The notes under the pieces: generated by a model
Told to the model about the DNA's origin: nothing
Seen by the model: the letters and a program-made list of their open reading frames with translations, nothing else
Databases searched by the model: none
In this document: positions 1-48,546 of the stretch, piece after piece
Position numbering within the stretch: the stretch's first letter is position 1
Layout of the letters: every line of letters starts with the position of its first letter
From: Acidobacteriota bacterium
Lineage (GTDB): Bacteria; Acidobacteriota; Terriglobia; Bryobacterales; Bryobacteraceae
Assembly: GCA_016871015.1 (NCBI GenBank)
Contig: VFZX01000013.1
Coordinates: 1-48,546 of the forward strand
Length of the DNA: 48,546 nucleotides
Direction of reading: 5' to 3'
Program-made: the position numbers and the translations under genes

Positions 1-96
1 TCCTATGGCCTGCGCACTTACCGCGTCATGGAACTCTCGCTTTATCACAACCTTGGCTGCCTACCCGAGCCGCCAGCTACCCACAGATTTTGCTGA
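1..96 (+). other. C-terminal tail of an unidentified protein (window edge)
   Basis: The first reading frame is open from the window edge to a TGA at 94-96. Its 31 residues look protein-like (it contains TYRVMELSLYHNLG and ends in THRFC), but I cannot name the family; a transposase tail is one possibility. The stop overlaps the ribosome-binding site of the next gene. It could also be noncoding sequence in front of the membrane protein. Confidence 0.3.
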
Positions 97-105
97 GGAG
101 GCGCT

Positions 106-966
106 TTGTTGTTGAGTCCATTGGCGAAGCTGCCTTATCACACCGCGTATGCGATCTGGCAGTCACTGAGCCTGGTCCTGGTGTTGGCATTCTTGTATCT
201 ATATGCCCGGGAGTGGCCGGAGACGGTTGTGCTGGCGGCAACTTCCGTGCCGTTGCTGATTAACTTCACCAATGGCCAGGATGTGGGGATTGCCGCGGCG
301 CTGACGGGATTCGCGTTCCTGCTGATCCGGCGCGGAAACGATTTCGCCGCGGGATTGCTGCTGAGCCTGTGCTCAATCAAGTTCCACCTGTTCATCCTGG
401 TCCCGCTGGTGTTTGTTTTCCACCGGAAGTGGCGCGTGTTGCAGGGCGGCCTGGCGGGTGGCGCGGTGCTCTGGGGACTGTCGGTCGCCGCGGCCGGATT
501 CGCCTGGCCCAAGGCGTTCCTGGGGATGGCGTCGAACCCCGGGATTCACCTGTCGCCGGAACGGATGACGACGTTCCGGAACCTGACGTTCCTGCTGGCG
601 GGCCAGGAAAATCTGGCGGTCGAGATGGCGATGAATATCGCCGGTGCGCTGTTGGTCGCCTATCTGGTATGGCGGATCCGGAATCTGGAAACCGCGGTGG
701 GGGTGGCGTTGACCGGCGGACTGCTGGTGTCGCACCACGCTTACTCGCAAGACCTGCTTCTGCTCCTGGTGGCGGCGGTGCTGTTCGCGACTGGCGGGGC
801 GTCGCGCGCATTGCTCGGGACGACGATCGCTGTGGGGCTGCCGCCGACGGCGTTCCTGCTGCTGTTCGCGCGTCCCTACAGCACGTTTGTACCGCTGATG
901 CTGGTGGCGATTCTGATGGTGGCCTTGGTCATTGAGGTCCCGCGCGGCCAACAGAGCCCGGGCTGA
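106..966 (+). CDS. GT87/DUF2029-like polytopic membrane protein, N-terminally short
   Basis: The 286-residue product is almost entirely hydrophobic, with about eight or nine predicted membrane helices. The opening SPLAKLPYHTAYAIWQ matches the conserved region that follows the first periplasmic loop in GT87/DUF2029 membrane glycosyltransferases, which use polyprenyl-phosphate sugars. Those proteins are usually about 400 residues and carry roughly 100 more residues, including the acidic catalytic loop, before this point. The start is one of three consecutive TTG codons at 106-114, placed by a GAGGAGG ribosome-binding site at 95-101. Either this is a truncated family member or its first part is lost to a frameshift near 85-100; in another frame the upstream bases encode SYPQILL, which resembles the family. 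Transferase activity is therefore doubtful. Confidence 0.6.
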   Translation: MLLSPLAKLPYHTAYAIWQSLSLVLVLAFLYLYAREWPETVVLAATSVPLLINFTNGQDVGIAAALTGFAFLLIRRGNDFAAGLLLSLCSIKFHLFILVPLVFVFHRKWRVLQGGLAGGAVLWGLSVAAAGFAWPKAFLGMASNPGIHLSPERMTTFRNLTFLLAGQENLAVEMAMNIAGALLVAYLVWRIRNLETAVGVALTGGLLVSHHAYSQDLLLLLVAAVLFATGGASRALLGTTIAVGLPPTAFLLLFARPYSTFVPLMLVAILMVALVIEVPRGQQSPG

Positions 967-985
967 GTCAATACCCCGGGGGGTA

Positions 986-1180
986 CTACGCCTTCGATCC
1001 CAGCAGGCGCGCCGGCAGTGTCAGCACGGCCCACAACAGCTCGAGCACGCCGCCGACCGCGATCCCGACAATGCGGAAGGGCAGCAGGATCAACCAGACG
1101 ATCGGGTACAGCACCAGCGCCAGCAATGCCAGCGGCCAGCACAAGATAAACAGGATCAGCCAGAGCAGGAATTTCACCAT
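986..1180 (-). CDS. Small two-helix membrane protein
   Basis: A 64-residue, strongly hydrophobic protein with two membrane stretches (about residues 4-25 and 27-55) and a short basic tail. The ATG has a good GGAGGTGG ribosome-binding site a few bases upstream, which supports a real gene despite its size. It lies convergent to the GT87-like gene, with a 19-bp gap, and just downstream of the MBL hydrolase gene on the same strand, so it may be the last cistron of that operon. I recognise no family and infer no function beyond the inner membrane. Confidence 0.6.
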   Translation of the reverse strand: MVKFLLWLILFILCWPLALLALVLYPIVWLILLPFRIVGIAVGGVLELLWAVLTLPARLLGSKA

Positions 1181-1198
1181 GTCCCCACCTCCGATACT

Positions 1199-2180
1199 TC
1201 AATACGCATCTGGGGCACGGGAAGTTCCACCTGTCAGGCTCCAGTGCTCCACAGGACCGCCGCGCTCACAAGCCACCTCGCCCTTGCGTTCCAGGTAGGC
1301 GAGATGCGCCATCACCTCAAACAGCGCGAACCGGTGCTGGAACGGACTCAACGCCCGCTGCCAGAGCCGCTCCACCATCTGCTGCGCGGTGGTATCGCCG
1401 GCCCCGATCGCCTCCAAAACCGCCGCGCACCGCTGGCGGTGATGCTCGGCCAGATGCCGGCAACGCCCGGCGAGCCCCGTGAACTCGTCGCCGTGTGACG
1501 GCACAACCCGGACCACATCCAAACCCGCAACCTTGTCCAAAGAATCGAGATACGCGCCTAGCGGATCCCCATTCTCCATCCAGGCGATGTTCGGGGAGAT
1601 CGCCTCCAGCACGTGATCGCCCGAAATCAGGATCCGCTGCTGCGCATGGCAAAGGCAGAGGTGGCCGGGTGCGTGGCCCGGAGTCGCGACGACATGCCAG
1701 CCGTCCAGCCTGGTACCTTCCTCGATCGCGGTGACGGCCTGCGCCGGGCGGAACGTCCCGGCCATCGCACGGAACGAGTCCGTGATCCGCGCCACCTCGG
1801 CGGGAGCAGCCCCACGACAACAGCCACGGATCCAGCACCTCCGGCGTGTCGACGTAGGTCTGAAAGCGGCCAAGGTACTCGATCTCCCTGCCGTGCATCA
1901 GGACCGGCGCGTCCGTGAGCGCCGCGATCCGCGCCGAGTTTCCGGCATGATCCGGGTGTGCATGTGTGTGCAGGACGCGCGTGATTCCGCTCCATCCGAT
2001 GCCGATCTCGCGAAGACCGCCGTCCAGAATCTGGAACGCCTCATCCGTGCCATAGCCGCAATCCACCAGCGTGACGCCATCGCTGCCGCGGATCACAAAC
2101 ACGTTGACGTGGTTCAACTCAAGGTGGAACGGCAGCCGGATCCGCCAAAGACCGGGCGCAAGTTCGAGGACAGGGCTCAC
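1199..2180 (-). pseudogene. MBL-fold hydrolase (glyoxalase II/LACTB2-like), frameshifted
   Basis: The reading frame from 2180 encodes the N-terminal half of a metallo-beta-lactamase-fold hydrolase with the zinc motif HTHAHPDHAG (residues 71-80). After about residue 122 the homology moves to the frame ending at 1199, which supplies TPGHAPGH, ISGDH and VVPSHGDEF and a C-terminal winged-helix-like tail. The junction is a CCCC run on the plus strand at 1810-1813. Removing one base restores a single protein of about 326 residues with a complete zinc site. The start ATG overlaps the lipA stop by 4 bp, so the two are translationally coupled. Such proteins hydrolyse thioesters, lactones or phosphodiesters, and the substrate here is unknown. 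This is either a recent pseudogene or a homopolymer sequencing error. Confidence 0.75.
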
Positions 2181-3046
2181 CCGGCCGCCTCATCGGCGTG
2201 ATAGGAGCTTCTCACCAGGGGTCCGGCCTCGACATGCGCGAAACCCATCCGGTAGCCCTCGCGGCGGTATTCGGCGAACTCTTCGGGCGGCACATACCGC
2301 AGAACCGGAAGATGCTTCGCCGATGGCCGCAGGTATTGGCCCAGCGTCAGGATGTCGACTGAGCTGGACCGCAAGTCGCGCATCACTCCCATCACTTCTC
2401 CGGGCGTCTCACCCAGTCCGAGCATCACACCACTCTTGGTGGGAATCTCCGGACGCAGCCGTTTTGCATAGGCAAGCATGTCGAGCGACCGCTCGTAACG
2501 CGCGCCCAACCTGACTTGCCGGTAGAGCCTCGGCACCGTCTCCGTGTTGTGATTGAGCACATCCGGCCGCTCGGCCATCACGGTCTCCAGGGCCTCGTGG
2601 GAGCCTTGAAAATCGGGCACGAGGACTTCGACGCGGCACCCCGGAATCCGTTCGCGGATGGCGCGGATGGTGAGGGCGAACAGCAGCGCTCCGCCGTCTT
2701 TGCGGTCGTCGCGGTTGACGCTGGTGACAACGGCATAGCGGAGTCCCATGGCGGCGGCGGCTTCGGCCACACGGCGCGGCTCGTCGAGGTCCACGGGGAG
2801 CGGCGCGCCTTTCTGAACCGCGCAGAATCCGCAGCGCCGGGTGCAGACGTTGCCCAGGATCATGAAGGTCGCGGTGCGGCGGTTCCAGCAGTCGCCGACA
2901 TTGGGGCAAGCGGCGCTCTCGCAGACCGTGTGGAGGTCCAGCCGGGTGATCAGTTCCTTCAGCTCGCGATAGTTTTTGCCCGCCGGAGCCGGGGCGCGCA
3001 ACCAGCCCGGACGGGCGGTCGGCTGAGGTTCAATGCTAACGAGCAC
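2177..3046 (-). CDS. lipA: Lipoyl synthase
   Basis: Lipoyl synthase inserts two sulfur atoms into octanoyl groups on E2 and GcvH proteins by radical SAM chemistry. The 289-residue length is normal. The auxiliary-cluster motif CESAACPNVGDC gives C42, C47 and C53, and the radical SAM motif CTRRCGFC gives C68, C72 and C75. The C-terminal RSSYHADE motif supplies the serine ligand of the auxiliary [4Fe-4S] cluster. LGLGET and the NHNTETV substrate region are also present. No lipB or lplA is adjacent. The gene lies 8 bp downstream of ftcD and overlaps the MBL gene by 4 bp, so the three are probably co-transcribed. Confidence 0.97.
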   Translation of the reverse strand: MLVSIEPQPTARPGWLRAPAPAGKNYRELKELITRLDLHTVCESAACPNVGDCWNRRTATFMILGNVCTRRCGFCAVQKGAPLPVDLDEPRRVAEAAAAMGLRYAVVTSVNRDDRKDGGALLFALTIRAIRERIPGCRVEVLVPDFQGSHEALETVMAERPDVLNHNTETVPRLYRQVRLGARYERSLDMLAYAKRLRPEIPTKSGVMLGLGETPGEVMGVMRDLRSSSVDILTLGQYLRPSAKHLPVLRYVPPEEFAEYRREGYRMGFAHVEAGPLVRSSYHADEAAG

Positions 3047-3054
3047 GGGAACTT

Positions 3055-3957
3055 CTATTTTAGCTCCGCGAGGCGGTTTTCGAGGATCCGCTGGGGGTGG
3101 AAGCCGCGCAGGCGTACGTGGCGGGCGATGGCTTCGTCCAGCGCGGCGGCGGGGGCGAGTCCGATGAGCTCGCTTTCGGCGATCGCGATCCTGAGGCGGG
3201 CGGCCTCCTGCGCGACCGCGTCGAAAGCCGTCCGGATGGGCGTGACTTCGAAGTCAGTCAGGTTCATTGAGACCTGAACGAGACCGTTCAGGCGGAGGCC
3301 GAGCGCCTTCACGCAGCGCAGTCCACCGGAAGACTCGCGGATCCGGCCGGCGATCTCCCGTGCGGCGTCGAGATCTTCCGAGTGCAGATTGACGTTAAAC
3401 GCGATGAGAAACTTGCGCGCTCCGATGGCGACGGCGCCGGCGGTTGGGTGGAGACCCGGCCCGCCGGTGTCGGGCGCGCGTTCCGGATCCGTAAGAGCGG
3501 TGGTCCGCAAGCCTTCGAACTGGCCGTGGCGGATCCAGGCAAGGTTGCGACGGTCCGGGCGCAGGGCGGCGGACTCGTAGAAGTAAGATGGAATCCGGTG
3601 GCGGTCCCAGATCTGCTGGCCGGCGCGATGGGCCAGGTCGATGCAGACCTCCATCGGAGTTCCGGCGAGGGGGACAAAGGGGAGCACATCGAGTGCCCCG
3701 ATCCTCGGGTGGACTCCCGAGTGCCGGGTGAGGTCGATGCGGGCGGCAGCCATCCCCGCGAGGCGGACGGCGGCTTCGAGGATGGATTCCGGGGGACCGG
3801 CCAGGGTGAGGACACTGCGATTGTGGCTGGCATCGCCGGAGTGGTCGAGCAGAGTGACGCCGGGGGTGGAGCCGGCGCAACGGGCGAGGGCGGAGATGAC
3901 GTTAGGGTCCTTGCCTTCTGAGAAGTTGGGGACACATTCCACTGTGGCGGCGGGCAT
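3055..3957 (-). CDS. ftcD: Glutamate formimidoyltransferase
   Basis: This enzyme transfers the formimino group of N-formimino-L-glutamate to tetrahydrofolate in histidine degradation, feeding the one-carbon pool. The 300-residue protein begins with the family signature ECVPNFSEG and carries RHSGVHPRIGALD at residues 78-90, with the catalytic histidine probably H83. HPTAGAVAIGARKFLIAFN and the VSMNLTDFEVTP segment of the C-terminal subdomain follow. There is no fused cyclodeaminase domain, as in many bacteria. Its neighbours are lipA downstream and the double-MBL gene upstream, and no hut genes are nearby. The ATG at 3957 precedes the conserved N-terminus by only five codons. Confidence 0.93.
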   Translation of the reverse strand: MPAATVECVPNFSEGKDPNVISALARCAGSTPGVTLLDHSGDASHNRSVLTLAGPPESILEAAVRLAGMAAARIDLTRHSGVHPRIGALDVLPFVPLAGTPMEVCIDLAHRAGQQIWDRHRIPSYFYESAALRPDRRNLAWIRHGQFEGLRTTALTDPERAPDTGGPGLHPTAGAVAIGARKFLIAFNVNLHSEDLDAAREIAGRIRESSGGLRCVKALGLRLNGLVQVSMNLTDFEVTPIRTAFDAVAQEAARLRIAIAESELIGLAPAAALDEAIARHVRLRGFHPQRILENRLAELK

Positions 3958-4036
3958 TCAGCCGTCCACGCGCGAGCGAATCGCGTTTTCCGGGTAGAGG
4001 CTCGTGGATCTCAAAATCCGTCTCTCAATGCGCCGT

Positions 4037-5998
4037 CTAGCCCTTCATATCCACCACCGCCTCGGTGATCTGCCCCAAGTACTTCCCGTTCCGCACGACA
4101 TCTGCCGCGATCGCAAACCGCGGACCCGGCGCGACCCAGTCCCTAGGAATCGCCACGGTCACATTCCGCGTCACCTGGCCGCGCGGGGGGACCTCCACCG
4201 TCAACGCTTCCTCGCTCACCGTCCATTCCGACGGCAGCGTCAACGCGATTTCCGCCTTCATCGGCTCCGCGTAGTAATTCCGAACGTGGACCTGGATCGT
4301 GTGCCGTTCCCCCGGCGCCGCGAGCAGTTGATATGGGTACAGCCGCACCCAACTCGGATCCAGTCCGAAGTCGGTCTCCCGCTCCGGCAGCAGATCAAAG
4401 AACAACTGCTGCTGGCGGCGGAACTTCTGCTCGGTGGCGAGCAGGATGGAGCGGTCCACCGGATAGGGCGTCCCGTGTCCCGGACAAATCACTTCCGGCT
4501 CGCGGTCGATCAGGTTCCGGATGCTCTTCAAGTGGCTGTCATTCTCGACGTGGTTCCGGAAGATCAGGTTGTGGCGCAGCGTCCCGTCGTTGCGCGGATT
4601 CGGGAAGAACGCGTCGCCGGTGAACGCGGCCTTCTTCCCGTCGATGGTGACGAACAGCGCCATCTGGTATTCGGTGTGGCCAGGCGAGTGCTTGATCTCG
4701 AAGTCGAACTCCTCCCAGCGGAACCGTTCGCCGTCCTTGAAGGCGCGGTCCACCTGGAACGGCTCGCCGAGGATGCAGCCCAGGTTGTATCCACGCGGAT
4801 TCTGGAACACGTCGAGCATGTTCTCGTAGCACCAAACCTTGGCGCCGAGGTGGCGCTTCAAGTGCGGGAATCCATTCATGTGATCGTCGTGCATGTGGCT
4901 GGGCATGGCGACATCGACGGCCTTGAGTCCGAACTCGCGGCGCAGCCGGTCGACCGAGTGCTCCTGGAAGCGCATCCGGTCAGTGGGCGCGGTCGCCCGC
5001 TCGAAGTTGCCGAAGTGATTCCCGAAGCGGATCCGTAGTCAATGAACATCGCCTTGCCGGACTGCGACAGGATCGCGTAGAAAGAAGACGTCGTCGTGTA
5101 GTGGCAGATCAGATGGCGGCTCACCACTTGTGGCCTGCCTTCCTCGGACGGATTGTTGCCGGTCTGGAACTTGTAGTAATCGGTGAGCCGCTCGATCGTG
5201 TGGCGGATGCCTGGTCCGGGATCGGAGAGCGGCTCTCCGTGCGAGGGACAGACGAGCGCGGGCTTCAGCTCTTCGAGGCGCGAGAGCGAGAAGATCCCGA
5301 GGTCGATGCCCTCCGCGCCGCCGTAGTTCACCTGGGTGTCATAGAGGTTGACGATCTTGCCGGGCGCGAACATCAGGTCGCCGGTGAAGGCCACCTTCTG
5401 GTTGTCGACCGTGCCGACGAGCGAGATCGATCCGAGCGTGTGGCCCGGCGTGGGCAGCACGAAGAATTCGGTCTTGCCCCAGCGGAACGTTGCGTAGTCG
5501 TGCAGGATGCCCGCGACAGGAACGTCCTCGGTCAGCGTGTTGAAGTCATTGCGGACGTAGTAGAGGTGGAACACGCGCCGGTTGCGCCAGAAGTTGCGCG
5601 CGTCGGCGAACAGGTGCTTTTCGTGCGCGGGCACGGCGATCGGAATTTTGCGCGCGGCGGCCTTCCAGTCGCCCTGGCATTGGTCGCGATGGTGGTGCGT
5701 GTGCAGGATGTGGTCCACCTGGGAGATCCCCATGCCTTGCAGGTGGTCGAGGATCTTGCCCGATCCGAAGTCGATCAGCACGCAGCGGCTGCCATCGCGG
5801 ACCACGAACACGTTGCAGGTGTCCTCGAACATCCACAAGTTGTCGGTGATCTTGCGCGGCGCGCCCTTGGGAGAGAAGCGCGTGCGGCGGTAGGGCCTTG
5901 GTTCGGCGATCGGGGGAGGAGGCGCGGGAGCGGCGGCCGCCGTGGCGGGGGTGGCGGCGAGTCCGGCGGACTTGAGAAAGGAACGGCGGGATTTCATG
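4037..5998 (-). pseudogene. Tandem double MBL-fold secreted protein with C-terminal beta-sandwich, frameshifted
   Basis: The ATG at 5998 begins a Tat-like signal ([12 protein letters not shown], then an Ala/Pro-rich stretch). The first MBL domain covers about residues 45-260 with THHHRDQ (100-106), TPGHT, FTGD and PSHGEP; the last His of the HxHxDH motif is Gln106. A second complete MBL domain follows: FIDYGSASG, SHMHDDH, SPGHT, FTGDAFF and CPGHGTPY. The final 90 or so residues look like a beta-sandwich (TLPSEWTVSEEALTVEVPPRGQ). The second half is in another frame; one base added at the CCC run at 5021-5023 joins the two into about 653 residues. The upstream frame alone runs on to 4876, and the downstream frame has an internal ATG at 4975. 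The substrate is unknown. It could be a pseudogene or a sequencing error. Confidence 0.72.
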
Positions 5999-6031
5999 CA
6001 ACAAATGATATCCCACGTGCACAATGGAGAA

Positions 6032-6334
6032 ATGTATATCGTACTGGTGTCGGTCCGTGTGAAGCCGGACTCGGTCGAGGCGTTCAAGCAGGCCACGGTG
6101 GACAACGCACGCAACAGCGTCCTTGAACCGGGGATCGCGCGGTTCGACGTGATTCAGCAGCAGGATGATCCGGCACGATTCGTGCTGGTGGAAGTCTATC
6201 GCGACGTCGCCGCCACCACCGCGCACAAGGAGACGGCGCATTACGCGCGCTGGCGTGACACCGTGGCGCCCATGATGGCGGAGCCGCGCACGTCGCTCAA
6301 GTACGCGAACGTGTATCCGGAGGACTGGCGTTGA
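6032..6334 (+). CDS. Antibiotic biosynthesis monooxygenase (ABM/LsrG-like) domain protein
   Basis: A 100-residue single-domain protein of the dimeric alpha/beta-barrel ABM superfamily (putative quinol monooxygenase, YgiN/LsrG type). [18 protein letters not shown] is the typical first strand and helix, followed by the central [19 protein letters not shown] strand pair and the [12 protein letters not shown] helix. I chose the ATG at 6032 because family members start exactly there. In-frame ATGs at 5999 and 6005 are possible. The stop overlaps the TTG start of the dehydrogenase gene by 4 bp. Only 33 bp separate it from the divergent double-MBL gene. Its role is probably to degrade or isomerise a small aromatic or quinol-like compound together with the dehydrogenase; that is inference. 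Confidence 0.85.
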
Positions 6335-7425
6335 CGGGATCCCGGTTCGAGTTCTGCACTCCAGGCCGGATCGTTTTCGGACGCGGGTGCAGCGCGGACC
6401 TGGCGGCCGCGGCGACGCAGTACGGCACGCGCGGGCTGATCGTCACCAGCAGCCTGGCGCGGCTTGAGGGAATCGCGTTGCCGGAGGATTGGCCGGTGGC
6501 GCTGGTCCGGGGCGAGCCTGCGGTCGAGGATGTCCGGCGCTGCGTGGCGGCCGGACGCGATTGCGACGTCGTGTTGGGGATCGGTGGCGGATCCCCGATC
6601 GACGCAGCGAAGGCGGCGGCGGTCCTGTTGACCAACGGTGGAGATCCGCTCGACTACATGGAAGTGGTGGGCGCGGGCAGGACGATCGAGAAGCCAGGGC
6701 TGCCATTGATCGCGGTTCCGACGACCGCCGGTGCGGGCGCCGAAGCCACGCGCAATGCGGTGATCAAATCCACCGCGCATCGCGTGAAGGCGAGCATTCG
6801 TGGGCAGCACTTGTTCGCCAAGGTTGTGCTCGTGGATCCGGCGCTGACCCGCGACCTGCCGCCCGCCGTAACAGCCGCCACGGGTATGGACGCGCTCACG
6901 CAGTTGATTGAGCCGCTGGTCTCGCCGCGCTGCAGTCCAATGGTCGCGGCGTACTGCAGGGAAGGCATCCCGGCCGTGGACCGCTGGTTACGCGTGGCCG
7001 TCAACGACGGATCGAACCTGGACGCGCGGGAGGGCATGAGCCTCGCGGCACTGCTCGGAGGAATCGCACTGGCGAACGCGGGACTTGGCGCGGTGCACGC
7101 GTTCGCCGCACCGATCGGTGGCGAGTTCGATGCTCCGCACGGCGCAGTGTGTGGGGCGTTGCTGCCTCACGCGATTCGCGTTAACGTGCGGGCACTCCGT
7201 GAGCGGGACCCCGGGAATCGCGCGATTGAAGCCTTCGGCGAAGCCAGTGCGCTCGTCAACGCTCTTCTCCACGATGTCAGCGTGCCGCCGCTTGGCGCCT
7301 ACGGAATCAGGCCGGAGCAGGTGCCCGGATTGTGCCAGAAGGCCGCCGTGGCGTCGAGCATGAAGACCAATCCGGTGGCGCTCACCCCGGCCGAGATGTC
7401 GGAGATCCTCACCGCCGCCTTATAA
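6331..7425 (+). CDS. Iron-containing alcohol dehydrogenase family protein
   Basis: The 364-residue protein shows the NAD(P)-binding motif [13 protein letters not shown] (84-96) and [13 protein letters not shown] (129-141) of group III (Fe-type) dehydrogenases and maleylacetate reductases. Of the four usual metal ligands, Asp187 in GMDALTQ, His256 in GAVHAF and His270 in DAPHG are visible. The second ligand, normally His four residues after the Asp, is Gln191. That may weaken or change metal binding. The TTG start at 6331 overlaps the preceding stop (TTGA). The product probably reduces an aldehyde or keto acid, or oxidises an alcohol, made by the ABM protein; the substrate is not predictable. 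Confidence 0.88.
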
Positions 7426-7436
7426 TCGAGAAGAAC

Positions 7437-10400
7437 ATGTGGATCCTGTTGCTGCTGTCCGTGGCGCTCGCCGCGGCTCCGGTGGACTTCGCGCGAGACG
7501 TGTATCCGGTGCTTGAAAAGAACTGCCACGGCTGCCATGGCGCGAAGTCGCAAATGGGACGGCTGCGGTTGGACTCGGCCGCCGCGCTCAAGCAGGGCGG
7601 ACAGTCCGGCATGGTGGCCGTGGCGGGGAATCCGGGTGGCTCGTTGTTGATCAAACGGGTGGCCGCGGGTGAAATGCCGCCCACGCGGGACAAGCTGAGC
7701 TCGGGACAGGTCGCGGTGCTGCGGCAGTGGATTGAAGAAGGCGCAGTGTGGCCCGCAGGCGTGGGCTCAGCGGACGCCTCGGTAGCGGCGCACTGGTCCT
7801 ATGTGCGGCCGGTGAAGAAGCCGCTTCCCGCGGGACGTGCGTCGAACGCGGCCGACCGGTTCATCCACGCGCGCCTGGCACGCGAGGGACTAAATCCTTC
7901 GCCCGAAGCGCCGCGCGAGACGCTCCTGCGGCGCTTGTCGCTCGATCTCACCGGACTTCCGCCCACGCTCGCCGAGCTCGACGCGTTCCTGGCGGACTCC
8001 TCGCCGCGCGCGTACGAGCGGCAAGTGGACCGCTTGCTCGAGTCGCCCCGCTTCGGAGAACGCTGGGCGCAGTGGTGGCTGGATCTTGCGCGCTACGCCG
8101 ACACCAACGGATACGAGTCCGATGAGCCGCGCTCGAACTGGCCGTGGCGCGACTGGGTGATCGGCGCGTTCAACCGCAATCTGCCGTTCAGCCAGTTCAC
8201 CATCGAGCAGCTTGCGGGGGACCTGCTGCCGGACCGCACCGAGGATCAGCTCATTGCCACCGGCTTCCACCGCAACACGCTCATCAATTCGGAAGCCGGG
8301 TCGAAGGACGACGAGTTCCGCGACGCCGCGGTGAAGGATCGTGTGGAGACCACGGCCACCGTCTGGCTCGGGTCGACGATCGGCTGCGCGCAGTGCCACA
8401 ACCACAAGTACGATCCTTTCACGCAGCGTGATTTCTACCGCTTCTACGCGTTCTTCAACAACACCGCCGAGAGTTCGATCCAGTTGAGCGAGGAGCATCG
8501 GGTGTTTCATGGTGACACCGCGGAACTGGCGGCCCGGCGCGCGAAGTGGGAGCCGTTGCGGAAGATCCTTGACACGCCAACACCGGAGCTCGAAGCCGCG
8601 CAGGTGGAATGGGAACGCGGCTACCGGGCTGGCCGCGCGGAGGTGGACGCTTCGTGGAAACCGCTGGCGGGCGGCGGTGAGCAGACGATTGAGACCACGA
8701 CTCCGGTGCGGTTCACCGCACTGCGGTTCAACGAGCCCGCGGGCGATGCGGCCGTCGAGGCCTGGACCGCTGAAGCCCTCGAACAGGATCGCCGCGCGGA
8801 GTCCACCAATCCAGTGTGGGGTGCCTGGAATCAAGCCGGTCCGTTTGAAGCGGACTCGCCGGAGATCGCACATGCGACGGCGTGGCCTCCTGAAAAGGCG
8901 GCCGGTGGCGCCGTCGCGATCGATGATTCGTGGCGTCCGCGTCCGGACCTGCCTGACGGGGCGTTTTACGGGCTCGACGGCTACGTCTGCTCGGTCTACC
9001 TGCACCGGACCGTGACTTCGCCGCAGGCCCAGCGGATCCGTGTCGGTGTAGCGTCGTTGCTGGGCGTCAAGGTGTTCCTGAATGGCGTGCAAGTGCTGGC
9101 ATCGGGAGCGCTCGAACCGGTGGAGGAGCAGCGCGGACTGATCGATCTCGATCTGCGGGCGGGGGTCAACCATCTCCTGCTCAAGTACACGAACGGACCT
9201 GGATATTTCCGCTACTACTTCAAGTCGCGTGTGAATGCGAGCCATACGGTCCGCCCGGCGCACCGCTCGCCCGACGGCAAGACCCTGCTGTTCGATGCCG
9301 AAACCATCGCGGCGCGAGTACGCATCAAGTTCGCGCGCAAGCCGAAACAGGAAGTGCACGTGATGTTTTCGGCGCTTCCGGTGTCCCAACTGCTCGATTC
9401 CGTCCTGCTGGCGCCCGACGCCTCAGCCGCCGACGTGGCGAAGCACTATCGGTGGCATTCGCCCGCGCTTGCCCGGGTCCGCGCCGGGTACGATCAGGCC
9501 AAAGCGGAGTTCGACGCGTTTTTCCGGAAGCACTCTTCCGACACGCTGGTGATGCGCGAGCTGTCGCCGATGCGCGAGAGCTTCGTCCAGCAGCGTGGCA
9601 ACTTCCTGACGAAGGTGGAGCCGGTGCAGCCCGGAGTCCCTGCTGTCCTGCCGGGGATCGACTCCGCCCGGACGCTGAACCGGCTGGATTTGGCGCGTTG
9701 GCTGGTTTCGCCTGAGAATCCGCTGACCGCGCGCGTCACTGTGAATCACATCTGGCGTGCGCTGTTTGGACAGGGGATCGTCAAGACCGGTGAGGACTTC
9801 GGCTCTCAAGGCGACCGTCCCGTGCATCCTGAATTGCTCGACTGGCTCGCCGTCGATTTCGTCGAGCGCGGCTGGGACTTCAAGGCGTTCCTCAAACAGA
9901 TCGTGATGTCGGAGACCTACCGTCAGTCTTCGCGTAGCGACCCCGCGCGGCTGGCCAAGGATCAGGACAACCGGCTGCTCTCCCGCGGCGCCCGGTTCCG
10001 GCTGTCCGCCGAGTCGATCCGCGATGTGACGCTCGCATCCGCCGGTCTGCTATCGGCGAAGACCGGTGGCCCGAGCGTGTTTCCGCCCCTGCCCGCCGCC
10101 GTGTTCGAGAACCTGTTCATCGAAACCGGATTCCAGGCTTGGCCCACGTCCACGGGCGAGGATCGCTACCGGCGCGGCTTGTACACCTTCTACAAGCGCA
10201 CCGCGCCATATCCGACGTTCCAGACGTTCGACGCACCGGAACGCGCGGTCTGTACGGTGGACCGGCCTCGATCGAACACTCCGCTGCAGGCACTGACGGC
10301 GCTGAACGACGAGGTATTCGTCGAGGCGGCGCGGGCCCTCGCGGCGCGGCTCGAAGGCGGATCCGCCCGCGAACGGATCCGGCACGGATTCCGTATCGTC

Positions 10401-10586
10401 ACTTCGCGCTACCCGTCACCGGCGGAGATGCAGCAGTTGCAGGAGCTGTTTGACCGGACCGCATCGCGCTACCGGTCCGATCCGGCCGCGGCCCGCAAGC
10501 TGTCTCCGGGGGCTCCGGATCTCGCGCCCTGGGTGGTCGCGGCCAACGTGCTATTAAACTTGGATGAGGCGGTGACCAGGGAATGA
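7437..10586 (+). CDS. Planctomycete-type cytochrome c with DUF1549 and DUF1553 domains
   Basis: The 1049-residue exported protein starts with a signal peptide (residues 1-14) and a PSCyt1 cytochrome c domain with the haem motif CHGCH (30-34) and a probable axial Met in GEMPP. A DUF1549 (PSCyt2) domain follows at about 135-345, containing [15 protein letters not shown] and a [12 protein letters not shown] motif that may bind a second haem. A beta-rich insert at about 395-660 resembles a carbohydrate-binding jelly roll. DUF1553 (PSD1) occupies about 745-1000 with [18 protein letters not shown] and the [12 protein letters not shown] segment. The ATG at 7437 lies 11 bp after the dehydrogenase stop. 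The stop overlaps the DUF1501 start by 4 bp. The pair is frequent in Planctomycetes and Acidobacteriota and its function is unknown. Confidence 0.93.
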
Positions 10587-11950
10587 TGGACCGGCGGCAC
10601 TTTCTGAAGGCATCGACAACCGGCATCGGCGCGATGGCGGTGTCGCGGCTGTCCGGCGCGCCGGGTCCGCACTTTGCGGCCAAGGCAAAGTCGGTGATCT
10701 ACCTCTGCATGTCGGGCGCGCCGTCGCAGCTTGACCTGTTCGACTACAAGCCCAAGCTCAAGGAGATGAGCGGACAGAAGGTCCCGCAAAGCTTGATCGA
10801 GGGCGAACGGTTCGCGTTCCTCTCCGGGCAGCCGTCGCTGCTCGGCACGCCGTTCCAGTTCCAGCGCCAGGGGCAGGCGGGCCACTGGATCAGCGAGGTG
10901 CTTCCGCACACCGCGCGGATCGCCGACGAGATCAGCTTCATCTACTCGATGCGGACCGATCAGTTCAACCACTCGCCCGCCGAGTTGCTGATGTTCACCG
11001 GACACGCGCGCCCGGGGCGTCCGTCGATGGGGGCGTGGATCAACTACGGCTTGGGAAGCGAGTCGAGCGATCTGCCGGGGTTCGTGGTTCTGCTGTCGGG
11101 GCGGCCGGGACGGTGCGGGTCCGGCTGTATTGGCTCGGGATTCCTGCCGACGCAGTACCAGGGAGTCACGTTCCGCTCGTCGGGCGATCCGGTGTTGTCG
11201 CTGTCGAACCCGGATGGAATGTCCGGTGAGATCCGGCGCGACTCGCTTGACGCCCTGCGCGGATTGAACCAGCAGAAGCTGGATCAGTGCGGGGATCCCG
11301 AGATCGCCACGCGGATCGCGTCGTATGAGATGGCTTACCGGATGCAGAGCTCGGTGCCGGAGTTGATGGACATCTCGAGGGAGCCGACACACATCCACAA
11401 GCTGTACGGGACGCAGCCGGGCAAGAAGAGCTTTTCGAACAACGCGTTGCTTGCGAGGCGGCTGGTGGAGCGGGGTGTCCGTTTCGTGATGCTGAATCAC
11501 GGCGAGTGGGATCACCATGGGGGTCCGCGGATCAACTTGGTCCAGCACTTTCCGCGGATTTGCGCGGAGGTGGACCAGGGTTCGGCGGCGCTGGTGGCGG
11601 ATCTCAAGCAGCGCGGACTGCTGGAGTCGACCATCGTGGTGTGGGGCGGCGAGTTCGGGCGGACTCCGATGCTGCAGGGCGCGGCCAATGAGCCGCTGCT
11701 GGGACGGGATCATCACCGCAGCTTCGCGTTGTGGCTGGCAGGTGGTGGGATCAAACCCGGGGTCCAGTACGGGGCGACGGATGAGTTGGGCTACAGGGCG
11801 GCGGCGGACCCGGCCACGGCGCATGATCTCCAGGCGACGCTGCTGCACTGCCTGGGTCTCGACCACTCACGGCTGACGTTCCGGTTCCAGGGCAGGGATT
11901 ACCGGTTGACGGATGTGCATGGCGAGGTGATCAGGAGGCTAGTGGCATGA
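10583..11950 (+). CDS. DUF1501 domain protein (Tat-exported, sulfatase-like fold)
   Basis: A 455-residue DUF1501 protein. The N-terminus [16 protein letters not shown] is a Tat signal with the twin arginine at residues 4-5. The usual family blocks are present: [15 protein letters not shown], a [13 protein letters not shown] segment, the GEWDHHGG metal-site-like motif and [14 protein letters not shown]. The alkaline-phosphatase/sulfatase-like fold is known for the family, but no catalytic activity is established. Overlap of its ATG with the stop of the DUF1549/DUF1553 gene (ATGA) shows translational coupling. The two proteins probably act together in the periplasm. Confidence 0.93.
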
Positions 11951-11965
11951 AGAACGCTGACTTCG

Positions 11966-12237
11966 ATGTTTTGGCCCGAGAGATGGGCTTGTCCGCCGAA
12001 GGGATCGACCTTGGCAGTTTGGGAGGTCCTCATGGTTGCAGAGGCGAACGAGAACGATCTCGCCGCCACCGCCGAGCACCTGGATTGGCCGTCGACGCGC
12101 GTTGAGCAGGCGCTCGCATACGCGGACGCGTTTCCGAGTGAAGCAGCCAGCATTCTTGCGCGGAATCAGCAGATGAGTTGGAAGGACTTAAAGCGATGCT
12201 GCCGCCGGGAATGTTCGTCGAGTCCACCTCCGGGTAG
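11966..12237 (+). pseudogene. Remnant of an antitoxin-like (DUF433-related) gene
   Basis: From about 12014 the frame encodes VWEVLMVAEANENDLAAT, then AEHLDWPSTRVEQALAYADA and FPSEAASILARN. This resembles the helix-turn-helix half of DUF433-like antitoxins. After about 12160 the match moves to another frame (DELEGLKAMLPPGMFVE, TAG at 12235-12237), where such proteins end. The N-terminal strand region is missing and the frame has a stop at 11948. No toxin gene (DUF5615 or PIN) follows. It is best read as a decayed antitoxin. A short ORF in the first frame runs on to 12322 without recognisable content. Confidence 0.4.
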
Positions 12238-12318
12238 CAGCTGGACGAGCACATCCGGTCTTGGTCATGTACCTTCCGCGCGCCGCCTCACCGTAGTCGA
12301 GCACCGCCGCCAGGCTAA

Positions 12319-15300
12319 CTAAAAGAGGATCTTCATTACCAACACCACCTGCCGGGTGGCGTTGTTCTGCGCTGGATTGAGTTGCCCGAAGCGCGGATCG
12401 GTGACGTTGTTCGATGCCTGGGCGCCAAAGTAGGCATAATCGAACGCGTTCTGGAGATCGGCGCGGATCTGCCACCGCACTCGCTCGAAGAAGCGGAACT
12501 CCTTGTAGGCCGAGACTTCCCAGCTTTGCAGGTAGCGGCTGCGGACATCTGGGAAACGGGTCGGGAAGTCGCGCAGGGTGAACGGGGCCTGCGCCGTACG
12601 CGGGAACAAGGTGTTGTCGTAGTATTTGTCGAAGAACGGGTTGAACCGGTCACGGCCGGCCGCGCGGGCGCGCTCGTTGCGCTGATCCTCGGTCAAGGCG
12701 GCGCTGCGGGCCGCAGTCGGCGCGGCGTTCGGGAAGTCGAACGGCATCCCGCTGCGGACCAAATACTGGACATTCAGGTTCCAGCCGCCGATGAACGCCT
12801 GCCCCACCCGGTTGACGTTGGCCAGCATCGCCTTTCCTTTCCCGAAAGGCAGCTCGTAGGTGACCAGGCCGCTGAAGGTGTGCGGGAGGCTCCACTGTTG
12901 CAGACGCTGTTCGAGCCGGGTGTTCAGGAGATTGCCGAGATCGGCATCCTGGGCATTGAGCAGGTTCGTGCTTTCGAGCGTCTTCGACCACGTATAGGAC
13001 GCCTGCGCTGCGAAGCCATTGGAATAACGCTTGGTCGCCTTCATCTGCAGCGAATGGTAGTTCTGCTGCCCGACCGGAACGTTGGTGATGGTGACGCCGC
13101 CGAAGTGGGGATAAGCGTTCAGCAGAGCTGAGCGGGGAAGCGTGGCGCCGTTGAGACCGGAACCGGGCAGCAGGCCGCGCATCGGGTTCGGAAGCTGCGT
13201 GTTGAAATACGCCGGACGTTCCGCAACCGGGAGCCGCGTCAGCTCGTTCCCCGGGATGAAGTTCAGGCCCAGGTTGACCGGAAGCTTCCCGGTCAGGTTG
13301 CCGGAGTAGCTCGCGTCGACCAGCCACTGGTTAAACAGAGTCCGCTGCAGTCCGAACGAGAACTGTTGCGAGTAGGGCAGCGGCCGGTCGAGGTACTGCG
13401 CCGCCACGCCGAGGCCGAGGTTGGTGGCAAGACCCTCGCTCGATCCGATCGGTTGAAGAAGTCCGTTCGGGAACAGGCTGCGCGGGTAAGGATCGTTGAT
13501 GAAGGATGCGGGCGTGAGGTTGTTGTCGGTGCTGGGAATGACAGCCGAAGGCCGGCTGAATCCGGTATCCGGACCGGCGGCGTTCTGCCCGAGATAGCTG
13601 AGTCCGTAGCCGCCGCGCATCACCCATTTGTTCATGAACTGCCAGGCCACGCCCACCCGCGGCTGCCAGTTGTTGCGATCGCGCAGGAACGCTTCGCGCG
13701 CGGCGCCGCTAGTTCCGGCGTACAGCAACCCGCCGCGCAGATTCAAGCCCTGCACCTGCGATTGCAACGGACTCGCCTGATCGAAAGCGAAGCCGCGGAC
13801 CTGGCGGTTGAAGCGCTCGACGATCGGTCCCTCGTAATCCCACCGCAGGCCGAGATTGACCGTCAGGCTCGGCAGGACCTTCCAGTCGTTCTGGAAGTAG
13901 AGAGCGCCGTAGGAGTTCCGGTACGCCGGCCAGATGTTCTTTTCGACCGAGCCGCTCGTGATCGCACCCGTCAGGAACGAGGCGATCTCGTTGCCAGAAA
14001 GCGCGTCGGCCTGCTGCGGATTCCGCTGCGTCCAGTTGCGGCCGAAATTGAACGTGCCGGACGAAGCGCCGGGCTGATGCGTATTCGAGTTGTACCGCCG
14101 GAGCTCGGCTCCGAAACGCCAGGTCTGCTTGCCGCGGAGCATCATGAAGTTCGGCTGCGCCGAGTAGGTGTCCTGGGTCTCGTAGTTCGCCGTGCGCGTC
14201 GACCCGAGCGAAGAGTAGTTGTTGCCGGTGAAGTTGAAGCGGGGATACTGCTTGACATCGAACTGCGCCACCAGCGCTGACGGAAAGCCGAGTTGGGTGG
14301 GGTCGAAGTCGCGTCCGAAGATGTTGCCGGAGAAGCCTTCGTAACGCGCCAGGCCGCCGCGGAGGTTAAACACCGTGGAGGTGTTGATCGTGTAGGTCCA
14401 GTCGGCGCCCCAGTTGCGCGAGATCCGGGTGGAAGGCGCTTCGGTGGAAGGCTCCGCCGCGTTGGTGCCCCACTGGACGCGGGCGAAGTTCTCCCACGGA
14501 GTCTGGCCGTAGCGCCAGCTCAGGCGGTTCCTGTCACTGACGGCCCAGTCCATTTTGCCGAGCCACTGGTCGTATTCGTTGCGCGAACTGTTGACGAACA
14601 GGTAGTTGTTCTGGCCGTCGAGCCCTTCGCTGTTGCGATTCGGGGCCGGGAAGAAGCCAAGGGCGGTGGTGGCCACGGGATTCAGGCGGGCCCGGGGGAT
14701 CACGTTGCCTGGGAACTGCTGGCGCGCGAATCCGCCGCCCGGCGCGGCGGCCGAGGTGAGTGGATCGAAAATGCCGATCTGGCGTCCGGCGTTGTCGGTC
14801 AACTGGGAAAAGTCGCCATTCCGCTGTGCAGCCGTTGGGATCGTCCAGAGCTGGGTTTGCGGATTCCGCTCGCGGAGTCCTTCGAGCGAGAGCATCCAAA
14901 ACAGCTTGTTGCGGCCGTCGAGCACCTTCGGAATGTAGACCGGACCATCCAAGCGGAAGCCGTACGTGTTGTTGCGGTAGGCAGGCTTGCGGACGCCCGC
15001 CGAATTGCGCGAGTAGCCGTTCGAAATGAGCTTGTCGTTCTTGAAGAACTCGAACAGTTCTCCATGGAGCTGGTTGGTTCCCGTGCGCAGGTTGATCGAA
15101 GTGGTGCCACCACCCACCCGCCCGTATTGCGCGTCATAGGTATTGGTGATGACGTTCACCTCTTCGATGGCCTGCAGTCCCGGCGCGAAGGATGCGGAAC
15201 GGCTGCCGCGGGTGGATGTCACGCCGTCCAGCAGGATTTCGTTCTCGCCCACGCGGCCGCCGTTGATCGACACGGAGTTGATGTTGCCAAACGCGTAGAG

Positions 15301-15810
15301 CTCGAAGTTGCCCCAATAGTTGCTTGCCTTGGTCACGCCGGGCAGCGAATATTGGAACTGGAACAGGTTGCGGCCCGAAGTGGGAATGTCCTGAATCATC
15401 TTGGCACCGATGGTGCCCGACCTCACCGCGGTCTCGGTCTGCAGCAACGGAGCCTCGGCGGTAACGGTCACGCGATCGGAAACCGCACCGACCTCGAGCG
15501 AGAGATTGAGATTCACCCGGTCCACCGCGCTGACCGTGATGCCTTCGCGCAGGATCGGTTTGAAGCCCTCCTTTTCCACCCGCAGCCGGTAGGAACCGGG
15601 GGGCAGAAATGGCGTTACGTACCGGCCCGTTTCATTGGTGACCGAAGGGTACTCCACCTGGCGTTCGACGCTTTGCGCCACGACTTTAACACCCGGGACG
15701 GGAGCGCCGGTGGGATCGGTGATACTGCCGGAGATCAAAGCGCGGAATTCCTGCGCATTCAGGGATGAGAACAGCAGCAGCGCCGCTGAAGCAAGCTTTT
15801 TGGAACCCAT
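12319..15810 (-). CDS. Oar-like TonB-dependent receptor with carboxypeptidase-regulatory domain
   Basis: The 1163-residue outer-membrane protein starts at the ATG at 15810, where a signal peptide ends near residue 19 (FSSLNAQE). Upstream codons lack signal-peptide character. A carboxypeptidase-regulatory-like beta-sandwich covers about 24-110 (ISGSITDPTGAPVPGV, GRYVTPFLPPGSYRL). The plug domain has NEILLDGVTSTRGS, and a long beta-barrel ends in the aromatic beta-signal VVLVMKILF. No SusD-type lipoprotein is adjacent. Family members take up large ligands such as oligosaccharides or peptides, or act as surface proteins. The ligand cannot be read from the sequence. It is transcribed away from the HD phosphohydrolase gene. 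Confidence 0.93.
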   Translation of the reverse strand: MGSKKLASAALLLFSSLNAQEFRALISGSITDPTGAPVPGVKVVAQSVERQVEYPSVTNETGRYVTPFLPPGSYRLRVEKEGFKPILREGITVSAVDRVNLNLSLEVGAVSDRVTVTAEAPLLQTETAVRSGTIGAKMIQDIPTSGRNLFQFQYSLPGVTKASNYWGNFELYAFGNINSVSINGGRVGENEILLDGVTSTRGSRSASFAPGLQAIEEVNVITNTYDAQYGRVGGGTTSINLRTGTNQLHGELFEFFKNDKLISNGYSRNSAGVRKPAYRNNTYGFRLDGPVYIPKVLDGRNKLFWMLSLEGLRERNPQTQLWTIPTAAQRNGDFSQLTDNAGRQIGIFDPLTSAAAPGGGFARQQFPGNVIPRARLNPVATTALGFFPAPNRNSEGLDGQNNYLFVNSSRNEYDQWLGKMDWAVSDRNRLSWRYGQTPWENFARVQWGTNAAEPSTEAPSTRISRNWGADWTYTINTSTVFNLRGGLARYEGFSGNIFGRDFDPTQLGFPSALVAQFDVKQYPRFNFTGNNYSSLGSTRTANYETQDTYSAQPNFMMLRGKQTWRFGAELRRYNSNTHQPGASSGTFNFGRNWTQRNPQQADALSGNEIASFLTGAITSGSVEKNIWPAYRNSYGALYFQNDWKVLPSLTVNLGLRWDYEGPIVERFNRQVRGFAFDQASPLQSQVQGLNLRGGLLYAGTSGAAREAFLRDRNNWQPRVGVAWQFMNKWVMRGGYGLSYLGQNAAGPDTGFSRPSAVIPSTDNNLTPASFINDPYPRSLFPNGLLQPIGSSEGLATNLGLGVAAQYLDRPLPYSQQFSFGLQRTLFNQWLVDASYSGNLTGKLPVNLGLNFIPGNELTRLPVAERPAYFNTQLPNPMRGLLPGSGLNGATLPRSALLNAYPHFGGVTITNVPVGQQNYHSLQMKATKRYSNGFAAQASYTWSKTLESTNLLNAQDADLGNLLNTRLEQRLQQWSLPHTFSGLVTYELPFGKGKAMLANVNRVGQAFIGGWNLNVQYLVRSGMPFDFPNAAPTAARSAALTEDQRNERARAAGRDRFNPFFDKYYDNTLFPRTAQAPFTLRDFPTRFPDVRSRYLQSWEVSAYKEFRFFERVRWQIRADLQNAFDYAYFGAQASNNVTDPRFGQLNPAQNNATRQVVLVMKILF

Positions 15811-15952
15811 GGCCGGAGGATAGCATAGCCGTGTGGCGCCGGCATGAATCCTGGCACGAGGGAAACTCATCCGGACAGGAAAGCGATCGCATGGCGAAAA
15901 AGCGGCTGTTTATGCCGGGCCATTCGACCCGCCCACCCACGGGCACCTCCGG

Positions 15953-16603
15953 ATGATGGAGCATCGAGCCGCGCTCCGCGATGACTGGTTGGCGCTGTGG
16001 CGGAGTCTCGATGCGTCAGGCGATCCAGAGGAAGTGTTTCGCGATCTCGAGAGCCGGTACAGCGAACCGGGCCGGGCGTATCATGGCCTCGTCCACATCG
16101 CCCATTGTTTGGGCGAGTTGCGCGGCTATCCCGCGGGGAGCGAGGACACCACCGCCGTCGAGTTCGCCCTATGGTTCCATGACGCCGTGTACGACTCGCG
16201 GGCGGGGGACAACGAGGAGCGCAGCGCGGCCTTGGCGCGTCAGGCAGCCTTGGAGGCTGGACTGCCGGCAGGGTTCGCGAATCAGGTCACGGCATTGATC
16301 CTCGCAACGAAACACTCCGCGGAGCCGGATTCTCCCGAGGCCCGGCTGCTCACCGATATCGACCTCTCGATTCTCGGCCAGCCGGACGCGGTGTTCGACA
16401 ACTACGCGCGCGGCATCCGCCAAGAGTATGCATGGGTTCCGTTCCAGGATTTCGCGCAAGGACGGCGGCGGGTTCTCGAAGCCTTCGCGGCGCGCAATAC
16501 GATTTTCAGCACGCCGTTTTTCCGGGCCAAATATGAGCAAATCGCGCGCGCCAACCTGGCCCGGTCAATCAGCCTTTTTGACACCCACATTCGCCTGGTG
16601 TAA
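15953..16603 (+). CDS. HD-superfamily metal-dependent phosphohydrolase (COG4339-like)
   Basis: The 216-residue protein matches the predicted HD phosphohydrolase family COG4339. It has RAYHGLVHIAHCL (41-53), the HD motif ALWFHDAVYD (72-81), NEERSAALA and the later LTDIDLSILGQ block that completes the metal site, followed by IRQEYAWVP. It is cytosolic with no signal peptide. The substrate is unknown; HD proteins often cleave nucleotides or cyclic nucleotides. It stands between two divergent or unrelated receptor genes, with a 26-bp gap to the DUF1080 gene, so co-transcription is possible. Two adjacent ATG codons (15953, 15956) are equivalent starts. Confidence 0.85.
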   Translation: MMEHRAALRDDWLALWRSLDASGDPEEVFRDLESRYSEPGRAYHGLVHIAHCLGELRGYPAGSEDTTAVEFALWFHDAVYDSRAGDNEERSAALARQAALEAGLPAGFANQVTALILATKHSAEPDSPEARLLTDIDLSILGQPDAVFDNYARGIRQEYAWVPFQDFAQGRRRVLEAFAARNTIFSTPFFRAKYEQIARANLARSISLFDTHIRLV

Positions 16604-16629
16604 TATCGAGAACCAGGGTTGGGTCAGGG

Positions 16630-17184
16630 ATGCGGATGCTCTATTGGGGTTCGATTACCGTCTTCGCGCTGATCGCCACGCCTGTGGCTGCCCGGAGTGA
16701 CCCCGCCAAGGTGTTTCGCGTCCATGACGGCATGGTTCACGTCTCTGGCAGCGAGTACGGCTACATCATCACAAAGGAGTACGGCTACATCATCACAAAG
16801 CAGGAGTACGGGAACTACCACCTGCGGGCCGAGTTCAAGTGGGGTGACGCGACCTACGAGCCGCGCAAGGACAAGGCACGGGACACCGGTATCCTGATCC
16901 ACGTCACCGGCGAAGACAAGGTCTGGCCAACGTCAATCGAGTACCATCAAGGACCGTGGAAAGACGGAGCCGGCACGCGATCACCGGAGAACGAGGTCGA
17001 GAAGCCTCACCGCGAGTGGAATTTGGTGGAAGTGATCTGCCAGGGCGACCGGGTGACGTTCAAGGCCAACGGCAAAGTGGCGAATGAAGGAGAGCGAGTG
17101 CGTCCGTCGAAGGGGCGGATCTTGTTCCAGTCGGAAGGAGCTGAAGTCTTCTTCCGCAACATGGAGTTGAAGCGGATGAAGTAA
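16630..17184 (+). CDS. DUF1080 (3-keto-disaccharide hydrolase domain) secreted protein
   Basis: A 184-residue exported protein with a signal peptide (1-21, ending PVAA). The concanavalin-like DUF1080 fold is recognisable from EYGNYHLRAEFKWG, DTGILIHVTGEDKVWP, EWNLVEVICQGDRVTFKANG and a closing RILFQSEGAEVFFRNMELK. Other members bind or hydrolyse sugars and lie beside oxidoreductases of the Gfo/Idh type. Two oddities stand out. An eight-residue segment, EYGYIITK, is duplicated in tandem (residues 42-57), and the region after SIEYHQGP looks shorter than usual. The receptor gene starts 16 bp downstream, suggesting an operon in which the receptor feeds this enzyme. Activity of the altered protein is uncertain. 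Confidence 0.82.
   Translation: MRMLYWGSITVFALIATPVAARSDPAKVFRVHDGMVHVSGSEYGYIITKEYGYIITKQEYGNYHLRAEFKWGDATYEPRKDKARDTGILIHVTGEDKVWPTSIEYHQGPWKDGAGTRSPENEVEKPHREWNLVEVICQGDRVTFKANGKVANEGERVRPSKGRILFQSEGAEVFFRNMELKRMK
16753..16800 (+). repeat. Perfect 24-bp in-frame tandem duplication inside the DUF1080 gene
   Basis: Two identical 24-bp units (16753-16776 and 16777-16800) encode EYGYIITK twice. A third partial copy of the first six bases follows after one CAG codon. The units show no differences, which indicates a recent slippage event or an assembly artefact. The duplication keeps the reading frame. Confidence 0.95.
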
Positions 17185-17200
17185 GAGTCCAAGGGGGGCC

Positions 17201-20200
17201 ATGCCGGTGCATACGAAGCAATTGTTCAGCGCGCTCCTGGTGAGCGCTTTGATGATGGGCCAGCAGAGCCTGTCGACGCTGCGCGGAACGGTCAAGGACA
17301 GCTCCGGAGCCGCGGCCGCCGGAGTCGAGATTACGATCACCGAAGTCGCAACCAGCATCCGGGTCCGCGTAACGAGGTCTGACGGCCAGGGCGATTTCGA
17401 AGTGCCCGGCCTCAAAGCGGGTGCGTATCAATTGCGGGCCTCGCAGCCTGGATTCAAGTCGTTCGTCGCTGACGATATCCGCCTTCTATCGAGCCAGGTC
17501 CGCCGCGTCGACGTCACACTCGAGCTCGGCGCCGTCGAGACGCAGGTAACGGTGAGTGAAAGGGCGGCGGCGATTGAGACCGAGCAGGGCAAGATTTCGG
17601 CCGAGTTCTCCGGCGCACGATACAAGGATGTTCCCATTCCCGGGAACCGCTTCGGCGGGACAGCCCCGGTGCTCGTGGTCCTGCCGCAGGTGCAAGGCGG
17701 TAGAAGCGGCGGTACGGGCATCACGTTCGCCGGCCAGAAGTCACCGCAACTCAACATGGGCATGGATGGTGTGAAGGAAGAGACGCTGAACACGCAGACG
17801 GTGAACATGGAGTTCGTCGAGGAGGTCCGGCTCGTGGCGGTGAACAATACGGCTGAGTTCAGCCGTATTGGCTACTTCGACACGGTGAGCAGACGCGGCA
17901 ACAATCAGTATCACGGCGAGGCGTCCTACTACCAGCAGAACTCGGCTCTCTACGCGCGCGGATTCTTCGAGAGACAGAAGACCTGGGACCTCTACCACAT
18001 CTTCAATATCGTGGGATCAGGCCCGATCATCAAGAACAAGACCTTCTTCTACGCAATCTGGAATGCCGAGCGCGTTCCTGGCAAAACCTTCCGCAACATG
18101 ACGGTTCCGACCGAGGCCATGCGCCGTGGCGACTTCTCTCAATTGCTCACGGTGACGCCCCAGGTTGCCGTCCGCGATCCGCTCAACGGGCAGCCCTTCG
18201 CTGGCAACATCATTCCCACGGCGCGGCTGAATGGGGTCTCGACGAAGGTGCGGGATCAGTTCATGCCGGGGCCCAACGTGGGAGACCCGAACCGGCTGGT
18301 GAACAACTTCGACTGGGTCCACCCGTATCCGAGCGATCAGTTCCGCGCCGACGTCGTCACAACGCGCATTGATCACCAACTTCGCAACGACAACTCGTTC
18401 TACGGACGGTTTTCCGCATACTTGCCCCGATACATCACGCCGGGCAACTATCCGGCGACCGCCACCAGCAGCCGTCGCCAAAGCCACTCGTGGGTGCTGG
18501 TGGACACGCACATCTTCTCGCCCACGATGATCAACACGTTCACCTTCGGTGGCAACCGCGACGGCCGCGACGTCGGCATCGAGATCAACGGTTTCCAGCC
18601 GCCGCAAGGCGCGAAAGTGGTTGCCGACCTCGGCCTGCAAGGGCTCAGCCCGAAGGTCCAGTCGTTTGGCGACAAGGGAAGCGGTTTCCCGATCATGAAC
18701 ATCACGGGTTACACGACGCTCACCACCGGGCACGGCGGCAGGCAGGATCCCTGGAGCTTCACCTTCGCGGACGCGGTCACGCGGTCCACCAACCGGCACG
18801 TGTTGAAGTTCGGCGGCGAACTCCGCACCTTCCTCGACTTCAACGGCCTGATCCCGGAGAGCACCTATGGGCGGTACACGTTCAACGGCTCGTTGGCCAA
18901 CAATGCGTATGCCGATTTCCTGCTCGGTCTGCCTTTCCAAAGCGAGCGCCTCGATCCGATCGTCGACCGCTACCGTACGTCGAAGGAACTGGGCCTGTTC
19001 GTTACCGACACGTTCAAGGTGAACAGCAAGCTCAACCTCGACATCGGCATTCGCTGGGACTACTTCACCGCCACCACCTTCCGGGATGGACTCATGCTCA
19101 ACTGGGATCCCGGTTCGGGGAACATCATCGTGCCCCAGGCAGTCCGCGACAAGATCAGCCGCAACTATCCCACCAACATCGGTATCGTGACCGGAGACGT
19201 TGTGCCCCGCCCGGACCGCAAGAACTTCGCGCCCCGGCTCGCCGCCGCCTACCGGTTCTCGGACAAGACCGTGTTCCGCGGCGGCTACGGCATTTACAAC
19301 GAGTTCTTCGGCCGCTTCGTCCGGGCTGAGGGTGGCGGCCCATTCCAGATCGGCGACACCTACTTCAATTCGGTCACCGGCGGCCAGGCGCTCTTCCAGT
19401 TCCCGAATCCGTATCCTGCAGGATCGGTGGCCTCCACCATTCCGTCGCAGAGCGCCAATGGCTATCCATCGCAGACCACCAACGGGTACATCCAGCAGTA
19501 CAACGCCACCATCGAGCAGCAGTGGCGCGATATTGGCGTGCGGCTCTCCTACATCGGATCGCGCAGCTCCGGTTTGAACTACAACCTTTCCCTCAACAAG
19601 CCGCAGCCGAGCCTGATCCCATTCACCGCGGCACGACGCCCGTATCCGCAATTCGTGAACCTGGCCTTTCCGCAGACCGATGGCCGCAACAAGTACCATT
19701 CGTTCACTCTCGAAGGGAAGCGGCGGACCGGCTGGGTCACGTTCGACGCCGTATGGACCTGGGCCAAGAGCATGTCGGACAACCTCAACCTCCAGGATCC
19801 CTACAGCCACGTCTTCTGGAACCGCGAGGACTCGATCCCCCGGCACCGGGTGGTGATCAACAGCCTGTTCGAGCTGCCTGTAGGCCGCGGCAAAAGCTTC
19901 GCCTCAAATATCCCAAAGGCCGCGGACTACGCCATCGGAGGCTGGAAGATCGCCTGGATCGCCTTCTTCCAAACCGGCCAGTTCTTCTCGCCAAGTTTCG
20001 CCGGCAGCGATCCGTCACGCACCAACACGGTGGGCGGACTCCCCGACCGTATCTGCAACGGCAACCTCCCGCCCGGTGAACGGAGAATCAGCCGGTGGTT
20101 CGACGGTTCCTGCTTCGCCGTCCCGCAGGCTGGACGCTTCGGCAACTCGGGCGTCAATATTCTCGAGGGTCCGGGGCTGCACAGCCACGCGGCGAGCATC

Positions 20201-20407
20201 ACCAAGCGGTTCCTGTTGACCGAACGGTTCTCATTGGACTACATGGCGACGGCCTCGAACGTCTTCAACCACCCGAACTTCGAGTTTCCCGGGGCGAACA
20301 TCTCCGTGCCCGGGCAGCTTGGAGTGATCACGGGGCAGCATGGCCGGTTCCGGGCCGAACGGAGCGGCGCCCGGTTCATGGACATGCGGCTGCGGCTGCA
20401 GTTCTGA
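17201..20407 (+). CDS. Oar-like TonB-dependent receptor with carboxypeptidase-regulatory domain
   Basis: The 1068-residue protein has a signal peptide ending near residue 20, a carboxypeptidase-regulatory beta-sandwich (LRGTVKDSSGAAAAGVEITI to GAYQLRASQPGF), a plug region with LNMGMDGVKEETLN and a barrel that ends in MDMRLRLQF, an aromatic outer-membrane beta-signal. The plug is more divergent than in the other three receptors of the window, with PGNRFGG in place of the usual NGRN block. A GGGG-rich ribosome-binding site precedes the ATG at 17201. It follows the DUF1080 gene by 16 bp and precedes the small secreted protein by 12 bp, so the three probably form one transcript. The ligand is unknown. 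Confidence 0.93.
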   Translation: MPVHTKQLFSALLVSALMMGQQSLSTLRGTVKDSSGAAAAGVEITITEVATSIRVRVTRSDGQGDFEVPGLKAGAYQLRASQPGFKSFVADDIRLLSSQVRRVDVTLELGAVETQVTVSERAAAIETEQGKISAEFSGARYKDVPIPGNRFGGTAPVLVVLPQVQGGRSGGTGITFAGQKSPQLNMGMDGVKEETLNTQTVNMEFVEEVRLVAVNNTAEFSRIGYFDTVSRRGNNQYHGEASYYQQNSALYARGFFERQKTWDLYHIFNIVGSGPIIKNKTFFYAIWNAERVPGKTFRNMTVPTEAMRRGDFSQLLTVTPQVAVRDPLNGQPFAGNIIPTARLNGVSTKVRDQFMPGPNVGDPNRLVNNFDWVHPYPSDQFRADVVTTRIDHQLRNDNSFYGRFSAYLPRYITPGNYPATATSSRRQSHSWVLVDTHIFSPTMINTFTFGGNRDGRDVGIEINGFQPPQGAKVVADLGLQGLSPKVQSFGDKGSGFPIMNITGYTTLTTGHGGRQDPWSFTFADAVTRSTNRHVLKFGGELRTFLDFNGLIPESTYGRYTFNGSLANNAYADFLLGLPFQSERLDPIVDRYRTSKELGLFVTDTFKVNSKLNLDIGIRWDYFTATTFRDGLMLNWDPGSGNIIVPQAVRDKISRNYPTNIGIVTGDVVPRPDRKNFAPRLAAAYRFSDKTVFRGGYGIYNEFFGRFVRAEGGGPFQIGDTYFNSVTGGQALFQFPNPYPAGSVASTIPSQSANGYPSQTTNGYIQQYNATIEQQWRDIGVRLSYIGSRSSGLNYNLSLNKPQPSLIPFTAARRPYPQFVNLAFPQTDGRNKYHSFTLEGKRRTGWVTFDAVWTWAKSMSDNLNLQDPYSHVFWNREDSIPRHRVVINSLFELPVGRGKSFASNIPKAADYAIGGWKIAWIAFFQTGQFFSPSFAGSDPSRTNTVGGLPDRICNGNLPPGERRISRWFDGSCFAVPQAGRFGNSGVNILEGPGLHSHAASITKRFLLTERFSLDYMATASNVFNHPNFEFPGANISVPGQLGVITGQHGRFRAERSGARFMDMRLRLQF

Positions 20408-20419
20408 GAAAATCGGACC

Positions 20420-21055
20420 GTGGCCCATCGCTTCGTTTTCGCGGCACTCGCCGCGGCATCCTGCCTGGCGCAGGCTCCCGCCGGACGCTGGGACGGCTCG
20501 GTTGAATTGGCGGGCCTCAAAGTGCCGTTCACCGTGCAATTCGAAAACGGGAGCGGACTGGCCGGTTCGTTCGCCCGTGGCGAGGCGCGGGTATCCTACT
20601 CCGGGAGTTTCGATGCCGGGTCGGGCGCGCTGGTCCTGAAGGGCTCCGGGGTACGGTTCGAGGGCAGGCTGGCCGACGGCGTGCTCAAGGGCACGCACAC
20701 CGGCCCGCTGGGGACGAGCAGGTTCACAGCGTCGGCATACTGCACGGGCTCCTACGATGGCGAGGCCGGTCCGGACATCGCAGGCGAGTGGACTACCGAT
20801 GCCGGCTGGCGCGTATGGATCCGCCGCAGCGGCGAGGACACGCTGGTCACGGTGTCAAGGCGGGAAGGCGCCATTGGGCCGCTCGCGGGACGCTACAACG
20901 GCGCCTATTTCGACTTGGCCCACTTTGACGGCCAGCGCGGCGCGCTCCTCGAAATCGAGCCCAGGAAGGACGGCTCGTTGGACCTGGTTTGGAAGGAACC
21001 GCGTCAGGAGCCTGTGAAGCTGCGCGCAGCGAAAGCCGCTGCCGCACGGCCTTAG
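20420..21055 (+). CDS. Secreted beta-sandwich protein resembling the N-terminal domain of acidobacterial TlpA-like proteins
   Basis: A 211-residue protein beginning at GTG 20420 with a signal peptide (cleavage after SCLAQA). The following GRWDGSVELAGLKVPFTVQF and FARGEARVSYSGSFDAGSG segments resemble the beta-sandwich that precedes the thioredoxin domain in TlpA-like proteins of Acidobacteriota. Here no CxxC thioredoxin domain follows. Instead a second half repeats the DIAGEWTTDAGWRVWI theme, so the protein may be two related beta domains. It is probably periplasmic or surface-attached. Its position 12 bp behind the receptor suggests a joint role, but no catalytic residues are evident. Confidence 0.7.
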   Translation: MAHRFVFAALAAASCLAQAPAGRWDGSVELAGLKVPFTVQFENGSGLAGSFARGEARVSYSGSFDAGSGALVLKGSGVRFEGRLADGVLKGTHTGPLGTSRFTASAYCTGSYDGEAGPDIAGEWTTDAGWRVWIRRSGEDTLVTVSRREGAIGPLAGRYNGAYFDLAHFDGQRGALLEIEPRKDGSLDLVWKEPRQEPVKLRAAKAAAARP

Positions 21056-21066
21056 CCAACTGGCGT

Positions 21067-24000
21067 TCAGAATGTAATCTTCAGCCCCAATTGCAGATTT
21101 CGCGGATTGCGCGTCGCGCTGATCACACCGAACTGCGGCGACCCGAGCGCACGGCCGGGATCCTCCAGATTCACCCGGTTGAACGCGTTGAACGCTTCCA
21201 GCCGGATCTGCACCTCCACGCGCTCGCCCACATGATGCGACTTGAGCAGCGAAAGGTCGACGTTGGCAATGCCCGGCCCGGTGAACAAGGCCCGGCCGGA
21301 ATTGCCGAACGTGAACTGCGCCGGGGCAGCGGCAGCGGCGGTGTCGAAGTAGCGGGCAATCGTCCGGTCGCTCTTGGGCAGCGCCGGGTTGCGCAGGACG
21401 TTGACCCGCTGCGATCCACCAAACGCATTGGTGTTGTTGTTCTGCGTCACCAGCCCGTTGGGACTGCCCGCTTGAAGCGTCAGGATCACACCCAGTCCCC
21501 AGCCACCCAGAATCGACGCCGCCGGACCCGAGTTCAGCCACCGCCGCTTGCTCCCCCACGGAAGCTCGTACACCGAACTGAACGCGAGCCGGTTCCGCAC
21601 GTCGTTGCCCGACAGAGCCTTCTCCGCCCGGCGGTCGTAGAAGTTTTGAATGCCGCCGCCGACCTGGCCCAGTTCCTGGCCCGAGGTCACGTCGTCGATG
21701 AACTTGGAGAACGTGTAGTTGGCGAGGAAATTCAAACCCTGCGAGAACCGCTTTTCGACCTTAATGTTCATCCCGTGGTAGCTCGAATTGCCCCAGAACG
21801 GAGTCACCGTCGTGACGTTGTTGAACTGCGGGAACGGACGGCGGATCTGCGCGTTCCCCGGTCCGAGCTGTTCAGGCCGGAGCTGGTTGATCGACGTGCC
21901 CGGACCCGGAAGCTTGCGGCCAACATTGCCCAGGTAGCTCAGCTCAAGCAGGGTCTGCCAGCCAATGTCCTGCTGGACCGAGAAGTTCCACTGCTGAGAG
22001 TATCCGATCCTCCGGTTGACCTCGACGAACTCGGGCGCGAACACCACCGGCTGGCCCACCCGGACGGCTCCAAACGCGGCGGTCTGCGCGGCCCGGCCCG
22101 TGGCCGGGAATCCGTTGCGCAGCAGGAACGGCGCGGTGATGCCGTTGTCCGGCGTGGTGAAGCTGCCGCTGGTTTCATATCCGGCGCTGGTGTTGTTGGA
22201 CCCCGGGAGCGGCGGTCCGAAGAAAACGCCGAATCCGCTGCGGACCACCGTACCCGGCCTCGCCTTCCAAGCGATTCCGATGCGCGGCATGAAGTTGTTG
22301 TAGTCACCGCCGTACACGTTGCGCCCAACGCCATCCTTGCCCGCGAAGGTCACCACGCCCGGTGTTCCCGACACCGGATTGATGGCCGCCAGATCGAATC
22401 CGTTCTGCCGGTCATTCTGGTCGAAGCGCGGCGTGTGGGTCTCCCACCGCACTCCAAGGTTCAGCGTCAGTGTGGGCGTCACCTTCCAGTCGTCCTGAAC
22501 GAACAGGGCGAAGTACTTGGCGCGGCGGTCCAAGATGTCAGTGAACCGGATCGATCCAGTGTTCGGCCATCCGAGAAGCAGGCTCGCCACCGCATTGCCA
22601 CTGTTGTTGATCGTGGGCTGGGCAGTACCCTGCGGGGAAAAGCCCATCGTGCCGGAAATTGCCGGCCTGAAGTCGTCCACGTTGCGCGACAGGCGGATTT
22701 CGCCGCCAAACCGCAGCGAGTGGCTGCCCTTGAACCAGGACACTGCGTTCACCAGGTGCGAGTCATGGATCGGAATCTGGATCCGCTCATGCGTCCCTGA
22801 GCCAAGGTTGGTGTATCCGGCAGCGGCCACGGTGGGGAAAGCGAGGTCCTGCACGCCCCGCAGTCCGAGCTTGGTGGGCCAGCCTTCACCGAGGCCGAGA
22901 CTGATGCTGTGGAAACGGCGGGGCTGCCAGTTGAAGCGGAAATCGTTGATCATCGCCGCGCTGAAATTGTGCATGTAGCTGGCCAGGTAGCTGAAGGCGC
23001 GGCGGTCAGCGACATTGCCGTTGGGGTCGGCGGCAGGAGTGGGGAACACCGTGGTGTTGTAGGTCGGAAAATCGTGCACGACGATGCGGGCGTAGACGCG
23101 GTCGTTGTCGCTGAACGTGTGGTCGACCCGGGAAGTCCACGTAGTGATGTTGAGGGCGCTGGTCGCGTTCGCCACGAAGTTGTTCGCGCCTGCGGAATTG
23201 GACGGCGGCCGGTTGGCCTCCGGATAATGCGTGGCGAAGGCCGCTCCCACCGGATCGATCCGGCCAGCCGGGATCAAGTTGCCCGGGAACTGGATCCTGG
23301 GCGAGGTACCGGGGTCAAAGATGGGGACCAGTGCACCCGCGGCGGTCACGGTCCGCGAAAAATCGCCGCGCCGCTCGATCGCGGTGGGGACGGTCAGGGT
23401 CCGCACCACGCCCACCCGCTGGCGCTGCCATTCGGAATGTGTGAAAAAGAACGTCCGGTTGCGGCCGTTGTAGAGCTTAGGGATCCACACCGGGCCGCCG
23501 GCGTAGAAGCCAAATACATTCCACCGGAGCGGTGGCCGGTTGGCGGCGAAGAAGTTGCGGGCGTCCAGCTTGTCGTTGCGGAAGTACTCGTAGGCGCCGC
23601 CGGTGAACTTGTTGGTTCCGGCGCGGGTGGTCATGCTCACCACGCCCGCCGCCGAGTTGCCGAGCTCGGCGGAGTAGGAATTCTGGTGGATGCGGATCTC
23701 CTGCACGGCTTCCACAGGCGGATTGAAGAGCGCCTGCGAGACTTCGAGGGCGATATTGGAGGCATTGACGCCGTCGAGCATCCATTGCTGGGAGTCGCTG
23801 CGGGATCCGGCGATCGTCACCCGGGGCCGGATCACGTCGCCTTCGATGTAGACGGCGTTGCCCATCAGCGCCAGGAGCTGGCCGACCCGGCGTCCGTTGA
23901 GCGGCATGTCGACGATGGTCTTGTTCTCGATGAACTGGCCAACCGTGGCGGTCTCCGATTCGAGGAGCGGCGTGGCAGCCGATACGTCAACTGATTCGGC

Positions 24001-24324
24001 CACCTGCCCCAGCGCGAGCTTCAGATCCAAGCGGCTGACCCGGCCCAGCTCCAGCACGATTCCCGTTCGCGTGGAGGGCTGGAATCCGGTGGCATCAGCG
24101 GTGAGCCGGTACCGGCCCGGAGTGAGCAGCGGGAACGTATATTCGCCCTGTTCGTTGGTGGTGGCAGCGGAGGCAACTCCAGTGTCCTCGCTCAACAGGC
24201 GCAGGTTGACCTTGGCCAGCCGCGCGTCGGAAGGATCCGTGACGATGCCAGTCAGCGAGGCGGTGGAAATCTGCGCGGCGGCCACAGAGGCGCAGATCAG
24301 CAGGTAATAGAACGTGCGAGACAT
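21067..24324 (-). CDS. Oar-like TonB-dependent receptor with carboxypeptidase-regulatory domain
   Basis: The 1085-residue receptor has a short signal peptide (cleavage near SVAAAQ, residue 18), a carboxypeptidase-regulatory domain (LTGIVTDPSDARLAKV, GEYTFPLLTPGRYRLTAD) and a plug with IVDMPLNGRRVGQLLALMG and QWMLDGVNASNIAL. The beta-barrel ends in LQLGLKITF. It is convergent with the small secreted-protein gene (11-bp gap) and divergent from the small membrane-protein gene at 24382. It stands alone without SusD or enzyme partners on its strand. The ligand is unknown. Confidence 0.93.
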   Translation of the reverse strand: MSRTFYYLLICASVAAAQISTASLTGIVTDPSDARLAKVNLRLLSEDTGVASAATTNEQGEYTFPLLTPGRYRLTADATGFQPSTRTGIVLELGRVSRLDLKLALGQVAESVDVSAATPLLESETATVGQFIENKTIVDMPLNGRRVGQLLALMGNAVYIEGDVIRPRVTIAGSRSDSQQWMLDGVNASNIALEVSQALFNPPVEAVQEIRIHQNSYSAELGNSAAGVVSMTTRAGTNKFTGGAYEYFRNDKLDARNFFAANRPPLRWNVFGFYAGGPVWIPKLYNGRNRTFFFTHSEWQRQRVGVVRTLTVPTAIERRGDFSRTVTAAGALVPIFDPGTSPRIQFPGNLIPAGRIDPVGAAFATHYPEANRPPSNSAGANNFVANATSALNITTWTSRVDHTFSDNDRVYARIVVHDFPTYNTTVFPTPAADPNGNVADRRAFSYLASYMHNFSAAMINDFRFNWQPRRFHSISLGLGEGWPTKLGLRGVQDLAFPTVAAAGYTNLGSGTHERIQIPIHDSHLVNAVSWFKGSHSLRFGGEIRLSRNVDDFRPAISGTMGFSPQGTAQPTINNSGNAVASLLLGWPNTGSIRFTDILDRRAKYFALFVQDDWKVTPTLTLNLGVRWETHTPRFDQNDRQNGFDLAAINPVSGTPGVVTFAGKDGVGRNVYGGDYNNFMPRIGIAWKARPGTVVRSGFGVFFGPPLPGSNNTSAGYETSGSFTTPDNGITAPFLLRNGFPATGRAAQTAAFGAVRVGQPVVFAPEFVEVNRRIGYSQQWNFSVQQDIGWQTLLELSYLGNVGRKLPGPGTSINQLRPEQLGPGNAQIRRPFPQFNNVTTVTPFWGNSSYHGMNIKVEKRFSQGLNFLANYTFSKFIDDVTSGQELGQVGGGIQNFYDRRAEKALSGNDVRNRLAFSSVYELPWGSKRRWLNSGPAASILGGWGLGVILTLQAGSPNGLVTQNNNTNAFGGSQRVNVLRNPALPKSDRTIARYFDTAAAAAPAQFTFGNSGRALFTGPGIANVDLSLLKSHHVGERVEVQIRLEAFNAFNRVNLEDPGRALGSPQFGVISATRNPRNLQLGLKITF

Positions 24325-24381
24325 GTTGCCGCAATTCTAACAAAGGGCGCCGCGGGGATTCTATGGTATCGTCATGGAACG

Positions 24382-24753
24382 ATGCTGCCAAGGACGCGGT
24401 TGAGCCTCTACTACCTGTTCACGTACCTGTCGGTCACCGGACTCGCCCTGATGATCGCGCCAGGCTGGACCCTGAAAGCGCTGTTCGCCTCCCGCGAGTA
24501 CGACGACGTGATGCCGCGGTTCGTGGGAATCCTGATGCTCGCCATCGCGCTCATCGTGAGCCAGATCATCCGGTTTCGCGTCGTGCAGCTTTATCCTGTC
24601 ACGATCCTGATCCGGCTGGTGATCTGGTTCTACGTGCTCTGGCTGTTCTTCCATTCCGGCGACATGTTCTTCGCCGCGGTGCTGGGAGTTTTGGGGCTCG
24701 GAATCGTGCTCACGGGAATCAGCTATCTGGCGGAGCGCGGCAAGAAAGCTTAG
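24382..24753 (+). CDS. Four-helix integral membrane protein of unknown function
   Basis: The 123-residue protein has four clear hydrophobic segments (about residues 9-27, 44-65, 71-90 and 94-115) and ends in a basic ERGKKA tail. I recognise no named family. It is divergent from the receptor gene at 24324, and its stop overlaps the convergent stop of the Gfo/Idh/MocA gene by 4 bp. An ATG at 24382 precedes the first helix directly. It is likely an inner-membrane protein. Confidence 0.7.
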
Positions 24754-25937
24754 GCCGGGCTGCCCTTCAAAGCCCCCGCATCAACCGCCGTGCTCTCCCA
24801 CTTTCCCGACCGCGCCGACTCGATCACCGCGTCGCACACCTTCTGCGTCTGTAGCGCGTTGCGGAAGTCAGGCTGAGTCGGATTGCCCGACTCGATCCCC
24901 ATCACGAAGTCGGCGAGAGCATTGAGGAACGTGTGCTCATAGCCGATGCACGTTCCCGGAACCCAATAGCGGTTCATATAGGGATGCTCCGAATTCGTCG
25001 TGTGGATCTTCCGCCAGCCCGTCAGGTGTGATTCCGTCTTCTTCCCCGACTGGAGCTGCTTGTACTCGAAGTACTGCAGGTATTCCGGCTCCTCGAGATC
25101 GAAGTAGACCGAGCCGTCCTCGCCGTTCATCTCGAACGTGTTGAAGTTCTTCCGGCCGCGCGCGTACCGGGTGGACTCAAACGTCCCCATCGAGCCATTT
25201 GCGAACTCGGCCAGGAACATGCACGCGTCGTCAATGCCCACCTTCTCCACCTTGCCGGTCACCGCGTGCTTACGCTCCGTGACAAAGGTCCGCGTCTGCG
25301 CGACAACGCGAGTGATCGCGCCGTTCAGCCACATCGCGGTGTCAATCGAGTGTGCGAGGAGGTCGCCAGTGACACCCGATCCGGCGACCGCGACGTCCAG
25401 CCGCCACAATGCCGCGCCGCCCTGCGGAACATCCGGAGAAATGGTCCAGTCCTGGAGGTACGTGGCCCGGTAGTGGAAGGCCCGGCCCACGCGTCCCTCC
25501 TCCACAAGCTGGCGCGCGAGAGCGATGGCCGGCACACGGCGGTAATTGAACCAGACCATGTTGGGGACACCCGCGGCCTCAACGGCGTTGGCCATCTCTT
25601 CGGCCTGTGCGACGCTCATCGCCAGAGGCTTTTCGCAGGCTACCATCTTGCCGGCTTTGGCCGCCGCCAGCGCGATCTCGAAATGCGTGTCGTTGGGCGA
25701 CCCGATGTCGATCAGATCAATGTCCGGCGCCTCGACGACTTTGCGCCAGTCCGTCTCCACACGTTCGTAGCCCCAGTTGTCGGCAAACGACTTTGCTTTT
25801 TCTGCGTTGCGCGCGCAGACCGCCTTCAAGACTGGCCTGTGCTGCACCGGGAAGAAGTCGGTGAGCCTCTTATAGGCGTTCGAGTGGGTCCGGCCCATGA
25901 AGCCGTAGCCGATCATTCCGACGCGGAGTTCCTTCAT
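24750..25937 (-). CDS. Gfo/Idh/MocA family NAD(P)-dependent oxidoreductase
   Basis: The 395-residue enzyme has the Rossmann motif GYGFMG (10-15) right after the start [10 protein letters not shown], the ACEKPLAMS motif with the catalytic-region lysine, and the C-terminal [14 protein letters not shown] segment with the family His/Asp pair. These enzymes oxidise or reduce sugar or inositol hydroxyls. I set the start at ATG 25937, where family members begin; the frame extends upstream without similarity. The ATG overlaps the stop of the TIM-barrel gene by 4 bp (ATGA), a common pairing in sugar or inositol catabolism. The substrate is unknown. Confidence 0.92.
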
Positions 25938-26896
25938 TGCGCCGCTCCATTGCCATACTTGGCGATCAGGACGTCGAGGTACTTCTTGCACCGTTCGGTG
26001 GCCGACCAGGCGTCAGGCCAGAAACACAGGTCGATCGTCCACCAGTCGTGCGACAGGTTCGACGCGGCCAGCAGCTCCGGCATGATCTGATCGAAGTCGA
26101 GGACTCCGAGTCCGAAAGGCGGATGCGCCGAGGTCTCGTCCTCTCCCTTGGCATCTTTGTGGCAGGTGTTATCGGAGTCGATGAGGTGGATGTGGTTGAT
26201 CCGGCCCTTGAGCATCCGGATGTAGTCGATTTGGCTCGGATAGGTCTCTCTGCCGCCCTCATGCCGCGCGCCGACGACGGCGACCATCTGGCCGTGGCAG
26301 GTATCGTACTGGATCCCGAAGTTGGGACGGTTCACCGCATCGTGGATCCGGACCGCGTCGCTGGGCTTGTTGAACGCGAATCCCGGCTCGACTTCCCAAG
26401 TGACGTACTGGCCGGCGTCCTGCGCGATGTCGCTGCAGGTTTGCCAGGTGCGGACGACGCGGTCCATCGCGGTTGAGTAGTCGATCTCGCGATGGATGGT
26501 GGGCGGCTGGACGCAGTCCACGCGGATCCCGGTAATGCCCAGATCCGAACAGAATCCGGAGTTGGTCTTGAACTCCGCAATGTACTTCGACTGGTCTTCC
26601 GTGTTGATCAACTTCTCGCCCCAGAGATTGGCGGCGATCCCGCTGAAGCCGAGACCCATTCCAGCCATTTTCGCCTTCAACTCGGCCCGCTGGGATTTCT
26701 CCGGCATCGCGCCGGGCCAATTGTCGTTCGGACCGCCAGGGTTGCCTGGATTCGGGTGCGGCGGAAATCCGCCGAGCTCCACACCGTCAAATCCCAGTGC
26801 CTTGAGCTTGGTGAGCACGGTGTCGAAATCGATGGGGCAGCTTTGATACGGGCCGATGGTGTAGGCCCACGAGCCAATGGAGGTTCGTCTGGACAT
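25934..26896 (-). CDS. Sugar phosphate isomerase/epimerase (xylose isomerase-like TIM barrel)
   Basis: The 320-residue protein is an AP-endonuclease/xylose-isomerase-like TIM barrel. It has [11 protein letters not shown] at the start and [13 protein letters not shown] in the second strand. The metal-site acids and histidines appear in [19 protein letters not shown] and [10 protein letters not shown]. There is no signal peptide. An AGGAG ribosome-binding site lies 6 bp before the ATG at 26896. It is the first gene of a two-gene operon with the Gfo/Idh/MocA oxidoreductase, and probably epimerises or isomerises the same sugar derivative. It resembles 3-keto-sugar or inosose enzymes of soil bacteria, but the exact reaction cannot be read. 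Confidence 0.88.
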
Positions 26897-26988
26897 GTGG
26901 TCTCCTGATTGGTGAGGGGAACTACTATAGGTAACGCAAGCTGGAGCACCAGCGCAAGGCTTGGATCGTCTACAATGGATCGATCTCG

Positions 26989-27888
26989 ATGAGGGTGGTG
27001 ATCACCGGCGCTTCCGGCCTGATTGGCCGACGACTCATTCCGCGCTTGCTGGCGGCGGGACATCAGGTCCGCGCCCTCGGACGCGCGCCGAAGAAGGGAT
27101 TACCCGCAGGCACGGAGTTCGCGATCTGGGATCCCACGAAGGGCCCGCCTGCCCCCGGAAGCCTGGAGGATGCCGATGCGGTGGTCCACCTTGCCGGTGA
27201 GCCGGTCAGCCAACGGTGGTCGGCGGAGGTCAAGCGCCGGATCCGGTCGAGCCGCGTGGATGGAACCCTGCGCCTGGTCGAAGGCCTTCGCTCCTGTGCG
27301 CGGCCTCCGGCGGTTCTTGTGCAGGCGTCAGCAGTCGGCTACTACGGCGACCGGGGATCCGAACAACTGATCGAATCGTCGAGCCCGGGTACCGGTTTCC
27401 TGCCGGAGGTATGCGTGGAGTGGGAACAGGCTGGGATGGCGGCCGGGGAGTCCGGAGTCCGCGTCGCGTTGATCCGGACCGGGGTCGTGCTGGCGCCTGA
27501 AGGCGGCGCGCTGGAAAAAATGCTCCCGGCGTTCAAAATGGGTGTGGGCGGGAGGCTCGGATCCGGTGGGCAATACATGCCATGGATCCACGCCGAGGAC
27601 CTCGTGTCGATGATTTGCTGGCTGATCGAGCGTGCCTCGGCATCCGGGCCGTTCAATGCCTGCGCGCCGTTGCCTGTCACCAACATCGAGTTCACCAGCG
27701 CTCTGGGCAGAGCCCTCCGGCGGCCCACGTTTCTGCCGGTGCCGTTGGCAGCTCTGCGGCTTCTCTTTGGCGAGATGTCGGAGATCATGATGTCCAGCCA
27801 GCGGGTCATTCCGCAAGCCGCGGCCCAAGCCGGATTCGAGTTCCGCCACCCGGAGATTTTCGGAGCATTTCGCGATTTGCTAAGCTGA
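26989..27888 (+). CDS. TIGR01777 family NAD(P)-dependent epimerase (SDR39U1/YfcH-like)
   Basis: The 299-residue extended short-chain dehydrogenase has the nucleotide-binding GASGLIGRRL at residues 7-16. VVHLAGEPVSQRW, the family's ASAVGYYGDRGSE block and a C-terminal DUF1731-type tail (PTFLPVPLAALRLLFGEMSE) identify TIGR01777. Members are widespread and their substrate is unresolved. It is divergent from the TIM-barrel gene, and the small basic protein follows 7 bp downstream. The ATG at 26989 directly precedes the first strand, so the start is secure. Confidence 0.92.
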   Translation: MRVVITGASGLIGRRLIPRLLAAGHQVRALGRAPKKGLPAGTEFAIWDPTKGPPAPGSLEDADAVVHLAGEPVSQRWSAEVKRRIRSSRVDGTLRLVEGLRSCARPPAVLVQASAVGYYGDRGSEQLIESSSPGTGFLPEVCVEWEQAGMAAGESGVRVALIRTGVVLAPEGGALEKMLPAFKMGVGGRLGSGGQYMPWIHAEDLVSMICWLIERASASGPFNACAPLPVTNIEFTSALGRALRRPTFLPVPLAALRLLFGEMSEIMMSSQRVIPQAAAQAGFEFRHPEIFGAFRDLLS

Positions 27889-27895
27889 AGAAGTT

Positions 27896-28105
27896 ATGGC
27901 AATTCCGAATGCACGCCGGTTCCAGATCACGAACCCGGACGGATCGCAGCGGGCGACGATCGTCGCCGTGCTGCCGAAGGGCGCCGATGTCGACGCCTAC
28001 CTGAAAGACGCCACCGCCCGTTTTGACTGGAAGGCGTACTCTGACGCCCAGGCCCGCCAGTTCAAGATCCGCGTCGGACAACAGAAACAGAAGAAGGCGA
28101 AGTAG
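27896..28105 (+). CDS. Small basic protein of unknown function
   Basis: A 69-residue protein, rich in Lys and Arg at its end (RVGQQKQKKAK), with no signal peptide or membrane segment. I recognise no family. The ATG at 27896 is preceded by a GAAGAAG ribosome-binding-like stretch and lies 7 bp after the epimerase stop, so it is probably co-transcribed. Its stop is one base short of the convergent amidase stop. Confidence 0.55.
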   Translation: MAIPNARRFQITNPDGSQRATIVAVLPKGADVDAYLKDATARFDWKAYSDAQARQFKIRVGQQKQKKAK

Positions 28106-28106
28106 G

Positions 28107-29540
28107 CTACAGCTTCGGCCGTCGCCTGTGCCAATCGGTCCGGGTCTGGTATTCCAGACCGAAGCGGAGGAGTGTATTCTCGCCGAAGGGCCGGGACACC
28201 AACTGTACAGCCACGGGAAGTCCTTCCGCGAATCCGCACGGCAGGCACAGGGCCGGAAGTCCGGCCAGGTTGGCGGCGGGAATCAGACCCTGCAGCCCGC
28301 GGGCTCTGGGTTCGGCGTTGGCGCGAGGCCGCGGGGCATCCAGCGGTTCGGCGGCCTTGGGAGCTCCACCGTTGCGCGCCGGGGCAAGCAGCACATCCAC
28401 GGTCACGAAGATCTCCCGGAAGGCTTGCTGCACCAGGCTGCGAATTCTCATCGCCCGAAGGTAGTCGGCTGCGGGGATTTCAAGTCCGGCCTTTAACCCG
28501 GCGATCTGCTTTGCGTCAGCCAGCCGGTCCACTTGCCCGCTCCGGATCAGGGTTTCGAACGCGGCCGATCCTTCGGCTGAGATCACGGTTCCCGTGACGG
28601 CGGAGTAGGGGAGGTCCGGGAGCTCGGCTTCAACCACTTTCGCGCCGAGCTGCCGGAACGCCTCCAGCGCCTGCTGGAGCGCCGGTTGCGCTGCTGGCTC
28701 CGGGTAGTCATTCCAGTCGGCGGGCGAGTAGCCGATCACCATGTCGGCGAAAGGCCGCACGAACTGGGGAGCGAAGTAGAAGTTCTTGCCGGCCGAGGCC
28801 GGATCCTTGGAGTCCTTGCCCGCGATCGCCTGGAGCACGAGGCCGCAGTCCTCCGCCGAGCGGCACATGGGTCCGATCTTGTCCATGGTCCAGGAGAGCG
28901 CCATCGCGCCCGCACGGCTGACCAGACCGTAGGTGGGCCGGAGTCCGGTCACGTTGCAGAACGCGGACGGAGTGAGGATGGACCCCGAAGTCTCTGAGCC
29001 CAACGCGTAGGGCGCCAGCCCGGCCGCCACTGCCGCTCCGGATCCACTTGAAGAACCACCGGACCAGCGTGTGCGGTCCCACGGGTTCAGTCCGGGACCC
29101 TGAAGCGACGCCCCGGCGGACCGGTATCCGCCACCACCCGCCAGCTCGACCATCGATAGCTTGCCAGTCAGCACGGCGCCGGCCTTGGCGAGCCGGGTAA
29201 TTACGGCAGCATCGGTGTGGAATACCTGGGCGGCGAAGGGAGCGGCGCCCCACGTGGTCGGCTGGCCCGCGAAGCTCAACAGATCCTTGGCCGCGTACGG
29301 GACTCCCTGCAGCGGGCTGCGTTGGCGATCCTTTTTGAGATCGCCGTCCACCTCTTTCGACTTCCGGATCGCCTGCTCCCGCAGGGACAAGGCCAGGCAG
29401 TTGTAGCGCGGGCCCAGGCGCTCCAGGCGGTCACAAAAGGCGCGGGTCAGTTCCACGCATGAGAACTTCTTCTGCTTGAGCGCGGCATTGATCTCGCTGA
29501 TCGTCGCAAAGAAGACCGGATCGTCGGCAGAGATGGCCAT
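28107..29540 (-). CDS. Amidase signature family protein
   Basis: The 477-residue amidase carries the Ser-cisSer-Lys triad context: catalytic Lys85 in GVPYAAKD, the GGSSSGSG loop (161-168) and the nucleophile, probably Ser187, in GSETSGSILTP. It also has the conserved GLRPTYGLVSRAGAMALSWT segment. It lacks an obvious signal peptide. It is not part of a gatCAB operon, so a stand-alone amide hydrolase or a GatA-like paralogue is more likely than the tRNA amidotransferase. It follows a short protein gene by 6 bp. Confidence 0.92.
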   Translation of the reverse strand: MAISADDPVFFATISEINAALKQKKFSCVELTRAFCDRLERLGPRYNCLALSLREQAIRKSKEVDGDLKKDRQRSPLQGVPYAAKDLLSFAGQPTTWGAAPFAAQVFHTDAAVITRLAKAGAVLTGKLSMVELAGGGGYRSAGASLQGPGLNPWDRTRWSGGSSSGSGAAVAAGLAPYALGSETSGSILTPSAFCNVTGLRPTYGLVSRAGAMALSWTMDKIGPMCRSAEDCGLVLQAIAGKDSKDPASAGKNFYFAPQFVRPFADMVIGYSPADWNDYPEPAAQPALQQALEAFRQLGAKVVEAELPDLPYSAVTGTVISAEGSAAFETLIRSGQVDRLADAKQIAGLKAGLEIPAADYLRAMRIRSLVQQAFREIFVTVDVLLAPARNGGAPKAAEPLDAPRPRANAEPRARGLQGLIPAANLAGLPALCLPCGFAEGLPVAVQLVSRPFGENTLLRFGLEYQTRTDWHRRRPKL

Positions 29541-29546
29541 GGAGAT

Positions 29547-29741
29547 CTATGCCTTGAAGACCGCGGCCGGCTCGATGTCCAGCGGCAAGCTCACCCGCTG
29601 CATCGTCTCGCGGTTCCGCACCTGCGACGACCTTGCCTGGTCGAGCAGTTGCTGCGCATCCGGGGTGGGCTGAGCCTGGGCTCCGGTGGCGATGGCCAGT
29701 TTGACGCCCAAAGCCCGGCGCGTCATCCCGTCTGTTTTCAC
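29547..29741 (-). CDS. Short hypothetical protein upstream of the amidase gene
   Basis: A 64-residue product with a basic N-terminus (TRRALGVKLAIATGAQAQ, possibly a short signal peptide) and the ending LPLDIEPAAVFKA. It lies 6 bp before the amidase ATG on the same strand and probably shares its transcript. Starting from ATG 29726 (MTRRALG) instead of 29741 is equally possible. I know no function. An amidase accessory or secreted partner is an inference from position only. Confidence 0.5.
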   Translation of the reverse strand: MKTDGMTRRALGVKLAIATGAQAQPTPDAQQLLDQARSSQVRNRETMQRVSLPLDIEPAAVFKA

Positions 29742-29815
29742 AACTCCATTCTAGTAGGGTGTTCGGGGAGCGTCCATAGGGCTTCGCACGAATTCCAATC
29801 CAATAATCTATTTTT

Positions 29816-30106
29816 TCAAAACTCGGTTGCCGCAAAAGGCGTTACCGGCACATTGACGTTGCCGCTTTGACAATACTGATCTGATGGATTGGCTCCCGGG
29901 CCCGTGGCCGAACCCCAGAAATTGTTGGCATAGTTCAGAGTCTGGGGCGGAAGCGGCGTCTTCAGCGGGTTCTCAATTCCGCAGTTCACTTTGTCGCCGT
30001 CCGCGGCCGCATCGCCGTTTCCATAGATGTTGTTGCCGCTTACGAAGAGAACGGGGGCCTCGTTGGGACTCAGCCGCATGCCAGCCCGCCGGTTGCCAAA
30101 GAGCAC
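29816..30106 (-). pseudogene. C-terminal remnant of a right-handed parallel beta-helix protein
   Basis: The frame encodes FVSGNNIYGNGDAAADGDKV, NCGIENPL, then ANNFWGSATGPGANP and VNVPVTPFAATEF, the typical closing repeats of secreted parallel beta-helix proteins. The similarity fades upstream near 30125, with no signal peptide or earlier coils, so most of the gene is missing. The lost part would lie where the small gene at 30135 and the CobW-family gene now sit. The bases 29742-29815 hold nothing recognisable. Confidence 0.55.
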
Positions 30107-30134
30107 GCGAAACTCGATGCCTTGAGGAGGAAGT

Positions 30135-30305
30135 GTGTCTTGGCAAAAACTACATGTCGCCCCGGGCGAGCGAGTCCGGGTGAGCCGTGACGGACGCCCG
30201 ATCGCCGTGCTCGACCCGGGCGACTACCGTCTGTGGCGCGGGTCGGGCTCCGAGTTCGAGATCGAGCCCGCACCCGATGAGGAACCAGCCGAAGCGCTAC
30301 AGTAG
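30135..30305 (+). CDS. 56-residue slipin-N-terminus-like protein
   Basis: The small frame runs from GTG 30135 to TAG 30303-30305 and is preceded by a strong GAGGAGG ribosome-binding site at 30124-30130. Its product has VAPGERVRVSRDGRPIAVLD followed by PGDYRLWRG. This resembles the first beta-hairpin of slipin/band-7 proteins, where an ERxxxxRDGxxxxVLxPGxYRL pattern is usual. It ends in an acidic tail. It lies 5 bp upstream of the CobW-family gene and may be its leader cistron. Confidence is limited by length. Confidence 0.5.
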   Translation: MSWQKLHVAPGERVRVSRDGRPIAVLDPGDYRLWRGSGSEFEIEPAPDEEPAEALQ

Positions 30306-30310
30306 AGTGC

Positions 30311-31426
30311 ATGCCCGAAAAAGCACGCTACATCATGATCGGCGGGTTCCTCGGCGCTGGTAAGACGACGGCGATCCTGCGGCTGGCTGATTTTCTGGCC
30401 GCTAAGGGCCAGCGCGTGGGTCTGATCACCAACGACCAGAGCGTCGGACTCGTTGATACCGCGATGCTCGCCTCGCACGGTTTTCCCGTCGAGGAGATCA
30501 CCGGAGGCTGCTTCTGCTGCCGGTTCCACTCGCTGACTGAGGCGGCGGACCGTCTGGCGGCGGACGAGACTCCGGAAGTGTTCATCGCCGAACCCGTGGG
30601 AAGCTGCACCGATCTGCGCGCTTCGGTCACCTACCCGCTCCGCGCCATGTACGGCGACCGGTTCGAAGTGGCGCCGCTCAGCGTCCTGGTGGATCCGGTG
30701 CGGGCGGCGCGCGTGCTCGGAATCGAGCCCGGGCGTTCGTTCACCGAAAAGGTCCTCTACGTCTACTCTAAGCAGCTCGAAGAGGCGGACCTCATCGTCA
30801 TCAACAAGACGGACCTGCTCGATGCGGGCCGCATCGATGCGTTGCGCGAGGCGCTCGCCACGCGCTACCGCCAGGCTGAAGTCCTGGTGATCTCGGCCCG
30901 GACCGGGCAGGGGCTCGAATCCTGGTTCGAGAGGATCCTCTCCTCGACCGCCGCATCCGCCGCGGCGATGGATCTCGACTACGAGATCTATGCCGAGGGC
31001 GAAGCGCTGCTCGGCTGGCTCAACACCTCGGTACGGCTCTCCTCGGCCCAGCCTTTCGACGGGAACAGCTTGGTTCAAGCGATCGGAGAGCGGATCCACG
31101 GGCGGCTGGCGCGGTTCGGATTCGAGGTGGCGCACCTGAAGATGGTCCTCACGCCTTCCGAGGAGGCTGGCGACCTGGCCGTGGCGAATCTGGTCCGCTC
31201 CGACGGAAGGCTGGAGTTCTCCCACACCCTGCGGGAGCCGCTGGATGCGGGCGAACTGCTGCTCAATCTCCGCGCCGAAGGGGATCCGGACACGCTGCGT
31301 GAGGAGGCGGCCGCGGCGGTCGAGTCGGCAGCCCAAAGCCTGGGCGGGGTGAGTGCTATGATCGAACATACGGAAAGCTTCCGTCCGGCAAAGCCCCAGC
31401 CTACCTACCGGCTGGCCGTTGGATGA
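30311..31426 (+). CDS. CobW/COG0523-type GTP-binding metallochaperone-like protein
   Basis: The 371-residue G3E GTPase has Walker A GGFLGAGKTT (11-20), the metal-binding CxCC motif in GGCFCC (C67, C69, C70), EPVGSC for switch/Walker B and the guanine-specificity motif NKTD. The C-terminal domain differs from typical ZnuA-linked COG0523 members and lacks a His-rich tail. Such GTPases deliver metals to target enzymes. Here the target may be an Fe-S or metal-dependent enzyme encoded next to it; that is inferred from position. A 21-bp gap separates it from the small cysteine protein, and the six genes from here on probably form an operon. Confidence 0.9.
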   Translation: MPEKARYIMIGGFLGAGKTTAILRLADFLAAKGQRVGLITNDQSVGLVDTAMLASHGFPVEEITGGCFCCRFHSLTEAADRLAADETPEVFIAEPVGSCTDLRASVTYPLRAMYGDRFEVAPLSVLVDPVRAARVLGIEPGRSFTEKVLYVYSKQLEEADLIVINKTDLLDAGRIDALREALATRYRQAEVLVISARTGQGLESWFERILSSTAASAAAMDLDYEIYAEGEALLGWLNTSVRLSSAQPFDGNSLVQAIGERIHGRLARFGFEVAHLKMVLTPSEEAGDLAVANLVRSDGRLEFSHTLREPLDAGELLLNLRAEGDPDTLREEAAAAVESAAQSLGGVSAMIEHTESFRPAKPQPTYRLAVG

Positions 31427-31447
31427 GAGCCCCTCAGGTGTTCTGGC

Positions 31448-31783
31448 ATGGCGCGTCAAAATCCCGGCATTCTGTACTGTTATTGCAAGTTTGCGCGCAT
31501 CATCCCGAATGAAGTAAAGACGGGGGTTTTGGAGCGGTTGGCGGGGTCGGATCTGGACTTTGACGCCGTGCCGGACCTGTGCGAAATGTCGGCGCGCAAG
31601 GATCCGCGCCTTGCCGAAGTCGCGCCAGGAAGCAAGGTCATCGCCTGCTACCCGCGCGCCGTGCAGGGACTGTTCCATTCGGCTGGACACCCGCTGCCCG
31701 CCGGAGTTGAGATCCTCAACATGCGGGCTGGGACCGCGGACGAGATCGTCCAGTCGATCCTGCCAGCGGGGGCGGCTGCATGA
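31448..31783 (+). CDS. Small four-cysteine protein resembling a short HdrA/MvhD-like segment
   Basis: The 111-residue protein contains four cysteines at C11 and C13 (ILYCYCKFA), C45 (DLCEMSARKDP) and C67 (VIACYPRAVQGLF). The spacing of CxC, LCE and ACxPR motifs recalls HdrA- and MvhD-type proteins that hold Fe-S clusters or pass electrons. The protein is much shorter than HdrA and has no flavin site. It overlaps the ferredoxin start by 4 bp. It may be a scaffold or electron-carrier partner of the ferredoxin or radical SAM protein; this is inference. Confidence 0.75.
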   Translation: MARQNPGILYCYCKFARIIPNEVKTGVLERLAGSDLDFDAVPDLCEMSARKDPRLAEVAPGSKVIACYPRAVQGLFHSAGHPLPAGVEILNMRAGTADEIVQSILPAGAAA

Positions 31784-32508
31784 CCGTCACAGCGCAAGGG
31801 AGTGTCCCGGCGGGCGTGATCGCTGCCCTGCTCGAAAAGGGATACCGGGTGGCGCGCGAAGCGGCTGCGGAGCCGTCCGTACGGGTCAATGGCAAGGCGT
31901 GGCCAGCGCCCCCCGGTGCCGGCGCGGCCGTCGCCGCCGAGGTGGACGCCTACGTCCGGGGCGACGCTCCGGTGCCCGCGGCGGCGTGGAAACCCTGGTT
32001 CCCCGTGATCGACTACAAGCGCTGCACCAATTGCATGCAGTGCCTCAGCTTTTGCCTGTTCGACGTCTACGGGGTGAGCGGCACGGGGCAGATCGAAGTA
32101 CGCAACCAGACCAACTGCAAGACCGATTGTCCGGCCTGTTCGCGCGTGTGTCCGGAAGTGGCCATCATGTTCCCGAAGTACCGCCATGGTCCGATCAATG
32201 GCGACGCCGTATCGGCGGACGACGTGCGGCGCGAAGCGATGAAGGTCGACATCTCGGCGCTGCTCGGCGGCGACATCTATTCGCTGTTGCGCGACCGTAG
32301 CGAGAAAGCCAAGTCCCGGTTCTCAAAGGAGCGCGACGACGAACGGGCTCTCAAGGAACGGCAGAATTGCCTCGTCACGATGGGCAAGGCGCTGGGAGTA
32401 CCGGCGGAAGTACTGGCATCGCTGCCCTCGGTGGAAGAGATCCAAGCCAAGGCCGAGGCAGCCCGGCAGCGCGCCGAGGAAGCGCGGAAACTAGCGGGGC
32501 AATCCTGA
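31780..32508 (+). CDS. Two-cluster 4Fe-4S ferredoxin-type protein with coiled-coil tail
   Basis: The 242-residue protein has the ferredoxin motif CTNCMQC (C82, C85, C88) with C92, and a second set C113, C117, C120, C124 followed by Pro, enough for two [4Fe-4S] clusters. The N-terminal 70 residues contain no recognised domain. The last 70 are charged and helical (about 170-242, ending EAARQRAEEARKL) and may form a coiled coil. It overlaps the preceding gene (ATGA) and lies 2 bp before the radical SAM gene, so it likely supplies electrons to that enzyme. Confidence 0.88.
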   Translation: MTVTAQGSVPAGVIAALLEKGYRVAREAAAEPSVRVNGKAWPAPPGAGAAVAAEVDAYVRGDAPVPAAAWKPWFPVIDYKRCTNCMQCLSFCLFDVYGVSGTGQIEVRNQTNCKTDCPACSRVCPEVAIMFPKYRHGPINGDAVSADDVRREAMKVDISALLGGDIYSLLRDRSEKAKSRFSKERDDERALKERQNCLVTMGKALGVPAEVLASLPSVEEIQAKAEAARQRAEEARKLAGQS

Positions 32509-32510
32509 CC

Positions 32511-33704
32511 ATGGTATTTTCGTTCGCCCGCCGGATGCTGACCGAACCCGATCCCCGGGTGCTCGCCAAGTTCGTCTACAACTTTGGCGTCAAAGGGATG
32601 CTCAGCGTCGAGCGGTTCAAGAAGCGGATCAAGAAGGGCGAGTACTTCCCGCCGTTCTTGTTCATTTCGGTCACCTCCGGCTGCCAGTTGCGCTGCCAGG
32701 GATGCTGGGTCGATGTTGACCGCCCGGCGCAGTCGCTCTCGCTCGAAGCCCTCAACAAACTGGTCAGCGACGCAAAAAAGCACGGCAACCACTTCTTCGG
32801 GATCCTCGGCGGCGAGCCATTCCTGCACCCGAAGCTGCTCGATCTGTTCGAAGCGCATCCGGACTGCTACTTTCAAGTCTTTACCAACGGACATCTGATC
32901 AACGATGCGCTGGCGGCACGGCTCCGCGAGCTCGGCAACGTGACTCCGCTGATCAGCGTCGAAGGGACTGAGCTGGTCAGCGACGAGCGGCGCGGGCGGC
33001 TGAAGGTTTTCTCGAAGAGTGTCGCTGGCATCGAGGCCTGCGCGCGCAACAAAATCATCTTCGGCGTGGCGACCAGTGTGTGCCAATCGAACATCGGCGA
33101 CCTGGTAACCGAATCCTGGGTCCGGCGTCTGATCGGCATGGGAGTTCACTATGTGTGGTTCCACACCTACCGCGTCGTGGGACCGAAGCCGAACGGACAG
33201 CTTGCGCTCCGGCCGGAGCAGGTGCTGGCGGTCCGCCGGTTTATCGTCGAGACCCGGAAGAAGCTGCCCATCGCGATTGTCGACGCCTACTGGGACGACA
33301 AGGGTGAAGCGCTTTGCCCGATGGCGACCGGCGTGAGCCACCACATCAGTCCGTACGGCGACATCGAGCCGTGCCCCATCATCCAGTTCGCGCGTGAGTC
33401 CATCCACGATCGTGATAGCATTTACGAGATCATGACCCAGTCCGGGTACTTGCGCGATTTCCGTGAGGCGTCCGCCGGGGCGACGCGCGGCTGCGTCGTG
33501 CTCGAGCGTCCGGACCTGGTGAAGGAACTGGTCACGCGGCATGGCGCGCGCGACACCACGCAGAGAGGAACGGCGCTGGCCGAGCTCGACGCGATGGTCC
33601 CGCGCCACAGCCAATACAACCCGGACAACCCGATTCCCGAGGAACACTGGGCCTACCGGTTCGCGAAAAAGCACTGGTTCTTCGGATTTGGAGCCTACAC
33701 GTAA
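32511..33704 (+). CDS. Radical SAM enzyme with Twitch/SPASM-like C-terminus
   Basis: The 397-residue protein has the radical SAM cluster motif SGCQLRCQGCW (C58, C62, C65), the GGEPFLHP SAM-contact region and FTNGHLIND. A later pair of cysteines (ALCPMATGVSHHISPYG, then DIEPCPII) resembles an auxiliary-cluster (Twitch or SPASM) domain. No substrate can be read. The product of this class would be a C-H-activation step on a peptide, lipid or small molecule. I set the start at ATG 32511, 2 bp after the ferredoxin stop. The stop TAA overlaps the next ATG by one base (TAATG), so translation is coupled. Confidence 0.92.
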   Translation: MVFSFARRMLTEPDPRVLAKFVYNFGVKGMLSVERFKKRIKKGEYFPPFLFISVTSGCQLRCQGCWVDVDRPAQSLSLEALNKLVSDAKKHGNHFFGILGGEPFLHPKLLDLFEAHPDCYFQVFTNGHLINDALAARLRELGNVTPLISVEGTELVSDERRGRLKVFSKSVAGIEACARNKIIFGVATSVCQSNIGDLVTESWVRRLIGMGVHYVWFHTYRVVGPKPNGQLALRPEQVLAVRRFIVETRKKLPIAIVDAYWDDKGEALCPMATGVSHHISPYGDIEPCPIIQFARESIHDRDSIYEIMTQSGYLRDFREASAGATRGCVVLERPDLVKELVTRHGARDTTQRGTALAELDAMVPRHSQYNPDNPIPEEHWAYRFAKKHWFFGFGAYT

Positions 33705-35434
33705 TGCTGGTCCCCATTCAGTCGGTGCCGCGCACGTTCGCGCAGATCAAGTGGCGCCAGCCGCAAGAGAATATCCCCGCCTTGCGTGCGGACCGGGAGA
33801 ATCTGAAGCGGTTCATCGCAGGCTACGTGGAGCGCAACCGGCACGCGCTGACTCCGCCGCTGGTGCTCGACGAGTTGCGGCAGCACGCCGAGGTGGTGGT
33901 GCGCGAGTTCGGGATCGAGGGGAAGTTCACCGATTATGCCGGGGTCCTGCTGAACAATGAAGTGTGGCGCGAGCATCTCGCCACGGTTCCGTTTGACAGG
34001 CGCCTGTTGCTGCTCCCCAAATGCCTGCGGATTGAGGACAAGTGTCCTGCGCCGTTCGACGAGTTTGGACTTCTGTGCAAGCAGTGCGGACTGTGCACCA
34101 TCCAGGACCTTCAAGAAGAAGCCGAGCGCATGGGTTACGCCTGCCTGGTGGCCGAAGGTTCGGCTCTCGTGATGGCGATGATCCAGACCGGCAAGATCGA
34201 AGCGATTGTGGGCGTGAGCTGCCTATCGGTGCTGGAGAAGGCCTTCCCGTTCATGGAAGCCGCGGCGATCCCTGGCGTAGCGATTCCCCTGAACCAGGAC
34301 GACTGCAAGGACACCACCGTTGACATCGAGTGGGTGTGGGACATCCTGCACCTGACCAGCGAGGACCGGACGCGCCGGATGGATTTGGACGCGGTCCGGC
34401 GGCAAACAGACTCCTGGTTCCGTCCTGAGGCGCTTGACGAGATCTTCGGCGCGCCGGCAGAGAACGAGACCGAGCGGATCGGACGCGAGTGGCTGTCCCG
34501 TGCGGGCAAGCGCTGGCGGCCGTTCCTGACGGTGTGCGCCTGGCAGGCGCTGCAGGACGACCCCAACGCGAAACCGCCGGAAGGATTGCGGAAGGTGGCG
34601 GTGGCGGTCGAGTGCTTCCACAAGGCGTCGCTAATCCACGACGATATCGAGGACAACGACCCGGATCGCTACGGCGAGAGCACGATGCACGTGTCCCAAG
34701 GGTTGCCGGTGGCGCTGAATGTGGGCGATCTGCTGGTGGGCGAAGGCTACCGGCTGCTGGCGGAGTCCGGCGCACCGGCGCACGTGGTTGGCAAGCTCAT
34801 TTCGGTGGCCGCGGCGGGACATCGCGCGCTGTGTTTGGGCCAGGGTGACGAGTTGTGCTGGGCGCGGGACCGGCGTCCGCTGTCGGCGCTGCAGGTGCTC
34901 GAGATTTTCCGCCGCAAGACGGCGCCCGCGTTCGAAGTGGCGTTGCGGCTGGGCGCCGCGTTCGCCGAAGCCCCGGACTACATGGACCGGCTGCTGGCGC
35001 GGTGCTCCGAGAATCTGGGAATCGCGTATCAAATCCGCGACGACCTCGACGATTTCTTCGAGCAAGGCGATTCCGATGACGTGCGGGCGATGCGTCCTTC
35101 GGTCCTGCTGGGAATTGCGGGGGACCGGGCCAAGGGTGCGGAGAAAGGACTGCTGGACCGGGCTTGGCGCGACGGAATGGCGGATGAAGCCACGGCGGCG
35201 CAAGTCCGGGAGGTGGTGGCCGCATTAAAGGCTGATGAGCGGGCGCGCCAGTTGCTCGAGGCGTACAAGGAGCAGGCGGTCCGGACACTGACAGAATTCG
35301 ATCACGCTAGTATGAAGGGGCTGCTGCGCCGGGTCATCGGAAAAATCTTCAGCATCGAGATCCAGGGATGGTGCAGTGAGTTTGAGGCTCGAAATGCTGC
35401 AAGTGGCGCGGTTGGCGCCACGGCAGCTCAGTGA
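33704..35434 (+). CDS. DUF116-polyprenyl synthase fusion protein
   Basis: The 576-residue protein joins two domains. Residues about 95-205 form a DUF116 region with LLLLPKCLR, C114, the CKQCGLC motif (C125, C128, C131), EGSALVM and AIVGVSCLSVLEK, a cysteine set that could bind an Fe-S cluster. Residues about 260-550 are a trans-isoprenyl diphosphate synthase: GKRWRPFL, the first Asp-rich motif IHDDIEDND (DDIED, 313-317) and the second RDDLDDF (DDLDD, 446-450). Both Asp motifs are intact, so it should condense isopentenyl and allylic diphosphates. The fusion is unusual to me. It is coupled to the radical SAM gene by TAATG. The C-terminus overlaps the next gene by 59 bp. Confidence 0.9.
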   Translation: MLVPIQSVPRTFAQIKWRQPQENIPALRADRENLKRFIAGYVERNRHALTPPLVLDELRQHAEVVVREFGIEGKFTDYAGVLLNNEVWREHLATVPFDRRLLLLPKCLRIEDKCPAPFDEFGLLCKQCGLCTIQDLQEEAERMGYACLVAEGSALVMAMIQTGKIEAIVGVSCLSVLEKAFPFMEAAAIPGVAIPLNQDDCKDTTVDIEWVWDILHLTSEDRTRRMDLDAVRRQTDSWFRPEALDEIFGAPAENETERIGREWLSRAGKRWRPFLTVCAWQALQDDPNAKPPEGLRKVAVAVECFHKASLIHDDIEDNDPDRYGESTMHVSQGLPVALNVGDLLVGEGYRLLAESGAPAHVVGKLISVAAAGHRALCLGQGDELCWARDRRPLSALQVLEIFRRKTAPAFEVALRLGAAFAEAPDYMDRLLARCSENLGIAYQIRDDLDDFFEQGDSDDVRAMRPSVLLGIAGDRAKGAEKGLLDRAWRDGMADEATAAQVREVVAALKADERARQLLEAYKEQAVRTLTEFDHASMKGLLRRVIGKIFSIEIQGWCSEFEARNAASGAVGATAAQ

Positions 35435-36200
35435 CGCGGCGGACCTTGTCGAGCAGTTCATCCGGGGACAGCAGCATCCATCGGGTGGATTTTGCGATCG
35501 CGCCGGGCAAGCAGACCTCTACTACACGGTTTTCGGAATCGAGTGCCTGATTGCGCTCGGGAAGTCTCCGCCGGACTGCACGGACTATCTGCGCGGGTTC
35601 GGTGACGGTGGCGGACTCGACTTCGTGCATCAGTGTTGCCTGGCGCGCTGCTGGGCTGATCTGGGCGGTGTTGCTCCTGAAGGTCTCGCGGAGAGGATCC
35701 ATCCCGGGCAGCAGGACACGGCCTATTGGCTGATGCTCGGCTACGGCGCCCGGCAGGATCTGAACCGGCCGCTACCACCGGCTGAAACGCTGCTCGGACG
35801 GCTTGAACTCCTGCGGTCCGATGATGGCGCATATGGCAACTGGCCGGACATGGAACAGGGACAGACGAGCGCCACGGCCGCCGCCGTCACGCTCCAGCGG
35901 CAGTTGGGCCAGGCGCAGGATCCAGCCTTGGGCGAATGGCTGATGCAGCAGTGGAATCCGCAGGGCGGTTTCGCCGCCGCGCCTGGCGTACCGGTGCCGG
36001 ATCTGCTGTCGACGGCGACCGCCCTGCACGCGCTGTCCGGGCTTCAGGTTCCGCTGAACGCAATCCGCGAACCGGCTCTCGATTTTGTCGATTCGCTGTG
36101 GACCAACCGGGGCGGGTTCTTCGGAAGCTGGGCCGACGATGCGATCGACTGCGAATATACGTACTACGCGCTGCTCGCGTTAGGGCACCTGAGTCTGTAA
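35376..36200 (+). CDS. Prenyltransferase-beta/squalene-cyclase-like alpha/alpha-toroid protein
   Basis: The 274-residue protein (GTG 35376; ATG 35394 is a close alternative) consists of repeats of the prenyltransferase/squalene-cyclase type: GGFCDRAGQADLYYT (37-51), DGAYGNWPD, GGFAAAPG with DLLSTATALHAL, and GGFFGSW with DCEYTYYALLALG. The first block resembles the GGxxxKxGxxxDxYHT block of protein farnesyltransferase beta subunits, with Tyr in place of the zinc-binding His. The length fits one toroid rather than a two-domain cyclase. It is the last gene of the cluster and overlaps the fusion gene, so it probably acts on the prenyl product or on a prenylated partner. The reaction is unknown. 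Confidence 0.85.
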   Translation: MSLRLEMLQVARLAPRQLSDAADLVEQFIRGQQHPSGGFCDRAGQADLYYTVFGIECLIALGKSPPDCTDYLRGFGDGGGLDFVHQCCLARCWADLGGVAPEGLAERIHPGQQDTAYWLMLGYGARQDLNRPLPPAETLLGRLELLRSDDGAYGNWPDMEQGQTSATAAAVTLQRQLGQAQDPALGEWLMQQWNPQGGFAAAPGVPVPDLLSTATALHALSGLQVPLNAIREPALDFVDSLWTNRGGFFGSWADDAIDCEYTYYALLALGHLSL

Positions 36201-36219
36201 CAGGCGGGGCCGGTTAGCT

Positions 36220-36522
36220 TCAGCTTGATCGCGGGTGACAGTCGACGATGTGGCTGTGCACCACGGCTGTCAGAGCGCGAATCCTTTCATCCGTGTCCGC
36301 CATCCGCCGTTCCACTTCCCGTCCGATGTTGACGATGGTCTGCTGCGTTGATACGACCATTTCCTGGAGGAATGACTGGTGCTCGAACAGCCCGCGGACG
36401 GCCTCGGTTAGTCCCGCGATCTGCTGGCTCTGCTGGGCAATCTGCTCGCTTTGCCGCGCAATCTGTGCGTCGATTCTGGCGCCTTCGTTCAGAAGAAATT
36501 CGATAGTCTTGTCGACATCCAT
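36220..36522 (-). CDS. Small coiled-coil protein
   Basis: A 100-residue acidic and Gln-rich protein; IARQSEQIAQQSQQIAGLTE shows heptad-like spacing of hydrophobics and most of the chain should form a coiled coil. There is no signal peptide or membrane segment. I chose ATG 36522 (MDVDKTIEF); the frame is open upstream to 36762 but that part has no protein-like character. It is convergent with the toroid gene (19-bp gap). I recognise no function. Confidence 0.55.
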   Translation of the reverse strand: MDVDKTIEFLLNEGARIDAQIARQSEQIAQQSQQIAGLTEAVRGLFEHQSFLQEMVVSTQQTIVNIGREVERRMADTDERIRALTAVVHSHIVDCHPRSS

Positions 36523-36622
36523 GAATCCAGTGTAGCGGGGTTTGTCAATACCCCTCCCGGGGAAACGGGCTATACCGGCGGCTCCATCTCGATCGCTGCC
36601 GACATGTGCTAAAACAAGGCCC

Positions 36623-38986
36623 ATGCGGACCATCGTCCTCCTCGCCGGCGTGAGTCTCCTTTCCGCCGAGTACCAACACGCGCCGGAAGCGATCCGCCGG
36701 ATCCTGGACGCTCCCGGTCCGCCGGAAGTCAGCATCAGCCCGGCCAAGACGCATCTGCTCATCCTTGAGCCCGACGGCTATCCGTCGATCGCAGTCATCT
36801 CGCAACCGATGCTCCGCCTTGCCGGACACCGGATCAACCCGCGCACCAACGGACCCCATCAGCCGCCGCGCTTCCGCCGGCTCACCCTCGCCGCACTCGA
36901 TTCCACGCAGCGCACCGGTTTCACCCTCCCGCCAGGAGCCGGCATCGGACAGCCCGTTTGGAACGGCCGCGGCGACCGGTTCGCACTCGCCGTCACCCTG
37001 CCGGACCGCGTCGAATTGTGGACCGGATCCGTCGCTCCTGCCGCCTTGAGCCCATTTCCCGGTCTGCGCTTGAACACCGCGCTCGATCCCGGCGAGGCCA
37101 TCCGGTGGAACGCGGAGGGCAACGGACTCTTTGTCACCACCGTGCCCGCCAGCCGGAAGGCCCCGCCCGGCACGCCACACGTTCCCAACGGGCCCAACAT
37201 CCAGGAATCGAAGGGCCGCGCGTCCGACACCTGGACCTTTCAGGACATGCTGGGCAGCGCCCACGACGAATCGCTCTTCGACTACTACTGCACGTCGCAA
37301 CTGACGTATGCCGACCTGAGCACCCGCCAAGCCCGCACCGTTGGCTCGCCGGCCATCTTCCGCGAAATCAGCGCCGCGCCCGGCGGCAAGCACCTGCTGG
37401 TGACGCGCATCCAGCGGCCCTACTCGTGGCTCTACCCGGCATCGTACTTTCCCACGTCGTCCGAAGTCTGGACCTCCACCGGCGTCATGGTGCGGAACAT
37501 CGCCATCCAGCCCCTGGCGGACAACGTTTCGGCGGACGGGGTGCGGACCGGTCCGCGCGACATGGCGTGGAAACCGACCGATCCCGCCACGCTCACCTGG
37601 GTGGAAGCGCTCGATGGCGGAAATCCGAAAGAGAAGGTCCCGCACCGGGACCGGCTGATGGTGTCCGCCGCGCCGTTCGATCAACCCCAGGAGATCCACC
37701 GGATCGAGCACCGGTTCACCACGGTCACCTACGGGCGGCAGTCGATGATCGTCGGCGAGAGCGACCGCGACCGCCGCTGGGTGCGGAGGTTTCTCGTCCG
37801 GGCGGGCTCCTCACCCAAGGTCCTTGACGACCGCAGCTCGCGCGACCGTTACGGCGATCCCGGGCGCGTGCTGACCGAAGCGTTGGCCAGTGGCCACCGT
37901 GTGCTGATGGAGGACGGCGAGTGGATTCTGCTTGAAGGCAGCGGCGCGGGTCCGGCTGGCAACCGTCCGTTCCTGGACCGTCTCAACACCGCCACAATGG
38001 CCAAAGAGCGCGTCTTCCAAAGCGAGCCTGGCAGCGAGGAAGAGGTACTCTCGGTGCTGGCACGCGACGGATCGCGTTTGATCACGCGCAGGCAGTCGGC
38101 AACAGAGCCGCCGAATCTCTACCTGTGGGAGCGGGGCCAGCGGCGCGCATTGACCTCGTTCAAGGATCCCGCGCCTGAGTTCCGCGCCGTCACGAAGCGC
38201 CTGGTGACCTACAAGCGCGCGGACGGAGTTCCGCTGTCGTTCACGCTGTTCCTCCCGCCGGGCTACAAGGAAGGAACCAGGCTGCCGGCGGTGATGTGGG
38301 CCTATCCGCTGGAGTTCAACGATCCGGCCACGGCGGGACAAGTGACCACCACCGCGAACCGCTTCACGCTGCCGCGCGGACCATCTCACCTGTGGCTGCT
38401 GCTCCACGGATACGCGATCCTGGACGACGCCTCGCTTCCGGTGGTCGGCGATTTGAAGACTGGAAACAACACCTATATCGAGCAGATCACCGCGGGCGCC
38501 AAGGCGGCGATCGATGAGGCGGCCCGGCTCGGCGTGGTGGATCCGGATCGCGTGGGCGTAGGCGGCCACAGCTACGGCGGATTCATGACGGCAAACCTGC
38601 TCGCCCACACCGATCTGTTCCGGGCCGGCGTCGCACGCTCTGGCGCCTACAACCGGACCCTGACCCCGTTCGGGTTCCAGGGCGAGCGGCGGACGTTCTG
38701 GCAGGCGCCCGAGATTTACACGAAGATGTCGCCGTTCGTGCACGCCAACAAGATCAACGAACCGGTGCTGCTGATCCACGGAATGGCGGACAACAACTCG
38801 GGAACGTACCCGATCCAGTCCGAGCGTCTCTACCAGGCGATCCGCGGGAATGGAGGCCGGGCGCGGCTGGTGATGCTCCCGCACGAGTCACATGGCTACG
38901 CCGCGCGGGAGTCCATCGAGCACGTGGTGGCCGAGACGGTCCGCTGGTTTGACCAGCACGTCAAGAACGCCCCGGCTCTGCGCTAA
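36623..38986 (+). CDS. Secreted S9 family prolyl oligopeptidase-like peptidase
   Basis: The 787-residue serine peptidase begins at ATG 36623 with a short signal peptide (ending near SLLSAEY). The beta-propeller occupies about 30-530. The alpha/beta-hydrolase domain carries the catalytic triad Ser650 in GGHSYGGF, Asp723 in HGMADNNS and His757 in HESHGY. It resembles glutamyl endopeptidase/S9D-type enzymes (AEYQHAPEAIRRILDAPGPP at the start, LIxHGMAD near the end). It should cleave peptides in the periplasm or outside the cell. It is convergent with the fourth TonB receptor gene (4-bp overlap of stops). Confidence 0.92.
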   Translation: MRTIVLLAGVSLLSAEYQHAPEAIRRILDAPGPPEVSISPAKTHLLILEPDGYPSIAVISQPMLRLAGHRINPRTNGPHQPPRFRRLTLAALDSTQRTGFTLPPGAGIGQPVWNGRGDRFALAVTLPDRVELWTGSVAPAALSPFPGLRLNTALDPGEAIRWNAEGNGLFVTTVPASRKAPPGTPHVPNGPNIQESKGRASDTWTFQDMLGSAHDESLFDYYCTSQLTYADLSTRQARTVGSPAIFREISAAPGGKHLLVTRIQRPYSWLYPASYFPTSSEVWTSTGVMVRNIAIQPLADNVSADGVRTGPRDMAWKPTDPATLTWVEALDGGNPKEKVPHRDRLMVSAAPFDQPQEIHRIEHRFTTVTYGRQSMIVGESDRDRRWVRRFLVRAGSSPKVLDDRSSRDRYGDPGRVLTEALASGHRVLMEDGEWILLEGSGAGPAGNRPFLDRLNTATMAKERVFQSEPGSEEEVLSVLARDGSRLITRRQSATEPPNLYLWERGQRRALTSFKDPAPEFRAVTKRLVTYKRADGVPLSFTLFLPPGYKEGTRLPAVMWAYPLEFNDPATAGQVTTTANRFTLPRGPSHLWLLLHGYAILDDASLPVVGDLKTGNNTYIEQITAGAKAAIDEAARLGVVDPDRVGVGGHSYGGFMTANLLAHTDLFRAGVARSGAYNRTLTPFGFQGERRTFWQAPEIYTKMSPFVHANKINEPVLLIHGMADNNSGTYPIQSERLYQAIRGNGGRARLVMLPHESHGYAARESIEHVVAETVRWFDQHVKNAPALR

Positions 38987-41900
38987 AAGTGGAACTTCAG
39001 ACCGAACTGCAACTGCCGCGAGTCGATTTTCGTTCCCCCGATCCGGCCATAGGCAGGCGTGTTCGGCGTGGTACCCGGAGGCGCGAAGATCGGGTGATTC
39101 GGGATATTGAAGAACTCTCCACGGAACTCGAGATTCGTCTTCTCGGTAAGCCGGAAATTCTTGATCGCCGAGAAGTCAAAGCTGATGATCCCAGGACCGT
39201 CCAGGATGTTGCGGCCTGAGTCGCCGTAACGCGCTTCGGTGTTCGGACCGGGGATGCGGCCGGTGAGTGGGAATGCGGCGGTGTTGAAGAACCGGTCCGG
39301 TGTCTTCTGATTGCGCGGAAGGTTGGGATTGATGCCCAGCGAGTCTGACCGGCATCCGTCGCCGCCGTTCTGAATATTGCCGGGCGGGCAGAAGACTGAC
39401 AGCGGGAAGCCGGATTGCAGCGTGAAGATTCCGCCCAGTTGCCAGCCGCCGAGGATCACATTGCCGGCTCCGCCCGCGTTCAGGAACCTCTTTCCCTTGC
39501 CGAACGGCAGCTCGTACAGCCACGAGGTGGTGAGCCGCTGGCGGAAGTCGTAGGCCGACCGGCCGCGCTCGCGGAACAGGCCGTAGGGATCCATGGGCGT
39601 GAGCGGATCGCCGTCCGTGGTGCGGATGCCGCTGCCCGCGTCAATCGACTTCGAATAAGCATAGGAGCCCAGCACCGTGAGTCCGTTGGCGAATCTGCGT
39701 TGGAGCCGCGCCTGGAGCGCATGGTAGGTGGAGTGCGCCATCGCGTTCATCGTCTGGAATTGTCCGAACTTGGTGAATGGACGCCGCTGATTCACGTTGC
39801 CGGCGGCGAACGGCGCCGGACCCGGAATGTTGTAGTTGATCAGCCGCCGCAGCTTGACGCCCGACGAGCCCATGTAGGTGACTTCGAGGGAGGTTTCCGC
39901 GGCCAGCTCCCGCTGCAACCCGAACGACCACTGCGGAATGTAGGTGCTCCGCTCGCCGTACTGGTTGATCAGCAGGAACGTTGGATTGCCGGTGATCGTG
40001 AACGGCCGCGCCCAGGACTGGTTGGGCCGCACGGTGTCGGCGGGTTCATTGCGGCGGATCGTGAACGGGGCGTTGCGCACGATGTCGAACACCGCGTTGC
40101 CGATGTCGCGGACGAAGTACACGCCCGCGCCGGTCCGCAGCACGGTCTTCGAGTTGAGCTGGTAGGCGATCCCCAGGCGTGGCGCGATGTCGTTCTTGTC
40201 GGGCATGTAGGCGCCGCGCCCGAAGCGGCCATCGCGCACGTACTTGACGTCCGCCGCCCAGGGGAACGGCGGATTGCCTTCGTAGGGGTCGCCCGTGCCG
40301 CCGCGCACGAAGGTCGGCTCCACTGAATTGTCCCAGCGGAAATCGACGTTGACCAAGGCGTCGTGTTTGTCGGAATAGGGCTGATCGTACTCCCAGCGGA
40401 TTCCCAGGTTGATGGTCAACTTCGGCGTGGCGCGCCAAGTGTCCTGCAGGTACAGCGCGAAATAGCTCGACCGGAAATTCGCGATCGGCGCGCCCACCTG
40501 GCCCTCCGAGTTCGACTGGAACCCGAGCAGGAAGTCGGCCAGCGGCAGTCCGCTCGCGTTGGCGCGATTCGGCAGGTCCGACGGGCCTTGCGTGAATCGC
40601 CCATCCCAGGTGAACCGGCCGCGCGGTACCACCGCGCCGATCTGGTTGAATCGCACGCGCCGGGCTTCGCCGCCGAACTTGATGGCGTGCTTGCCACGGG
40701 TCCATGCGAAATCGTCCTTGCCTTGAATGATCGTGTCGTAGTTGACGAACGGGCAGTCGTTGCACTCGCCGACGTTGGAGAACGTGCTGATCTGGAACAC
40801 CGGAATGCCCCAGTACAAGGGGAAGTCGCGCGAAACATCCGGGATGTTCAACTCCTGGACGACATTGCGTTGGAAGGCGCGCTGCTGGATGTTGGCGGCC
40901 TTCAGGTAGCTGATGCCGATGCGCGCGTCGTTGACCTTGTTTCCACCGTAGACGCGGGTGTTGGCAACCACGAACTGCCAGGGGTCGACGTCGGCGTTGT
41001 TACCCTGGTCCGGGATACTGATGGGCAGGTACTGGCGCTCGTTGGCAAAGCTGTAGCGGGCAAACCAGTTCGAGTTGGGCGACTCGATGAAGTCGCTCCG
41101 GAAGCTGAACAGGTCGCTGTTGGTGCGGCGGCCTTCGTTGTTGAGGAAGTTGTTGTTTTGGACCGTCTGGCTGATGTTGGGCAGGGGGTAGAAATCGGCC
41201 AGCACCTTCGCGGAGTTGGCATGAATCCGGTTGGTCGGGATCCGGTTTCCGGCGAAGGGCGTCGCGGTGGTGACGGCGTTGCCGGTGAAGGCCCGGCTCA
41301 GCGGATCGTACAGCACGCGGTTGGTGATCGCCGAAAAGTCGCCGCCTCGCTGCGCCGCGAAGGGCACCGTGGCTGTTTGGGTCAGCGCGCGCCGCTCGCG
41401 CAGTCCTTCGTAGTTGGCGAAGAAGAACAGCTTGTTGCGCCCGTCGAACGCCTTGGGGATGTAGACCGGGCCGCCCACGGTAAATCCGAACTGGTTCCGC
41501 TTGAACGGCGGCTTGGACTGGTCGGCGCGGTCAAAGAAGTTCTTGGCGTCGAGCTTGGCGTTGCGCAGGAACTCGAACGCGGTTCCGTGCAACTCGTTGG
41601 TTCCGCCTTTGGTCGACACGTTAACCTGCGCAATGGCCCGGCCATATTCGGCCTGGAACAGTCCGGCTTCGACCTTGAACTCCTGCAGCGCCTCAAGCGA
41701 AGGCAGCAACAGGTAGGTGTTGAAGTTCGGATCCGTGTTCTCGATCCCGTCGAGCGAGTAATGATTGAAGTGAACACGCTGGCCCGCGATGTTCAACGCG
41801 AACTGGTTGCGTGAGCCGCCCATCCGCTGCTGGCCCTGCGATGAAGCCGGTCCGTTGGTGGTGGCGCCCGGAATCAGCGAGGCGAGTTGGAGGTAATTGC

Positions 41901-42330
41901 GTCCGTTCAGCGGCAGCTCCAGGATCCGCTTGTTCTCGATGACCGTGCCGATTTCCGTCGAATCGGTCTGCAGCACGGGCGCGCCGCCGGTCACCTCGAC
42001 CACCTCGGACACGTTGCCGACCCTCAACTGAAAATCGAGACGCGCCGTCTGCCCCACCTGCAACTCGACGCCGTTCCGCGTCTGGGTCTGGAATCCCTGC
42101 TGCTCGATCTTAATGTTGTAGATGCCCGGTTGGAGCGACGGCGCCGTATAGATTCCCGCGTCGTTGGTCTGAACCGTGCGTTGGAAATTCGTCGCCGGAT
42201 TCGTGATCACAACCGTGGCGCCGCTGACAACGGCTCCCGAAGCGTCAGTGACTGATCCGGAAATTTCGCCGGTCGGTGCCTGGGCGAATAGAGAGAGAAC
42301 TGCAAAGATCGGCGTAATCGCTTTACGCAT
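38983..42330 (-). CDS. Oar-like TonB-dependent receptor with carboxypeptidase-regulatory domain
   Basis: A 1115-residue receptor. I chose ATG 42330 because a GGGGGG ribosome-binding site precedes it and MRKAITPIFAVLSLFAQA is a typical signal peptide; an upstream ATG at 42351 is possible. Carboxypeptidase-regulatory domain: ISGSVTDASGAVVSGATVVI, GIYTAPSLQPGIYNIKIE. Plug: ILELPLNGRNYLQLASLIPG and HYSLDGIENTDPNF. The barrel ends in LQFGLKFHF. It is the most canonical of the four receptors here. It is divergent from the molybdenum oxidoreductase operon, and its ligand is unknown. Confidence 0.93.
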   Translation of the reverse strand: MRKAITPIFAVLSLFAQAPTGEISGSVTDASGAVVSGATVVITNPATNFQRTVQTNDAGIYTAPSLQPGIYNIKIEQQGFQTQTRNGVELQVGQTARLDFQLRVGNVSEVVEVTGGAPVLQTDSTEIGTVIENKRILELPLNGRNYLQLASLIPGATTNGPASSQGQQRMGGSRNQFALNIAGQRVHFNHYSLDGIENTDPNFNTYLLLPSLEALQEFKVEAGLFQAEYGRAIAQVNVSTKGGTNELHGTAFEFLRNAKLDAKNFFDRADQSKPPFKRNQFGFTVGGPVYIPKAFDGRNKLFFFANYEGLRERRALTQTATVPFAAQRGGDFSAITNRVLYDPLSRAFTGNAVTTATPFAGNRIPTNRIHANSAKVLADFYPLPNISQTVQNNNFLNNEGRRTNSDLFSFRSDFIESPNSNWFARYSFANERQYLPISIPDQGNNADVDPWQFVVANTRVYGGNKVNDARIGISYLKAANIQQRAFQRNVVQELNIPDVSRDFPLYWGIPVFQISTFSNVGECNDCPFVNYDTIIQGKDDFAWTRGKHAIKFGGEARRVRFNQIGAVVPRGRFTWDGRFTQGPSDLPNRANASGLPLADFLLGFQSNSEGQVGAPIANFRSSYFALYLQDTWRATPKLTINLGIRWEYDQPYSDKHDALVNVDFRWDNSVEPTFVRGGTGDPYEGNPPFPWAADVKYVRDGRFGRGAYMPDKNDIAPRLGIAYQLNSKTVLRTGAGVYFVRDIGNAVFDIVRNAPFTIRRNEPADTVRPNQSWARPFTITGNPTFLLINQYGERSTYIPQWSFGLQRELAAETSLEVTYMGSSGVKLRRLINYNIPGPAPFAAGNVNQRRPFTKFGQFQTMNAMAHSTYHALQARLQRRFANGLTVLGSYAYSKSIDAGSGIRTTDGDPLTPMDPYGLFRERGRSAYDFRQRLTTSWLYELPFGKGKRFLNAGGAGNVILGGWQLGGIFTLQSGFPLSVFCPPGNIQNGGDGCRSDSLGINPNLPRNQKTPDRFFNTAAFPLTGRIPGPNTEARYGDSGRNILDGPGIISFDFSAIKNFRLTEKTNLEFRGEFFNIPNHPIFAPPGTTPNTPAYGRIGGTKIDSRQLQFGLKFHF

Positions 42331-42435
42331 TGAACCCCCCAAAAGTGGCAAATCCGCGAGAGAAGCGGTTCAGATCAGGATACCGCATCCCCGTACAGAG
42401 AGCGCCATACCCGGCCTTCAGCTAAACTAGCGTCG

Positions 42436-42891
42436 ATGATCCGCCTAACCGTAAACGGAGCGAGCCGCGAATTCGACGGCGAGCCCGACATGCCACTGCT
42501 GTGGTACCTGCGCGACATTCTGGACATGACCGGCACCAAGTACGGCTGCGGCCTGGGCCAGTGCGGCGCCTGCACCGTCCACGTAAACGGGACCGCCATG
42601 CGCTCCTGCCTGACCACCATGAAGGCCGCGGCCGGAAAGCGCGTGACCACGATCGAGGGTCTCAGTCCGGATGGAAACCACCCGGTCCAGAAGGCGTGGA
42701 AAGAGTGCAACGTTCCGCAGTGCGGCTACTGCCAAAGCGGACAGATCATGCAGGCGGCATCGCTGTTGAAGCAGAAGCCAAAGCCGTCGGACTCCGACAT
42801 CGACACCGCGATGCAGGGTAACATCTGCCGGTGCGGAACCTACCAGCGGATTCGCAAGGCCATCAAACTGGCCGCGGGGGTGGAGGGATGA
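42436..42891 (+). CDS. (2Fe-2S)-binding small subunit of a molybdenum oxidoreductase (IorA type)
   Basis: A 151-residue xanthine-oxidase-family iron-sulfur subunit. The plant-type [2Fe-2S] motif is [10 protein letters not shown] with C38, C43, C46 and C58. The second cluster is bound by C96 and C99 (CGYCQSGQ) and C131 and C133 (NICRCGTY). It has no signal of its own and is probably carried across the membrane with the Tat-tagged large subunit. Its stop overlaps the large-subunit start by 4 bp. It passes electrons from molybdopterin to an external acceptor. Confidence 0.95.
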
Positions 42892-45128
42892 CGCGCATCG
42901 AACAAGTGAGCCGCCGCGGATTTCTCGAAAGCCTCTTCTCTGCGGGCGCGCTGGTGATCGGAGCCTCCACCGAAGCGCTCGCCGCGCCGGATGCGGATCG
43001 CGCCGCGTGGACCCCAAGCGTGTACCTGGGACTCGAATCCGACGGCGCCGTGATCGTCGTCGCCCACCGCTCCGAGATGGGCACTGGCATCCGCAGCGTG
43101 CTTCCGATGCTGCTCGCCGACGAGTTGGGCGCGGACTGGAGCAAGGTGCAGGTCCAGCAAGCCATCGGCGACGAGAAGTACGGTTCGCAGAACACCGATG
43201 GATCCTGTTCGATCCGCGACTTCTACGATGCCGTTCGCGAAGCAGGCGCCACCGCCCGCACGATGCTCGAAGGCGCGGCCGCCGCCCGTTGGGGCGCGCG
43301 TGCGGCCGATTGCAAAGCCGCTGGACACGTAGTGACGCACACCCCAACCGGACGCAAGCTCGGATTCGGCGAGCTGGTGGCAGCCGCGAAACAGCAGCCC
43401 GTCCCCGCCAAGGGCAGCCTTAAGTTCCGGCCCGAGTCCGAGTACCGCTACATCGGCAAGGACACCCCGACAATCGACCGCGATGGACTCTGCATGGGCA
43501 AAGGGACGTTCGGCATGGACGCCAAGGTCCCCGGCATGGTCTATGCATCGATCGAGCGTTCGCCCGTGTACGGCGGCACGGTCCGGAGCCACGACGATGC
43601 CGGGACGCTCAAGGTCCGCGGAGTTCAGCGGACCGCGGTGATTCCGCGTTTCAAGGAGCCGCAGGTGTTCCAGCAGTTGGGCGGCGTGGCCGTGATCGCG
43701 GATAACACCTGGTCCGCGCTGCAGGGCCGGAAAAAGCTGAAGGTCGACTGGGACCCGGGTCCGAACGCGGGCTTCGGTTCCGATGCCTACAAGCTGCAGT
43801 TGTTCGACGCGGTACGGAAGCCGGGCAAGGTAGTCCGCAACGTGGGTGACGTGGATGCCGCGTTCGCCAAGTCCGCCCAAGTGATCGAAGCGCTGTACTA
43901 TGTGCCGATGCTCGCGCACGCACCGATGGAGCCTCCGGCCGCGGTGGCCGAATTCAAGGACGGCAAGGTGACCGCCTGGGCGGCGACACAGAATCCGCAG
44001 GCCGTACAGGACGCCGTGTCTTCGGCTTTGGGTATCGCGAAGAAGGATGTGGTGTGCCACGTGACGCTGCTCGGTGGCGGATTCGGGCGCAAGTCCAAGC
44101 CCGATTATGTGGTGGAAGCGGCGCTGCTCTCAAAACAGGTGGGCAAGCCAGTGAAAGTGGTCTGGAGCCGCGAGGACGACGTCCGGTTCGACTACTTCCA
44201 CGCCGTCGCCGCCATGAGCATGAAGGCGGGGCTCGGCGCGGATGGCCGGCCCACGGCGTGGTTGCACCGGAGCGCGTTTCCGACGATCGGATCGACGTTC
44301 GACTCGAGCGCCACTCACGGACAGGAGTTCGAGATGGGCATGGGCTGGGTCGACCTGCCCTATGACATTCCCAACCACCGCGCCGAGAATGGAGCCGCGA
44401 AGAACCACGTGCGGATCGGATGGATGCGCGCGGTGGCCAACATCTACCACGCCTTCGCTATCCACTCGTTCGTGGACGAGCTGGCGGTGGCGGCCAAGCG
44501 CGACCAGGTCAGCTACATTCTCGACCTGATCGGGGCGTCGCGGAACGTTGTCCCGAAGGTCGAGGGGATGAACTACTGGAACAACACCCAGCCGCTGGAC
44601 AAGTTCCCGATCGACACCGGACGCCTGCGGCGCGTAGTGGAAGTGGCGGCGGAGAAGTCCGGCTGGGCGAACCGCAAGTCCGGCGGTGGCCGGGGATGGG
44701 GCATCGCCGCGCACCGGAGCTTCCTGAGCTACGTCGCGGCGGTGGTTGAGGTGGAGGTGGACAACAAGGGCCGTGTGACCATTCCGAACATGCACATCGT
44801 CGCCGACGCGGGCAAGATCATGAGTCCGGACCGCGTGCACGCGCAATTCGAGGGCGCCGGCGTGTTCGGGACCAGCATCGCAATGCTGGGCGAGATCACG
44901 GCGGCCAACGGGCGGATCCAGCAGTCGAACTTCCATGACTACCAGGTGGCACGGATCCACCAGGTTCCGAAGCAGACGCACGTCCATGTCATTCCCAGCA
45001 CGGAGCGGCCCGCCGGTGTGGGCGAACCCGGAGTCCCGCCCATCGCCCCCGCCATCTGTAATGCGATCTTCGCAGCGACCGGAAAGCGATATCGCGAACT
45101 GCCGCTGAAGAAACAAGGACTGTCGTGA
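42888..45128 (+). CDS. Molybdopterin-binding large subunit, isoquinoline 1-oxidoreductase beta (IorB) type
   Basis: The 746-residue subunit begins with a Tat signal ([18 protein letters not shown], twin Arg at 9-10) and belongs to the xanthine-dehydrogenase molybdenum-binding family. [21 protein letters not shown]-type sequence (from about residue 394) and GVGEPGVPP near the end, with catalytic Glu713, are visible. The usual short IorB arrangement fused to its small subunit by overlap is kept. It should hydroxylate an N-heterocycle or aldehyde in the periplasm. The electron acceptor is not encoded here, apart from a beta-propeller protein next door. The ATG at 42888 overlaps the preceding stop by 4 bp. 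Confidence 0.93.
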
Positions 45129-46426
45129 TGCGTGCCGCCGCGTTGCTCTCCGCTTGCGCCGCGTTCGCCGCCGACTGGCCCGAGTGGCGGGGCGCGGGCC
45201 GCGGCGGCGTGTGGATCGAGACCGGGATCGTCGACCAGTTCCCTGAGTCCGGGTTGAAGATCCGCTGGCGGACTCCGTTGAAGGCGGGCTACAGCGGGCC
45301 CGCCGTATCACGGGGCCGGGTGTTCGTGCTGGATAAGGAGAAGTCCGGTCCGAACCGCGCCACTGAGCGGGCAGTAGCGCTCGACGAGAAGACCGGCCGC
45401 GTCCTGTGGACCCGTGAGTGGCAAGCTAGCTACACCGGGCTCGCGCGCAGCTATTCGAGTGGTCCACGCGCGACTCCGACGGTCGACGGCGACCGGGTCT
45501 ACGTCCTGGGCGCCAAGGGGATGCTCAAGTGCCTGGACTTCGCCGATGGCCGCGAGATCTGGTCGCACGACTTCGAGCCCGAATACAAGACAACGGTTCC
45601 GGGATGGGGCATGGTATCCGCGCCGCTGATTGCGGGCAACCTGGTGGTCGCCGTGGCAGGCGGAGCGGACAACGCCAAGGTGGTGGCGTTCGACAAGCAG
45701 ACCGGCAAGGAGATCTGGCGCGCGCTCGACTCCAATTCCGAGCCCGGATATGCGGCGCCTGTCCTGATCGAAGCCGGCGGACGCCAGCAGATCATCATCT
45801 GGCACGCCTCGGCGCTGGTGTCGCTGAATCCGTCCAACGGCGAGATCTACTGGCAGCAGCCGTTCAATGCCCACATGGGACTGGCGGTGGCAACCCCGGT
45901 GAAGAGCGGTCCATACCTTTTCACGACGTCGTTCTACACCGGCCCGATGCTGATGGAGCTGGCCGCGGCATCGCCATCGGCGCGGATGCTGTGGAAAGGC
46001 AAGAGCGCGAGCGAGATCGAAACGGATGGGCTGCACGCGTTGATCAACACGCCCGTGATTGATGGAGATCACATCTACGGAATCTGCAGCTACGGCCAGA
46101 TGCGGTGCCTGAATCTAAAGACCGGCGCGCGCGTATGGGAGTCCCTGGTGGCAACCGGGGAGAAGGCGCGTTGGGCGACCGGATTCCTCGTGAAAAACGG
46201 CTCCCGGTATTTCCTGAATAATGACCGCGGCGACCTGATCATCTGCCGGCTGACACCGTCGGGCTACGAGGAGATCTCCCGGACGAAGCTGATTAAGCCG
46301 ACGTCGACGGCGGGGATCGGGAGGCGGGAGCTGCAGGCGGTCAACTGGTCACACCCGGCGTATGCGAACGGGCATATCGTGGCGCGGAATGACGAGGAGA
46401 TTCTGTCGGCGTCATTGGGGAAGTAG
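45128..46426 (+). CDS. PQQ-like beta-propeller repeat protein, secreted
   Basis: A protein of about 432 residues with a signal peptide (ending CAAFAADW) and repeated blades such as [60 protein letters not shown] and [12 protein letters not shown], the W-motif of PQQ-like propellers. Catalytic residues of true quinoprotein dehydrogenases are not evident. The start is ATG 45128 or the preceding GTG 45125, both overlapping the IorB stop, so the gene belongs to the IorAB operon. It may help electron transfer or binding in the periplasm, but this is only suggested by position. Confidence 0.85.
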
Positions 46427-46444
46427 AGCCAATACAATGGGCGT

Positions 46445-48091
46445 ATGTTGCTGATCCTGATGCTCCTTTTCGCCGCAAATGCCCTGGCCGCCGGCGGTCC
46501 CCGGGCCGTTCCAACATTCGAATCGATCGGACTCTACTATCCCCTCGCGTCTGGGAGCGAGCCTTGCACGGTACGGTATCGCGCGGCAGGCAAGACGGAA
46601 TGGCGCGACGGATATCCGCTCGTATGGGACGCCCGGGAAAAGGAATGCCGCGGGTCCTTGGTGGGGCTCATTGCTGACACTGCCTACGAAATCGAACTTC
46701 GGGCCGGAGCCGGGTCCGCGGCGATTCAGGCCCGCACGCGCGGCGACCGCTTCCCCGCTGGCAAGGTAACCCGGCTCCCGGGCGGGACCACCGACAAAAT
46801 GATCCGCATCACCGAAGGGGGCTCTGCCTCGGCCTGGCACGTTGTCGAGCCCGAGCCAGGCACGAAGTTCACGAGCGATGTGTTCAATTTCGCCGACAAC
46901 AACATCTCAGTGGAGGCGGATTTCGTCGTGGTGCGCGGCCTGGAGTTGCGCAATGCCGCCGTCCATGCAATCCGGGTGAAGGCGGGCGTTCAGAACGTCG
47001 TGGTCGAGGACTGCCACATCACCGGATGGGGCCGGATCGGCGGAGCGCGCGTGTGGGGTGTCACGGGCGGATCCGACAGCGCGGTCTATGCTGAGGCAGG
47101 CGCGGGCGGGCTCGTGGTCCAACGCAACCTGATCGAGTATCCGCGTGGCGGCGCCAACGACTGGGAGAGCGGCCATCCCTCGGGTCCGCAGGCGGTCACG
47201 CTGATCAACTCGAAGGGCGGGAACGTGATCCGCTACAACACGATCCGGTCGACCGAGGATCACGGATTCAACGACGGGATCGGCGGTGGCACGAATTACG
47301 GATTCGAAGGGAGTCCGAACCGTGACTCGGACATCTATGGCAACCAGATCTCCAACTGCTGGGACGACGCGATCGAGAGCGAAGGCGCCAACTGCAACGT
47401 CCGCATCTGGAGCAACTACATCCACCATACTTTCGTGCATGTCGCCACCGCGTCGACCGCCATGGGGCCGTTGTACGTGTTCCGGAACGTGTTCGGCGAG
47501 AGCCGGATCTCCCACCAGGATTCAATCGGCGGAATGATGATCAAGACCGGCATGAACTACGTCACGATCAACGGGGAGCGCGTGAGCACGGGCCTCGGGC
47601 ACCGGTTCATTTTCCACAACACGGCACTGCAGCCGGGCGGGGCGCTGGACGTGTTCAGCAGTCACGAGCTTCACAACGCGGTGACGCGGAACAACATTTT
47701 CTATTCGCGCGGCCGGAGCTATCCGGCGCAGCGCGGAGAGCCGGCCAACGACTTCAAGAACGACCTGACGGGCGGATACCTGGGCGGCGGATTTGTACGC
47801 TCGATGTTCCTGGCGGGCAGCGGGCTTGAGTGGTTCCTGGCGCCAACGATGAACAAGATCCAGTGGGGCCGTGTCGAGTACGACAAGGGCGGGCAGAAGT
47901 TTGCGATTACGGATCCGATGGTGGCGGCGCGGAATCCGGCGATTGATGCGGGGGTCCGGCTGGCTGGTTTCAACGACGGCTTTGCCGGGCAGGGTCCGGA
48001 TATCGGGGCGTATGAGACGGGGCTTCCGCCGCTACGGTTTGGAAGGGAGATGGCGCCGGGCTTCCAGCGGGCGCCGTGGGAGTTGAGGTAG
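46445..48091 (+). CDS. Secreted right-handed parallel beta-helix protein
   Basis: A 548-residue protein with a signal peptide (residues 1-15, ending ALAA). The N-terminal 80 residues look like a fibronectin-III-type domain (TVRYRAAGKTEWRDGYPL, DTAYEIELRAG). The rest consists of parallel beta-helix coils such as NVVVEDCHITGWGRI, LVVQRNLIEYPRGG, GNVIRYNTIRSTEDHGFNDG and VRIWSNYIHHT, and it ends with the typical PDIGAYETG. Such proteins are polysaccharide lyases, hydrolases or surface proteins; I see no diagnostic catalytic set. It follows the propeller gene by 18 bp and may share its transcript. Confidence 0.85.
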   Translation: MLLILMLLFAANALAAGGPRAVPTFESIGLYYPLASGSEPCTVRYRAAGKTEWRDGYPLVWDAREKECRGSLVGLIADTAYEIELRAGAGSAAIQARTRGDRFPAGKVTRLPGGTTDKMIRITEGGSASAWHVVEPEPGTKFTSDVFNFADNNISVEADFVVVRGLELRNAAVHAIRVKAGVQNVVVEDCHITGWGRIGGARVWGVTGGSDSAVYAEAGAGGLVVQRNLIEYPRGGANDWESGHPSGPQAVTLINSKGGNVIRYNTIRSTEDHGFNDGIGGGTNYGFEGSPNRDSDIYGNQISNCWDDAIESEGANCNVRIWSNYIHHTFVHVATASTAMGPLYVFRNVFGESRISHQDSIGGMMIKTGMNYVTINGERVSTGLGHRFIFHNTALQPGGALDVFSSHELHNAVTRNNIFYSRGRSYPAQRGEPANDFKNDLTGGYLGGGFVRSMFLAGSGLEWFLAPTMNKIQWGRVEYDKGGQKFAITDPMVAARNPAIDAGVRLAGFNDGFAGQGPDIGAYETGLPPLRFGREMAPGFQRAPWELR

Positions 48092-48546
48092 GCCTCGATC
48101 TTGTTCGAACGCGCGTTCGGCCCATGTTATCAGGCGGCAAGCTCGGATCGAACCTCCTCTTTTCGACTCCAAGGGACCGGATGGATCGAATAGCTCTTCA
48201 GCGCTTCGAGCGCACCCGCCGATACCGAGGTCTCTGTGTCGCTCCACGCGTGAATCAGCGACTCAGCAGTGTCCCGCGCCGGCCGCGTAACCGCTCTTCC
48301 TCGTAAACTTTACTTTAGGGGTATAGCGGATATCCGCCGCATCCTTGTTGAAGAGCTTGCCCGGAGGCCTTGGCCCAGGGCCCACACGATGATCCATCAA
48401 TGGCGTCCGGTCAGCCGGAGGAAGTCGCGCGCGATCAACCGTTTGAGCCGCCGCTCAAGGCGTTCGCCGTTGGGCTCCTCGCAGCCTCTTGCCAATCATA
48501 CTCAACCGAACGGGAAGCGAATTTGATCGGAACTGGGTATCCCCTT
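48092..48546. other. Terminal 455 bp without a convincing gene
   Basis: The bases are less regular than in the genes before. The plus strand has no frame of recognisable protein. The minus strand carries three short consecutive frames that could be a decayed gene (see the separate entry). I see no inverted repeats of an insertion element, no tRNA and no obvious terminator. The window ends inside this region. Confidence 0.5.
48130..48397 (-). pseudogene. Possible frameshifted small gene, unknown function
   Basis: A minus-strand ATG at 48397-48395 overlaps the TGA of a 32-residue frame (TTG 48495 to TGA 48397) as TGATG, an arrangement usual in real operons. The frame from 48397 encodes LFNKDAADIRYTPKVKFTRK and stops at 48263. 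The adjacent frame, open from 48309 to TGA 48130-48132, encodes ARDTAESLIHAWSDTETSVS and later SIHPVPWSRKEEV. Joined by one base shift they would give a protein of about 85-90 residues. I recognise no family. Confidence 0.25.

Follow-up and report, generated by a model that had tools for sequence, protein, structure and literature searches.

Fusion of a DUF116 domain to a polyprenyl synthetase was noted in print in 2015 for Psta_0175 of Pirellula staleyi, along with a predicted electron-transfer role and flavodoxin-like fold for DUF116 (PMC5898192). The section of that paper on the fusion, which has the same two domains as ours, leaves the surrounding genes, a carrier and a cyclase undescribed. 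DUF116 is a Pfam family of unknown function which is also present in methanogens. The sHdr system with LbpA (PMC6067878) resembles our locus in its GcvH-like carrier and Fe-S proteins, and also in the lipoate-ligase family gene that some loci carry; here, in contrast, none of the ten families was an Hdr subunit and isoprenoid enzymes are found instead. HdrA was not seen at E ≤ 1e-50 among the 7 scored of 34 candidates in the genome of the window. The sLpl(AB)-LipS1/LipS2 system (PMC10332631) likewise combines a lipoyl carrier with nearby radical SAM chemistry and a protein of the ligase family, whereas our set has one radical SAM gene, a ligase-like protein that consists of the catalytic domain alone, and isoprenoid enzymes.

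Hopanoid-type terpenoid clusters are similar in the aspartate motifs of the prenyl synthase and in a toroid cyclase with a DxDD motif, but the cyclase described here is far under the equivalog cut-off, and radical SAM, DUF116, GTPase, ferredoxin, carrier, desulfurase and ligase-like genes are additional. The NCBIfam model closest to the synthase domain was the Family-2 encapsulin cargo polyprenyl transferase (NF041169), at 122 bits against a cut-off of 450, and our synthase differs in being fused to DUF116. The original prediction knew of no named pathway with this gene set and offered a match to a characterised pathway as grounds for its rejection. No such match emerged, and open-licence PMC full text (no subscription journals or preprints) yielded no description of the cluster, although the fusion itself was, as stated above, already in print.

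The window, which is the whole 48,546-nucleotide stretch analysed (contig VFZX01000013.1 of Acidobacteriota bacterium assembly GCA_016871015.1), contains the following features.

30311..31426, plus strand: CobW/COG0523-type GTPase (metal-chaperone family) with GGCFCCR motif; Pfam cobW, 87 bits
31448..31783, plus strand: small four-cysteine protein (C11, C13, C45, C67); no Pfam match
31780..32508, plus strand: ferredoxin with two 4Fe-4S motifs; its N-terminal extension is long and its C-terminus helical and conserved; Pfam Fer4 models just under cut-off
32511..33704, plus strand: radical SAM enzyme in which C269-x13-G-x4-C288 forms half of a SPASM-like motif, with C328 in addition; Pfam Radical_SAM, 58.7 bits
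32682..32705, plus strand: CX3CX2C motif for the SAM-binding cluster (C58, C62, C65); 31/31 covering rows
33704..35434, plus strand: DUF116-polyprenyl diphosphate synthase fusion; both Pfam domains well above cut-off
33887..34345, plus strand: DUF116 domain with seven invariant cysteines (residue conservation)
34637..34654, plus strand: HDDIED, first aspartate-rich motif of the synthase; 38/38 rows
35376..35434, plus strand: out-of-frame overlap of 59 nt between synthase stop and toroid GTG start; exactly 59 nt in 31/37 junctions
35376..36200, plus strand: small alpha-alpha toroid protein (prenyltransferase/squalene-cyclase fold, one barrel); Pfam Prenyltrans, 46.7 bits

Six closely spaced genes on one strand had been proposed, and the open reading frames of the window agreed with this in coordinates and spacing, the intergenic gaps being, in order, 21, -4, +2, -1 and -59 bp. 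The last value follows from the GTG start of the toroid gene, which is the conserved start among relatives.

All six genes were present in 29 of 39 loci on public genome contigs, all from MAGs, and order and strand were kept in 28 of these 29 complete loci; the proposed operon is thus conserved, and the loss of gene order in relatives that was to have counted against it was not seen. The four relatives compared first, L026, L030, L040 and L059, are part of this sample. One or more genes were lacking in the remaining 10 loci. The contig begins or finishes inside the cluster in L037, L046, L052, L056, L057 and L063; L044, L047 and L060 gave no radical SAM match in spite of 0.6-2.7 kb of upstream sequence; and the toroid match was absent from L042. 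The radical SAM gene was positioned elsewhere than between ferredoxin and fusion in L057 and L058, and the fusion of L047 had no other cluster gene on its 5.3-kb contig. Values of dN/dS were 0.05-0.44, and the cassette was patchy, occurring in 10 of 396 Acidobacteriota genomes. The scan that gave the 39 loci relied on two short patterns, and most of the Planctomycetota with the fusion that are described below are absent from it for this reason. With six patterns no relative was found on viral contigs, and plasmids gave a single distant radical SAM gene (28%). Inspection by eye of the genes around the five nearest radical SAM genes outside the cassette suggested no function. Residue counts exclude rows with in-frame stops or less than 70% coverage (for the fusion, L063 and L064).

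Conserved cysteine motifs are borne by five of the six window proteins, in agreement with the earlier assignment of a CxCC GTPase and Fe-S proteins. In the GTPase C67, C69 and C70 were invariant (32/32 rows); CobW GTPases usually have metalloenzymes as their clients. The ferredoxin kept its eight ligand cysteines and C197 in all of the 24 rows that remained after loci below 70% coverage were excluded. All four cysteines of the four-cysteine protein were invariant in 32 sequences, its model (pLDDT 83.6) has a predicted Rossmann-like fold, and in L026 it is fused to the ferredoxin in an ORF of 305 aa. By eye, the order and spacing of its CxC...LC...AC-P...N-R pattern are like those of the HdrA N-terminal domain. 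The hhalign scores against HdrA were 18.9 (one HdrA) and 17.0 (six), no higher than the maximum of 19.2 reached when the columns were shuffled 60 times; Foldseek gave no HdrA among the best 50 matches listed; VIA-align placed HdrA chains (Z 4.7-5.6, rmsd 3.8-4.5, 99-105 aligned) level with unrelated Rossmann folds; and a profile search of 12 genomes, run without a positive control, found nothing. The HdrA-like reading is an unproven lead only.

Membership of the fourth protein in the radical SAM superfamily was evident from CX3CX2C and the core profile (PF04055, 58.7 over 29.5 bits). C177, C191, C269, C288 and C328 were found in 34/34 rows; with these extra conserved cysteines, the radical SAM enzyme of the original prediction is supported. 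The SPASM/twitch signature consists of C-x9-15-G-x4-C plus further cysteine ligands; its first half and C328 are present, other SPASM cysteines were not seen, and no SPASM model was among the Pfam matches of the window enzyme. Only three cysteine ligands are apparent for the C-terminal cluster. SkfB, which forms thioethers, ranked third among solved-structure matches; since the matches to it and to cytosylglucuronate decarboxylase were limited to the common core, neither reaction is implied.

The fusion met the Pfam thresholds for DUF116 (PF01976, 126.3 over 25 bits) and polyprenyl_synt (130.5 over 27 bits), and the match ran through both domains at every one of the 39 loci but L063, which ends inside it. 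Seven DUF116 cysteines (C107, C114, C125, C128, C131, C173, C201) were present in 38/38 rows. HDDIED (38/38), the second DDxxD (38/38) and GKRWRP (37/38) identify a trans-polyprenyl diphosphate synthase, and the "active-looking" enzyme of the original prediction holds as regards these intact motifs. The G374 fusion lacks about 70 synthase residues between the two aspartate motifs. Foldseek gave the DUF116 model (pLDDT 72) no match in the PDB at E ≤ 0.001, and none was convincing by sequence. In two Acidobacteriota genomes, as read from translations, a stand-alone DUF116 adjoins Nfu-like and 2-oxoacid:ferredoxin oxidoreductase genes.

The best solved match of the toroid was RabGGTase beta (2.8e-8), whose Zn ligands we take to be D238, C240 and H290. 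D209 was kept at the first of these sites (36/36), Tyr50 occupied the histidine place (37/37), and Leu211 the cysteine place (36/36), the last assigned by ungapped extension of the alignment. With two of three Zn ligands replaced, a protein-prenyltransferase beta subunit is not supported, and neither is the earlier reading of this protein as prenyltransferase-beta-like.

Four further genes recurred among 40 loci: a GcvH-like lipoyl carrier (30), a squalene-hopene-cyclase-like enzyme (29), a cysteine desulfurase (26) and a lipoate-ligase-like gene (16). All four were absent beside the window copy and present on three other contigs of its genome. The six genes first proposed are genuine, and the set is larger and better conserved than had been apparent. 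The carrier kept its lipoyl lysine (30/30); the L048 copy scored 73.7 bits with the NCBIfam GcvH model (cut-off 115.9) and by this measure falls outside the GcvH of glycine cleavage. A cassette-type carrier was found in 10/10 cassette genomes and 1/386 others among the 396 Acidobacteriota, the one exception having an incomplete cluster (Fisher p 5e-19, a value which ignores relatedness and linkage). The cyclase had an intact DxDD (31/31), and its L048 copy aligns to squalene-hopene cyclase 1gsz. K200 (PLP lysine) and C324 (active cysteine) of the desulfurase were found in 26/26; its best model was DndA, under the cut-off (457.9 against 480, L048 copy). The lipoate-ligase-like gene was confined to Acidobacteriota loci, and its product is the catalytic domain only. 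Other families found in at least 3 loci, named from one representative each, were outer-membrane barrel, PSD1/PSCyt2, Uma2 and metallo-beta-lactamase-fold proteins, in addition to those considered below.

The fusion was found in 64 of 294 Planctomycetota genomes, about a fifth. Twenty neighbourhoods, picked from the 64 to span both identity groups, contained the cyclase (18), carrier (16), ferredoxin (16), toroid (16), radical SAM (13) and GTPase (13) in variable gene order; since the members were retained, the link between the genes outlives rearrangement. Among the ten most diverged loci no desulfurase, ligase or four-cysteine gene was found, a radical SAM gene was present in 5, and no toroid match was found in 4. 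The diverged fusions retained HDDI(E/Q)D with NDLxD as second motif, the seven DUF116 cysteines were kept in 9/9, and the lipoyl lysine in 9/9 aligned planctomycete carriers.

At the level of sequence, the gene set, its conservation, its intact catalytic motifs and the linked lipoyl-carrier gene are established, and several phyla of soil and water bacteria have the set, of up to ten genes, in common. It almost certainly represents a conserved functional pathway, and its product is probably a terpenoid. The DUF116 fusion would make a trans-prenyl diphosphate, probably C20 or longer because the small residues Ala308/Ser309 precede the first aspartate motif (38/38 rows), residue size at this place being a rule for chain length. 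Ring closure by protonation would fall to the DxDD cyclase, and the small toroid, encoded by the gene overlapping that of the synthase, may keep or hand on the hydrophobic intermediate. The GcvH-like carrier would bear lipoate and present a thiol or persulfide whose sulfur, in loci that have the gene, would come from the cysteine desulfurase; the radical SAM enzyme would bind the sulfur at the open site of its C-terminal cluster and couple it to a radical at a carbon of the isoprenoid. Electrons or clusters may be supplied by the ferredoxin, the four-cysteine protein and the DUF116 domain, and metal by the GTPase. The predicted product is a cyclised terpenoid with sulfur as thiol or thioether. 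This whole chain, from synthase and cyclase to a radical SAM C-S step with carrier sulfur, is put forward tentatively. The six genes of the window would be the core of this terpenoid pathway, whose genes, ten at most, are spread over four places in the genome. Sulfur in the product is a possibility a little less doubtful than the whole chain; our estimate was lowered slightly because no desulfurase accompanies the ten copies that have diverged most.

Cluster repair could be the task of the desulfurase and carrier instead, and a sulfur-free cyclic terpenoid is a real possibility, though short of probable. The radical SAM step would then be C-C bond formation, desaturation or decarboxylation, while the carrier and, in loci that have them, the desulfurase and ligase would only rebuild Fe-S clusters or relay electrons through the dithiol. 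The cysteine motifs of the window proteins and the diverged planctomycete fusions without a neighbouring desulfurase fit this explanation, as do the Nfu-like and oxidoreductase genes beside stand-alone DUF116; Nfu and H protein are, moreover, known partners of lipoyl synthase. The published electron-transfer prediction for DUF116 also favours it (PMC5898192). A lipoyl carrier reserved for this set and kept with the fusion in different phyla, however, exceeds the usual need of cluster repair, and the window's genome keeps the cassette desulfurase in spite of further desulfurase-like genes.

Less probable is an isoprenoid tethered to the carrier, the toroid attaching the prenyl group by a thioether to the lipoyl arm for processing by the radical SAM enzyme and cyclase, followed by release or retention as a protein-bound cofactor. 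The 59-nt overlap of toroid and synthase genes, the conserved carrier lysine and the prenyl-to-thiol transferases that are the toroid's best solved matches agree with such a scheme, but the two replaced Zn ligands in toroid orthologues and the 4 of 10 diverged loci without a toroid match argue against it. A variant of known hopanoid, quinone or carotenoid pathways is more improbable still: the squalene-hopene-cyclase-like gene beside the fusion (29/40 and 18/20 loci) would suit it, but the L048 cyclase scored 95 bits with the squalene-hopene cyclase equivalog TIGR01507 (cut-off 431) and by this measure lies outside it, the window radical SAM enzyme scored 32 with HpnH (cut-off 225), the other recurrent neighbours include PQQ-type dehydrogenase, ABC ATPase, Fe-type alcohol dehydrogenase and DUF1501 proteins, and the genome holds a second, distant cyclase-like gene (33%). 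Co-travel of unrelated genes, or maturation of some metalloprotein, is very unlikely, since the usual role of CobW GTPases and the patchiness of the cassette are set against order kept across phyla, an exact conserved overlap and genes retained after moving apart or being reordered.

The retention of the gene set across phyla, with an out-of-frame overlap exact to the base in places and all members kept in a changed order elsewhere, means that it must be of value to its hosts. The set brings together lipoyl carriers, radical SAM chemistry and terpene cyclisation, three fields with little contact, and is a promising starting point for finding a new natural product and new enzyme chemistry; the ten genes of a compact locus fit one construct, so that the product could be searched for directly. 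A carrier-protein-based pathway uniting lipoyl-carrier sulfur, radical SAM, DUF116-tethered synthase and class II cyclase is a speculative reading. If true, this sulfur-terpenoid route on a carrier would be an undescribed form of natural-product biosynthesis and would give DUF116 its first pathway role.

The original prediction of six genes in one run at 30311-36200 held when the open reading frames were checked: all lie on the plus strand, with spacings of 21, -4, +2, -1 and -59 bp. The genome holding the window (G000) is 8.66 Mb in size and the window belongs to its contig 13. The core and the genes beside the cassette (the six-gene set with its extra genes), the latter named from their translations, are as follows.

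28107-29540 (-), amidase-like gene flanking the cassette upstream, at the place of the carrier and desulfurase genes in many other loci
30311-36200 (+), six-gene core: GTPase, four-Cys protein, ferredoxin, radical SAM enzyme, DUF116-synthase fusion, small toroid protein
36542-38986 (+), prolyl-oligopeptidase-like peptidase, downstream of the cassette
38983-42351 (-), large TonB-dependent, carboxypeptidase-regulatory-like outer-membrane protein, downstream of the cassette

Five of the six genes were assigned by Pfam (CobW-type GTPase, ferredoxin, radical SAM, DUF116 with polyprenyl synthetase, and alpha-alpha toroid), the models for the ferredoxin scoring just under cut-off. The four-Cys protein, of 111 residues, matched no family in the Pfam/NCBIfam model search.

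A full-length fusion was found in five of 41 genomes (the window's own and its relatives), and the four relatives carry all six genes in identical order and strand. Two short patterns, scanned more broadly against one genome from each of about 85,000 species, matched 39 loci (L-numbers), all from MAGs and including the contigs of the four relatives first compared. Twenty-nine loci are complete for the six genes, with order and strand kept in 28; L058 is a complete locus with the radical SAM gene placed elsewhere. By record label, 24 loci are from Acidobacteriota, 10 from Planctomycetota, three from Verrucomicrobiota/Lentisphaeria, and one each from 'Acidimicrobiia' and 'Bacteroidales'. In a tree of the fusion from 37 of the 39 loci and the window, the closest rows to the window are Acidobacteriota. 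Phylum labels group imperfectly, the starred branches needing at least two changes for Acidobacteriota and at least four for Planctomycetota, a pattern that fits either descent with a degree of transfer or contigs binned wrongly.

When genes were called on the window and the 39 loci (40 in all), four further recurrent families emerged. A GcvH-like carrier (F5) was found in 30 of the 40 loci and accompanies the GTPase in 30 of 32, being missing beside the window and L026, which are congeners. A cyclase of about 600 residues (F6) lies immediately 3' of the toroid gene in 29 of the 37 toroid-bearing loci. A cysteine desulfurase (F7) occurs in 26 of 40 loci, always in the order desulfurase-carrier-GTPase, and a lipoate-ligase-like gene (F8) on the opposite strand in 16, every one labelled Acidobacteriota. 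In L048, a compact locus, the ten genes lie within 3.3-13.3 kb. Past the cassette cyclase, L026 bears a second cyclase-like gene (16776-18713) at a distance of 3.5 kb. Three genes past the cyclase of L064 (14797-18066) are outside the families common to three loci; one is, from its translation, an FAD-dependent oxidoreductase of the geranylgeranyl-reductase/halogenase type, and these are possible tailoring genes.

All four extra families are present in G000 on other contigs: the cyclase on C329 (62% identity), the carrier on C6 (58%), and the desulfurase (65%) adjoining the ligase-like gene on C98, the latter matching at 46% across most of the ligase. In the congener G002 the cyclase still adjoins the cluster, with desulfurase plus carrier, and the ligase-like gene, on separate contigs. 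The three G000 contigs have a G+C of 0.63-0.65 (window, 0.64) and tetranucleotide correlations with the window of 0.967-0.984, compared with 0.975 when one part of the window is set against the remainder. They may be binned-in contigs of a close relative, since a G002 contig also reaches 0.969 against the window.

Residues were counted over the alignment rows kept for each protein. In the fusion, HDDIED, the second DDxxD motif of the synthase and seven cysteines of DUF116 were invariant (38/38 each); the G374 fusion, outside the kept rows, is about 70 residues short in the stretch from one Asp motif to the other. The radical SAM enzyme retains CX3CX2C in 31 of 31 rows and C269, C288 and C328 in 34 of 34. 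Equally complete were the ferredoxin cysteines (24/24), GTPase CxCC (32/32), carrier Lys79 (30/30), ligase-like Lys146 (16/16) and desulfurase K200 and C324 (26/26). The cyclase DxDD (31/31) aligns with that of squalene-hopene cyclase. Values of dN/dS were 0.05-0.44 in three close pairs and, where dS was computable, 0.08-0.18 in a fourth, distant pair. These alignments show a conserved gene set with predicted active sites intact, under purifying selection in the pairs tested.

At 31 of 37 junctions, in Acidobacteriota, Planctomycetota and the 'Acidimicrobiia' locus, the toroid gene has a GTG start and overlaps the end of the synthase gene by 59 nt in a different frame. Other overlaps are 47 nt (L051), 56 nt (L057) and 4 nt (L064, where the synthase frame looks broken); L044, L046 and L058 have none, and their toroids still begin with an MSxxLEMLQVA-like N-terminus. 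Because of this out-of-frame overlap, translation of the two genes would be coupled, and synthase and toroid probably form a complex. L026 encodes the four-Cys protein and ferredoxin as a single ORF of 305 residues, which suggests that these two work together. The best solved matches of the toroid were RabGGTase beta (2.8e-8) and squalene-cyclase C-terminal proteins. At the aligned zinc-ligand positions Asp is kept (36/36), Tyr replaces His (37/37) and Leu replaces Cys (36/36, placed by ungapped extension of the alignment); with two ligand positions replaced, the toroid was not classed as a protein prenyltransferase. D-x-x-x-T occurs at D47, D209 and D258, with Asp invariant and T in most rows.

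The closest solved proteins to the radical SAM enzyme were cytosylglucuronate decarboxylase (two entries) and SkfB, the match covering the common core only. C269-x13-G-x4-C288 corresponds to the first half of the SPASM signature, and C269, C288 and C328 suggest an auxiliary cluster that is bound by three cysteines and has an open site. For DUF116, the sequence search gave no solved relative and the structure search with a model no fold match. A stand-alone DUF116 gene in two Acidobacteriota genomes (L113, from 5137; L114, from 5562) is followed, from the translations, by an Nfu-like protein of 72 residues and then 2-oxoacid:ferredoxin oxidoreductase genes. These neighbours, together with the seven invariant cysteines, suggest a role of DUF116 in Fe-S chemistry. 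Electron transfer and a flavodoxin-like fold were predicted for it earlier (PMC5898192).

Among 396 Acidobacteriota genomes, a radical SAM gene close to the cassette's own copy was found in ten (E<=1e-106; next match 3e-58). The same ten carry fused DUF116 according to the DUF116 search, whose matches with an assigned locus (L083-L091) were inspected. A cassette-type carrier was found in 11 (E<=1e-37; next best 1.5e-21), namely these ten and G277 (Fisher's test for association, 5e-19, uncorrected for relatedness or linkage). An 18-kb region of G277 (L119, contig C9) bears cyclase, four-Cys gene, GTPase, carrier, and desulfurase split into two ORFs; ferredoxin, fusion, toroid and radical SAM genes were not found in it, and a search of the G277 genome gave no DUF116 match and no close radical SAM match. 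In G001, from the window's genus and 77% complete, the fusion was not found and the ligase-like gene is present; its contig, C200, also has 35 codons resembling the C-terminal end of the cassette cyclase (L109:7616-7720), which may be left over from a cluster since lost. Two Acidobacteriota genomes have a variant operon led by a radical SAM gene of 40% identity, followed by a divergent desulfurase and then carrier, GTPase, four-Cys gene, ferredoxin, fusion, toroid and cyclase (L120, L121); the L121 fusion misses about 70 synthase residues.

The fusion was present in 64 of 294 sampled Planctomycetota genomes (E<=1e-60), divided about equally between copies of 50-61% and copies of 34-46% identity, several of the latter on single large contigs. 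The surroundings of 20 fusions, each up to 19 kb long and ten per identity group, were examined. The near group had fusion and toroid in 10/10, carrier, GTPase, four-Cys gene and ferredoxin in nine each (the L191 contig stops close to the fusion), and cyclase in eight, radical SAM in eight and desulfurase in six, these three in varying positions. The diverged group had cyclase in 10/10, carrier and ferredoxin in seven each, toroid in six, radical SAM in five and GTPase in four; desulfurase, ligase and a separate four-Cys gene were not found there at E<=1e-4. Families in at least four of the 20 loci were the cluster's own and three resembling, from translations, a sigma factor, a type II secretion-type prepilin and a kinase. 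Diverged fusions keep the seven DUF116 cysteines and HDDI(E/Q)D (9/9), with NDLxD as second Asp motif. DADDT was found in all 17 planctomycete cyclases called, and the lipoyl Lys in all nine carriers aligned, six from the diverged group. In six loci of the diverged group (L197, L199-L203) the ferredoxin ORF opens with about 120 residues which by eye resemble the four-Cys domain without its cysteines (GW-YPRA--WIL in place of ACYPRAV-WLF); BLAST gave no match of this stretch to that domain. Judged from the neighbourhood counts and kept residues, fusion, cyclase, carrier and ferredoxin make up the core that travels together; radical SAM, toroid and GTPase genes often accompany it, and desulfurase and ligase are optional neighbours.

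The predicted product, with good support, is a cyclised isoprenoid. Carrier and desulfurase might serve cluster repair or electron relay beside a sulfur-free terpenoid, an explanation that falls short of even chances. It ranks slightly above the doubtful reading that sulfur enters the product, in which the lipoyl carrier would present sulfur and the radical SAM enzyme would put it into the product; sequence alone cannot separate the two. Sulfur entry had been judged marginally the likelier until the planctomycete survey lowered it and raised its rival. No description of the gene cluster was found in open-licence full-text literature, within the limits of that collection; the fusion alone had been noted in 2015 in a comparative study (Psta_0175, Pirellula staleyi; PMC5898192). 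As far as found, the carrier/radical arm has no precedent. Most parts of the cluster are members of known families or look like them, and with a synthase and a DxDD cyclase predicted in it, it is by kind a terpenoid cluster.
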